From: Heliocidaris erythrogramma
Lineage: Eukaryota; Echinodermata; Echinoidea; Camarodonta; Echinometridae
Reading direction: 5' to 3'
NCBI GenBank assembly: GCA_025617745.1
Contig: CM046861.1
Location: 16,217,563 to 16,281,562, forward strand
Length of the DNA stretch: 64,000 nucleotides
The notes under the pieces: generated by a model
The model's input: only the letters and a program-made list of their open reading frames with translations
The model's database searches: none
Told to the model about the DNA's origin: nothing
Shown: positions 1 to 64,000 of the stretch, piece after piece
Numbering within the stretch: the stretch's first letter is position 1
Layout of the letters: each line of letters begins with the position of its first letter
Translations under genes and position numbers: made by a program

Positions 1-78
1 TTCCGTAGATCGTTCGTTATCTTAAAGTTATAATGATGCATATGATTTTTGTTCTTGTCATTCTCGAACACTATATAG

Positions 79-189
79 AACGCAGCGCTGATGAGGCAGG
101 TGAATCATACAACAAACCGTATGCAAGAATTTGAACGAATAAACACCACGATTGTTGCCCAGTATCACAACGCACTCTCTACTGTACAG
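79..189 (+). CDS. Coiled-coil gene exon 1 (window numbering)
   Basis: The acceptor ctatatag precedes it and the donor GTAAGA follows. It has 37 codons in phase 0/0, reading NAALMRQVNHTT to ALSTVQ. The protein continues upstream of the window. Confidence 0.75.
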
Positions 190-3100
190 GTAAGACGAAA
201 ACATGCAGACATACTTTAAAAATAGATGTGTTTTTAATTTCTTTTCTTTTCTTTTCATTACTTTATTCTATTTGGCATGTTTTGCAAATTAAATCAACAA
301 TCTCAGGTAATTTGACTTTATATTTACTAAAGACAATCACTGGCGTAGACAGGGGGCACATGCAGGGGGGTACAAGGGGGCCATGTCCCCACCCCCTATT
401 CAGCCCCTAAAAAAAAAGGGAGAGAGCGAGAGCGAAAAAGCGGGGAAAGTGAGAGAAGAAAGCCTAAAAAGGCGCTACGAGCTGTTAGCTTTCTCTCAAA
501 ATTTGCTAAAACGTCAAAGTTTTCGCGCTTCGCGTGGGAGGGGGAAAACTCCCCCTCCCTGCACCCACCCTTGTTACATACAGTGCTGTATTGCATCCAA
601 ATAATTGAAAAGCAGTCCGGGCGTCGAACTAACTTTCCGCCTAACAAGAGCTGCTACGAGCCGTTATCTTTCTCTCAAATTTGCTATAAAAAACGTCAGA
701 GCTTTTGCGCTTCGCGCCCCTGTTACATACAGTGTTGTATTGCGTCCAAATAATTGAAAAGCAGTCCGGGCGTCGAACTAACTTTCCGCCTAAAAAAAAG
801 TGCTACGAGCCGTTATCTTTCTCTCAAATTTGCTGTAAAACTTCAGAGCTTTTGCGCTTCGCGAGGGAGGGGGAAAACTCCCCCCCCCCCCCTCCCTGTA
901 CCCACCCCCTGGGGAGCACGTTCGCGTGCTCATCACCAATTTCACACGCTTCGCGTGCTCACAATGGGTTCTATTAAAGAGCTCATATGTTGATTTTTTT
1001 CCGACCGCCAATTGCAAGAAATATGGTTTGTAAATAAATAAACATATTGAAATAAAGCTTTCATAAATTTTAGCAAATAAAATAGATTTTTTTGCCTAAA
1101 ATGTACCCTTGATTATTGTCCTTATTGAGCCAGATATCTCAAACAGACCGATAAACATGGAAGCGGGGTTGACCTGCTATGACGTCACTGGGTAGAGTTC
1201 ATCCAGGTCAATTCCTCCGATGCATAACGCGCGCTATTGAAATCGTGTGTAAAAAAAACAACATCAACGAGAGTCGCTTTCTTTTGGGGGAATCCTTATA
1301 CGTTTTGTGGCAAAATGCCATGAAATTGCGTTGTGTGTGTGGGGGGGGGGGGGGGGAGGGGGTGTTACAATACTTTAAAGAACACCAACATCAGTTTCTT
1401 CACTTTTCCAAAGCTCAATAACCAACGGAATTTGTGGGTGAAGTTTGTGAAAATTCGGCGAAAAGATTTCACAGCAGCAACCGTCACAGCAAGCATGCAC
1501 GAATTCGTACTATTGTAGGGACCATTACGTGGGTTCGAACCTCGGCCGCGTCATACCAAAAGACGTTAAAAGATGGGAGTTGCTGCTACCTTGTTTGGCG
1601 TTCAACAATTGAATGGATAGAACAACGGGGCAAAAATAATTTCCATTTCGGTTAATAAAATTTGGAGTGGATTATTATTATTATTTGGAAACATAATTTT
1701 GAAGTATCAAAATCATGTCGAGCAAAGTTTCTCTTCACTCTCGGTTGCCAGTCCATGCTATGTTGTGCAGCAGTACACCACGGAGGTCATACGACTCTAC
1801 CCAATGCCGACGTCAGTGCTAATTTGCATAGAAAAGTAAACAAGCTAGCATTTTGCCGAATAGACCTGTTTACTAAGTGACTCAAATTTATGGATGTTTC
1901 TTTCCTGGGGACCTAGTAACGAGGTATTCCATTAACCTGTTATTAATGAATGAACTACAATACTTGGAATCCAGTTTGCATACATTACTTGTTGCTATGT
2001 CTGACAAGCCTCTGGCAAGCTTTCAGGTTGTCAAGAACAACCTTTGTTTCAAAAGTATGCATAAAATTTGAATAACTTAGTAAACAGGTTTATTGGACTG
2101 CGAGACAATTTCAAACTCTCAAAAAGGTGATTTTTATTTTTAAAAAAAATTATTTTAAAAAAATTGCACTTTCTAGTTGAGCTATTTGAAAAATTTAAAA
2201 AGGATTGTTTTCTTTGATACACAGATTTTAATATTACCAAATAAAAACGCATACCACTTCTTTTCTCAATATGAGCTCTTTAAGAGTCACTGTACTACCC
2301 ATTATTATTATTTGCCTTAAGGGCTTTTCAAATCGAAGGTGCAAATATTAGCAAATCGCTTAAAGAATATAATTATGGGTTGGGTATAAGTATTACCATA
2401 AACTTATTCAAACCGTTTTTTTTTTCTCCATCCTAATTTATTGGCTGATTGTAGGCAATGGAGAAGGATCACAAGTCTGCTCAGAAAAAAATCAGGGAGC
2501 TTCGAGGAAAACTAGGAGCAGAGAAGCAAACAGAGGCAGAAACAAAAGTGTGAGTTTCTCGACTCTTTCTTTTATTCAGGTTTATCCCTTTCGATGCGAC
2601 ACATGTGTCATATAACACGCACCTCTATGCATGTATCCTTACTATAGTTTGGCTAATGTGTGTATGTGTGTCTGTCCGTCCGTTTGTTTGAAAGCGCTTT
2701 TCTCCGTGATTTTCCACTCCGTCGAGCTGGGTTTTTTTTTAAACGTGGTTAAATTGTTCCCAGATTGTCATGAGGGGGGTTGTTTGTGGTATTTTGGTCG
2801 TATTATTTAAAGGTTTTTTAAAATTCGTAACTTTCTTTGGCAGGCCCCGAGTAAAGCTTCGAAGTTCCCAGACCTTTCGACCTTTTTCGGGTCAGCGAAA
2901 TTACATAGGCATAAGTTTCACATGTAACGTTAGAACTCCTTGGTTAGATCTAATCTGAAAACTAGCACCATCGGACATCGGGAACGGCTCTATTTCGGCT
3001 TCGATGTCGAGTTGGGGTGGGGGGAGGTCCGGGTATGGGGGTCCAGTTTCCCTCCATAATTCTCTGACAAGCAAAGAAAAAGAAAAAGAAAAAGAAAAAA

Positions 3101-6100
3101 AAGTTTTCGTTCTAAAAGGGGGGGGGGGGGGGGCACAATGTATACTTTTCTTCCAAGGGGGGGGGGGGGGGGTGGTCCGGATGTGCCCCCCTAAATCCGC
3201 CACTGATCTAACATACACCTCTCATCTAACATACACCTCTCAATATTGTTGTTTATTTGAATGGAACTGAATATTATATTCTAATAAGTGAAGATGCCCA
3301 TATAACGTTTAAAGGTTCCCTTTTATGGAATTACAAAGGAACTTCATTTAATAGACTTTTCTACTGTGAATCCAGATCTGTCAACCATATTACCTGAATT
3401 CCATTCATTAATCTGTAAACTTGAAAATAAAAATATAACTGGGAACGCCCCTAAAAATTTTGGAAAATCGGTCCAGCGATCGATGACGTCATGTGACGTC
3501 ACATGCAGAACGCTCGACTCACACAAGCTGGATCAGTATCGACAAAGAGTTTAAATACGAAGAGTGCTCAGTGCCGAAATAAAGCACGCGTATAATATTG
3601 TGGTACATGTCGATCGGCCCAGAGGGAAAGGTTATAGTCTTAATCAAGATGTTTGTATTTTTTATTTTCTTTATTTTTTACTTCTTTTTCTGGACAGCGC
3701 TTTTGCCTTTTGGTAAAGCCGTAACTAAAGGGCATAATCTTGATATTGTCCCTTAATTCAAATACAAACTTATGTCCCAAAACAGATAGGAATCAACTCT
3801 AACTGCACCAGGGAGGAGAAGGGGAGAGTTGGGAGGGGGGCATCGGACTAGATGTTTGTATTTTTGTTAAACTTAGTTATTTGCTATGAATTTTTTATTA
3901 ATAATATACGATGATGGGGGGGGGGGTCCAAACATGTTCCCTGATATTAAGCTCTATATGAGCAAACACTGCGATATCTGACGGGAATGTCAAGAAAAGT
4001 TATTTAAAAATAATAATGTGCTATCTTTATTTTTCTACTAAATCAGAATATTTCATTTGATATGATTTATGGAAATTATAGGGATTATAGACCTGCAATG
4101 TAATTTTATTAGCCTTATTCTTTTAAAATTCAAGACAGAAAAGGCTTTAATAAAATGAGATTGCGTGCGAGCAATTCCTTATATAAATATAAAGATTACA
4201 TTAAGAGTGGCGTATCCAAGATTATATATCCAGGAATGTACGTGCCCCTATGTGCCAGCCAAAACCAAATCTGACATATCTTAGTTACACATCGAATGAA
4301 AGGAAATGTGTACCCCCCCCCCCCCCCCCGCACAGAAAGAATCTGAAAACTGATAATTTTTTTTCCTTGCTTGTCCTAAAATTCAAAATAGAATGCATCT
4401 GTTTTTTTTTGTTCGTCAGGCGTGAGCCTTCCCCCTCTCCCTGCCTTCCTGGATACGCCACCAATATAACCAACTTACGGTAAGTTATTTTGTAATATTC
4501 TGCTGTAGAAATATGAGACGACAGGCGAAGAAAACAGTATAGGGGCTTGCTCCGAAGCCATCACCAACGCAATAGGGCTCACATAAGTAATTAACGGCCC
4601 CATTCACTTGTTATAACGAAGGTTGTCTAAACATCATATTTTGAACATCGCTCGGTAGAAATCGTTTAAATTCACAGAACAGAGACAAAATATAAAAATC
4701 TCCCAAATGAAGTACCTTATTTGGGCACTTTCCCGGCGATAAAAAAGGATATTTAGGCTGAAACAAGGCTAGCCGAAATTTCGGCCCATTCGCACATGGA
4801 AACAGTGGAAGTGCACCAGTGATAAAATAAATCCTTTAAAAATAATAAAAGGCTAGCCAACTTCAGCTAAGGTGTCAAATTGGAAAGAGTATGTCTATCA
4901 AACACCATTTACGCTTTTTAAATTTACTGAGGAGATTTAATCGATTTTATATGAATATTTCTAATTAATTAATTTCAAATAATCTTTGCTCCGCCTCACC
5001 GGCATGCATTGCAGGCGGATGAATTACTTATGTGTGCCCTATAGGGCCTTTATCGATTGTACGAAAAAGGGGATGGCCTCCGTGTTTTGAATTGAATTAA
5101 CTAGTAACCAACAATATAGCAGCTGATGATATAATTTATTACCAGTCCTATTCTGTCTTTGGAGGAATATCCCATTACTTTTGCTCCAGCTCTCTTTGTC
5201 TCTCTCTCCTCCCCCTCTCATTTTTCTTATACTCTCTTTTCTCTCTTACAACCGATCTGTAAAAAATGACTCCAATAGAATTGAGGAAAAAATAATGATC
5301 TCTTATTTTTTTAATTTGTGTTTTTATTAGGAAATCAACAGAAATCACAACAATTACAAGTGATTTACATGATAAAAAACAAAATCACTGAGCAAAAAAA
5401 AAACAGTAAAAATAAAGCAATTAGAACAAAAAAAAAATGATCTTATTGCTTCCCCCGCCCCCAATCTTTCAATTTAATGAGATCGACCACCAACACTATG
5501 CAATCATATTCTTCACATCCATGACAGAATAGCAGGGGCGGATGAAGAGGGGGCGAATCGGACGATAATCGATCGATAACAAATATTGGAATGACGTGTG
5601 TAGAATGGCAAATCATTTTTTTTGGTCGAAAGCATGCATATTCCCGGGATTTGTGCGGGGTTTATCCAGTGGCGGCACCAGGATTTTGGGGGCAAAATGG
5701 GAGGCAAAAGAAAATGTTGGGGGGGGGGGGGGGGGCGGCAAGGGCGGACAAATAAATTTTTCCACCCTTTTATTTTTTTTCACTCTGAAAATTATTGGGG
5801 GGGGGGGCAACTGGGGGCAAAGCCCCCCCCATGCCCCCCCCCCCTGGTGCCGCCACTGGGTTTATTGGACTCATCGAGGCTCAATTATACCCTTCCAGAG
5901 CTTTCAATTTCATGTAAATCACATTTTTCCTAATTTCAAATAAATACTAGGGAATTAAAATCATTTCAAAACCCCTGTTTTCATGTGTTAACCAATGGGA
6001 GCTGGAAGGCCAAAAGCATGCATATTCCCGGGAATTTATGGGGGGTTTACTGGACTCATCAAGCTTTCATTATACCTTATCAGAGCTTTAAATTTCATGT

Positions 6101-9100
6101 AAATCACATTTTTTACATTTTCAAAGAAAAATAAAGGGAATTATAATCACCCTAAAATTCCTTGTTTTTGCGTGCTAGCCTATGGCAGGCGAGACGTTTT
6201 TGGTCAAAAGCATGCATATTCCCGGGGATTTATGGGGGGTTTACTGGACTCATCAAGCCTTAATTATACCTTATCAGAGCTTTAAATTTCATGTAAATCA
6301 CATTTTTTACATTTTCAAAGAAAAATAAAGGGAATTATAATCACCCTAAAATTCCTTGTTTTTGCGTGTAAACCTATGGCAGGAGAGACGTTTTTGGTAA
6401 AAAGCATGCATATTCCCGGGGATTTATGGGGGGTCTATTCAACTAGACGAGTATTAATTATATATTTTCTTTAAATTTTACTCAAGGCACATTTTTCAAA
6501 ATTTTGATTTAATTCTGCGGGAATTATAATCATTCAAAAAATTTTGCGTGCTAACCTATGGGAGATGGAAGGCCAAAAGCATGCATATTCCCGGGGATTT
6601 ATGCGGGGTCCCTTGCACCTTTTGAGCCTTCATTAAGCCTTTTCAGAGTCTCAAATTACATGTAAGCCACATTTGCACTAAATTCAAGGTAATACTAGAG
6701 GAACTTTAATCATTTTCAAAATCCATGTTTTCACGTGTTAACCCTATGGCAGATGACTCTTTCAAAAAGCAGGCATAATCCAAGGGATTCATATCGGCAT
6801 TTATTGACAAAAAAGGTTCAAGAAATGTTTTTTTAACTATCCATCCTTTTTCTCGTGCAAAACTCAGACTTGAAAAAGATAGAGTAAGATCTTTTCACGT
6901 GTTATACCTATGGAGTACGTATTTTTCCGAGTCTATTTATAACACAGGAAATGATGCCTCCAAAATGTACTACGGAAGTAGGTCAGAGTAATCTGTCTTG
7001 ATACTAATGAAGTCGCGCCGAGCGTAACGCAACTAAGAAACAGTCTATACTTAGATAAAATTAGCCAGACTTAGAGATGTGTGTCTTCCTTTCAGCAGCT
7101 TCAATCCAAGATGGGGCTGGTTGGCGCTGGTTACGTCATCGGTGCCCCGGGTAGACTGGGGAGGGCGACATCACCTGTAAGGGAAGGGGCGTTCCTACTA
7201 TATCCCCCCCCCCCGTTTTGAAAAATAAGCCCCCTGCCCAAAAATGAAACCAGCCTAAATCAAAGGTGCCCCCAATTTGAAAAAAACAACAAAAATAGGG
7301 TGCCCCCCCAAAAAAAAACACATCTCCCCCTGAGCTGTCCAGGGAAGACAAAAACAATGTTTTGTTTTTTTTTGTAAAAAGAAAAACACCAACCCGCCCA
7401 CAAAACAGGGCAAAAACACAAACATAAACGTAATCAAAACATGACCAAATTATGGCAAACACCATGAAAACCAAAAAACTGTGAACAAGGTCAAGCAAGT
7501 AAAACCTTGCCGAGGATAAGCATATGGAAAACATTGTTGCATTTGACCCGGAGCGGCCTAAGGATGCCTTATAATACGTGAAAATTCGAGTATATACCCC
7601 CCTTCCAGCAAAGAATCGCGTGCCAAAAGAAAACACAATGAGCTTTTACAAACCCTCGCCCTGCAAATCAAAGTTTAAACCTTTAACTTTTCAATGGATA
7701 TATTCTTGAAGCAATTTTAATTCGGGAAATTAAGGCGTTTTTGGACTAAAGTTGGACCTAAAATCATCAAAAATTGGAGAGTCTATGGCGCTTTGGCAGA
7801 AATTACGTTATTTCTGCTGACATTGCTCAATGAAAATGAGCCTCAATCACTTGTCCTTTGTCCTATCGATTACCCTCGCACGCGAAAAGATTGTAGAGTG
7901 ATCATGGTTTTGAATGATGTGAAACTTATTTTGATTGGTTGAAAGGAACTTAGGGCGTTTTTCTTGTCAAATCAGAGCAAGTTTCTCATTTGTTATCAGA
8001 GCCGTATTATTCAATGACGTGCGCGTGCTTTCCTTTGTACAGCAATTCAATAGGCTTACGGAAAACGCATGCACAATGCACGCATTTAATTTTGAGGATT
8101 GGCTGTCGGCGAGTGCACACACACAGAACCGCTCCGCCAAATGCAACATTTATGGCTAAAGCTTTCCATATGATATTCAAACCCTCAAAAAAATTGAAGG
8201 AAAACAGGTGAATGCTCACCCAATCCCCGGCTATACCGGGAGTTCTGGGGGAGCATTCTGGCACCCAGGAGCTTAGCCGGAGTGCCATGGCCCATAGAGG
8301 TGGACGGCATTCAGCCGGGTATCCCGGAGCAGTACCTCCAGGTCAACCCCCCGGCAGCGGGCAACTTCCTTCAACAAAAGTGTCGCCGGATAGGTGGGGG
8401 GAGTCGGTTTCGACAAGGAGACGGTCACTGGGGACCCTCCTAAGTGCTGCCACCTGATCCTCGCCGAACCCACTGGCTGTGCCGGAGAACCCAAAATAAC
8501 ATTGGGAGTAGGATTTGAGCTATGCCTCTAGCTCCTGGGATTGCAGTTGGCAGCAATGAATGTGGATCCGATCTTACCTGGCATTCCGCCAGGATAGCGC
8601 GGATCCTGCGGGAAGGGAAGCAATTCCCAGGGGATCCCCACAGCTACCTGGAAGAATTTGTTATCCGGGAAGCGGATCTCCCGGTAATGGGCCGGGTCGC
8701 AATAATTGAGGATACCCCCGCAGATCTCCACGGGCACGCGCGGACGTCGCTGTGAGATATGCCTCACAGCCGCCATCCCCCGCTTCCCGGATCGTCGCTC
8801 TAGGCGATCCAGGTGGAAGTGGCTATCCACCGCCAACATGGGGGGTCGGGTAGCAGTTGAAGGAGCTCCCCGAGGGTTTCCCGGCTCCCCGCTCCCTTGT
8901 TGCATTACCTCCGCGGCGGGGACCCACATTGCTAGAATGTGGACCAGGATGGCTCCCGGATGTTGCCCGGTGGGAGGAAGTTTTCCCCCGAGAAGAACTC
9001 GGGTTTGATGAGCGAGGACCGGCGTCTTTTCCCTTGGCGACTCTCCCGGCTTGCTACCGAATGGAGCTGATGCCAGGCTTCCCCGCCCAGAGCATTGCTC

Positions 9101-12100
9101 ATCAGAGCAAGACTCCTCCAGTGCAAGAGGGACGCAAAGTGGTTGGAAGGGCCCACCCGGATCCCGTCTTCAACGGGCCAATTCATATGCCGGGCGAGGT
9201 TCTCCATTTCCCCAAGAACCCTCGGGGGTAGGTTCCAACCGAACCGTTCTCCTTCTGCCCGGTCATTTAACCAGGCCAAAATTCTCTGAGCCGACGAGTT
9301 CCTGCGCTATGAAGCGGAGGCATCTCGCCTGCTTTTGGGCTCTGTTCGGAGTACACTCCTGTCCACGAGAGACGGGCCGCAGGCATGAGGGCATGTGGAA
9401 GTAGATGTGATCCCGTAAATGTTCAGACAGGCGTCTTCCACATCCGAGGATCGGGCATACCCCCTGGGCATACCCCCCAGACCTTCCAGAATTGCTGCTC
9501 CTCATGGCCCTCCTGATCAGGTTGGCGATCTGGCTCCTGCTGATCCCCGTCTCTGTCGATGTCGGATTCCCCGTCTTCTGATACCGACTGACCGTCGACG
9601 GGTTCATGGTGTTCCCCCCCCCCCCCATTTTCCTGAGAGGGCTGTCCTAAGGTTCCTCGGGCCACTCCATCGGAGAGCCCCGGTTCCTCCTTGACCTCCA
9701 TGGGTTGGGTCAGAACTGCTATGTCAGCCCCGTCCCCGGGTGTCCCGAGATCCTCGGGTCCCACTTCTCCAGGGGGTGCACCGGCTTCCGCTTCCGTAGT
9801 ATTTGGGGTGGCTCCGGGATCAGGCCCGGCCCCCCTGCACTCGGCACGGTGTCGAGTGAGTGCAGTTGCCTCAAAAAACCATCTGGCGGCTGGCGGGAAG
9901 CCCTGGACCGCCACCAATACGAGGTGATTGCCAGGTATAAGGGGAAACGGTGTTCCCCCCTGCCCACCAGATACCATACAGCTCATAGAATAGGTCCCCC
10001 GGCCACATGTCCCGGGGGCCACGTTCCTTTCCTCATCAGGGTGAGGAAAACGGCGAATAATTTCCTCGTGTTGCCACAAGTCTAGGAGGCACTCCTGTAG
10101 GCATTCTACCCACAGGAGTTGCTCCTGGTGTATGGCCAACCGGTATTGCCCCGGATGGCCAACATGCCCCGGACCAAAATTGTGGGGTACAGCAGTTTCC
10201 CCTCCGCGGTGGCTTTTTCAATGACGTCCCCAAAGTGGGCCCCCAAAGCCATCGGGAGCTCCACCAAAGACTTGGTTTATTCCATAGGCTGGTCGTCCTT
10301 CGGAACTTCTGCGGCTAAACTTCTAGATTAAGGCACCCAGAGCGTCTAGGACCTGCATTGGGAGATACAAAGGGAAGGGGGAAATAGATTAGTCTTCAGG
10401 AAATACCCGGCTCATGGGTGCCAGGTCGAAGGACCCTTGTCCCGTCTCTTCACCCTGGGTTCGACTATACCCGGTTTGCCTCCGTGTCTATTCGACAGGG
10501 TGGACAGAAATAATCGGCCATTTTTTCCCCCTCATTCTCCGGGACACCTATGCACCGCCCATGATACCACTCATGACATTTGTCACAGCAGATCATAAAC
10601 TCTCCGGTTTACTGCAAAAGCAGAAGATGTCATCCCGCTTAGGTGGGCGGGTTTGACACCAAGCTGGTGCTTCTCTGTTCGTGCAGAGTTTTAACCGGTC
10701 CTGGTGGGCGGTGAATAGAGTGTTCTTCAGCTGAGGACGGTATAGATCCGGGTCCGACACTGGATTACCCGGGCAGGGCCCTTCCAGGGTGAGCTGAGCT
10801 TCTTGCAACTCCCCTTGATATGGGCTGTGTCCAGGATAAACACCAGGTCGCCTTCCCGGAACTTCCTGCGGAAGGAATGCACATCATAGTACGCTTAAGA
10901 CGAGCCTGCGTGGTACGTAGCTTCTCCCTGGCGGTCTTATGGGCTGTCTCCAATGCCTGTGGGAGCTCTTCACTGTACGTCTCAGGATCCGATGCTGGGG
11001 TCTTCTTTGGAATGGGATACATAAGATCCGCAGGTTGGTTGGTCTCCCTACCCAACATCAGTCGGTTGGCGGTAAATCCTGTACTGTATATATTCACATC
11101 ACATCATATTTCTTTTCAAATTGACATTATTTTTTTTTTGTTCTTTCATTTGATTGATTATTGTATTTATTATTATGTACTTATAACGCTTAGATAGCAT
11201 ATACATTTATCATGTACATAACTGTTTATAAGAAATGTTAAAAATGCTAGTACGTCATTTCTATCTTTTCATGATATTTAATTCCTATACATGGATATCA
11301 GTTTCCCTGAAAGTTGGGTTTATTACATGAGGGTGTGCTACACTGTGAAAATATGGTAAAAATTATATTGCTGTTTTTGGTTCAAGTATCAGAGGAAAAG
11401 AGGAGTCTAGGAGGCTTATTTTGAATATTCATTTTCACTGTCAGAAATAAAATTGGAATTAGGTAACTGAGTTCACAGACGCAAAACAATCCAGCTGCAG
11501 CTGGTCTGAGTTTCGTCACATCTAAGTATTTGCCCAGAGCATTTTTTGTAATTGATGTTGTAAAGATACATGTATGATAACTCTATTGTTAATGGCATAT
11601 GAGGTCTGTTATTTTTTTATGGCATTTGTTGTTTAATTTGTTAATTAAACACACTTTGGAAGCTAATCAGTTTTGTTTGTTTTGTTTTGTTTTGTTTTTG
11701 TTGTTTTTTTGTTGTTTTTTTTTTTTTGGGGGGGGGGGGTGGGCATTCTCCTTTATTGAATTTTTGATGTTCAATTCTAAGACAACCATTTCCTGGATAC
11801 AACATCTATATCTACATTTCTCCAGAAGTAATAATATATTTCAAATCAATTGAATATTTTTGTCATCTCTGGAAGAGCTCAAACAGGTTTACTATGCAAG
11901 GCTTGTCGTGAATGAAACTAACAATTGAAAAGAAAGGTGTGAGTGCGTGAATGAGATCAAAACCAACAATTGGCAGAATGGAAAAAGAAAAAAAAGAGAG
12001 ATAAAAAGTTGAGAGGAGATGTGTGTAATTGGAGAATATTGGGCAAAAAGAGGGAGAAAGGGAGGGAAAGCACAAGGGAAGAAATAGAGAGAGAGGGAAT

Positions 12101-13267
12101 CATTGGGGGAAAAAGGAGAGATAAAAAGTTGAGGGAAGATGTGTGTAAGTGGAGAATTTTGGGCATAAAGAGGGAGAAAGGGAGGGAAAGCACAAGAGAA
12201 GAAATGGTGAAAGAGAGAGAGTTTAATTTTGGGGATGGCGTCTTGTTTCAGGGACGGCCTCTTCTTGATGCCAAACGCCGCATGCAGCCCCGTGCTATCG
12301 ACGAAGTCCTCCGCACAAAAGTGCTCGGAGCACACAACACTGCGGTCACTCGGCCCCTTCCAATGGGCGCGAGTTAATTTTACTTTTGCGGTCCATTTCC
12401 TTCTTATATTTGGGTCTTTAGGGAATAAATGTAGACTGACACCCTCCTTTGTGGTGTTGCTGCAACCTGCAACAACGCAGCGTTGCGGCATACTTTAGAG
12501 GTGGTTTTCGAGGTGGTATATACAACAGCAAGTTAGTTTGCACATGTGATATGCAATATTGTAAACAAGCATCGGCAATGTCGGTTTGTGACGTCACACG
12601 TCAATCATGCTCGCGGAACGAGAATAAGCCATTTCGGAGATGCAATATCTGAGCATGAGCAGATAAATGTCATCTGTACCAAATTCTAAAACCCACTGAC
12701 ACTAATATTCGATATGTGCTCATGAATGTCATGTAATCATTATTCAATTATGCACTAATGGTGCATTCCATGATATCCAGGTGGAAGTATTCTTTTTAAA
12801 GGGGGAAACAAAAGCTATTCATGAGGCACCTCTATCACTCCCAGAGTTATTTTTCTGAAGTGACATAAAGGGACCCTCCATAAAATATCTGTGGATATTT
12901 GGGGTCATTTGTACCATGCGCTAACCCCGAGCTGGCTTATTCGGGGTTTAAAAGGGGGCGGAGCTTAGCAGACTGTTTTGGACATGAATACCTGGGGGAA
13001 ATATTATTTTAAAAATATTTTGATACGTATTTATTGCAAACCGATGTCATTTTTCAATTTAGATGAGTTTCAAGTACAAAATACCAAGAATTAGAATTTC
13101 ATAGAAGGGAACGAGTTTCAAACATTTTCAGTGTATGTTCTATAAGATTTTTATCAATTCCTTCAATGCATATTATAACTACTTAACCTACCAGGGGGGG
13201 AAATATCAAAAACCTAAACATGCCAGTGGAAGCCCTACGAATCCTATCACTTTCATCACAGCAGCTA

Positions 13268-13305
<38 letters not shown>

Positions 13306-14986
13306 CTTGCTTCTTTCAACATTCCACTATACTTCTCGCTTCCTTCAGTATATATGATTGAGCAACCTTTAATTGGAGAACTACAAACAAATGCAATCTG
13401 TTTTACATTGTATGGTACATATACTTACACATTTATTTTCGACTTAATACATGTAATGATAACATGTTTATATTACAATAATTGCCTCTTGACTGCTTAC
13501 TAAATACACCGTGTTACAATACATTTTTTTCCATTCTATAGTTAGATTTTGATTTCACTCCGGAATGATATTCAAGTCCTGCCCCAGTTTAACACCTAAT
13601 GCTAATTAAATTAACCCCCTATCTATATTTAAAGAGAGGTCTGCTATGAATCAATTGTTCAAATATGTTTCATCAATAAACTACTTGCCTTTCAGTGTGA
13701 ATGGGTACTTGGGCTGTACATAGGAGATGACCACCCCTCCCCCCATGGTGCCAAGGGTAATTTTTGCTAGTGTCTATAATTTAACTAAATTTGTTACATT
13801 ATTTACCTGTTTACAGGTTAACACAATTACAAACACCTCTGCCCACGACAAATTTGTTTTCAAAATTTATTTTTAAAATTGATGATATGATATGCATAGA
13901 AAATATGTTTGTATAATAAAGAGACAGTTGGTGACAAGAGGAACTGCAAAATTAGATTTAGCGCTAATAACAATTACGTCCTTTATTTTCTATATTCATA
14001 TACTCCTGTGGCACTGCTAAATACTCATGTTTTCTCGTTTGTTCCACCTATCATCATTTCTATTCTCGCAGAAATGTTGAGAAGCTATTGAAGGAGAAGC
14101 AAGAAATGAGGCAATCTGTTCAGAAGCTGGAAGAGCGACTGGTAGGTCAGAAAGATATCAACACAAGACTCCTCTCCGAGATAGAGAAAATGAGGGAAGA
14201 AAGCAGGAAAGAAGCGGAACGGATAAAAGACGAGAAGGAGAGAGAATTTCGGATCAATATCGGTGAGTGGAATCATATTTCTAGATGATTTTTATTTAAA
14301 TTTGACAGTTGGTAAAGATGTAATTAGTCATATTGATATCATTGGTATTTGTTATTAAGTTAGTGCGGTCTTATACCTTAGTCACACCTCCAAACTGACT
14401 CCAAGCTGTATCGATTCCGAACGAACTGATTATTTTCCATTCGGTGTAATGTAATTTTTTGTTCGTTCTGTTGCCGGTCTGGGCCCCGTTTCTTATCAAT
14501 AACAAGCTACAATAATTGTTATAAGCTACTGAAATCCTTGAATCTGATTGGCTGTGAGCTAGTTTGTCATAGAAATGGGGCAGTTGTTTCTGATAGCAAG
14601 TTTTATGAAACAGGGCCTTGGTGTCGGTCTCGTTGGTATGACTGGGGTTAAAGCTCTATGTAAATCCTTATTGAGACGTGGATGGGGTAGGATTTTATTT
14701 TTATCTGTCAACAGAAAGCAAAACACCCACTTGAAACATGATATTTTACGTATTTCACAAAATCGATATGCACATCTTTCACAGACTTACGGTTCGTATT
14801 ATAGACTAATATAGCATTGTCAGAAAAGGGAGACAAAATATTTGAAAACTGCGAAAGTCCACTAGTATTCCTAAGAAGCGTATTGCATATATACAAATAG
14901 ACGGTGACAAACATTCCCCCCCCCCAAAGATAGGGGTGGGGGAGGGGGGGGGGGGGCTCCAGTTCCTGGATCCTCTGCTAGGAAGG

Positions 14987-15044
<58 letters not shown>

Positions 15045-18000
15045 GGGGGAGGGGGGGGGGGGGGGGAGATGACTAGAGAAAGAGAGAAATTAAATGAACT
15101 AAGGTGCAACTTATCTTAATATAGGTTTTCCGGTCAATTTCGTAAGATCGTCAGTCAATTTCATTTTGCGTGCATTCAATTTCAAGGATTTAGGTCGCGC
15201 ACAGCCGATTTGTAATTCAAATTCATTTTCATATCATTCGAATTTGTATTTATGTCATTTGAATCTAATTTTTTGTCAATCAAATTCGCACTAAATGCAC
15301 CTAGTTCGCAAAACGTTCATTCAATTTAGCAAAGAATGGCAAGGGAATTGCGCAGTACTGTTATTCCAGCATTCAATTTCATTTCGGATCATTCAACTTA
15401 ACACGTTGAGCATTCAAAATCAAATGTAGTTCCAGTAAATTTTGTCAGTTGATAATTATTTGGTATTTTCATTCTTTCCTTATGAGTTTTCTGCACACAT
15501 GGGTGTGTTTTTCTATAATCAATAACATTCTATTATTTTTCTTCTGATTTATTATTTTTATTTTATTTTCTTCTGATTTATCATCATTTTGAAATTTAGT
15601 TCTAGGAATTTTTGTTCTTCATTTCTAACGTTTATAGTGCCTGCAGAATTGCAGATTTTCTTGATTGATTTTTATTTTTTTTCATAATCTTTTTTTTTTT
15701 CATTTATTTTCTTGATTGATTTTTTTCATGTCTAACTATATATATATATATATATATATAGTTATGTTATGTTATTTTAAACATTACGACTTGAATAGAT
15801 GAGCAAAAACACACAAACGTTAAATACATGCTAAATTGAATGAACTCATTACGAATTCGAATGCCAACGTGCGAATTTGAATGCTCGAAAAGACGCTTCC
15901 AAGCGAGGTAGCGAATTTGAATGCTCTCCACGCATATTTGAATTTGAATGATGTAAACGCTAAATGTCTTGACCGAAGTGCGAATTTGAATGACCTCAAA
16001 ATGAATTTGAATGATAAATTTCATGGCACAGATCTTTTTCGCGAATTTGAATGACTCCCTTATCAAATTGAATGACAAATCTGCGAAATTGACCGGGAAA
16101 ACCTATAGTATAGAAGATCTAAGCTGTACAACACTAATTTTCCAAGACCTTCACCATTTCCCCATAGAATCATTCCATTTGCTTCGCAAGCTGAACCCCT
16201 TCTTCGTTTTCCCTCCTCTACTATTCAGATCATTTGAGGAATAAACTGGACTTACAGACTGCTAAACTGAGGAAAGAACATTCAACAACAGAAATACTGA
16301 AAGCAGAGTTCACTTCCATTAGGCGAGATCTTGAATCGCAAGTGAGTTAACAAGTTTCGACAGAAAAAAATGGCATTTCTGACTGTTGTTCCAAAAGATA
16401 AACTTCTCCACTTCTGTTTAAAAAAAAAAGAAGAAAAAAGTCTAATGGGGTGTTGCAAGAAAGTTGCGATTAATTGCAAGTTGCAACTGATCGGTACTGA
16501 CCAATCAAAATCATTGTTGCAATCGCATCTTCTTGAATGGGCAGACCCTGAACCATTCAGAATGGTTGTTCTAATTTGCTTTACAATTTGCAATTGATTG
16601 CAACTTTCTTGCAACACCCCATAAGTCTGTAGTATGATCAGGGGCGTTGTCAACGTGAAATGTGACACCCCCATTATAGTTTTTCGACGGCATATTCGAG
16701 ATTTTTCATAGGCTGTCGGCATATCGCAAAAATCTGATGAGTTTTCTTTTTGCTTCTGGGAAAATATTCAGCTACCTTGTTGACGAATTAGGTCCGACAA
16801 CCCCCTTCCCTTGCTAAAAAATGGTGTGCGCGTGCACTCTAAAAACTCAAATGCTAAATCTACATTTAAAAGGTTGGAGGAGTGACAACATTTTCAAAAT
16901 GGTAAATGAACACTTTTAACATGCTGCATCCAACCTTTAAACTATTAGATCCAGCATGTTAAAAGTGTTAATTTACCATTTTAAAAATGTTGTCACTCCT
17001 CCAACCTTTTAAATGTATATTTAACATTTGAGTTTTTAGAGTGTGATTTCTCTTTGATTATTCAAAATTATACTAGTATCTACGAACATAATTATAAGTC
17101 TTTGCTTTTGTTATCGTACACATGCAGCTATTCAGACAATTTTCTATCATTGTAGATTGCTGCACGAGATGTGAAAATAGAAGAACTTAGAAGGCGTATT
17201 CAGACCGAGATTGAAGTAAAGAAAGAAGACAATCAGTTGGATAGTGAAAGGGAGGGCGATCGAGAGAAAAGGGAACGAGGCGAAAACAGCGCTGAAGTTC
17301 AAGAGGAACTAAAAAAGAAAGAGAGCGAGATTCGAGTGCTTGAAAATGCACTGACTGACGAGAACAAGAAGTTTGTCGACCTCCAGGTAAAGAATTCAAT
17401 ACAGTATCATGTTAAATTTATCTCTGTCATCGTTAGTTGATACATGTGTATTTTGTTTTTTTATTGTTGTTTGACGACTAAAATCAATGTCCACTTAGCG
17501 CGTTTAGGTCTACTCTTTATCATCACACGTTCGCATTTTTACTCAAATAAATGAATATGGAGGAATCATACATGTTTTTCCTTTAATATAAAATATTCCG
17601 ACAAATATCTTTTCTGTATATTGTACGAAATCAACATTTTATTACTACAGTAACCATATTAACAAGGGCAACGCAAAGCGTAGCATCCCCTCGTCGGGTA
17701 CAAATGGCCTACCCTGATAGCAGAAAGTGTTAAAAAATGACGTGATATTTACGTCGTGGTTTTCGTCTTTTTTACGTCCTGTAATTACGTTAATAAGACG
17801 ACAACTTGCACCAACGCAAGACGTCAAGAGGACGTCTTATTTTGACGTCATCTCTGCGTCTTCATTCCTCTTCTCTGATAGCAGAAAGTGTTAAAAATGA
17901 CGTGATATTTACGTCGCGGTTTTCGTCTTTTTTACGTCCTGTAATTACGTCAATAAGACGACAACTTGCACCAACGCAAGACGTCAAGAGGACGTCTTGT

Positions 18001-21000
18001 TTTGACGTCATCTCTACGTCTTGTACACTGTAAAAACTAAAGTGCTACTTTTAGGGGCATGTATAGTGACTGCACCTGAAATGCTGTTTATAGCACTTGT
18101 AGTGTGCTAATTTACCAGCAAAAAAAAATGTGACCGTGGCGAGCCTCGAACCAGGTTCCGCTGATTGAGAGGCGCTGACGTTACCGATGGACTAACGAAT
18201 GCTTCTCGCAATCCAGTTTTATCATGGGATTCAAGTAGATAACATGAACTATGTGGTGTCGTAAATTCACTATGTAACAATATGATCTGCTCTAAATCGT
18301 ACAATGTGAGTTAGTATAGCGGTAATGCCAGCAATTCTCGATCAGCGGACCCTGGTTCGAAGTTCGCCCAAATCATTTTTTTTAATGAATGTTTAGCAGT
18401 TTAAGGAGCCGGTCCCGTGAAAGTGCTGAAATAGCACGCTGTGTGCATTCAATAGCACTCTGAGTGCAGTCCCTATGCATGCCCTCAAAAAGTGCTATAT
18501 ACAGCACTTCAGTTTTTACAGTGTACAGATGACGTCAAAATAAGACGTCCTCTTGACGTCTTGCGTTGGTGCAAGTTGTCGTCTTATTGACGTAATTACA
18601 GGACGTAAAAAAGACGAAAACCACGACGTAATTATCACGTAATTTTTACCACTTTCTGCTATCAGGGTATATACATCAAAACAATTAGACTATAATATTA
18701 TATTACTAGGCAAGGAAGTTACTAATACCTAGGGATTGGATGTACAGAAAGTTTACTACTTTATGGAATGACCCATGAGAAGATCTGAAAATAAACTCCC
18801 ATGTACATAATTAGCAATTTTTGCATATTTAATGAGCTGTGACCTTTGACTTACATACTCAACAACATTACGTACACCACATTTTCGCATAATATAATTT
18901 GCTATTTTTGCATATTTAATGAACTGTGAACTTTTACCTTTGGCCTACATACTCGAAGAACTTAGGCTACATCTTCATACCATGTTCCTTCTTACCAAAT
19001 TTCATTAATATCTGTCTAACATATTACTAAAGTTATCGAATGGAAACCACATTTTCGGATACATACAGAAATTAGCTATTTTCACATATTTAATGAGCTA
19101 TGACCTTTGACCTTTGACATACATACTCCGAAATCAACTGATTGTCTTCTTTCTTTACTTGTCAATCAATCAACAAGTCTGTATTTTGATACCATGTACC
19201 TTCATACCAAATTTCATTTAAATCCGTCAAACATTACATTAATATCTGTCTGACATATTACTAAAGTTATATCAAACGGAAACCACATTTTTGCATACAT
19301 AATTAGCTATTTTCGCATATTTAATGAAAAAAAGTATGACATACTCGAAGATCAAACTTGGGCTATATCTTCATACCATGTACCTTCTTACCAAATTTCA
19401 TTAAAATCTGTCTGAAGGCCACCGCACACCTTACAATCGGTCTGCGATCCGATTTGTGAAATAAATCGCTATGGCATTAAATACTGGCATTTTAAGAAAT
19501 GAAATGTATACCCTATATTCAGGTTCTGAAAAGTAATATGAATACTAAAAATAGGGTTTTGGTGAGCTGTCAGCTTTTTACATGGAATAAGGGCAAAATT
19601 AGTTCCAACTCGTAGGCAGTCGTACGAGTTTTGTGACGTCACTAAGACTTGTAGCCGATTTGTCCCTTCCACCGGCTAGAAAACTCGGCAAAGGCCGTAT
19701 TATCGAGTTTATTATCTGTATGACTATTCAGACCCTCAGTCAAAAGTATTTTTCGTTTTTAAATGAATAAGCCAGTTCGGGGTTAGCGAATGGTACAAAT
19801 GACCCCAAATATCCACAGATATTTTAGACATGGAGGGTCCCTTTATGTGCACTTCAGAAAAATAACTCTGGGAGTGATAGAGGTGCCTCATGAATAGCTT
19901 TTGTTTCCCCCTTTAAAAAGAATACTTCCACCTGGATGTCATGGAATGCACCATTAGTGCATAATTGAATAATGATTACATGACATTCGTGAGCACATAT
20001 CGAATATTAGTGTCAGTGGGTTTTAGAATTTTGTACAGATGACCTTTATCTGCTCATGCTCAGATTGCATCTCCGAAATGGCTTATTGTCCAATGATATT
20101 ACATTTTATTCTGAAATCGGATCGCAGACCGATCGTAAGGTGTGCGGTGGCCTTAACATTACTCAAGTTATCGAAAGCCACATTTTTTGGATTTTCGCAT
20201 ATGAAATGAGCTAAGACATTTGACCTACATGCTCCGAAATCGAACTGTATTTTGATACCATGTACCTCCATATCAAATTTCATTAAAATCCGTCAAACAT
20301 TACTAAAGTTATCGAACGGAAACCGATTTGTTACGGACGGACGGACGGACGGCGCTGCTATATCCCCTCCGACTTCATCGGAGAGGGGATAATAACTGCC
20401 AAGGTTATATTTCGGACAGTCCTTAATCTTAACCATATTCATTGCCTTAACATTTCCATTATCCAGGCTTCATTGAAAGAGAAGGAAGTTCAGCTGACAA
20501 TGCTCCAGGAAGACATGGAATGTCGCGAACAGCTTCTCGAAGACGCGACCGAATCATGCCGACGTCTGAAGCGCCAGAAAAGCGAACTCGACGAGCAGGT
20601 ACAGAATCAGGGCTCCGAGATCGTGCTCCTTCGCGAATACCTCGCTAGCCGCGATCGGCGAATCATCCAGATGGCCGCCGACCTATCTCGCCGTGATCGC
20701 CGAATAATGACGCTCCTCAAGGACCTTCGACAGCAGTCGTCATCCAAAGCGACGGCGACGGGGGCAATGAAGAATGCCATAAAGGATACGTCATCGTCAT
20801 CGTCTTCAACGTCGGCTCCGGCAATTACGGGAAAGACCGATAAGGGATCGCTGTCGGATCACGGAGGTGACGATCGCGAAGACCGTATGGACGAGGCAAT
20901 ATGGAATTTCAAGAAAGAGGTCGATGTAAGGCAAAATTAAACAAATCCCTATTAAAAATTAGCTCCTATCATTAATGTATATGGAGTGAAAGTCTGAAAG

Positions 21001-24000
21001 CTTCCAAAGTTTCCCATCTTGATGTCAAGAAAATGATATTGCATATAAAGGGATGGCAAAGAATATATAATGCGCATGCATGGGGGAGAGAGAGGTAGAG
21101 AGAGTTGTGCACAAAGAGATAGGAGATGAGAGAGATGAGGTATGCATGTACATGATATGGAGGCAGAGAGGGATGTGGGAGAGTGAGAAATAGAGTGAAG
21201 GAAGAGGGAGTGATAGTGAGAAAGAGAGAACGAAAGAGAGAGAGAGAGAGAGAGAGATACTGAGTAAAATTAATGATTGTTTCACGTTCTCAACTACATC
21301 AATACGATTAAAGATTGATGAATTCTGCCCTTTCAAAAATACCCAGGAACTGAAGCAGTATAAATCAGATGCTAAACATCGTATCCAGGATCTTCAAAAT
21401 GACCTTGAGGCAAGTGAAAGTCATGTAGCTGAGATGGGACGACTGCAGACAGAGAAGGATGAACTAAAGGACTATGTCAAGTGCGTAGAAAAAGATGCGG
21501 GTATTGAAGATATTTCCCCAAGCTCTGACATCATTAAAAGGTAAGAATGATTGTGTACAAAATAATCTTCAGCACTTAAATCCCCCTTGAAGTTATATTT
21601 GATTTTAAAAAGGAAATAATTTGATATGGATGATTCCTTATTGATTCCTTCTTCTTTCATAGACCTTAATGTTCATTAATGATGAAAGATGCACAGTACT
21701 GGGGTGTACTTCAAACGATAGGGCCACTTTTAATTTCTTATTATCATCATTTCTTACGACTCGAATTGCATATTCAAATATGCGTGGCAGAATTATACTA
21801 AATTCCCCCTCTCTCTTAGTCTCTCTCTCTCACTCACTCACAATGCTCACTCACTCGCTCTCTCACTCTCCCCGTTGCTACCATATGTCATCAGTTTACT
21901 TTTCCCGACCCTGTCATTGTGACATCATCTTCGAAGTTTTAGCTGTTGGTTGGGAAAAATTATACCGGCTTCTACTGACATTGGATGAATAAATTGTCAT
22001 TGTTATGTTCTTCATTGCCATTGTCAGTGGAAGAAGAAAAATACTTGCAGAAGGTATTGTTGTCTCTCTTAGGGGGTGTTGCAAGAAAGTTGCAAATCCC
22101 CCAAATCAGTCGCAAGTCTTGCAATTGATTGCAAGTTCCATTTAAAATACACGTATCATATTTGCAGTCGATAGCAAATGGGGGATTTGCAATTGATTGC
22201 AACTTTCTTGCAACACCCCATTAAACTCCTGTGCTCAGGTTGCAAACTGTATTCCAAACCAAAGAGAATGGATATACCATACAGCTTGACGCTCTTCAGG
22301 ATGTCACTCGCGATATGAAGGGGATGATGATGAACGAGAAGGAAAACGCTAAGACACGAGAAGACAAGATGGTAAGAAAATAACTGCCAAAATGATCTTT
22401 TACGCTGTTTTGTATTCTGTGTACACCATCTTAAAAATAATTCATTATTATCACGTACTATCACGTACTCTCTGCAATTTGCTAGACAATCAAAGAATTG
22501 GACCCTCTTTTTATCTTGAAAAAATTGTTCAGTTTAAACGCTACTAAAAAAATTAAGCGCAACTTGAATTTCAACCAATCAGGATCGCGTATTTTGGACT
22601 TGCGTTAAAAATGTTTGAGTTGCGTTTAAAGGACACATTACAAGAAAATCACAAATATGGCAATTAATGTATCACTAGAAACTGGGAAGCTTACAGATGG
22701 CAATCGTATAAGTTTTATGTCAACTGCGTATCTGATGATTATAAAAACAACATAAATAAAAGCTCTTCTAAGCATCTGGAATATCCGAGGATTCGCCAGA
22801 AATATAGCGATGTTTTGATGTCGTCACACAAGGGATCGATCCTATAATGAATGAACGTAATTGCAATGCAATTATTTATCAAATTATAAAGAGTTTGGTA
22901 TATTTAACATGACCTTATTTCACACCATTCTAAAAGGCAAAGTGAAACTGATTCTGATAACTAAAACCGTTTGATTGTAAATACACAGGAGAAGGGTCAA
23001 TGATCAATGAAATAAACCCCATTTTCAAATTGAAAACCCCTCCGAATAATAGCATGGATGGTATTCGTTCCCTCTTGAAACGCCGAACATGCCCCGGTGC
23101 AAGCAGCTGAAAATACAATGGCGTCTTATTTTGTTTACAAGTGACTGATTCCGTTATTTTTTTAACGCTGCATTTTTCATCAAAATAATACCATACACGA
23201 AGTTAAGAGTGAGGCAACAGACTAACATTAAGACTCACGCTAGTCAAGTAAGAGAAATAAGTGAAGAGGAGATGACAAAACAGGCACTGAAAAATGTGTA
23301 AGATGTTATGGGACATCGTCTGCTTAGACAGGACTGGCCCCTGGTGTGTCGTCACACATCTCAGCAGCGTTCGAGGAACTCTTCAGCTGCTATATCGGGG
23401 GCTGTATTTTACCGTTTTATAATTGATAATAATCATTACTTCAAATGTTTCCAAGCATGGGCGCCAATCCTCACAGGAATTCTATTCAAGTGGGGGGGGG
23501 GGGGGGGGGGGGGACACACCTGGATGCAACAATGGGGTGTCCCCCCACTTGAATAGAATTCCTGTGAGGATTGGCGCCCATGTTTCCAAGCGTTGAATTT
23601 GGATAACCTTGTTTAATTTATGCCATATATGCAATAAAAAGTATTAAGCCAATATTTACTTTGATGGAATTTTCTTGTAATGTGATCTTTAAAAGCAATA
23701 ATTTGTGCAAGAGAGCCCTGGGGTGTTTCATAAAGCTGTTCGTAAGTTACGCACGACTTTACGCACGACTGGTGATCAGTTCTTGTGCTAAATGATTGAG
23801 GATCTGATTAGTATAGCAACCAAGAACATGTTCCAGTGTTCGTAACTGTACGAACAGCTTTATGAAACACTCCCTGGACCCCGTTCCATAAAACTTATTA
23901 TCAATAACAACTGACACATATCTATGACAAATTTGCTCTCAGCAATTATGTGCAAGTAATCAGTAGCTTATAATTGTAACTTGTCATAGATATCAAGTTT

Positions 24001-27000
24001 TATGAAACGGGGCTCTGATCTCCCTCTGTATCTGTCAGAAAAAAGAGAGATAAAAAGGGAAAATAAACAGATAAGGAGAGAGAAGATAAGGAAGCTAATT
24101 GCATTGTGATATTGTGATAACGTACAGCTACGGAGACATGAAAACGACCACATTAGCTATTGAATTAATCATGGTGAGAATTATTGCTTTAAAAACAACT
24201 ATTCCTGCTCCTATGGTCAATTATAAACACGATAATGCACCAGCAATTGCCAAGTAAATTCTGATCTAAACAAAATGTAATAAAATGCATGCAACAGGTA
24301 TCGTAATCATTATAGTCAGTGCATACTTTCCTCAGTCATGCGCATATATTGTCCAAAAAAAAAAGATTAAATCCTGTTTAATAGCCATTATTCTCCCACT
24401 TCTTTTAGTCTTTGGAGAAGTCTCAGAATGGAAAATTGAAGCTGGAAGTGGGAAGTTATCGAACGACATTGGAGAATTTGAGAGAAGAACTGGCGCACAG
24501 TCGCCAGACTGCAGATACTCAGATTGATAGTCTGACATCTTTGTTAACCAGCTATAAACAGCATATCGAGTAAGTATGGGCAAAGATAGCCAGTCGTCAT
24601 TTGGATATTCTAATTTACTTTTTGGTATCAGGAACATTAAAGGGAGCGACAAGTCGCAATCTATGGGCGCTTTTACAGTTGGCTGCTCCTTTCTCTGGAT
24701 CAAAGTTCAAAGCGACTTCAATATATCTTGCGCAGCTAATAAAAGTTCGCACATTGACCCAAATTTTAGTAAACAAGATCCCGCGTTCTTTATTCCAGTA
24801 TTTGAATCTCATTGGTCGGTTGCGTATGGAGGGATTCGAGTTAACGATCGTGCGAGGAATCCGGCAATAACATTCCTTCGGTAGCGCACGACTGGACCTG
24901 ATTGCATCCGAATTTCCCCGAGTCAGGCCAACTGGTCAGGCCCATGGATTACGACTTGCCACTCCCTGTAATCAATTTTAGGAGGGATGGGGCAAATTTG
25001 AGTATATAGAAGCGAGTCTGCTATTCCAACATGAGCAAAGTGCATCAATATTTTTATTTGCAGTTTCATTGATACAGGGTTACATTGTCAGTTTCAGAAC
25101 TGCTTCCACAACGGCCCTAAATAGGGGTTAGTGTTAGAAGCACGCCGGACAATTGCATATTTCGCCTTGATAATAAGTATAGCCCTCTATTTAACGTAGT
25201 ATTAGAATGATATACAGCCATGGACAAAATTATTAGACCAAGAATGGTTGCTGAGAGTGTTATTTTTGTAGTAAGAAGGAAATAAAATATCATAAAAGCA
25301 AGGTATAATTGCTGGAATTTGTTATTCATTCAGTGAAATACAAAGACAAAGCATATTCATTAGTTTGAATGGATATATATTAGGCCTACCCTTATTTACA
25401 GAAGCTTGGTCTAATAATTTTTTTCCAGGGCTGTATAATAATTTTAGTTGCGGATGTGACTTTAAATTAAAAACGGGGAAATTTTAATTATTGTAAGGCC
25501 AATGTGAAACCTTTATGTTGTAAAGAAAATAGTTTGTCATTTATATGGCCATTCATATTTTTTGAATTAGTGCGTTAGAGAAGAGTGATAATCTTCAGTT
25601 GCAATTTCCTTTCTTTTTTCGTTCACGGGATACGCCTCCTAATTTTTTTTATTTTGTCTTCTTGAAGTTCTCTACAGCTCCTCCGTCAAGATGCCGATCA
25701 GATGGTCGGCCATTACATATCAGAGAACACTCAACTCAAAGGACGGCTCGACCAGTCCAGCTTAGAACATGAAAACATGGTATGAAATGTGATCAGGTTT
25801 TAAAGAAATGATGCAATAAAATAAATAGATTTTTAATTATTTGATTCCTAAAAGTTTACTACTGCAGTGCTTAGGTACACCTTATCAAAAACTCTAAAAT
25901 TAAAGGAAGTTAAACTGTCAAATTGGCAGAACATTTGGAAATAATAATTCAAAAGTCTGACTGATGGTCACAAGCAAAGGTTATGTATCTAGGTTTTTTC
26001 ACGGGACATCATGAAGACTCACCCATTGTACTCGAATTGTATATGCCTATTCGCTTATATCTGTGCTGATTTCTTTCTTGATTCCTTGCAAAATTTGTGG
26101 ATATTATTATTCATGTAATTCAATGATATCAATAGGCTGCATTTCCTGTGTATCGGATTTGTAATGATCCAAACATAACACCATTTTGTTCACTATTTCT
26201 GTCTCATTTCTCATATTGTAATATTACTCTTTCAAACATCGAAGGCAAAGGATCTCGCTGCTGCTGAGAAGCTGAAGAGTTACTGTATCCTGGAGAAGGA
26301 GAGACTGGAAAAAGAATTAGAAGATTTGAAAGCCAAGTTAGATTACATCAAGAGTGATAATCTTAAAGAGAGAGACCAACACAAGACAATCGTTGAAGAT
26401 TTGTCTCAGAAAGTAAGTACGACCTTCATTCATAATTATCTGCAATACCAGCCAAATTAGGACATTTTCACAATCAATTTTATTAGCTTACGCGGTATAT
26501 TATTTAGGTATATTATTTGCTTTGAGTATGGCGAAGAATTATATAAAACTGTTGATGATAACCGACAAAATATCGAACACACTGAGATTAGATATCGATT
26601 GTTTTTCATTGATGATGAACCAAAAAAGTATTACAGCTGTAAGCTAATGGGATATGTTAAAGCATACACATCTGTAATGAGGAATTTCAAGAATAAACTT
26701 CGTTCGCTTGGTGAATAATCATATAAAATGCTTCTATTTTGATAAAGAAACTTTCATTGTTAATGTAATCATAATATGAAGTTTAAGCTTCTACCAATTT
26801 GCCTATAAAATTTGATTATTAGAAGCTGTGGCAGCTGGTAGAAGTAATGTTTCTGATTTGCTGTATTAACATTTCTTACAATTTTCTGTTGTTGAACATC
26901 ATTACCATTCGCTTGATTATGAAAACAGTTAGACCAGAAGTGTAACGAACTCTCGACGACGTCAAACCACTTGGAGCAGGTTTTGGGCCAAGTCGGTCAT

Positions 27001-30000
27001 GCATCGGAGCACGCTCAGGAGCTCAGCCGAAGACTCGGCAAGAGGGAAGATGAGATCCACGAACTGAACGCGCGGCTTCTACAGCTGGACGGGCAACGAA
27101 ACAGGATGGAAGCAGATAAGACGGTGTTGGAGAACCAGCGCGATGCTGCTTTGCACAAGGTTTGTCCTGGGATTGCCTAGACATTCCGAAATACGAGGGA
27201 CATTGTAGAAATTGACTTACTATATAGTGCCGGTTGAATTATCAATTCTCCAAGGATAATTTAAAAAATAACGTTATAGACCTATGTACAGCGTATATTG
27301 CTTGATCCTCCAAAGTTTAATTCCTATCTGTATACAGTAAAATGAAGTAATTTTCATGAGTATTTTTATTTTTCTGTGGTGGTAGTAGTAACTTACCTCT
27401 TGCAACGGTGATAAAACACGAGAAAAGTAGCAATCTTCTTTGTAACGGAAGAGTTGCAGTGTCACTAGCAAACGAGTAATAATCTGTCGGGTGTTTCGTT
27501 GAAGATATAAATTATGCTTATGATGGAATTTATCTTTAATTGTCCTAGATCCCAGATCAAAGAAAAGGAATAATAACATTTACAATAAACCCATTTCATT
27601 TACATGTCAGATTGAAGACTTGGAGACGGCTCGAACCGAGTCCAAAGAAACCATATTTCAGAATGAAGGCAAAACGGAAGAACTTATTCAAGCGATCAAC
27701 GACCTCAAACTGCGTTTTACTTGTGAGATGAAAAACTATGAACACCTCAAGGTACATAAAGCACATCGGGATGTATACTTGTAATTAAGCTCTATTGTTA
27801 GCTGGAAGGCTGTCAAGAAAAGTGATAATTACGTTTTTGTATATCGTATTTATAATCACATATTTTTAAAAAAGGGTCCCTATGCGCTTACAGAGTGCTT
27901 TGAAAGTATTCACTCCGGCTTTTGCTTTGGTAGCATGTTGCCAGCGCAGTGCATTTATAGAAAGAAAGAAGAAAATCCTACCAGGAACTCACCAAATACC
28001 GGGGGGGGGGGGGGGGGAGCGGAGAGAACTGTAAATAAACTGCCTTGTCTACACATAAACAACGAACAGAGATTCGAACCCTCAACCTGTATTGATAGAC
28101 GACTATTAACCACGAACCAAGGTGCTTCCGCCGTGAAATTATGAATAAATTTGATAATTGGGACTTTTAAGACTAATTAAAATATAAGCCACATAAGATG
28201 GTATGGTTGATATCATTGACGGTTAATATGACAGCATGATTCTGATTCTTAAACATATTTTGTTGTCAACAAGTGACATTGATAATGTTAGGCCTGGCTA
28301 AAAAAGCGACATAGCTCAGGCATTGCTCATGTTAAGTGTAACCAAGTTTATGGGGGCATTTGAATCATATCATTTTCCTACTTATTTTTTTTTAAATGAT
28401 AGACCTTACATCTGAATTTGGAAGAGAAGAATAGAAGTTATATTGAGCAGATTCACCAACTACAGACAGAGATGGTCAATTTAAAGGGACAATGGGCGAT
28501 CAGGAGTAACGATCTTGAGAAGATGAAAGAGAGGAAAGATCAATTAGAGAATGGTAAGTTTTTAAAACGAGATGAACTATTTTTACTCATACGCAAGCGC
28601 AAACGCCCGAATGAATTTACCTAAAAATGTGCTTTAATAAAATTGTGATTTGTGGTTTAAAAAACGCCTGTAGCAACGAGAGGAAGGGTATTGTCACTCT
28701 GGACAGACCCTCCATTACAATTTTGTTGCTCCCCCCTAGGCCTTCAAACCGGGAGGGGGCATACCCCGCCTTCACCCTGGCTCCACCCTATGCTTCAGCA
28801 ACCTTTTTTTTCGGGGGCGCGGGGATAACCTCTAAATTCCTTGATAAATACGTTTCTGACTTGATTCCATCCTTCATCATTAAGTAATACTGTGGTGTAG
28901 ATACGGAGGCCACAGGGGGCACACACCCCAATCGAATGGCGACAAAAAGAAGAAAATGAAATAAATACTACGACGCCCCCCCCCCCCCCCCTCTATACAC
29001 TATATGCATGTTATCTGAATTTCATCCTCAGAGAAAGACCGGTGCCGTCCCGAAGATTTTCCAATGCCTGGACCCACGCTACGCAACTGTATTCATAAAA
29101 AATTCTTATTCTCTTGCAGAATTGAAGTCCCACCAGACCCAGTGCGAAGACATGAAGTCAAGAATCGATGAACTGGAGCGACAACGGGAAACTGATTATA
29201 AGATGTACGAAGAGCTTAAGGACGAACGTGACTCGGTACTTAAGAGCAAAGAGGATTCCCAAGAACAGTGTCGGAAAGCTGCAGAAAAGATTGAAAAGCT
29301 GCGGAAGACACTAAAGCTTAGGAAGAACAAGATAGTCAAGCTACAGCAGGAGAGAGCGTAAGTGATATGATATAGTAGTTTTATTTGATTGACATGGAAC
29401 GTGAAACTGAGGCGCTCCGACATTTGCTCCGGGCTTTATTTCGTCAAATATATGCTGCAATTGGGTTTTAGACAGTGGCGTAATGAGCCAAAAATTTTGA
29501 GGGGGCTGAACCAACAAAAATAGAAGAATTTTCTAAAGCTTCAGTTACGAAATACATACTATAATTGAATATTCTTTATATTTTGTAGTTTGAAACTTTG
29601 CTTTTCAGACCACTTTTATGTACACAAGTATAATAAGCAAAGTCTGAGCTTAATATCCATCATTTTCTTCTCTTTTTTTCTCTTATGGGGATTGGCAGCT
29701 TAAAATCAACGTTAATTTTTAGCGACTTTCGTTTTCGGGGGAAGATTCCTCTCTGCCTAGGCTTTGTGATACCTGTTTCTAGATTTTCTTTAACAGAAAG
29801 TTTAAGTGTATCAAACGAGGAGTGGATGAAAAGTATGAATAAGTGATTTTAATGATCTTAATATAATCATGATAATTTTTTCTCGCGATGAATCAGTATC
29901 AAGCTTGTAACGCAAATTATTTTTCTGGGATTGAGTCAATGATTGTTCTCACTATTTCTTTGAATAGAATTAGCTGATATTGATTTTGCTTATTTAAATT

Positions 30001-33000
30001 TTGCTTACTAGTATCTTATACTTTTGTAAAAAAAAATGTTTTAGGATTATAAACCTTATACCTTATACAGACAAATTGTATTTGGTGTTGTTCAACAAAT
30101 TTGATGAAATTTAAAATAGTTTTATTGACAGTAAAAATATTACAAGCGGAAGCAAAATTTTGTTTTGAAGCCACGTCGAAGGTTATGTAAATTATTTAAT
30201 GACACATATTGAGTAAGTATAAGGTATTCGGTCGTTTGGTTTCTCATACGTTACAGAATATTGTGGATTTATGAACATAATTCGTACATCAGCTGTTTTT
30301 TTTTTCTCTCTCTAGAAATCGCTCTAGAAATCAGGAATCTCAAGAGGTTGAGACGAGCAGCACAACTAATCATGTTGAAACCGAAGAGAGAGGTCAACAA
30401 ATTCCTAGTCAGGACGAACGCGACAACGTCGAGACCCTACAACAGCAACAAGACCAGCAACGCCAACAACAACTCCTAGAACAAGAGTTGCAGAGGAATC
30501 GGATGGCAAATATTGCACATAACATTAATGAGGTATGTTCATTGGTGGTTGCCTGATGATTTAATTTGAATATGTTTCGTTAATATTAAAGTAGATATTC
30601 AAAGAAAATCACAAATATGGCAATTAATGTATCACTAGAAACTGGGAAGCTTACAGATGGCAATCGTATAATTTTTATGTCAACTGCGTATCTGGTGATT
30701 ATAAAAACAACACAAATAAAAGCTCTTCTCAGCATCTAGAATATCCGAGGATTCGCCAGAAATATAGCGATGTTTTGATGTCGTCACACTCGGGATCGAT
30801 CCTGCTTAAGCAGACGACGTCCTATAATGAATGAACGTAATTGCAATGCAATTATTTATCAAATTATAAAGAGTTTGGTGTATTTAAACATGACCTTATT
30901 TCACACCATTATAAAGGGAAAGTGAAACTGATTCTGATAGCTAAAACCGTTTGATTGTAAATACATAGGAGAAGGGTCAATGATCAATGAAATAAACCCC
31001 ACTTTCAAATTGAAAAGCCCTCCGAATAATTCCAGGATGGTATTCGTTCCCTCTTGAAACGCCGAACATGCCCCGGTGCAAGCAGCTGAAAATACAATGG
31101 CGTCTTATTTTGTTTACAAGTGACTGATTCCTTTATTTTTTTAACGCTGCATTTTTCATCAAAATAATACCATACACGAAGTTAAGAGTGAGGCAACAGA
31201 CTAACATTAAGACTGACGCTAGTGAAGGAAGAGAAATAAGTGAAGAGGAGATGACAAAATAGGCTCTGAAAAATGTGTAAGATGTTATGGGACATCGTCT
31301 GCTTAGACAGGACTGGTCCAGGGTGTGTCGTCACATATCTCAGCAGCGTTCGAGGAGCTCTTCAGCTGCTATATCGGGGGCTGTATTTTACCGTTTTAAT
31401 TGATAATTGATAATAATCATTACTTCAAATGTTTCCAAGCGTTGAATTTGGATAACCTTGTTTAATTTATGCCATCTATGCAATAATAAGTATTAAGCCA
31501 ATATTTAAAATCATTAACGTTCTACTTTAAGCTTAAGTTTTAAATTATGATGGATTAGAATACATTTTTCCAGAGTTAGCGAGAATACTGTGTTTGTGCC
31601 ATGCAGCTGTTCTTACCGATTACATTTTTACTTTTTTATGGCCTAAACTCTTCCAGTTCCACAATTTTTTTCAGTTATTGATACTGATGAAACTATTTGA
31701 TCTCGACTTATCCAACGCAAGAGTGTCGGACCAATTTTGTTAACAAGTTAGCCGAAAGTTTTCCAACACAAAAAACGGTCCCTAGAAAGTACATTTCTTA
31801 AAACATGCAAAAAAGAAGAAAATTTCGTCAGGTTTTTAAATTTGCCGACATAGCAACGCCCCTGATTCATTTATTAGAAGTAATGTGAACAAAAGAACTA
31901 CGATGTGAATACGTGTAATGAAGAAGACACAATTTGAAGGAAAAAATATCAAACAAAACATGGGAAATGAAGCTGCCAACAGTGATGCATGATAGTGAGC
32001 GAAAGTTGTTTGTTTTTCTTTTGGTTTTCCTAATTCTAACATTTATAGTTAGTTGTATATATAGTTATTTATCATTTTAAGCGGAAGCTAACTCGTATTA
32101 TAATGTCTTATACTTATTAGCTTCAAGAATGCCTGACAGATAGCCGCTTGAAGCTTAGCCAGCTAACTGAGAACCAGGACGCCCTCAACGATGAAAATGA
32201 ATGGCTTAATCTTGAACTAGAAGCAACAAATGCTGCTTTACAAGACGAGAAAACACAACACCAAAGAGCCGTTAAAAAAATGAAGAAGGTCATGAATGAA
32301 TTGAAGCACAAACGTACTGCATTGGTAGGTAATCTCCACTAAAGAAAAGAATAAACATAATAAAATCATGAAATATGTTCATAAAAGTATTTAAAAGAAA
32401 CAAACCTTAAAATTGTCTTCTAATCTTTTTTCATTACTTAATTATTGCTTGCATGTATGCTAATCTGGCGTGTGTTGTGCCCCTCATTTCAATAATGTTT
32501 ATGTTGCTTCGATGATAATAATACCATAACACGTTTATGACGAACTGATGAAGTGGTATCAATTTATTTTATGTATTTTAACGAACATTCTATTTTCATG
32601 TTTAAATTAAAAATTGGAAAGAATCATAAATTGTGGAGCATTTCTTGTTTTTGCAGGGGAACACAAATTGATTACTAGTACAATACGATAAATGACCTTA
32701 TCATTCAAATTATAAGCGTTCATAGAGCAAATGCTCTAAGAATATTGTAGACTGAATCATTGATAATGTGTAAATTGTCTGTTTATCTTATAAACCTTTC
32801 AACTGCAAGTACTTAGTGATGGGAAGACCAGAACTTGACAAGATAACACGTCATTTATTTATATACAATAACTAAAGGCTTTTCGGAAAACTTGTTTCGG
32901 ACAGTTGAAAGCTTTTGCAACACACGATGATTTTTTATGATGTCAAAATCATTTAAACAATTCATGCCACCATGTTTTCATATTTCAGCACAAAGCAAAG

Positions 33001-33928
33001 AAAGAAATACGATCTCGGTCACGTGCTGTTAAACAGACGATGTCGACACTGAATCAAACAGAAACGATTCGAAACGATCTCAGCCAAGAGAACTCTCAGC
33101 TCGTCATGACGTGTCGTGAGAAAGATGCTCATATCACGTTACTACATGAGATAATCAAGTCACACCAAGAAAATGTATGATGAAGCGGAGCTTGGGGTGT
33201 CATAATAATTAATTTTACCACACCAAGTAGAATATTTGTACACTGAGGCTATTAAAAACAAAGTATATGAACTGGGATATAAAGACGAACCGGTCGAATA
33301 GAATTTTACTGTATCTCTGGCATAGAATAGAATTATGGAATAAACAAAGATTAATATGAAGAAAAAAAAATGTTTCGAAAGTGTGAAAAGTATGACCTTG
33401 ATATACAACTGAAAAAAATAAAAATATTATGTCATGGAATTTATGAAGATGATTTTGATTTAAAAAAAAACAACCAATTGCGCCGAATGTCTTGTATCTG
33501 CTGATTACCAATCCACTGATTTCACGAAGATGAAAGTGAAGTAACAATGATATTCATTTGAATTTCGCAGACAAACGAGCAGAATGTGGGTCCTCCAAGT
33601 GAACCTGTTTTCAAAGATTGCGAGCATGACAGCATTATACGAGAACTGGAGAGAAAATTGTAAGTAGAATTCTGCGTGTGTGCATGTGTATGTGAGGGTG
33701 TGGGTGTGTGTGTGAGTATGTGGGCCTGTTTAGCAGTATGTCCGAGGACATTTTCGGACAGAGAACAAAAAAAAAATCATGAGAACAATAGAACGGAAGC
33801 CGAACAATAGTCCTCGAACGTCGAACAATGAATTTGTGGTTTATTCCGTCGACTGTCCGAGGACGAGGAACAATAGAGGAACAATACTTGTCCTCGGAAG
33901 TAAAGCCATGTAAACCTGTGTGTGTGTG

Positions 33929-33960
<32 letters not shown>

Positions 33961-34682
33961 CGTGTGTGTGTGTGTAATTGGGCTTTACAGACGTGTTCAC
34001 TTTGTTTGGATATACATCATCACACTAATATGTTTAATTCCTATATAATCATGTATGGAATAATTTAAATTCAGTTACAACATTAGAAACGCACATTCTT
34101 TAGTTTTGATTTTACATTCCAGAGGAAGAATATTTTGCAAGTGATGATAAAGTATTTTATTTGTTCATTTGTTAAAACATTCAAAGAGAATTTGTATTTC
34201 ATGGAATCATTATTAAAGATCATTGAAAAAAAATCTATCAGATATGATTATTTACGAAAGACGTGACTCAAGCTTGAACCTGGGTCCGCTGAATCAGTTT
34301 ATAACTTCCATTGTTAGCTGGATTACAGGCACACGCAACATCGCCCAGTGTCCATTGTGGTGATTTTGTACTTATAAGTGGCTCCTGAAAGTTTACTTCA
34401 ATACTTATGTTTGTGTACGAGCATAATCAATTCGATCAATTCAAAATCAAGACATGTATTCCGTTTAATAAATATTGACTCTATTATTTTCCTCAAGAAG
34501 TTATCAAATTTGTTTAATTTCTGCTTTCACTTTCATCCGTTATCATTTATACAGAGAGGAAGCAGAAGGAGAGATCCGTTCAATCAAAGCCCTGAATTGC
34601 CGATTGAATATCGATATGCAAGTAAAATGGTATGTTAAACACTTTTGCAGACTTAATTTGTAATGATGAACCAAATACTTCC

Positions 34683-34721
<39 letters not shown>

Positions 34722-34797
34722 CCCTCTCAGATACTAGTTGTCTAGTGCCCTCTCAGAGAGAGAGAGAGAGAGAGAGAGAGTGTGTGTATGAGAGAGA

Positions 34798-34843
<46 letters not shown>

Positions 34844-37260
34844 TGGGGGGGGGGGGGGCGGTATAATATAGATGGCGAGCAGCATCCATTGATTATTTCT
34901 ACCCTTTTCTTCTCATCAATATTATGCCAGCATGGTCAGTAACGATCATGTTATATTCACGTTATCTCGGGAAATGAACATTTTGCCAGTATGATCATGA
35001 TGACAGAAAGTTTGCAGGTCCAATGTTCTTTAAAAACCACTGTAAAGTATCACCTCACCCACATTGACATTGTTACAGCAATAAGTTCATGATTGTCTAT
35101 ATGATAAATAGCCTAAAAATGTTCACAAAATTGTAAAATTTATCATCATTTTCTCATCAGCGACTATCTAACGAACCAGAAAACAGAATGCACTCGCCTC
35201 CAAGCCTCCACGTACGATCTACAACAGATAAATTGGGATTTAAAACAAAAGCTAGGTGACGTCAAACATAAACTACAAACGGAGAAACAACTCCGAAAAC
35301 TTCTAGAGCAAAGGTGAGAAATAAAAATGTCAGCGATCGGTGGAAAAAAATATAAGAATAGAAAGGAAGAAAGGATTTTACATAATGTTTAGGCGCGAAG
35401 TAGGAATATAACTTTAGGGAATGGGGTGGGACTCAAAATACAAGTACGTTGCCTACAGCGAAAGACAGGAGCACTTCACTCATTCTTGAAAAGTGGTTTG
35501 ATTGCTGTTATCAGGGCGCTAGACCATTTTTAATGGGGGTTGGCGGACCAAATTTGCCGACAAGGTAGCAGAAAATATATATTTCTAACGAAAAAAAAAG
35601 GGGAAGAAAAATCATGAATTTTTAAAGATTCGCCGACAGCACGTAAAAATTGCAAATTTGCCTGTAGAAAATGGTTAATGGGGGCGGGGGTTGTCATTAT
35701 CCCCACACCCCCCTTCTAGTGACGCTCCTTGCTATTATAATGAAGTGTTATTGTCGGGGTCGGGGATGTGATAATCGATGAATGAGGAATCACTCGTAAC
35801 CCTCGACTTTGAACAGAAATTTTGGAATTAAGTGCTGGTGGACAAAGCGTTTGAAATCAATGAGCGAACCTATCGTAGGACAGTCTCTTTGTGAGATTTG
35901 TTCTTAAAAATTATTTTGAGAATTTCACCACAGAGTATGGTGCATGTATGCAACCTACACGAAGCGCAGAAGCTTTAAGTTAACAATTTCTCTTGAAATA
36001 AAGATACTTGATACTATTTCCTGTCACTCGAGTCAGTCGTCGAAATTATTTCTTGGATTTGATGATGATTAGATAGTTGTGTTGAGAGTACCACACTGTA
36101 ACAAAAGAGAGTTGTAGAAAAATACGGAGAGATGGAAAAATAGAACAAAGAAGATACGTGACCAAAAGTTTGAGATAAGGAAATATGACAACGCCGACTC
36201 TATAGTTGCTGTATCATAATTCATTTCAGGGGCGGATCCAGGATTGAGTATAAGAGGGGGCACACAAATGAAGGTTTGTCAACTTTTGGAAAAGGTAGAC
36301 CCGTATTTTTTTGGTCTCGCCAGCTTCTCGAAAAAAAAAAATTTCGCCAGACCTTCAAAATTCGCTCAGTGGGGGTGTTATGGGGGTCCAGTTTCCCTCC
36401 CATAATTCACTGACAAGCAAAAATAAGAAAGAAAAAAAAGGTCTTCATTCTAAAACGGGGGGGGGGGGGGGGGGGGGCACAATCGAGAAAATGGCGGATC
36501 GTCTATGGTCAAAATGCATACTTTTCTTCCAAAAGGGGGGGGGGGGCACGGGCCGGAAGTGCCCCCTGGATCCGCCAATGATTCATTTAGCCTTGATATT
36601 ACAATTTAGTGTTTTCCTTTACTGAACTTTCTACCGCAGATACGACGACGAACTAAATGACATCAAAACGAAGTCTAGTTTTCTGGAGGAACGTGAGAAA
36701 GAGAGAGGAGCTATCCAGAGGTATACTAGACGATAACCATGTCCCTAGTATTCAGTTTTGATTTGGTCAAGAACGATAATCAAATTATGCGTGATGAGCA
36801 CTATCCTATGATCATGATCATCTAACTTCTTGACTCTTTTCCAGTGTGCAAGCTTTTTCAAAATACAATAGATCTTTAGAAGGATTGATATCCCAAATAA
36901 TTAGGCCTACTCCACAATCGGCTTATCCCTTTTTTTAAAGGATTTCCACCCTCTAGCTCTCTTTTTGTCCTCCAGCTCTCCTCCCTCCCGACCCTTCTTT
37001 CTTTTTCCTTTTATGTCAATCTGTACATTCGTTGTACTCTCTATCGCCCACTCACACCCTCCCCTAAGACGGTGTGTCTGGCTTTCTCTCGCTCTCTTTT
37101 ACAATTTTCTCTTTCTCCATCATTCCGCTCTTTTCCCCCCTTCTCAATCTCTATACTCTCTCTCTCTCTCTCTCTCGTATCTCCTTTGTATAATTATGTA
37201 AAAATGTCCCTCTCCACTTTTTATGTGCCTATTATACATACACCTCAAGGCCGTACGCAG

Positions 37261-37295
<35 letters not shown>

Positions 37296-37605
37296 AGTTG
37301 CCCCCCCCCCCAGAAATTTTTAAAAATCATACTTTTTTTAAATTGGGTTTTAGACTTCAAGTTATGGGTTCCTTTGAAAGCGATCATCTTGCCCCCCAGG
37401 AAAAAATTTCTGCGTACGGCCTTGAGACACCTCTACTATACCGGCATATCTTCATAATTATGTTTGCTCTATAAACCTTACCTCTTGTTTCTTCTGTCAT
37501 GTCGCCTTGTTCAGTAAGGAAATCCAAAGGAAGTTGTCCAAACTGGAGCAACGCCTTCAGACTCAAGTGGCCCCGCCAGTAAACATATCTGATGACCAGA
37601 GACAG
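79..37605 (+). CDS. Long coiled-coil protein gene, 23 internal exons
   Basis: Twenty-three exons with GT-AG borders join in consistent phase into 3825 nt (1275 codons) without a stop. The exon coordinates are listed separately. The product is rich in Glu, Lys, Gln and Leu with heptad-like spacing almost throughout, as in centrosomal, ciliary, golgin or myosin-tail-like proteins. There is no signal peptide, membrane segment or enzymatic motif. Two breaks in the coil are visible: a Ser/Thr-rich stretch at the end of exon 6 and a Gln-rich stretch in exon 16. No start or stop codon is present. Exon 1 opens in phase 0 after an acceptor, so the 5' end is upstream. Exon 23 ends at a donor 0.5 kb before an assembly gap, so the 3' end is missing. 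I do not recognise the family and give no symbol. The gene structure is well supported by phase agreement; the function is unknown. Confidence 0.85.
340..960. repeat. Short tandem repeat block, ~149-bp unit
   Basis: Two adjacent units (about 572-720 and 720-870) share TGTTACATACAGTG, CAGTCCGGGCGTCGAACTAA and GCTACGAGCCGTTATC. A partial copy precedes them (about 470-575). Each unit ends in a 'gcgcttcgcg' segment next to poly-G/poly-C. The family is unknown; it is probably a dispersed repeat with internal duplication. Confidence 0.65.
1000..1430. other. Intron stretch without gene
   Basis: AT-rich intron sequence with one poly-G tract at about 1338-1360. I see no exon or element boundary. Confidence 0.5.
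1435..1645 (+). mobile_element. tRNA-derived SINE, Meta-SINE-like
   Basis: A B-box-like GGGTTCGAACCTC at about 1530 is followed by GACGTTAAAAGATGG and GTTGCTGCTACCTTG plus TTGGCGTTCAACAATT. That resembles the conserved central domain of the widespread Meta-SINE group of invertebrates. The 5' tRNA-like part is degraded. The family name is from memory and needs a repeat-library match. Confidence 0.5.
2455..2549 (+). CDS. Coiled-coil gene exon 2
   Basis: The acceptor is gattgtag and the donor GTGAGT. It reads AMEKDHKSAQKKIRELRG to EAETK and ends in phase 2 (GT). A nearby GTGTGA donor was rejected because exon 3 needs the two extra bases. Confidence 0.8.
2560..3000. other. Intron stretch without gene
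   Basis: Unremarkable intron sequence; no repeat boundary or exon seen. Confidence 0.4.
3004..3205. mobile_element. Poly-G hAT-like MITE fragment
   Basis: It shares GGGGTCCAGTTTCCCTCC, CTGACAAGCAAAG, a poly-G run and ATACTTTTCTTCCA with the complete element at 36227-36580. It ends in a related TAAATCCGCCACTG. The left terminal repeat is not recognisable, so this is a partial copy. Confidence 0.6.
3210..4200. other. Intron stretch without gene
   Basis: AT-rich, with two adjacent TGACGTCA-like sites near 3484-3500 and poly-G runs near 3830 and 3915. No gene or complete element seen. Confidence 0.4.
4206..4464. mobile_element. Possible hAT-like MITE
   Basis: The left end GTGGCGTATCCA is inverted at the right end as TGGATACGCCAC. 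A poly-C run lies inside. The termini resemble the other poly-G/C hAT-like elements here, but no clear 8-bp target duplication is visible. Confidence 0.45.
4470..5590. other. Intron stretch without gene
   Basis: AT-rich intron with poly-A stretches near 5394-5440 and a TC-rich tract near 5195-5260. I see no gene. Confidence 0.4.
5590..6930. repeat. Tandem array of ~175-194-bp units
   Basis: GCATGCATATTCCCGGG recurs at about 5632, 6016, 6210, 6404 and 6579, with a decayed copy near 6765. Each unit continues with GGGATTTATGGGG, 'tttaaatttcatgtaaatcac' and 'aacctatggcag'. The 384-bp first interval falls to about 184 bp once the inserted MITE at 5667-5858 and its target duplication are removed. 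The outer units are more diverged. Confidence 0.8.
5667..5858. mobile_element. hAT-like MITE with poly-G/C core
   Basis: Near-perfect terminal inverted repeats (CAGTGGCGGCACCAGG and CCTGGTGCCGCCACTG) are flanked by an 8-bp target duplication, GGTTTATC/GGTTTATT. The 8-bp duplication and CAGtGGCGG ends fit hAT non-autonomous elements. The 192-bp interior has several G/C homopolymers. It interrupts a unit of the surrounding tandem array. Confidence 0.82.
6930..8210. other. Intron stretch without gene
   Basis: It holds a low-complexity C-run/A-run repeat at about 7140-7420 and AT-rich sequence. The long minus-strand reading frame over 7136-7636 has no recognisable domain and follows homopolymers. 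Confidence 0.4.
8273..8929 (-). pseudogene. TatD-like metal-dependent hydrolase, broken
   Basis: The frame 8929-8528 has LAVDSHFHLDRL, the N-terminal metal-binding HxH motif of TatD-family amidohydrolases, followed by GGILNYCDP and FQVAVGI, where the family has a VGxHP segment. A second frame, 8494-8273, has KEVARCRGVDLEVLLRDT and NAVHLYG, matching the family's C-terminal helix. The middle of the TIM barrel, with its other metal ligands, is deleted, and the HP after VGI is altered, so it cannot be active. The family assignment rests on motif memory. Confidence 0.55.
8932..9279 (-). pseudogene. Linker between finger and TatD-like part
   Basis: An open frame reading AWLNDRAEGERFGWNLPP and on to LARHMNWPVEDG. 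It lies between the finger and the TatD-like domain in a third frame, so it is probably part of the same original protein. No domain recognised. Confidence 0.4.
9263..10139 (-). pseudogene. Acidic linker and C2H2-like finger of the Gypsy remnant
   Basis: The frame 10139-9423 has an acidic, Pro/Gly-rich stretch (MEVKEEPGLSDGV). An overlapping frame, 9628-9263, contains CPILGCGRRLSEHLRDHIYF with a following HMPSC, compatible with a single C2H2/C2HC finger. It then has a helical segment (CLRFIAQELVGSENF). The two frames imply a frameshift near the poly-C at 9617-9627. Confidence 0.5.
10594..11097 (-). pseudogene. Gypsy-type integrase C-terminal fragment
   Basis: The frame at 11097-10765 starts STGFTANRLMLGRETNQP, a segment typical of the region after the integrase core in Ty3/Gypsy elements of marine invertebrates. 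A helix follows (EELPQALETAHKTAREKL). A second frame, 10808-10594, continues with GPCPGNPVSDPDLYRPQLKN, so there is a frameshift near 10800. The catalytic core is missing because the element is truncated at 11097. Confidence 0.7.
11098..11890. other. Intron stretch without gene
   Basis: AT-rich; a TTTTG-rich run ending in poly-G at about 11670-11740. No gene or complete element seen. Confidence 0.4.
11996..12215. repeat. Tandem duplication, ~120-bp unit
   Basis: Two copies starting 'gagagataaaaagttgag' at about 11996 and 12116 share 'gatgtgtgtaa', 'tggagaat' and 'agggagaaagggagggaaag'. They lie in the tail of the THAP frame. Confidence 0.8.
12231..12491 (-). CDS. THAP-type zinc-finger exon
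   Basis: Starting at ATG 12491, the frame has a complete THAP C2CH domain within the first ~85 residues: RCVVAGCSN, FPKDPNIRRKW, KVKLTRAHW and VVCSEHFCAEDF, followed by the AVP-box-like QDAIPKI. THAP domains are DNA-binding modules of animal transcription factors and of P-element-type transposases. The frame stays open to 11892, but the tail after about 12231 is low-complexity and lies in a tandem duplication. Where the true exon ends is unclear. It may be a first exon, a retrocopy or a transposon remnant. No partner domain is visible nearby. Confidence 0.7.
12624..12940 (+). mobile_element. ~320-bp non-autonomous element, copy A
   Basis: It has short terminal inverted repeats (ATAAGCCA / TGGCTTAT). 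The interior matches, in reverse orientation, the element at 19767-20086 over its whole length, for example CCACTGACACTAATATTCG and CTCCCAGAGTTATTTTTCTG. The superfamily is not determined. Confidence 0.72.
12941..14071. other. Intron stretch with CT microsatellite
   Basis: A (CT)n microsatellite lies at about 13270-13302. The rest is AT-rich intron sequence with no gene. Confidence 0.45.
14072..14262 (+). CDS. Coiled-coil gene exon 3
   Basis: The acceptor is tattctcgcag and the donor GTGAGT. It reads NVEKLLKEKQEMRQ to EREFRINI and is strongly coiled-coil and charged. The 11.5-kb intron before it holds most of the large repeats on the left side. Confidence 0.85.
14481..14617. mobile_element. 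Harbinger-like MITE
   Basis: The ends GGGCCCCGTTTC and GAAACAGGGCC are inverted, with 'ttatcaataacaagc' and 'gatagcaagttttatg' inside. The same end type occurs at 23877-24013. Confidence 0.6.
14920..15066. repeat. Microsatellite and poly-G cluster
   Basis: (TA)n, then (GA)n, then two long G-runs. Potential G-quadruplex and slippage region. Confidence 0.85.
15120..16107. mobile_element. Foldback element with clustered short motifs
   Basis: The left end TAGGTTTTCCGGTCAATTTC is mirrored at the right end as GAAATTGACCGGGAAAACC. The right arm carries about nine copies of (GC)GAATTTGAATGA-like motifs between 15835 and 16080. The left arm carries a similar number of inverse CATTCAATTT-like motifs between 15130 and 15425. 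An AT-rich middle and a (TA)n at about 15736-15761 separate the arms. TA is present at both borders. The family is unknown. Confidence 0.72.
16229..16341 (+). CDS. Coiled-coil gene exon 4
   Basis: The acceptor is ctattcag and the donor GTGAGT. It reads HLRNKLDLQTAKLRKEH to RRDLESQ and ends in phase 0. Confidence 0.85.
16446..16621. mobile_element. PIF/Harbinger-like MITE, copy 1
   Basis: The terminal repeats TGGGGTGTTGCAAGAAAG and CTTTCTTGCAACACCCCA are flanked by a 3-bp duplication, TAA/TAA. The TWA-type 3-bp target fits PIF/Harbinger (Tourist-like). A second copy is at 22072-22220. Confidence 0.82.
16835..17043. mobile_element. CAC...GTG palindromic MITE
   Basis: A near-complete palindrome with ends CACTCTAAAAACTCAAATG and its inverse, flanked by TG/TG. 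Ends starting CAC with a 2-bp duplication fit CMC (CACTA/Mirage/Chapaev)-like elements. Confidence 0.7.
17156..17386 (+). CDS. Coiled-coil gene exon 5
   Basis: The acceptor is cattgtag and the donor GTAAAG. It has 77 codons in phase 0/0, IAARDVKIEELRRRIQ to KKFVDLQ, with a very acidic and basic middle part. Confidence 0.87.
18125..18215 (-). ncRNA. tRNA-like sequence (SINE/tRNA pseudogene)
   Basis: On the minus strand, TTAGTCCATCGGTAACG resembles an A box and CCTGGTTCGAGGC a B box, with about 35 bp between. No clean cloverleaf or CCA is visible. It is carried inside the CACTG element. Confidence 0.45.
18300..18376 (+). ncRNA. tRNA-like sequence (SINE/tRNA pseudogene)
   Basis: GAGTTAGTATAGCGGTAATG resembles an A box and CCCTGGTTCGAAGTTCG a B box at tRNA-like spacing. 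It is inverted relative to the copy 130 bp upstream. Confidence 0.45.
19415..20154. mobile_element. ~740-bp element with 41-bp terminal repeats
   Basis: The ends AAGGCCACCGCACACCTTAC and GTAAGGTGTGCGGTGGCCTT, with 'atcggtctgcgatccgattt' inward and its inverse, form terminal repeats of about 41 bp with one mismatch. It sits inside the composite repeat. The target duplication is unclear. It carries a nested element at 19767-20086. Confidence 0.75.
19767..20086 (-). mobile_element. ~320-bp non-autonomous element, copy B
   Basis: Inverted copy of the element at 12624-12940. The matching interior runs from AGCCAGTTCGGGGTTAG to CATCTCCGAAATGGC. It is nested in the 740-bp element. Confidence 0.72.
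20467..20925 (+). CDS. Coiled-coil gene exon 6 (longest)
   Basis: The acceptor is attatccag and the donor GTAAGG. It has 153 codons in phase 0/0. It opens ASLKEKEVQLTMLQED and contains two related basic segments, SRDRRIIQMAADL and SRRDRRIMTLLKDL, which suggests a small internal duplication. A Ser/Thr-rich, probably disordered tract (SSSSSSTSAP) breaks the coil near the end. GC content is clearly higher than in the flanking introns. Confidence 0.88.
20926..21346. other. Intron 6 with GA-rich tract
   Basis: GA-rich microsatellite-like sequence at about 21080-21260; otherwise no element seen. Confidence 0.5.
21347..21540 (+). CDS. Coiled-coil gene exon 7
   Basis: The acceptor is atacccag and the donor GTAAGA. 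It reads ELKQYKSDAKHRIQDL to SPSSDIIK and ends in phase 2. Confidence 0.85.
22072..22220. mobile_element. PIF/Harbinger-like MITE, copy 2
   Basis: The ends GGGGGTGTTGCAAGAAAG and CTTTCTTGCAACACCCC are flanked by TTA/TTA. Same family as 16446-16621. The right border is 18 bp from the exon 8 start, so it supplies part of the polypyrimidine/branch region or lies just beside it. Confidence 0.82.
22239..22371 (+). CDS. Coiled-coil gene exon 8
   Basis: The acceptor is tgtgctcag, 16 bp downstream of a Harbinger-like MITE, and the donor is GTAAGA. It reads LQTVFQTKENGYTIQ to TREDKM. Phase 2 enters and phase 0 leaves. Confidence 0.85.
22626..23692 (+). mobile_element. TTAA-flanked element (Kolobok/piggyBac-like), copy 1
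   Basis: TTAA at both borders. The terminal repeats AGGACACATTACAAGAAAAT and ATTTTCTTGTAATGTGATCT are inverted over about 20 bp. The interior is homologous to 30586-31530 and 52306-53245. It contains a short frame (MGHRLLRQDWPLVCRHTS) with no recognised domain. Kolobok seems more likely than piggyBac because the ends do not start with CCC. A MULE-like MITE is nested at 23457-23581. Confidence 0.8.
23457..23581. mobile_element. Hairpin MITE with 10-bp target duplication
   Basis: Long inverted arms ATGGGCGCCAATCCTCACAG and its inverse, with 'aattctattcaagtgggggg' inward, are flanked by GTTTCCAAGC on both sides. The empty site is visible in copies 2 and 3 of the host element. A 9-10-bp duplication and long terminal repeats fit a Mutator-like MITE. 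Confidence 0.8.
23720..23874. mobile_element. Harbinger-like MITE
   Basis: The ends GGGTGTTTCATAAAGCTG and CAGCTTTATGAAACACTCC are inverted, with inner GTTCGTAA / TACGAAC. CTG is present at both borders. Confidence 0.7.
23877..24013. mobile_element. Harbinger-like MITE
   Basis: The ends GGACCCCGTTCCATAAAAC and GTTTTATGAAACGGGGCTC are inverted. It lies back-to-back with the preceding MITE. Same end type as 14481-14617. Confidence 0.65.
24409..24569 (+). CDS. Coiled-coil gene exon 9
   Basis: The acceptor is cttcttttag and the donor GTAAGT. It reads SLEKSQNGKLKLEVG to LLTSYKQHI and ends in phase 2. Confidence 0.87.
24570..25214. other. Intron 9, left part
   Basis: No gene or element border seen. 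The short frames here have no recognisable domain. Confidence 0.4.
25215..25433. mobile_element. Tc1/mariner-like MITE
   Basis: The ends CAGCCATGGACAAAATTATT and AATAATTTTTTTCCAGGGCTG are inverted, with AGACCAAG / CTTGGTCT inward, flanked by TA/TA. Both the end sequence and the TA target fit Tc1/mariner. Confidence 0.82.
25668..25779 (+). CDS. Coiled-coil gene exon 10
   Basis: The acceptor cttcttgaag was chosen over the tacag 9 bp downstream because only it keeps the coiled-coil frame from exon 9. The donor is GTATGA. It reads SLQLLRQDADQMVGHY to LEHENM. Confidence 0.82.
25780..26244. other. Intron 10
   Basis: AT-rich intron; nothing recognised. Confidence 0.4.
26245..26412 (+). CDS. Coiled-coil gene exon 11
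   Basis: The acceptor is catcgaag and the donor GTAAGT. It has 56 codons in phase 0/0, AKDLAAAEKLKSYC to VEDLSQK. Confidence 0.87.
26413..26928. other. Intron 11
   Basis: AT-rich intron; nothing recognised. Confidence 0.4.
26929..27159 (+). CDS. Coiled-coil gene exon 12
   Basis: The acceptor is gaaaacag and the donor GTTTGT. It has 77 codons in phase 0/0, LDQKCNELSTTSNHLEQ to NQRDAALHK. Confidence 0.87.
27160..27610. other. Intron 12
   Basis: AT-rich intron; nothing recognised. Confidence 0.4.
27611..27751 (+). CDS. Coiled-coil gene exon 13
   Basis: The acceptor is acatgtcag and the donor GTACAT. It has 47 codons in phase 0/0, IEDLETARTESKET to MKNYEHLK. Confidence 0.85.
28030..28140 (-). 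ncRNA. tRNA-like/SINE fragment
   Basis: On the minus strand, GAGGGTTCGAATCTC is a good B box, and TTGGTTCGTGGTTAA may be a weak A box. A poly-G tract lies next to it (28001-28018). Probably a SINE fragment; no functional cloverleaf is visible. Confidence 0.4.
28403..28553 (+). CDS. Coiled-coil gene exon 14
   Basis: The acceptor is aaatgatag and the donor GTAAGT. It reads TLHLNLEEKNRSYIEQ to ERKDQLEN and ends in phase 1. Confidence 0.85.
28554..29119. other. Intron 14
   Basis: A G/C-rich repeat-like stretch at 28700-28830 and a poly-C run at 28977-28990. No element ends recognised. Confidence 0.4.
29120..29357 (+). CDS. Coiled-coil gene exon 15
   Basis: The acceptor is tctcttgcag and the donor GTAAGT. 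It reads LKSHQTQCEDMKSR to NKIVKLQQER and ends in phase 2. Its C-terminal half is very Lys-rich. Confidence 0.87.
29358..30315. other. Intron 15
   Basis: A fragment resembling poly-G hAT-like element ends (AGTGGCGTAATGAGCC) at about 29474. The rest is AT-rich with no gene. Confidence 0.4.
30316..30532 (+). CDS. Coiled-coil gene exon 16 (Gln-rich)
   Basis: The acceptor is tctctctctag and the donor GTATGT. It reads NRSRNQESQEVETS to MANIAHNINE. The region LQQQQDQQRQQQLLEQ is Gln-rich and the N-terminal part looks disordered. A TTAA-flanked element starts about 50 bp downstream. Confidence 0.83.
30586..31530 (+). mobile_element. TTAA-flanked element, copy 2
   Basis: TTAA at both borders, with short inverted ends AGTAGA / TCTACT. 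The interior is homologous to copy 1 without the nested hairpin MITE. It retains a 'cctgcttaagcagac' stretch that is missing from copy 1. The short internal frame is interrupted by stops. Confidence 0.8.
31531..32120. other. Intron 16, right part
   Basis: A degraded repeat at about 31670-31870 ends in 'gccgacatagcaacgcccctga', related to the repeat pieces at about 16640 and 35515. No gene seen. Confidence 0.4.
32121..32324 (+). CDS. Coiled-coil gene exon 17
   Basis: The acceptor is acttattag and the donor GTAGGT. It has 68 codons in phase 0/0, LQECLTDSRLKLSQL to ELKHKRTAL. Confidence 0.87.
32325..32988. other. Intron 17
   Basis: AT-rich intron; nothing recognised. Confidence 0.4.
32989..33174 (+). 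CDS. Coiled-coil gene exon 18
   Basis: The acceptor is catatttcag and the donor GTATGA. It has 62 codons in phase 0/0, HKAKKEIRSRSRAVKQ to IIKSHQEN. Confidence 0.85.
33175..33570. other. Intron 18
   Basis: AT-rich intron; nothing recognised. Confidence 0.4.
33571..33659 (+). CDS. Coiled-coil gene exon 19
   Basis: The acceptor is aatttcgcag and the donor GTAAGT. It reads TNEQNVGPPSEPVFKD to IIRELERK. A short Pro-containing break in the coil is visible. It ends in phase 2. Confidence 0.82.
33680..33976. repeat. TG microsatellites flanking a short inverted repeat
   Basis: (TG)n at about 33696-33713 and 33916-33976. Between them, TGTCCGAGGACATTTTCGGA and related ACTGTCCGAGGACGAGGAAC motifs recur. 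The pieces look like a small element of unknown type. Confidence 0.65.
34264..34340 (-). ncRNA. Weak tRNA-like/SINE fragment
   Basis: On the minus strand there is a B-box-like GGTTCAAGCTTGAG after GCGGACCCA. It is degraded and the A box is uncertain. Confidence 0.3.
34555..34629 (+). CDS. Coiled-coil gene exon 20
   Basis: The acceptor is atttatacag. The donor GTATGT at 34630 was chosen over GTAAAA at 34622 because only it joins exon 21 in frame. It reads EEAEGEIRSIKALNC to NIDMQVK. Confidence 0.78.
34684..34860. repeat. CT and GA microsatellites with poly-G
   Basis: (CT)n at about 34690-34722 faces (GA)n at about 34755-34840. They are complementary and could form a hairpin. A poly-G run follows. 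Confidence 0.85.
35161..35313 (+). CDS. Coiled-coil gene exon 21
   Basis: The acceptor is tttctcatcag and the donor GTGAGA. It reads DYLTNQKTECTRLQ to KQLRKLLEQ and ends in phase 2. Confidence 0.85.
35314..36226. other. Intron 21, left part
   Basis: A degraded repeat at about 35515-35725 has ends resembling CAGGGCGCT / AGTGACGCTCC and segments shared with the pieces at 16640 and 31670. The rest is unremarkable. Confidence 0.4.
36227..36580. mobile_element. hAT-like MITE with poly-G core
   Basis: The terminal repeats CAGGGGCGGATCCAGG and CCTGGATCCGCCAATG are flanked by the perfect 8-bp duplication ATTCATTT. The interior has two long G-runs. It is the complete relative of the fragment at 3004-3205. 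Confidence 0.85.
36640..36720 (+). CDS. Coiled-coil gene exon 22
   Basis: The acceptor is ctaccgcag and the donor GTATAC. It reads YDDELNDIKTKSSF to EKERGAIQ. It lies 51 bp downstream of the hAT-like element at 36227-36580. Confidence 0.82.
36721..37246. other. Intron 22, left part
   Basis: TC-rich sequence from about 36950 to 37190 with a (TC)n run at about 37155-37176. No gene. Confidence 0.5.
37247..37426. mobile_element. Short inverted-repeat element with poly-G/C core
   Basis: AAGGCCGTACGCAG and CTGCGTACGGCCTT are perfect inverted ends. ACACCTC occurs at both borders (7 bp visible). The interior starts with a G-run over 30 nt and a C-run. Probably hAT-like. Confidence 0.72.
37515..37605 (+). 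CDS. Coiled-coil gene exon 23 (last visible)
   Basis: The acceptor is cttgttcag and the donor GTACTT. It reads KEIQRKLSKLEQRLQ to VNISDDQRQ and ends in phase 0. No later exon is recognisable before or after the assembly gap. Confidence 0.78.
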
Positions 37606-38116
37606 GTACTTGAATAACTTCACGTTTCACGAAAGTCGAACAATAAAAAAAACTGAATAAGCTGATGAGCTAAATTTGGAAAACTTTATTAGCAAGCTTT
37701 TCTTTGAAAAACAATATGACAGCACCGTATTTGGGGGTTAATGACTGATCAACATTAAGCATTTAACTGTAAGTTCAAACTTGGAAATAGCAATTTATAT
37801 CCCGTTCCGCTTCTTTTTGTTAAAGTAAAAATCACTTATAAACTGAACATGTAAAGTCATAAGTCGACGCAGGATTAAAACGAAACATTTGAATGCAGTA
37901 GAATTCATGTAATCAAATTCATCTAAATATTTTGGGTCGAGCAGTTTATTATACTTGCCTCCCGAAAACATAAATCTTGCGCGGCACTTTCAGAATTGCA
38001 CAAGATAGTGAATGGCAACATACAAGTAGATGTACAAAGATCTGCATTATGATAAATGATACTAATAACTTGAAATATACATTCATAGAAAAAGAAATTA
38101 TCGTTAACTGAACAAA
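37606..38116. other. Sequence before the assembly gap
   Basis: AT-rich, presumably intron of the coiled-coil gene; nothing recognised. Confidence 0.4.
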
Positions 38117-38616
38117 NNNNNNNNNNNNNNNNNNNNNNNNNNNNNNNNNNNNNNNNNNNNNNNNNNNNNNNNNNNNNNNNNNNNNNNNNNNNNNNNNNNN
38201 NNNNNNNNNNNNNNNNNNNNNNNNNNNNNNNNNNNNNNNNNNNNNNNNNNNNNNNNNNNNNNNNNNNNNNNNNNNNNNNNNNNNNNNNNNNNNNNNNNNN
38301 NNNNNNNNNNNNNNNNNNNNNNNNNNNNNNNNNNNNNNNNNNNNNNNNNNNNNNNNNNNNNNNNNNNNNNNNNNNNNNNNNNNNNNNNNNNNNNNNNNNN
38401 NNNNNNNNNNNNNNNNNNNNNNNNNNNNNNNNNNNNNNNNNNNNNNNNNNNNNNNNNNNNNNNNNNNNNNNNNNNNNNNNNNNNNNNNNNNNNNNNNNNN
38501 NNNNNNNNNNNNNNNNNNNNNNNNNNNNNNNNNNNNNNNNNNNNNNNNNNNNNNNNNNNNNNNNNNNNNNNNNNNNNNNNNNNNNNNNNNNNNNNNNNNN
38601 NNNNNNNNNNNNNNNN
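38117..38616. other. Assembly gap (500 N)
   Basis: Exactly 500 N, typical of a scaffold join of unknown size. The missing 3' exons of the coiled-coil gene may lie here or beyond. Confidence 0.99.
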
Positions 38617-38659
38617 TCTGTAGTGTAACGCTGCAAAATTATCTCAGCTTTATTTCCCG

Positions 38660-39290
38660 TGAGTGGAAAAAATTCCCGCCCCCCCCCCCCCCCCCACTCG
38701 GAGGTCGAAGGGACCGCAAGCGAGTTCCCAAAATCTCCGGTAAAGGGGTACTTTTTTGGCTACACAATCCGGCCCGTGAATTGTAAAAAAAGGGGTGTTT
38801 TTTATCTTTCACCCGGAGATTTCATTAAAACAAGGGGTGTTTTTCTTTCTCTCTCACCTGAGAAATTAAAAAGGGGGGTTATGAAATATCTTGAAAAAAT
38901 CATCAAATTCCTGACATTCCTGCTAGTTTTTGATAGCTCATTCAGCTCATTCTTATGATTGCATTGAGTTCTGAGATATCATTTTGAACATAAAAACATC
39001 TCTTCCAAGGTATTGTAATGACAGCTTACTTGGGAGGGGGGGGGGGGGGGGGGGTTGGTGTCTGTCCTGAGATATGGGGTTGGAATGAGAGCTCACCTGA
39101 GATAGGGGTGTACATTGAGCAGTGTTCTGAATTTAGGGGGGTCTCCAAGGCAGGAAAAGCCCGCGATAGGGGGTTCAGAAATGTTGGTAGCCCTGAGATA
39201 GGGGGTGCTTTCAAAGGAGGGAACAAGCATACGCGTACCCTAAATAATACTGAGTGGGGGGGGGGGGGGCGGGAAAAAATTTTACTCATA
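38660..39290. repeat. Poly-G/C-bounded repeat with degenerate units
   Basis: Poly-C near 38680-38695 and poly-G near 39034-39053 and 39255-39268. In between, degenerate 'cctgagatagggggt' motifs recur about every 30-35 bp from 39068 to 39208, and related 'acccggagatttcat' and 'cacctgagaaatt' earlier. A complete element is not delimited. Confidence 0.5.
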
Positions 39291-39524
39291 TTCTCTGCAG
39301 TATGCTAGAAAGCTCACAAAAGGACACTTAATTAATAAGGGCATATTGAACATGTTGAGTATTTAAAAGATTGAGTTCCTGTTAGCCAGTGTAATTGTTA
39401 AAGAGCACTCATCGGAAGTGACCAAAATAAATAAAGAAATGACAAAAGCTGTCGACTATATACAGACAAATTTATTAATTATCATGTCAATAAAACGTCT
39501 GCCTAATTAAAAGTTCAAAGAATA

Positions 39525-39807
39525 GTATACCTGCACTATGAACATGGCGAACAAAGAAGCGGACAAAATATACAGCTTCTCATTGTACCTTCCACAATTG
39601 CTCTGGTAGACAAAAGAACATCCCTTGATTGCTATTATGTAAAACTATGTAGAACAGGTGCCACATGCATATTCACCTGTTCTACTTATTTCACATAATA
39701 GTAATGAAGGGAAGTTCTTTTGTCTACCAGAGCAATTGTGGAGGGTACAATGAGGAGCTGTATATTTTGTCCGCTCTCTTTGTCATCGTGTTCATAGTGC
39801 TGTATAC
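39525..39807. mobile_element. Long hairpin (palindromic MITE)
   Basis: Two arms of about 135 bp are inverted with few mismatches, from GTATACCTGCACTATGAAC to its inverse, and through CTCTGGTAGACAAAAGAAC / GTTCTTTTGTCTACCAGAG. The superfamily is undetermined. Confidence 0.8.
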
Positions 39808-40884
39808 TGTATAGCGCATAGACTTCGGCCATTATTCTTATTTTCGAAAACTATGTGCTCGTTACTGTCCCTTCAAAGTCAGGGGCCACTGAGCGTTTTT
39901 GAAAGGGGTGGGGGAGGGGCTGATCTGTTTTCACTCATTAATGACAATTTTCGAGCCTTTTTCCGAGAATTTTTCAACGTGTCTACTCAAAGAAAAAAAA
40001 GGGGGGTTGCAGCCCCCCCCCCCCTCCTGCTTCCGCGGCCAATGAAAGTCATTGGCATTCGATATGCATTGAAGTCATAGGTTGCATTCATTGATTACCA
40101 TGACTTTAAAAGGACAGTAATGCCATTGGAAATATAAGCACATTGGATTAGGCCCTATATTGATTCTGTTTGGATTCGAAGAAGGCCTTTGTGACTCAGA
40201 AACACAATCAAATGTTACTTCAATTTTGTAATAATTGCTTATGAATCCGTCGAATAGTAGATGGAACATGAGAGGAAAATATTGAAAATTTGTAGAGTCT
40301 GTGTTGAGAGAAAGGAGCACAATTTTGAACAGGCGTAACCCTTGCCCCTTACCAATTAAAAATGATTTTTTACCCTACTGCATGATGCAATGAAATAGTG
40401 ATTCAGCAAAATTTGGAAGATGCCATGCCCATGGCATAACCCTACCAGTTAAATTTGTCTTCTGGCCTCTCAATATCTGAAGACACTTGGTCTTTCAAAT
40501 AAATGAATGCACTATACAGAAAGTAACAGAATCAAAGTAATGATGTATTAACTATTGACGCATATCTTTTATAAGAAAGTTTTCGTTTTGTATTATGCTG
40601 TTTTTACCGTATAGGCCTACTAACAAACACTTGAACTAAAGTCTAAAGACTAGCACTCAGTCTCATCGAGCTGCCTTTGGCGACCACTCCAGCGACCACT
40701 CGGGGGCACCGAAGCGTGACGCGGCCGAGAACAATGGAAAAATCGCTCTACGGTGTCCTCAAAAGAGACAAAACCAAACGGAAAAAGTATTGACACTGTA
40801 AATCCGTTTCGTTACCGGTCGGAAACTTCAATTCAGGCAGTAGGCTTAATGAGGCGACGCAGCATTGTACTCCGGGATTAATGA
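39808..40884. other. Region between hairpin and satellite
   Basis: A poly-G/C repeat piece at about 39880-40046. The last ~250 bp before the array are GC-richer (ACCACTCGGGGGCACCGAAG near 40690) and may be the outer end of the large element. No gene seen. Confidence 0.4.
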
Positions 40885-43800
40885 GCGTGTGAAATATTCA
40901 GCTTTATGATGGTATATGCCACATACCGGGGCAAGATGTCTGGATCTTACTATTTTAAATTAGTCCTTTAGACACCACATAAATAACCCGGCTTCCAAAG
41001 AAGAGTCAGTCGGCATAATGATTGCAAAATACAGTGGTTAAATAAAAGCTCTCTCAAATTTCCATCGACATTTTTTATTCTTAGTTAATTTACTAAATGA
41101 ATGCTGAAGATATCAGCTTTCGGGTAGTAAATGCCACATACTGGGGACATATTACACTCCGCATTAGAGCGCTCGTATTGTATTATGGAGCTTCGTAACT
41201 CAATAATGAAGTGCTGAAGAAAAAGTGTTATAAATGTTCGCAAGACATTTCATATTCTTAGCTGATTACACCATGAAATAGAGGAGATATTCAGCTTTAT
41301 CATGGTATAAGTCGCTATGCTTAGCAAGTTGTCTGGATCTTACTGTTTAAACTTCAACACGGCTATATTCTCGGTATTATTACGCTTCGCATGAACAATA
41401 CCACCAGTGCAATATTCTATGCAGCTTCACGTAACTCAATAATGAAGTTCGGAAGATAAAGTGTTATAAATGTTCGCAAGACATTTCATATTCTTAGCTG
41501 ATTACACCATGAAAAAGAGGAGATATTCAGCTTCATCATGGTATAGGTCACTATGCTTAGCAAGTTGTCTGGATCTTACTGTTTAAACTTCAACACGGCA
41601 CATATTCTCGAAATATTACACTTCGTATGAACATTAGCGCCAGTGCGGTATTACATGCGGCTTCACGTTACTCAATAATGAAGTTCGGAAGATAAAGTGT
41701 TATAAATGTTCGCAAGACATTTCATATTCTTAGCTGATTACACCATGAAATAGAGGTGATATTCAGCTTTATCATGGTATAGGTCACTATGCTTAGCAAG
41801 TTGTCTGGATCTTACTGTTTAAACCTCAACACGGCACATATTCTCGAAATATTACACTCCGCATTAGAGCGCTCGTACTGTATTATGGAGATTCGTAACT
41901 CAATAATGAAGTTGTGCAGCAAAAGTGTTATAAATGTTCGCAAGACATTTCATATTCTTAGCTGATTACACCATGAAATAGAGGGGATATTCAGCTTTAT
42001 CATGGTATAACTCACTATGCTTAGCAAGTTGTCTGGATCTTACTGTTTAAACTTTAACACGGCACATATTCCCGAAATATTACACTTCGTATGAACAATA
42101 GCGCCAGTGCGGTATTACGGGGCTTCACCTTACTCAATAATGAAGTTCGGCAGAAATAGTGTTGTAAATGTTCGCAAGACATTTCATATTCTTAGCTGAT
42201 TACACCATGAAATAGAGGTGATATTCAGCTTTATCATGGTATAGGTCACTATGCTTAGCAAGTTGTCTGGATCTTACTGTTTAAACTTCAACACGGTATA
42301 TATTCTCGATATTATTACGCTTCGCATGAACAATAGCGCCAGCGCTATATTCTATGCAGCTTCACGTAACTCAATAATGACGTTCTGCAGAAAAAGTGTT
42401 ATAAATGTTCGCAAGACATTTCATATTCTTAGCTGATTACACCATGAAATAGAGGGGATATTCAGCTTTATCATGGTATAGGTCACTATGCTTAGCAAGT
42501 TGTCTGGATCTTACTGTTTAAACCTCAACACGGCACATATTCTCGAAATATTACACTCCGCATTAGAGCGCTCGTACTGTATTATGGAGATTCGTAACTC
42601 AATAATGAAGTTGTGCAGCAAAAGTGTTATAAATGTTCGCAAGACATTTCATATTCTTAGCTGATTACACCATGAAATAGAGGAGATATTCAGCTTTATC
42701 ATGGTATAGGTCACTATGCTTAGCAAGTTGTCTGGATCTTACTGTTTAAACTTCAACACGGTATATATTCTCGATATTATTACGCTTCGCATGAACAATA
42801 GCGCCAGCGCTATATTCTAAGCAGCTTCACGTAACTCAATAATGACGTTCTGCAGAAAAAGTGTTATAAATGTTCGCAAGACATTTCATATTCTTAGCTG
42901 TTTACACCATGAAAAAGAGGAGATATTCAGCTTTATCATGGTATAACTCACTATGCTTAGCAAGTTGTCTGGATCTTACTGTTTAAACTTCAACACGGCA
43001 CATATTCTCGATATTATTACGCTTCGCATGAACAATAGCGCCAGTGCAATATTCTATGCAGCTTCACGTAACTCAATAATGAAGTTCGGAAGATAAAGTG
43101 TTATAAATGTTCGCAAGACATTTCATATTCTTAGCTGATTACACCATGAAATAGAGGTGATATTCAGCTTTATCATGGTATAGGTCACTATGCTTAGCAA
43201 GTTGTCTGGATCTTACTGTTTAAACTTCAACACGGCACATATTCTCGAAATATTACACTTCGTATGAACATTAGCGCCAGTGCGGTATTACATGCGGCTT
43301 CACGTTACTCAATAATGAAGTTCGGAAGATAAAGTGTTATAAATGTTCGCAAGACATTTCATATTCTTAGCTGATTACACCATGAAATAGAGGTGATATT
43401 CAGCTTTATCATGGTATAGGTCACTATGCTTAGCAAGTTGTCTGGATCTTACTGTTTAAACCTCAACACGGCACATATTCTCGAAATATTACACTCCGCA
43501 TTAGAGCGCTCGTACTGTATTATGGAGATTCGTAACTCAATAATGAAGTTGTGCAGCAAAAGTGTTATAAATGTTCGCAAGACATTTCATATTCTTAGCT
43601 GATTACACCATGAAATAGAGGGGATATTCAGCTTCATCATGGTATAACTCACTATGCTTAGCAAGTTGTCTGGATCTTACTGTTTAAACTTCAACACGGC
43701 ACATATTCCCGAAATATTACACTTCGTATGAACAATAGCGCCAGTGCGGTATTACGGGGCTTCACCTTACTCAATAATGAAGTTCGGCAGAAATAGTGTT

Positions 43801-46800
43801 GTAAATGTTCGCAAGACATTTCATATTCTTAGCTGATTACACCATGAAATAGAGGTGATATTCAGCTTTATCATGGTATAGGTCACTATGCTTAGCAAGT
43901 TGTCTGGATCTTACTGTTTAAACTTCAACACGGTATATATTCTCGATATTATTACGCTTCGCATGAACAATAGCGCCAGCGCTATATTCTATGCAGCTTC
44001 ACGTAACTCAATAATGACGTTCTGCAGAAAAAGTGTTATAAATGTTCGCAAGACATTTCATATTCTTAGCTGATTACACCATGAAATAGAGGGGATATTC
44101 AGCTTTATCATGGTATAGGTCACTATGCTTAGCAAGTTGTCTGGATCTTACTGTTTAAACCTCAACACGGCACATATTCTCGAAATATTACACTCCGCAT
44201 TAGAGCGCTCGTACTGTATTATGGAGCTTCGTAACTCAATAATGAAGTTGTGCAGCAAAAGTGTTATAAATGTTCGCAAGACATTTCATATTCTTAGCTG
44301 ATTACACCATGAAATAGAGGGGATATTCAGCTTTATCATGGTATAGGTCACTATGCTTAGCAAGTTGTCTGGATCTTACTGTTTAAACTTCAACACGGTA
44401 TATATTCTCGATATTATTACGCTTCGCATGAACAATAGCGCCAGCGCTATATTCTAAGCAGCTTCACGTAACTCAATAATGACGTTCTGCAGAAAAAGTG
44501 TTATAAATGTTCGCAAGACATTTCATATTCTTAGCTGTTTACACCATGGAAAAGAGGAGATATTCAGCTTTATCATGGTATAACTCACTATGCTTAGCAA
44601 GTTGTCTGGATCTTACTGTTTAAACTTCAACACGGCACATATTCTTGAAATAATATACACTCCGCATTAAAGCGCTCGTATTGTATTATGGAGCTTCGTA
44701 ACTCAATAATGAAGTTCTGCAGAAAAAAAGTGTTATAAATGCTCGCAAGACATTTCATATTCTTAGCTGTTTACACCATGAAAAAGAGGAGATATTCAGC
44801 TTCATCATGGTATAACTCACTATGCTTAGCAAGTTGTCTGGATCTTACTGTTTAAACTTCAACACGGCACATATTCCCGAAATATTACACTTCGTATGAA
44901 CAATAGCGCCAGTGCGGTATTACGGGGCTTCACCTTACTCAATAATGAAGTTCGGCAGAAATAGTGTTGTAAATGTTCGCAAGACATTTCATATTCTTAG
45001 CTGATTACACCATGAAATAGAGGAGATATTCAGCTTTATCATGGTATAGGTCACTATGCTTAGCAAGTTGTCTGGATCTTACTGTTTAAACCTCAACACG
45101 GCACATATTCTCGAAATATTACACTCCGCATTAGAGCGCTCGTACTGTATTATGGAGCTTCGTAACTCAATAATGAAGTTCGGCAGAAATAGTGTTGTAA
45201 ATGTTCGCAAGACATTTCATATTCTTAGCTGATTACACCATGAAATAGAGGGGATATTCAGCTTTATCATGGTATAGGTCACTATGCTTAGCAAGTTGTC
45301 TGGATCTTACTGTTTAAACTTCAACACGGTATATATTCTCGATATTATTACGCTTCGCATGAACAATAGCGCCAGCGCTATATTCTATGCAGCTTCACGT
45401 AACTCAATAATGACGTTCTGCAGCAAAAGTGTTATAAATGTTCGCAAGACATTTCATATTCTTAGCTGATTACACCATGAAATAGAGGGGATATTCAGCT
45501 TTATCATGGTATAGGTCACTATGCTTAGCAAGTTGTCTGGATCTTACTGTTTAAACCTCAACACGGCACATATTCTCGAAATATTACACTCCGCATTAGA
45601 GCGCTCGTACTGTATTATGGAGATTCGTAACTCAATAATGAAGTTGTGCAGCAAAAGTGTTATAAATGTTCGCAAGACATTTCATATTCTTAGCTGATTA
45701 CACCATGAAATAGAGGGGATATTCAGCTTTATCATGGTATAGGTCACTATGCTTAGCAAGTTGTCTGGATCTTACTGTTTAAACTTCAACACGGCATATA
45801 TTCTCGATATTATTACGCTTCGCATGAACAATAGCGCCAGCGCTATATTCTATGCAGCTTCACGTAACTCAATAATGACGTTCTGCAGAAAAAGTGTTAT
45901 AAATGTTCGCAAGACATTTCATATTCTTAGCTGTTTACACCATGAAATAGAGGAGATATTCAGCTTTATCATGGTATAACTCACTATGCTTAGCAAGTTG
46001 TCTGGATCTTACTGTTTAAACTTCAACACGGCACATATTCTTGAAATAATATACACTCCGCATTAAAGCGCTCGTATTGTATTATGGAGCTTCGTAACTC
46101 AATAATGAAGTTCTGCAGAAAAAAGTGTTATAAATGCTCGCAAGACATTTCATATTCTTAGCTGTTTACACCATGAAAAAGAGGAGATATTCAGCTTTAT
46201 CATGGTATAACTCACTATGCTTAGCAAGTTGTCTGGATCTTACTGTTTAAACTTCAACACGGCACATATTCCCGAAATATTACACTTCGTATGAACAATA
46301 GCGCCAGTGCGGTATTACGGGGCTTCACCTTACTCAATAATGAAGTTCGGCAGAAATAGTGTTGTAAATGTTCGCAAGACATTTCATATTCTTAGCTGAT
46401 TACACCATGAAATAGAGGAGATATTCAGCTTTATCATGGTATAGGTCACTATGCTTAGCAAGTTGTCTGGATCTTACTGTTTAAACCTCAACACGGCACA
46501 TATTCTCGAAATATTACACTCCGCATTAGAGCGCTCGTACTGTATTATGGAGCTTCGTAACTCAATAATGAAGTTGTGCAGCAAAAGTGTTATAAATGTT
46601 CGCAAGACATTTCATATTCTTAGCTGATTACACCATGAAATAGAGGGGATATTCAGCTTTATCATGGTATAGGTCACTATGCTTAGCAAGTTGTCTGGAT
46701 CTTACTGTTTAAACTTCAACACGGTATATATTCTCGATATTATTACGCTTCGCATGAACAATAGCGCCAGCGCTATATTCTATGCAGCTTCACGTAACTC

Positions 46801-48630
46801 AATAATGACGTTCTGCAGAAAAAGTGTTATAAATGTTCGCAAGACATTTCATATTCTTAGCTGTTTACACCATGAAATAGAGGAGATATTCAGCTTCATC
46901 ATGGTATAACTCACTATGCTTAGCAAGTTGTCTGGATCTTACTGTTTAAACTTCAACACGGCACATATTTGAAATAATATACACTCCGCATTAAAGCGCT
47001 CGTATTGTATTATGGAGCTTCGTAACTCAATAATGAAGTTCTGCAGAAAAAAGTGTTATAAATGCTCGCAAGACATTTCATATTCTTAGCTGTTTACACC
47101 ATGAAAAGAGGAGATATTCAGCTTTATCATGGTATAGGTCACTATGCTTAGCAAGTTGTCTGGATCTTACTGTTTAAACCTCAACACGGCACATATTCTC
47201 GAAATATTACACTCCGCATTAGAGCGCTCGTACTGTATTATGGAGATTCGTAACTCAATAATGAAGTTGTGCAGCAAAAGTGTTATAAATGTTCGCAAGA
47301 CATTTCATATTCTTAGCTGATTACACCATGAAATAGAGGGGATATTCAGCTTTATCATGGTATAGGTCACTATGCTTAGCAAGTTGTCTGGATCTTACTG
47401 TTTAAACTTTAACACGGCACATATTCCCGAAATATTACACTTCGTATGAACAATAGCGCCAGTGCAGTATTACGGGGCTTCACCTTACTCAATAATGAAG
47501 TTCGGCAGAAATAGTGTTGTAAATGTTCGCAAGACATTTCATATTCTTAGCTGATTACACCATGAAATAGAAGAGATATTCAGCTTTATCATGGTATAGG
47601 CCACTATGCTTAGCAAGTTGTCTGGATCTTACTGTTTAAACTTCAACACGGCACATATTCTTGAAATAATATACACTCCGCATTAAAGCGCTCGTATTGT
47701 ATTATGGAGCTTCGTAACTCAATAATGAAGTTCTGAAGAAAAAGTGTGTAAATGTTCGCAAGACATTTCATATTCTTAGCTGATTACACCATGAAATAGA
47801 AGAGATATTCAGCTTTATCATGGTATAGGCCACTATGCTTAGCAAGTTGTCTGGATCTTACTGTTTAAACTTTAACACGGCACATATTCCCGAAATATTA
47901 CACTTCGTATGAACAATAGCGCCAGTGCGGTATTACGGGGCTTCACCTTACTCAATAATGAAGTTCGGCAGAAATAGTGTTGTAAATGTTCGCAAGACAT
48001 TTCATATTCTTAGCTGATTACACCATGAAATAGAGGAGATATTCAGCTTTATTATGGTATAGGTCGCTATGCTTAGCAAGTTGTCTGGATCTTACTGTTT
48101 AAACTTCAACACGGCACATATTCTTGAAATAATATACACTCCGCATTAAAGCGCTCGTATTGTATTATGGAGCTTCGTAACTCAATAATGAAGTTCGGAA
48201 GAAAAAGTGTTGTAAATGTTCGCAAGACATTTCATATTCTTAGCTGATTACACCAAGAAGTAGAGAAGATATTCAGCTTTATCGTGGTATAGGTCACTAT
48301 GCTTAGCAAGTTGTCTGGATCTTACTGTTAAAACTTGAACACGGCACATATTCTCGATATTATTACGTTTCGTATGAACAATAGCGCCAGTGCGGTAATA
48401 CGGGGCTTCACCTTACTCAATAATGAAGTTCGGCAGAAATAGTGTTGTAAATGTTAGCAAGACATTTCATATTCTTAGCTGATTACACCATGAAATAAAA
48501 GGGATATTCAGCTTTGTCATGGTATAGGTCACTATGCTTAGCAAGTTGTCTGGATCTTACTGTTTAAACTTCACCCCGGCACATAGTCTCGAAATATTAC
48601 ACTCCGCCTTAAATCGCTTGTATTGTATTA
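40885..48630 (+). repeat. Satellite array, left arm (~228-237-bp monomer)
   Basis: GCTTAGCAAGTTGTCTGG recurs about every 228-237 bp (41319, 41555, 41791, 42019, 42253, 42490, 42718 and onward). Each monomer has a conserved half (TATAAATGTTCGCAAGAC, GATATTCAGCTTTATCATGG, TTACTGTTTAAAC) and a variable half of at least three types. A seven-monomer block is repeated with a 1637-bp shift (about 41360-42980 and 43000-44620). Shorter shifts of 465 and 930 bp occur near 45.3-46.9 kb. The first monomers (40.9-41.2 kb) are the most diverged. Confidence 0.95.
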
Positions 48631-51561
48631 CTACATTGGTAGTAAATCTCTCTCCAAAAGCTCTCTAAGCATTAAGCTTCTGATTCCGGACAGAGTGTCT
48701 GATTTCGAATCGAATGTCAGTCGTTTACCTTTCATTAGAGATCGACCATACATGCAGATAAAAGTTCCGCAATTATTAGCATCGTTCTGGGTTGGGAACC
48801 CACTTGGGACAACTATCTTCCATCGACTGATATTATCATGTAGATAGAAGGAATCTACATCAGTTCTAAGTGCACGAAGATACTCACACAAGTAGATAGC
48901 TCTATTTGCAGCCATTATTGTTGCTTCAGATGCACCACCCATTGGATCCATGATAGATAAAATGAAATAATTGGGCTCTACCACAAAAAGAACCCAGTGC
49001 TTACTGTAGGAAAATGGAATTAAAACTAGGTTCCTAAGTACCCAGTTTCGTGTCCTGTTCAGAAGGCTAGCCTCTCGAGCATACCAGTTTTGAGATCTGT
49101 TACAAGTTATTTTGCTGCCTGCCCAGCAAGCATTCATTAACAATATTTCATCACGAGAAGATCCTATGCTATCTCTAACAAAATTCAAATAAGCGTCAAT
49201 AACAGCGTCATTAAACCAATTATCACTTGCAAGAATGGACAAATCTCGCTTGTGCAATTCAAACTTGCCTACTTTGTGACATTGAGGCAGGATTTCGTCA
49301 TAGAATGTGGGATATAGTTCAAGAATTTCGCTATTAAATCCGTGAGGCAAGTTTACAAATACACCTACCGGGTATGGATTTTCTGAAATACTTATTTTCC
49401 TGAAAACGTTGGGGGTTTGGACAGCATTATATGTTAGCAACATGTTTCTCCCATGCACAATCTCAATTAGTTCATCCAGTTTAGTGTTGGATTTTTGATT
49501 GCCATCTTCCAGGAAAGTCTGCTTCCCAACTCTTCGATATTTCTTTACACCATCAGCGTCAAATACCGTCACAAAGCGAAGCTTGTAAGATCTCTGCCCA
49601 AATTCTTTTGAACATGCTGTTAGTGAATCTTCAATATTAAATCGGGTTCTGTCGTTAATTGCCCCTACAATACCATTAGCAGAGGTAGCAATTTTGTACT
49701 TTCGTACAATGTGTTCTCTATCGCATTTGCATACAGATTTTTTCATCATGTTATGAGAGCGCATTACATTCTCAACGGATATATCGAGACTATGAAAATG
49801 TTCAAAAAATGGTATTATGTCTACATAGTCTGATACCCATTGTTTGCAATTTAAACATTCGTCACGACATAGAACTTTGATTGCTGTATCTATGTTTTTT
49901 TGATGTAATTCAAATAATCCAGCCTTCACAAGTTCTTGCATAGTCTTAAAATTGAGCTCTTGAATGTCATCATTTCCTGAAGGCATAACAGAAATCAAAT
50001 CATTGGTCACCGTATTTAAATTTTGGCTCTCTGATGAAACACACATCTCTAACGTTTTATGGTAAATTGCTATATACGCAGACCTGTCTGAGTCATTTTG
50101 ATTTGTTTCATCGTCTACAAGACGTCGGACACGATCGTCATCAATGAGCACGTACCGATCTTGTGTCTTGACTACTGAGGTGTAGTGCCCTAAATTGGCG
50201 AAATTGCCGTGGTGGCGTATAACAGAAACTAACTCATAGTTGGACACTGATTTTCCAGTATCAACAGAGATTTTTTCTTGCACATTAACTCTTGAATTAA
50301 GCTTCAACATATGACCACTATCTGTAGTCAAGCCAGTCGATCTTTGAATTTGCATGATTAGCATATCTGGACAATGTATGATATCTCTAGAAAGTTCGGC
50401 AGTTTGACTAGAACATTTATTGCATTTAAATTTTATTTTCTCTTTATGCTTCATCTGCCTAATGATTATATCTTGAATAGACAATCGCTGATCTTTCGCA
50501 CTTGGAATAGTCAATGTCCATACATTCTCATGCTCAAGTGTCAATGTTGTATTTTTGCACAAAATGCAAGTTTTTTGAACTTGCCAGGTTCCATTACATA
50601 ATTTCGTAAGTCCACAAGTCCGTAAGAAAGGGATTATCAAACTAACAATAAATTCATGAGCATCTTGTTGATTTCCAATACGAAAATGACATGCATTGCT
50701 TACAGCATAAAGGGCACTACTTAGCTCGTCTATGAGTAGGGTGGAACCGTTTTGCATTGACAAGCGTTTTAACAGTTTAAAAACCTCCTCAAATGCTTTG
50801 TTTTTCGTATCGTCATCGGTTAAACATGGGATGCTGTCAAAGTCTTCAAGGACAGAACGGAGTGGAGAAAATGCAAGTATTGCCTGAATAACTGAATTGA
50901 ACCAGCAGTTATTTAGGCCGTTTTGTATCCCGCTTAAATGGGCAAATTGACCCTTCTGTCTCTGAATGTATTTCAGTGGATTTTTTTTAGGGGCTCTCTG
51001 GTAAACGCCAACCTTTTTACGATTGGTCTTTTTATTCCACTCTTCTTTAATGGTTACAGTTGCGCTTGGTCTGATTGAAGTCTCTGATGAATTCAGTGTA
51101 ACATCTTGATCATTATCAACCAAGGGAGAAGATATTGGATTGACGACATCCGAACACAGAGGGACAGTATCTCTTTCTTCACTTGATATACCAAGAGACA
51201 ATGATCGCTTTTTCCTACCAGAAACCCTCGTTGATTGGTCGTTATGACTCCTTTCGATACCCCTAAGATCATGCGCCAGAACTGCAATAAATTCATCAAC
51301 CCTGTTTATTTTCCGCGTACCTAACTGAATATTTTTCAGAACGCCCATTCGTTGTTCTGCATGACCAGTTGTTTTTGGCAATAGAGATATCTCAGTCTTG
51401 TAATCTGTGTAGGATTTGTTCTGATTATATTTATATCTGGACAGGTCTCCTAGCAAAATACTGGACCACAGTATACATGTTGGTAGAAGGTCTTTTAGAA
51501 GTTTACGATAGAGTTCTTCATTGAAGTCTGGATTATCTGGCACTGAAAGCTGCTCTGACAT
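48631..51561 (-). CDS. Exon E, C-terminal part: USP deubiquitinase plus Ulp1 protease (976 aa)
   Basis: One intact frame; the frame is also open for about 45 nt upstream of the ATG, joining the transposase. Residues ~20-105 look like the transposase C-terminus (LLPTCILWSSILLGDLSRY, HAEQRMGVLKN). Residues ~210-502 are a USP (C19) domain: Cys219 in GLNNCWFNS, QQDAHEF at 298-304, zinc ligands CILC (332-335) and CNKC (380-383), His459 in GHYTSV and the acidic D474-D476. Residues ~770-940 are a Ulp1/SENP (C48) domain: DNWFNDAVIDAYL, His855 in KHWVLFV, Asp872 in MDPMGG, Gln925 and Cys931 in NNCGTFICMY. Both catalytic sets are complete. The stop is at 48631, at the satellite junction. Probable roles are removing ubiquitin and SUMO-like tags from transposase or host factors; that is inference. 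Confidence 0.85.
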   Translation of the reverse strand: MSEQLSVPDNPDFNEELYRKLLKDLLPTCILWSSILLGDLSRYKYNQNKSYTDYKTEISLLPKTTGHAEQRMGVLKNIQLGTRKINRVDEFIAVLAHDLRGIERSHNDQSTRVSGRKKRSLSLGISSEERDTVPLCSDVVNPISSPLVDNDQDVTLNSSETSIRPSATVTIKEEWNKKTNRKKVGVYQRAPKKNPLKYIQRQKGQFAHLSGIQNGLNNCWFNSVIQAILAFSPLRSVLEDFDSIPCLTDDDTKNKAFEEVFKLLKRLSMQNGSTLLIDELSSALYAVSNACHFRIGNQQDAHEFIVSLIIPFLRTCGLTKLCNGTWQVQKTCILCKNTTLTLEHENVWTLTIPSAKDQRLSIQDIIIRQMKHKEKIKFKCNKCSSQTAELSRDIIHCPDMLIMQIQRSTGLTTDSGHMLKLNSRVNVQEKISVDTGKSVSNYELVSVIRHHGNFANLGHYTSVVKTQDRYVLIDDDRVRRLVDDETNQNDSDRSAYIAIYHKTLEMCVSSESQNLNTVTNDLISVMPSGNDDIQELNFKTMQELVKAGLFELHQKNIDTAIKVLCRDECLNCKQWVSDYVDIIPFFEHFHSLDISVENVMRSHNMMKKSVCKCDREHIVRKYKIATSANGIVGAINDRTRFNIEDSLTACSKEFGQRSYKLRFVTVFDADGVKKYRRVGKQTFLEDGNQKSNTKLDELIEIVHGRNMLLTYNAVQTPNVFRKISISENPYPVGVFVNLPHGFNSEILELYPTFYDEILPQCHKVGKFELHKRDLSILASDNWFNDAVIDAYLNFVRDSIGSSRDEILLMNACWAGSKITCNRSQNWYAREASLLNRTRNWVLRNLVLIPFSYSKHWVLFVVEPNYFILSIMDPMGGASEATIMAANRAIYLCEYLRALRTDVDSFYLHDNISRWKIVVPSGFPTQNDANNCGTFICMYGRSLMKGKRLTFDSKSDTLSGIRSLMLRELLERDLLPM

Positions 51562-51584
51562 TTCTTCGCGCGATATCGTTTCCT

Positions 51585-52305
51585 TCAGTTTTGCCGTCTG
51601 GTCATTAAAAATGTTTTGAAGGGAGAAGGTATCATGTTTAAAAAGTCTGCCTCAGTAGATATAAATGAGATAGACTCATCTTCTTCCCCAGCAACAAAGT
51701 CAGTGTTGTCATTTTCAGATTCGTTCTGTCTATAATCAAAGGTCTTGTTCCCAAGATTATCAATAGCATCGTGCAACTTCTTAGCATGTTCTAAGAAAAA
51801 ATCATTTTTGTGTTGAGATAGTAGTACAACAGCTAAGCTATTGAAAATGTAGACAAATTCTTCCCAATAAATGGCATTCAATAATAAACTAATCGCGTAT
51901 GACACAAATCGGGAATGTCTGCTATGAGCTTTACACAGATTCTTTACATTCTTCATAAAGTGACTGGTACATGCGTGAGGAACTGTTAGGTGTCTGAAAT
52001 CACAGTCCATTCCCTTCCCAGTAACGATTCTCCAGGCTCGCTCCATGAACCCGGACAAGTTATTACAATTAAATATTTTGATTGTTCCCATCAGAAACAC
52101 CCAGGCCCTGTCACTGCAAATCATCTTCGGCCGACAGAGATTTGAATGTCCGAATATTTTTTTCTCTGCGGCTCGGAAAACATTGATCCAGTCTAGAATT
52201 GCGGGCTCAGAGTGATCTTCGCTAATCATCCAAGCAAGTGGAAGTGTGTGCCCTTTACCATTCTTTGGTCCTATGCAAAGTTCATAGTACAGTAAACGTT
52301 TTTTA
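51585..52305 (-). pseudogene. Exon E: MULE transposase core
   Basis: It reads NKKRLLYYELCIGPKNGKG, then PLAWMISEDHSEPAILDW. The likely second catalytic Asp is in PKMICSDRAWVFLMG (52110-52112). The MULE-type C-x2-H signature follows in VPHACTSHFMKNVKNL. A conserved-looking Glu pair (IYWEEF, about 51860) is a candidate for the third catalytic residue. The frame stops at 51585 (TGA), but a -1 shift near the A5/T5 run at about 51602-51606 leads into the next frame without a gap. Confidence 0.72.
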
Positions 52306-53245
52306 TTAAAGTAGAACACTAATGATTTTAAATATTGGCTTAATAGTTATTATTGCATAGATGGCATAAATTAAACAAGGTTATCCAAATTTAAAGCTTG
52401 GAAACATTTGAATTAATGATTATTATCAATTATAAAACGGTAAAATACAGCCCCCGATATAGCAGCTGAAAAGCTCCTTGAACGCTGCTGAGATGTGTGA
52501 CGACACAAGAGGGGCGAGTCCTGTCTAAGCAGACGATGTCCCATAACATTATACACATTTTTCAGTGCCTGTTTTGTCATCTCCTCTTCACTTATTTCTC
52601 TTACTTGACTAGCGTCAGTCTTAATGTTAGTCTGTTGCCTCACTCTTAACTTCGTGTATGGTATTATTTTGATGAAAAATGCAGCGTTAAAAAAATAAAG
52701 GAATCAGTCACTTGTAAACAAAATAAGACGGCATTGTATTTTCAGCTGCTTGCACCAGGGCATGTTCGGCGTTTCAAGAGGGAACGAATACCATCCAGCT
52801 ATTATTCGCAGGGCTTTTCAATTTGAAAATGGGGTTTATTTCATTGATCATTGACCCTTCTCCTGTGTATTTACAATCAAACGGTTTTAGTTATCAGAAT
52901 CAGTTCACTTTCCCTTTTAGAATGGTGTGAAATAAGGTCATGTTTAAATGTACCAAACTCTTTATAATTTGATAAATAATTGCATTGCAATTACGTTCAT
53001 TCATTATAGGACGTCGTCTGCTTAAGCAGGATCGATCCCTCGTATGACGACATCAAAACATCGCTATATTTCTGGCGAATCCTCGGATATTCCACATGCT
53101 GAGAAGAGCTTTTATTTATGTTGTTTTTATAATCATCATATACGCAGTTGACATAAAACTTATACGATTGCCATCTGTAAGCTTCCCAATTTCTAGTGAT
53201 ACATTAATTGCAATATTTGTGATTTTCTTGAGTGTTCTACTTTAA
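52306..53245 (-). mobile_element. TTAA-flanked element, copy 3, inside the transposase
   Basis: TTAA at both borders, with inverted ends AGTAGAACACT / AGTGTTCTACT. It is homologous to 22626-23692 and 30586-31530. Removing the element with one TTAA rejoins the transposase in frame (CVRSSL to NKKRLLYY), so this is a clean insertion between the first and second catalytic Asp. It carries the short frame EEEMTKQALKNVYNVMGHRL, of unknown meaning. Confidence 0.88.
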
Positions 53246-53744
53246 GTGAAGACCGAACACAGCTACCAGTCGCATCCCAAAACAAAACTTCATCTCCAGA
53301 TCTCCTATGAAAATTGCGAACACCTTCTTCTGTGAAACATATGACGTAAAACGGTTTGGCTGAGATTTTTTGAATAACCCCAGGAACGATGCCTGGTAAT
53401 TCTGCCATATAACGCGTTTTCAACTTGATGAGGCTCTCAAGCTCATCTTTATCCTACCTTAGAAATGTTCTACTCTCACTAGATATTTTTTGTAAAACGT
53501 TTAGATTGCAACCGATCGAGTCTCTATTACCAGACAAACAAATAGATTCTTCCATATTACTTAGTTTATCTATATACATTTTCATCGGCATCGACCCTAA
53601 ACTGAACTGTTTTCTAAGATCGCTTCTAATATTACCGGCAACGTTTCTACTATTCATTTCATTTCGCCTATGCTTAACACTTCCACTATATGAGAGATGA
53701 AATGAAATGACTTGGAGACAGCTATGTTTACTTTTACAGTACAT
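53246..53744 (-). pseudogene. Exon E: MULE transposase, part with first Asp
   Basis: It continues SVKHRRNEMNSRNVAGN to LQKISSESRTFLR. It then has an in-frame TAG (53454-53456) and goes on with DKDELESLIKLKTRYM and EVLFWDATGSC. The Asp at 53274-53276 is the likely first catalytic residue of the DDE triad. The frame then runs into the inserted TTAA element. Confidence 0.68.
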
Positions 53745-54739
53745 TCCTCAAATGTACACTTTGCGTAGGTACGGAATATAATTTCTGGAAATCGGTTCTT
53801 AGCTACGGTTACATTATGATGCCTAAATGCGAATACACAGTAAGGGTTGCTTTCCTTTAACCCATTCATTACGATATGTTCCCAGTTATTACGCTCAAAT
53901 TGTCTACCCTTCTGATTCTGTCTTAATTTATTCCACTCGTTTTCTGGAAATATGAAGGATGTACACTCAGGCAAACTGTACATGAAAAAATCGTTTTCCG
54001 CGCAATTATTATGAGATTCATTTACTGTAGAAACAGGGGTTGATTGATTACATAACAGGTTGACGGAACTCTTTTGAACGACGGTAGACGAATTTGATTC
54101 AGGTGTGATATCATTGTTAACCTGTTCCTTTTCCGATTTTACTGGGGTATCTAACGAATAGATTTCATCTGACGATTTGTTAATATTTGCCGTACAGAGG
54201 TTACTTTCATCACTACTTGATTCATTGCATCCCCTAAGATCTACGTCGAGTTCTGATTCACATGTATTTGAATTAGCCAAATCATTTTGCTTTGACTCGA
54301 TTTCAGATCTCGCAGGAAGGGACTGTCCTTCAGATTGAGCTGGAGTATTTTGCCTTAAATCTACGGGGATTTGATGTTTTAGTTCGTCTGCCATGTTTTC
54401 GTTTTCAATTTCAACGTCAACATTTACGGCGACGTCATCCCTGGCTACGTTTATGAGATTCCTATTTCTATGACTCGTTTTCTTTACATGTTCCAATTCT
54501 GGGCTTGAGAGGGCGGTATCTGTCTGTAATGACATTGGAGAGGATGTTACCCTTCTTCCCTGTATATCATTTTGAAAATAGGATGCTTCACTATCACCGT
54601 CTTGTAATTCTGCCGACACATCATTTAAACCCTCAGTAATAGACCTATCATCTGCGACACGCTCGACTGAAATATTTTGAAGAGTACTATTTGATATTAT
54701 CAGCTGCCCATTCCACACTAATTGACGTCCCCCCCCCCC
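53654..54739 (-). pseudogene. Exon E: acidic linker and Cys-containing domain
   Basis: A frame after the C-run reads RQLVWNGQLIISNSTLQN and then a long acidic, Ser/Asn-rich linker. Near its end is NPYCVFAFRHHNVTVAKN, then YAKCTFEECTVKVNI, which looks like the small zinc-binding/FLYWCH-like domain found before many MULE transposase cores. A frameshift near 53670 follows. The domain name is tentative. Confidence 0.55.
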
Positions 54740-55373
54740 CATGACAATTGTCAACCCCACAATGAAATAAAACACCCCTTCCACTAACGATTGTTTTGGG
54801 TATCTTCATGCACGTGTAATGATACCATTTCTTGCAACCGTCACAGCTCATATACTGTTTACTTTTGTCATATGTTGTCATGCAAATGCAGTGGAGATTT
54901 TTTTCTTTTTTACCCTTCCCATCAACAACCCAATTATCTGACATGCGCTTAGCCTTTTTAGGGCGAGGACCCAATTCACTTAAGATATCCTGAGCTACAT
55001 TAGAATTGGAATCTATCACATTTTCCAGTTCCTGATCATTATTAATGTTTCCACTATCTACACGTTTTTCCATCATTGCACAATGAACCATCTTTTGAAT
55101 ATTACCCCTGTTTCCGCTCCAATATCTTTGAAGCAAAATAACTGACTTTTTATGGCGCGTAGTTGGCCATCCTAGCTTAACAGCAACTTGCTTGTAGAAA
55201 TTCGTGTCAAACACCGGGAGATTTAGACCACCAATAACGTCAACTATTGCATTTGCAATTTCCTCGAAATTAATCCGCGTGCGCTTACCTTTAGAAAACC
55301 GTTTCTTGGGCGGTGAACCACCGAGTATTTGACACTTCTGATCGAGTTGAGGATGAGGACCCTGATCTAGTTC
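54740..55373 (-). CDS. Exon E, N-terminal part: PHD finger
   Basis: The exon starts after the acceptor aaattgcag with ELDQGPHPQLDQK. A helical basic region follows (RINFEEIANAIVDVIGGL to QRYWSGNRGNIQKM). The PHD-type C4HC3 finger is at 54744-54890: CIC, CDGCKKWYHYTC and CGVDNC. PHD fingers usually read histone H3 tails, which could guide target choice or regulation. The frame is broken immediately downstream at the C-run 54730-54739, so it ends artificially with SVEWAADNIK at 54687. Confidence 0.8.
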
Positions 55374-56353
55374 CTGCAATTTGTAAAAGGATAATACGGA
55401 AAATACAAAATTAATAAGCAAAGTAAACGACCGAAAGAGAGATGAGCCAAAATGTTGAAATTTCCAATGTATCCATGACTGATCGATGGTATATATCTTT
55501 GCTTCAAAGTTTGTCTAATTTTTCTTAGTATTCAGTACACTTTAGAAAATATCTGTATATTTCCAGGGGGAAAATACAGATTAGTTTTGTATTTAATCTG
55601 ATGTTATTTGTACATGTTCTGTGACATCAATGTCACAGGAAAAAGTAACAACCAATCTGTATTTTTACATCAGAAGTTATGGCGACTCTGCTGACGCCAG
55701 ATTTGCTGTAAAATTACACAGACATTTTTTTTTCAGTGTAGGCCAACGATAAAGTGTAGATACAGTATATATATTGAAAAATATCGGAGGATATGTACTA
55801 GAACCCTAATTCCTACACGCATCGAAATACTGGTTCAATATGATCTACACAAATGCAAATAAGAAGACTGTATGCACTTGATTTGTTAGAAATGCTAAGA
55901 TTTTACATCTGAAAGTTCAACAATTCAGGAACATTATATTATGACATTCCGGTTTATCCCTGATATTTGACTAAGATATTACCAATAATATAGGTAAGGC
56001 CTAACTAGGAAAGAGGATTTATAATACAAGCGACTTTATATGATGAAAATAGATATATCATAAGTATCGACCACAAGGAAGAACAACGGCATTTTGTAAA
56101 TACTGCTGAATTTGGGTCATCCTCCGTTTTTTGACCTCATGTAAACGTTGTATTTTATGAAATGTATGTGGTTTTCTTAATACGGAAATAAATACAAACA
56201 AACATCGAAGCTCGAACACCCAGCTACATGAATGAAGTTGATTATTTCCGTTTCTTTAAGTCTGTTTTAACTAATACATGTCCACAAAATTCACCACTTG
56301 CAGATGCCACATTTAAGCGATGACATTTTCAGATGATTTAAAGTATAATGTAC
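55374..56353 (-). other. Intron between exons D and E
   Basis: AT-rich intron of the element gene. ATATCTGTATATTTCC and 'cagattagttttgtattt' near 55550-55600 and 'ctgtatttttacatcag' near 55657 form loose inverted motifs. No gene. Confidence 0.5.
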
Positions 56354-56579
56354 CTTGAGTATTTCATCAATGTCTTCTTGCTGAGAACGGATACTTTCAG
56401 TGTGGTGTCGAAGTGACTTTCTCCTTCTTCCTCGCCCTGTTCTGGTTGAGTTAACGTCCCCTATGAATTTACTTTGAAGTAAAATGTCGCTCCTGTACCA
56501 TTCGCTTTTGTTGTTATGAATCATGAGGAGAGTCGATGAGTGTCCACACGCTGAAACCCCTATGATGTAATCTGGTAGC
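56354..56579 (-). CDS. Exon D: basic segment
   Basis: The acceptor is gtgatgtag and the donor GTACAT. It reads LPDYIIGVSACGHSSTLL, then NSTRTGRGRRRKSLRHH, a possible nuclear localisation or DNA-binding stretch, then QQEDIDEILK. It joins exon E in phase 0. No domain recognised. Confidence 0.62.
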
Positions 56580-57117
56580 CTACATCACAAGCAGAGAAAA
56601 TGACATATATGTTGGTATTATGACGAGACCAAAATTAAGAAATAAACTGAACTTATAGAGTATGTTTAAATGCATTTTATTACAATTTGATTAGGATAAG
56701 GTTCTATAAAATAGAATTTATGTTCAGAAGAAATCAACCGGACATTTGTCTGGGAACAATGTAATTTGAAACATTGAAAAAAATCTTGGAAAAAACATTT
56801 TGCTTTCTGTTCACTGCAACGAGTTCGTTAAACATCTCAGCTTTTCAAACTACAGATAAAATAATAAAAAACATGTCGCCTCACGTTTCACTTGAATCCC
56901 CCTCCCAGTAATTCCGCATTTGGACACACGCTGGTCAAATATTTGTTCCCATTATTTTTATATTATAAAATGAAATACTCGCCATCACTTTAAAGGGGGC
57001 TTTTGATCCTTTTTTGACCAATACACCGACATCACACTAGACTGACATCGTTATTATATCCATATACAAATAAGAAGTCAGTAGAATAGAATACAAAGAA
57101 AAACATTGTTCACTTAC
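56580..57117 (-). other. Intron between exons C and D
   Basis: AT-rich; nothing recognised. Confidence 0.5.
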
Positions 57118-57178
57118 ATAAAACCATCTAGAATTTCTACTGCAATTGCTTCATCAGCATCACATCCAAAAGGAGAAG
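57118..57178 (-). CDS. Exon C: small exon
   Basis: The acceptor is ctcctgtgcag and the donor GTAAGT. It reads SPFGCDADEAIAVEILDG. Phases 1 in and 2 out match the neighbours. Confidence 0.62.
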
Positions 57179-57269
57179 CTGCACAGGAGGGAGACATATA
57201 ACTTTAATAAGTATAAATAGTAAACAAAGGGATATCTATAATACTGATTGTATTGTGAAAAGGGTTCTA

Positions 57270-57725
57270 GGACTCCTACCCCCTGGAGAACCACCCCCGG
57301 ATAACCACCCCTAGGATAACCACCCTCTAGGACAACTACCCCCCAGGACAACTACCCCCTAGGGCAACCACCCTCTAGGACGACTACCCCCCTAGGACAA
57401 GTACCCCCCGGATAACTACCCCCCAGACAACTACCCCATAGGACAACCACCCTCTAGGACAACTACCCCCCGGACAACTACCCCCAGGGACAACTACCCC
57501 CCGGACAACTACCCCCCGGACAACTACCCCCAGGGACAACTACCCCCCGACAACTACCCCCGGACAACCACCCCCTAGGACAACTACGGGGGGTAGTTGT
57601 CCGGGGGTAGTTGTCCTAGAGGGTGGTTGTCCTAGGGGGTAGTTGTCTGGGGGTAGTTATCCGGGGGGTACTTGTCCTAGGGGGGTAGTCGTCCTAGAGG
57701 GTGGTTGCCCTAGGGGGTAGGTGTC
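57270..57725. repeat. Inverted minisatellite ('ggacaactaccccc')
   Basis: About twenty ~14-18-bp units of the type CTAGGACAACTACCCCC run to about 57585. They then reverse to GGGGGTAGTTGTCCTAG units to about 57720. The order of unit variants is mirrored, so the arms form one long imperfect palindrome centred near 57586. A second reverse piece lies at 57815-57872. It lies in the intron between exons B and C. Confidence 0.9.
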
Positions 57726-57925
57726 CGGATACGTGTGAAAAGATATAAATTTGAAGAGATGTATCAACAGCTTAAGCACATACATTTAGATCAATATTGA
57801 CTAACAAAGTAAAGAGGGGGTAGTTGTCTTGGGGGTAGTTATCCGGGGGTACTTGTCCTAGGGGGGTAGTCGTGATTGACATGATTGAGTCTCGCGAGCG
57901 AAAGTTCATGAAAATTCATTTTCAC

Positions 57926-58729
57926 CTGCTTTAAAGCTTGATTTGCTCTTCTGTCGATATGTTAAATCATTGTCGGGGAACTCTCGGACAGTAGCCGCCT
58001 TTCGACGTCGGGTCGAAGAAGTCGGTATCTGTGGCTGGGTAGATGTCGGCACTTGTGGCTGACGGGTTGGTGGCTGAGTAGATGTCGGCATCTTTGGATG
58101 GCGTCTTGGTGGTTGAGTAGGAGACCTCACCCGCTGTGGCTGACGGGTTGGTGGCTGGGTAGATGTCGGCATCTGTTGGTGACGACTTGGTGGTTGAGTA
58201 GATGTCGGCATCTTTTGGTGACGACTTGGTGGTTGAGTAGGAGACGTCACCCGCTGTGGCTGACGGGTTGGTGGCTGGGTAGATGTCGGCATGTGTGGCT
58301 GTCGGGTTGGTGGCTGGGTAGATGTCGGCATCTGTTGGTGACGACTTGGTGGTTGAGTGGGAGACGTCACCAGCTGTGGCTGACGGGTTGGTGACTGGGT
58401 AGATGTCGGCATGTGTGGCTGACGGGTTGGTGGCTGGGTAGATGTCGGCACTTGTGGCTGACGGGTTGGTGGCTGAGTAGATGTCGGCATCTGTTGGTGA
58501 CGACTTGGTGGTTGAGTAGGAGACGTCACCCGCTGTGGCTGACGTGTTGGTGGCTGGGTAGATGTCGGCATCTGTTGGTGACGACTTGGTGGTTGAGTAG
58601 GAGACGTCACCCGCTGTGGCTGACGGGTTGGCGACTGGGTAGATGTCGGCATGTGTGGCTGACGGGTTGGTGGCTGGGTAGATGCCGGCATCTGTTGTTT
58701 CTGCTCAACTTGCTGCTCTGTTTTACACC
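57926..58729 (-). CDS. Exon B: Pro/Thr/Gln tandem-repeat exon
   Basis: The acceptor (ttatattcacag) and donor (GTGAAA after AAA GCA G) give 804 nt that fit the phases of exons A and C. Most of it is tandem 13-residue repeats of two types, MPTSTQPPTRQPQ and RVTSPTQPPSRHQ. A basic tail follows (SSTRRRKAATVREF). It is low-complexity and probably a disordered linker. Copy number is likely to vary between element copies. Confidence 0.65.
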
Positions 58730-59214
58730 CTGTGAATATAAAATCTACACAAGTTAACTATCTGGAGCAGTTACTTATACATACACTTGTTTATTTATGA
58801 TTCATTGTGAAAAGTACTTTTGTATTTTATTTTATATATGCTACCGAAACAAGTTGTACTTATATGAATGCAGAAGAAATAAATTAATTAAAAAATCAAT
58901 TGTGGATTTCACTTTCACAGTACTGTAGTTGGTACAAAAAGCACTTTGCATAATTCGAGAAGATCGAAAAAGAGAATAGACGTGAACCCTGTACTGCACA
59001 ATCAGGAAAAATGAAATAAAAATTTCGTTATTATGAATAATTAGCAATCCTATCACAAATAACAGATCAAAGTGTTCTTTTAACCATCAAATACTGTTCG
59101 ATTTATATTAAAGAGTGAAATGGTGGAACTTAATTTTTGGATCGACCTTATTACACTTATATTTTTATTTACACGCACAGACACATATACTGTATAATAT
59201 ATTGGGAAGCCTAC
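58730..59214 (-). other. Intron between exons A and B
   Basis: AT-rich; nothing recognised. Confidence 0.5.
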
Positions 59215-59490
59215 CTGTGGAGGTTAAGATTGATGGTTTTGGTAGTGTTGAGGTTAAGATTGATGGTTTTGGTAGTGGAGGGAAGGATGACGTTGATGAA
59301 ACGTCCACGGATGAACCTCCACCATCAGTCTCAGGCCACATGATCTCTACCATCTTCCTGTAGACCACATGTAGTAGCCGGGAACGCCAGTACACTCGCT
59401 GAGATGTAGTCCGTCTCGAGCCCACAACTTCTTGTTGCTTGTAGGATAGTATGGGGTGACGTCCATCCACGAAGCACCTTCCTCGTGGCA
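59215..59490 (-). pseudogene. Exon A: SGNH/GDSL-hydrolase C-terminal remnant
   Basis: It reads KLWARDGLHLSE, the Asp-x-x-His block (block V) of SGNH/GDSL hydrolases. After a frameshift near 59400 it continues with VYWRSRLLHVVYRKMVEIMW and SSTSSFPPLPKPSILTST. The donor GTAGGC follows ACA G at 59215. The N-terminal part with the catalytic Ser is missing because the satellite begins at 59491. In the satellite's own frame an ATG (59529) reads MLSKLSGSYCLNF straight into this exon. Either the exon was truncated by the array, or the array now supplies the 5' end. Confidence 0.55.
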
Positions 59491-62400
59491 GAAGTTTAAA
59501 CAGTAAGATCCAGACAACTTGCTAAGCATAGCGACCTATACCACGATAAAGCTGAATATCTCCTCTTTTCCATGGTGTAAACAGCTAAGAATATGAAATG
59601 TCTTGCGAACATTTATAACACTTTTTCTGCAGAACTTCATTATTGAGTTACGTGAAGCTGCATAGAATATTACACTGGCGCTATTGTTCATGCGAAGCGT
59701 AATAATATCGAGAATATAGCCGTGTTGAAGTTTAAACAGTAAGATCCAGACAACTTGCTAAGCACAGTGACCTATACCATGATAAAGCTAAATATCTCCT
59801 CTTTTTCATGGTGTAATCAGCTAAGAATATGAAATGTCTTGCGAACATTTATAACACTTTTGCTGCAGAACTTCATTATTGAGTTACGAAGCTCCATAAT
59901 ACAGTACGAGCGCTCTAATGCGGAGTGTAATATTTCGAGAATATGTGCCGTGTTGAGGTTTAAACAGTAAGATCCAGACAACTTGCTAAGCACAGTGACC
60001 TATACCATGATAAAGCTAAATATCTCCTCTTTTTCATGGTGTAATCAGCTAAGAATATGAAATGTCTTGCGAACATTTACAACACTATTTCTGCCGAACT
60101 TCATTATTGAGTAAGGTGAAGCCCCGTAATACCGCACTGGCGCTATTGTTCATACGAAGTGTAATATTTCGGGAATATGTGCCGTGTTTAGGTTTAAACA
60201 GTAAGATCCAGACAACTTGCTAAGCATAGTGACCTATACCATGATAAAGCTGAATATCTCCTCTATTTCATGGTGTAATCAGCTAAGAATATGAAATGTC
60301 TTGCGAACATTTACAACACTTTTTCTGCAGAACTTCATTATTGAGTTACGTGAAATCCGCATTGGCGCTAATGTTCATACGAAGTGTAACATTTCGAGAA
60401 TATGTGCCGTGTTGAAGTTTAAACAGTAAGATCCAGACAACTTGCTAAGCATAGCGACTTATACCACGATAAAGCTGAATATCTCCTCTTTTCCATGGTG
60501 TAAACAGCTAAGAATATGAAATGTCTTGCGAACATTTATAACACTTTTTCTGCAGAACTTCATTATTGAGTTACGTGAAGCTGCATAGAATATTACACTG
60601 GCGCTATTGTTCATGCGAAGCGTAATAATATCGAGAATATATGCCGTGTTGAAGTTTAAACAGTAAGATCCAGACAACTTGCTAAGCATAGCAACCTATA
60701 CCATGATAAAGCTGAATATCTCCTCTTTGTCATGGTGTAAACAGCTAAGAATATGAAATGTCTTGCGAATATTTATAACAATTTTTTGCAGAACTTCATT
60801 ATTGAGTTACGTGAAGCTGCATTGAATATTGCACTGGTGGTATTGTTCATGCGAAGCGTAATAATACCGAGAATATAGCCGTGTTGAAGTTTAAACAGTA
60901 AGATCCAGACAACTTGCTAAGCATAGCGACCTATACCATGATAAAGCTGAATATCTCCTCTTTGTCATGGTGTAAACAGCTAAGAATATGAAATGTCTTG
61001 CGAATATTTATAACACTTTTTCTGCAGAACTTCATTATTGAGTTACGTGAAGCTGCATAGAATATTGCACTGGTGGTATTGTTCATGCGAAGCGTAATAA
61101 TATCGAGAATATATGCCGTGTTGAAGTTTAAACAGTAAGATCCAGACAACTTGCTAAGCACAGTGACCTATACCATGATAAAGCTAAATATCTCCTCTTT
61201 TTCATGGTGTAATCAGCTAAGAATATGAAATGTCTTGCGAACATTTACAACACTATTTCTGCCGAACTTCATTATTGAGTAAGGTGAAGCCCCGTAATAC
61301 CGCACTGGCGCTATTGTTCATACGAAGTGTAATATTTCGGGAATATGTGCCGTGTTTAGGTTTAAACAGTAAGATCCAGACAACTTGCTAAGCATAGTGA
61401 CCTATACCATGATAAAGCTGAATATCTCTTCTATTTCATGGTGTAATCAGCTAAGAATATGAAATGTCTTGCGAACATTTACAACACTATTTCTGCCGAA
61501 CTTCATTATTGAGTAAGGTGAAGTCCCGTAATACAGTACGAGCGCTTTAATGCGGAGTGTAATATTTCAAGAATTTGTGCCGTGTTGAAGTTTAAACAGT
61601 AAGATCCAGACAACTTGCTAAGCATAGTGACCTATACCATAATAAAGCTGAATATCTCTTCTATTTCATGGTGTAAACAGCTAAGAATATGAAATGTCTT
61701 GCGAACATATATAACACTTTTTTCTGCAGAACTTCATTATTGAGTTACGAAGCTCCATAATACAGTACGAGCGCTCTAATGCGGAGTGTAATATTTCGAG
61801 AATATGTGCCGTGTTGAGGTTTAAACAGTAAGATCCAGACAACTTGCTAAGCATAGTGACCTATACCATGATAAAGCTGAATATCTCCTCTATTTCATGG
61901 TGTAATCAGCTAAGAATATGAAATGTCTTGCGAACATTTACAACACTTTTTCTGCAGAACTTCATTATTGAGTTACGTGAAATCCGCATTGGCGCTAATG
62001 TTCATACGAAGTGTAACATTTCGAGAATATGTGCCGTGTTGAAGTTTAAACAGTAAGATCCAGACAACTTGCTAAGCATAGCGACCTATACCATAATAAA
62101 GCTGAATATCTCCTCTATTTCATGGTGTAAACAGCTAAGAATATGAAATGTCTTGCGAACATTTATAACACTTTTTCTGCAGAACTTCATTATTGAGTTA
62201 CGTGAAGCTGCATAGAATATTGCACTGGTGGTATTGTTCATGCGAAGCGTAATAATACCGAGAATATAGCCGTGTTGAAGTTTAAACAGTAAGATCCAGA
62301 CAACTTGCTAAGCATAGCGACTTATACCACGATAAAGCTGAATATCTCCTCTTTTCCATGGTGTAAACAGCTAAGAATATGAAATGTCTTGCGAACATTT

Positions 62401-64000
62401 ATAACACTTTTTCTGCAGAACTTCATTATTGAGTTACGTGAAGCTGCATAGAATATTACACTGGCGCTATTGTTCATACGAAGTGTAATATTTCGGGAAT
62501 ATGTGCCGTGTTTAGGTTTAAACAGTAAGATCCAGACAACTTGCTAAGCATAGTGACCTATACCATGATAAAGCTGAATATCTCTTCTATTTCATGGTGT
62601 AATCAGCTAAGAATATGAAATGTCTTGCGAACATTTACAACACTATTTCTGCCGAACTTCATTATTGAGTAAGGTGAAGTCCCGTAATACAGTACGAGCG
62701 CTTTAATGCGGAGTGTAATATTTCAAGAATTTGTGCCGTGTTGAAGTTTAAACAGTAAGATCCAGACAACTTGCTAAGCATAGTGACCTATACCATAATA
62801 AAGCTGAATATCTCTTCTATTTCATGGTGTAAACAGCTAAGAATATGAAATGTCTTGCGAACATTTATAACACTTTTTTCTGCAGAACTTCATTATTGAG
62901 TTACGTGAAGCTGCATAGAATATAGCGCTGGCGCTATTGTTCATGCGAAGCGTAATAATATCGAGAATATATACCGTGTTGAAGTTTAAACAGTAAGATC
63001 CAGACAACTTGCTAAGCATAGTGACCTATACCATGATAAAGCTGAATATCCCCTCTATTTCATGGTGTAATCAGCTAAGAATATGAAATGTCTTGCGAAC
63101 ATTTATAACACTTTTGCTGCACAACTTCATTATTGAGTTACGAAGCTCCATAATACAGTACGAGCGCTCTAATGCGGAGTGTAATATTTCGAGAATATGT
63201 GCCGTGTTGAGGTTTAAACAGTAAGATCCAGACAACTTGCTAAGCATAGCGACTTATACCACGATAAAGCTGAATATCTCCTCTTTTCCATGGTGTAAAC
63301 AGCTAAGAATATGAAATGTCTTGCGAACATTTATAACACTTTATCTTCCGAACTTCATTATTGAGTAACGTGAAGCCGCATGTAATACCGCACTGGCGCT
63401 AATGTTCATACGAAGTGTAATATTTCGAGAATATGTGCCGTGTTGAAGTTTAAACAGTAAGATCCAGACAACTTGCTAAGCATAGTGACCTATACCATGA
63501 TAAAGCTGAATATCTCCTCTATTTCATGGTGTAATCAGCTAAGAATATGAAATGTCTTGCGAACATTTATAACACTTTTTCTGCCGAACTTCATTATTGA
63601 GTTACGTGAAGCTGCATAGAATATTGCACTGGTGGTATTGTTCATGCGAAGCGTAATAATACCGAGAATATAGCCGTGTTGAAGTTTAAACAGTAAGATC
63701 CAGACAACTTGCTAAGCATAGCGACTTATACCACGATAAAGCTGAATATCTCCTCTTTTCCATGGTGTAAACAGCTAAGAATATGAAATGTCTTGCGAAC
63801 ATGTATAACACTTTTTCTGCAGAACTTCATTATTGAGTTACGTGAAGCTGCATAGAATATTACACTGGCGCTATTGTTCATGCGAAGCGTAATAATATCG
63901 AGAATATATGCCGTGTTGAAGTTTAAACAGTAAGATCCAGACAACTTGCTAAGCATAGCGACCTATACCATGATAAAGCTGAATATCTCCTCTTTGTCAT
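59491..64000 (-). repeat. Satellite array, right arm (inverted)
   Basis: The same monomer family as the left arm in reverse orientation (GTTTAAACAGTAAGATCC, CCAGACAACTTGCTAAGC), repeated about every 230 bp to the end of the window. The same variable-half types are mixed here in another order. The array continues beyond the window. Confidence 0.95.
59529..59650 (-). promoter_or_regulatory. Possible TATA-type promoter in the last satellite monomer
   Basis: On the minus strand each monomer has GTTATAAATGTTCGC about 90-100 bp upstream of the ATGCTTAGC that starts MLSKLSG. The monomer next to exon A (TATAAA near 59610) is positioned to start transcription into the element gene. This is inference; TATAAA is common by chance in AT-rich DNA. 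Confidence 0.3.

Follow-up and report, generated by a model that had tools for sequence, protein, structure and literature searches.

A probable transposase with USP-type and Ulp1-type protease domains in large satellite-ended elements of the sea urchin Heliocidaris erythrogramma

What would a mobile element do with two proteases of different families, one of a type that removes ubiquitin and one of a type that removes SUMO, encoded in the same open reading frame? This question is raised by a locus of Heliocidaris erythrogramma (assembly GCA_025617745.1, contig CM046861.1, positions 16,217,563 to 16,281,562), analysed here as one stretch of 64,000 bp that is called the window. An earlier note, made from the letters alone, had claimed in it an intact 976-codon frame encoding a transposon protein with a USP deubiquitinase and an Ulp1 SUMO-type protease, and had pointed to no named family carrying such a pair.

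Two protease domains in one large open frame

The claimed frame is present on the minus strand, where it runs from 51561 to 48631, ATG to stop, and encodes 976 aa; the plus strand across the same interval is rich in stops. Pfam profiles place both domains in this one frame, as had been proposed, with UCH (8e-29) and Peptidase_C48 (6.7e-11) each above the curated cut-off. The catalytic positions named in the earlier note all agree with the frame: C219 in NNCWFN, H459 in GHYTS and D474-476 in LIDDD for the USP (Peptidase C19) domain, and H855 in KHW, D872 in MDPMGG, Q925 in PTQND and C931 in NNCG for the Ulp1 (Peptidase C48) domain. Among sequences with solved structures, the nearest to the USP domain are USP12/46 and the nearest to the Ulp1 domain is SENP1, which is also the top match when the full protein is compared with solved sequences; in a diverged relative in the same genome (L017) the corresponding matches are USP28 and SENP1.

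Comparison with other copies in the genome revealed that the ATG at 51561 encodes an internal methionine, since the frames of two copies, L009 and L010, continue upstream of it. In these 2 of the nine copies compared, one frame is open from stop to stop over 1,981 codons (L009) and 1,975 codons (L010). The longest open frame obtained upon 300 base shuffles of the 5.9-kb parent frame was 186 codons, and hence the parent frame is not due to chance. Each of these two long frames encodes, in this order, a PHD finger, a DDE-like core, USP and Ulp1, which in the L009 protein (P0001) occupy residues 209-242, near 745-907, 1216-1505 and 1786-1957, respectively. Thus, the description of a transposon protein whose two deconjugases look intact and belong to different families is upheld, and the 976-aa frame is to be regarded as the C-terminal half of some 2,000 aa rather than as a whole protein. 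The window copy itself is broken upstream into four frames of 275, 383, 253 and 1,006 codons, and its core is split by a nested insertion. The parts of the frame in the window are as follows.

48631..51561, minus strand: 976-aa frame, C-terminal half of the transposase with USP and Ulp1 (Pfam, copy comparison)
48706..49221, minus strand: Ulp1 / Peptidase_C48, residues 781-952 (Pfam; SENP1 match)
50062..50931, minus strand: USP / UCH, residues 211-500 (Pfam; USP12/46 matches)
51585..52346, minus strand: middle part of the transposase-like core (SDRAW, CxxH, W-x-E), a separate frame in the window copy (other copies aligned)
52320..53241, no strand assigned: nested insertion, about 0.9 kb long, that interrupts the core; each junction shows TTAA and the ends are inverted AGTAGAACACT (missing from L009)
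53654..54805, minus strand: linker part of the transposase frame, stop to stop
54735..54905, minus strand: PHD finger (Pfam 8.6e-7; the identical L009 region matches the BPTF PHD finger)
54915..55349, minus strand: N-terminal region, possibly DNA-binding, without a named domain (tblastn between copies; partly alignable with L017)

At least 56 stretches match in the same genome (1.06 Gb, 26 contigs). All 976 positions are free of stops at five places, including the window, and the frame is broken in or near Ulp1 in L014, L015 and L016. Silent-site divergence among six copies is 0-0.8% in all 15 pairs, and the 976-aa frame of the window is therefore probably intact because this copy is young. 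For the window copy against others, pN/pS is 0.38-1.5 (five pairs, with small counts), a range that would be as expected for a copy no longer under selection; some pairs without the window copy also reach 0.5 and 0.67, and one pair has four amino-acid changes and zero silent ones, all of these on small counts.

Ends, arrays and a predicted second gene

The element is 27,715 bp long (27.7 kb). Its left end at 40665 adjoins the nine bases CTCAGTCTC, and its right end lies outside the window at position 4442 of the flank L033 (window-equivalent 68379), followed by the same nine bases at L033 4443-4451. Both CTCAGTCTC copies lie 14 bp outside a motif common to the two termini, GGCGACCAC; the window copy is the only one in which the 9-bp duplication was read at both ends. 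The corresponding features are listed below.

40656..40664, no strand assigned: left copy of the 9-bp target-site duplication CTCAGTCTC (exact 9-mer at both predicted termini)
40665..41183, minus strand: 3' terminal and subterminal region with the end ATCGAGCTGCC (same end elsewhere)
41184..48580, no strand assigned: left array of about 32 tandem units of about 236 bp (blastn of one unit; Tandem Repeats Finder)
58031..58697, minus strand: Pro/Thr/Gln-rich repeat exon of the predicted upstream GDSL-hydrolase gene (repeat array; L034 match)
59380..59490, minus strand: GDSL-hydrolase exon remnant, the stretch beyond it gone here but present in nine other copies
59491..64000 within the window: right array of about 236-bp units, inverted relative to the left array, with about 37 units up to window-equivalent 68072

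The left-type end is sharp, as the same end is joined to different flanks in the window, L010, L012 and L028. All eight ends read by coordinates begin with AT[CT]GAGCT[GA]CC, counting L039, which is the L010 end again, and L040-L042, which lie on the 5' side of their copies. With 40 of 115 candidates scored, the terminal 226 bases were found at at least 40 places, 23 of them at 98-100% and 17 at 94-95% identity. The two termini share an imperfect inverted repeat, with an alignment score of 55 against a highest score of 34 in 300 shuffles. Array edges were inspected in four copies; in L013 the array runs straight into unrelated sequence, and in L014 into N. Outside the right target duplication, a reading frame ending at GTGAGT and resembling a first coding exon was seen by eye in L033; this one case would fit an insertion near a promoter.

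Upstream of the transposase and on the same strand, exons of a GDSL-type hydrolase with GT/AG signals were recognised by eye in the flank L034. Two of these exons, when joined, match Lipase_GDSL_2 at 2.8e-10, above the cut-off, and each alone remains below it. A search with 701 bases of this GDSL stretch found it complete in eight copies (L034 included) and with 557 bases in one, and the window copy retains the first 235 of the 701, up to the array. Splice phases suggest that the GDSL gene ends before the transposase gene, whose predicted first exon would be the short one ending in EDIDEILK.

The core, its relatives and known systems

The region between the PHD finger and the proteases carries the motifs DATGS, SDRAW, HACTSH (a CxxH) and W-x-EF, which are common to four families. 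D147, D223, C270-x2-H273, W305 and E307 are aligned in 4 sequences, with the third acid uncertain, and the second D (in SDRAW) is lost in the relative L020. No transposase profile in Pfam matched the four core members, which gave three weak unrelated matches at E 0.12-0.5, and a MULE profile was not among their Pfam matches up to E 10, where HMMER filters drop most weak ones. Against solved structures the core gave two chance-level matches only, PHROGs gave no transposase match, and NCBIfam gave one chance-level match. Given no Pfam or solved-structure match, the DDE assignment is made by motif, and on these motifs the region is a probable transposase core. A Ginger1-type element and a KDZ/Zisupton element were considered and rejected, since neither an integrase profile nor a KDZ transposase profile was among the Pfam matches, the library presumably including a KDZ model. 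Mutator and hAT transposases share a CxxH and a W between the second D and the E, both of which matter in Muta1, according to the available text (PMC5225508), and C/DxxH is listed for hAT, Kolobok, P, MuDR, IS256 and Dada in the part available of another source (PMC3706591). Taking the E of WEEF as the third acid, the spacing from W to E is 2 and that from the second D to the E is 84; the corresponding distances in Muta1 are 18 and 136 residues (PMC5225508).

The best solved relative of the PHD finger is that of BPTF (4.4e-9). Of the four aromatic cage positions of the BPTF finger, three are, by eye, kept in the window family and four in L017. The retention of these positions makes it likely, as judged from the residues, that this finger reads H3K4me3.

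Diverged families in the same genome retain much of this arrangement. L017, with identities of 54% in the PHD finger, 40% in the core and 26% in each of USP and Ulp1, has the order PHD, core, USP, Ulp1, with the PHD finger in one frame and the rest in a second, overlapping frame. L018 and L019 retain the core and both proteases (USP and Ulp1) in broken frames, and L020 keeps core and USP with Ulp1 unmatched; domain by domain, the identity of these three to the window family is 41-71%. The PHD finger is matched in L017 and unmatched in L018, L019 and L020, and the first 2,600 bases of L018 and L019 gave no match to the N-terminal region. Wherever aligned rows cover them, the catalytic residues of USP and Ulp1 are retained, with the exception of L020, where Asn replaces the first of the three USP Asp. 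Homologues with the same fusion do exist in the same genome, as copies on several contigs and as diverged families.

Comparison of the relatives with L009 gave dN/dS of 0.22-0.28 for USP (all 4 comparisons) and 0.18-0.32 for Ulp1 (all 3), values that are rough because silent sites are near saturation between families, and of which those from L018 and L019, being close kin, are not independent. For the core, dN/dS is 0.36 with L017, and two other comparisons were saturated, with pN/pS of 0.22 and 0.33. These rough values of about 0.2-0.3 point to purifying selection on both protease domains, which would mean that both domains matter and says nothing on what they cut. Domain order kept in relatives, together with low dN/dS, excludes a one-off fusion.

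Among the 21 element loci (the window and L009-L028, with L033-L035 serving as flanks), USP is present in 20, Ulp1 in 20, the core in 19 and all three in 18, a co-occurrence that is partly built in because the loci were found using protease-bearing proteins. The incomplete ones are L020 (no Ulp1), L021 (no core) and L028 (Ulp1 only). Searching outside the source genome with the core alignment, 59 pattern matches in viral_contigs and 39 in genome_contigs were obtained, none of them confirmed, in collections that are poor places for animal transposons.

Of the described systems, Rehavkus, regarded as an outgroup or a member of the Mutator superfamily, is, by its description, close to this anatomy. 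It is credited with one ORF, a PHD finger, TIRs of 26-400 bp, the 3' one preceded by a minisatellite, and 9-bp duplications, and its hosts are reported among arthropods and annelids (PMC6446971). Shared with it are the PHD finger in the transposase, satellite units in the termini and, in the window copy, the 9-bp duplication. As to the number of ORFs, there is here one large open frame, with a predicted GDSL-hydrolase gene upstream. The present element differs from the described Rehavkus elements in its length of 27.7 kb, in its arrays, which extend over several kb and are built of units of about 236 bp, and in having USP, Ulp1 and a probable GDSL gene; the available Rehavkus descriptions mention no protease (PMC6446971). 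Another source reports Ulp1 in Mutator-like elements of hydra, lancelet and plants, and OTU in MuDR-6_HM (PMC2836005). Common to these and the present element are a ubiquitin-like protease, duplications of 8-11 bp (here 9 bp), terminal inverted repeats and CxxH, but one protease is reported there as against USP and Ulp1 here, where the core is without a Pfam transposase match. Ginger1 has a transposase with a C-terminal OTU or Ulp1, and once Ulp1 plus PHD, according to the same source (PMC2836005), and differs in having one protease and a Gypsy-like integrase core, whereas two proteases and no integrase match are found here. In Trichomonas XP_001314237.1 a transposase_11 domain is joined to Peptidase C19, so that a USP-type domain accompanies a transposase as in the present case, but the transposase family differs, and neither Ulp1 nor PHD is mentioned in the passage describing it (PMC2836005).

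In the literature searched, USP and Ulp1 were not found together in one transposase, and earlier unnoticed entries in Repbase and animal protein databases are quite possible. The finding was foreshadowed in part, since Ulp1, OTU, PHD and C19 are each known in transposases. To the extent searched, what is new relative to the literature found is the USP and Ulp1 pair with a PHD finger in one transposase, in several families of one genome, and also a GDSL-hydrolase-like gene within the element.

Proposed roles of the two deconjugases

The reading that we favour, and consider fairly probable, is that of a large Rehavkus/Mutator-type DNA transposon; its protein, about 2,000 aa long, combines a probable transposase core and a chromatin reader with two deconjugases acting as proposed here. 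This protein would bind its own terminal repeats, its BPTF-like PHD finger would dock on H3K4-methylated promoter chromatin, and its DDE core would cut and insert with a 9-bp stagger. USP and Ulp1 may then remove ubiquitin and SUMO both from the transposase and from the proteins present where it excises and inserts; such deconjugation would stabilise the complex, relax SUMO-dependent silencing and release the breaks for repair. We infer an action in cis, directed at the transposase and at chromatin or repair proteins at its sites; a counter-silencing role of USP and Ulp1 is plausible. Involvement of ubiquitin and SUMO pathways in transposition was already proposed by the authors describing Ginger, in the text available (PMC2836005).

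That the deconjugases instead act in trans on host targets such as histone ubiquitin and SUMO-dependent silencing factors, hence as an anti-silencing module, the view of the earlier note, and not on the transposase, we consider somewhat unlikely. The PHD reader in the same protein and the constraint on both protease domains would suit such a role, and a plant Mutator-type group, VANDAL, has an anti-silencing protein according to the available text (PMC6446971). However, physical fusion to the transposase favours action close to the transposase.

Self-processing, by which USP and/or Ulp1 would cut a polyprotein after Gly-Gly and free the transposase from the N-terminal part, appears doubtful. 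Some Ulp1-like viral proteases mature polyproteins, the single open frame of about 2,000 codons resembles a polyprotein, an LGG precedes the N-terminal region at an aligned position in the window family and L017, and by eye an LAGG lies near the same place in L020. However, GG is common and three families were compared, no further GG outside the enzyme domains is common to the compared proteins, and the solved sequence nearest to the Ulp1 domain, SENP1, is a deSUMOylase.

It is highly improbable that the protease domains are passengers, captured host gene fragments retained without function, even if Mutator-type elements are described, in the available text, as picking up such fragments (PMC6446971) and a GDSL-hydrolase-like gene is likewise in the element, since the domain order is the same in a distant relative, both proteases share an open frame with the core, and their catalytic residues (apart from the one Asn in L020) and low dN/dS of 0.18-0.32 are retained. 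Two separate genes fused by an error of assembly or annotation, the case that the earlier note had named against itself, are ruled out, with a probability next to nil, by the recurrence of the fusion on several contigs and in diverged families.

Returning to the transposase with deconjugases acting in cis, a wider picture can be offered tentatively, as possible but less likely than not. The elements would form a separate old lineage of satellite-ended transposons, with ubiquitin and SUMO erasers built into the transposase, steered by an H3K4me3-reading PHD finger, the dual eraser being a fixed part of the way the element moves, perhaps self-maturation at LGG, and a GDSL-hydrolase gene.

Ubiquitin-like proteases recur across unrelated eukaryotic transposons, and having ubiquitin- and SUMO-type enzymes in cis in one protein makes their suspected modifier role in transposition testable there. 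With both enzymes in cis and near-identical young copies with open frames at hand, the parts played in excision, insertion and silencing would be separable by single point changes. The kilobase satellite arrays within the termini suggest, in addition, a route by which transposons may seed satellite DNA.

Insertion site flank and other open frames

From L033 4443 onward, immediately beyond the right target duplication in the flank locus that carries the right end of the element, the sequence was read by eye as ATGGCAGCAAATACC... up to GTGAGT, a reading that resembles a host gene's first coding exon. Two further regions of the window contain open frames:

window 11892-12494, minus strand, THAP domain within an open frame (Pfam match at 4.8e-16)
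window 37923-38786 (~0.8 kb), both strands, open frames that overlap one another across several reading frames

The THAP-domain frame perhaps derives from another transposon. The pattern of the overlapping frames is as a stop-free tandem repeat would give; Tandem Repeats Finder listed no tandem array at these positions.

Nested insertion, predicted hydrolase exons and the tail of a distant relative

Two features concern the transposase gene and the part of the element upstream of it:

window 52320-53241, insertion of ~0.9 kb nested inside the transposase gene; its ends are inverted AGTAGAACACT and each of its two junctions shows TTAA
L034 3566-5454, minus strand, predicted GDSL-type hydrolase exons within the element, upstream of the transposase

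The nested insertion is probably a non-autonomous TTAA-type element. The predicted hydrolase exons carry a repeat tail rich in Pro, Thr and Gln. The protein of L017, a distant relative in the same genome, has an additional tail past the Ulp1 domain (from about 6914 to 7603), in which an F-box-like stretch, LPLEMWDKIIRITLRSDYSQIYKFLRVNSIFRALA, was noted by eye; the Pfam search reported no F-box in this tail.

Satellite arrays and termini

Judged by position relative to the transposase, three copies in the genome carry the 3'-type terminus on the 5' side:

C17:22739760-22739985
C8:27668682-27668907
C16:25654873-25655098

The window copy differs from these in having no such terminus on its 5' side, and in the three copies the ends have possibly been swapped or homogenised. 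The length of the 236-bp array differs from copy to copy, as seen at the locus L036 and in the left array at window 41184-48580, and the 5' array of the C7 copy was still continuing at the limit of the 9 kb examined. The element may act as a source of satellite DNA in the genome.
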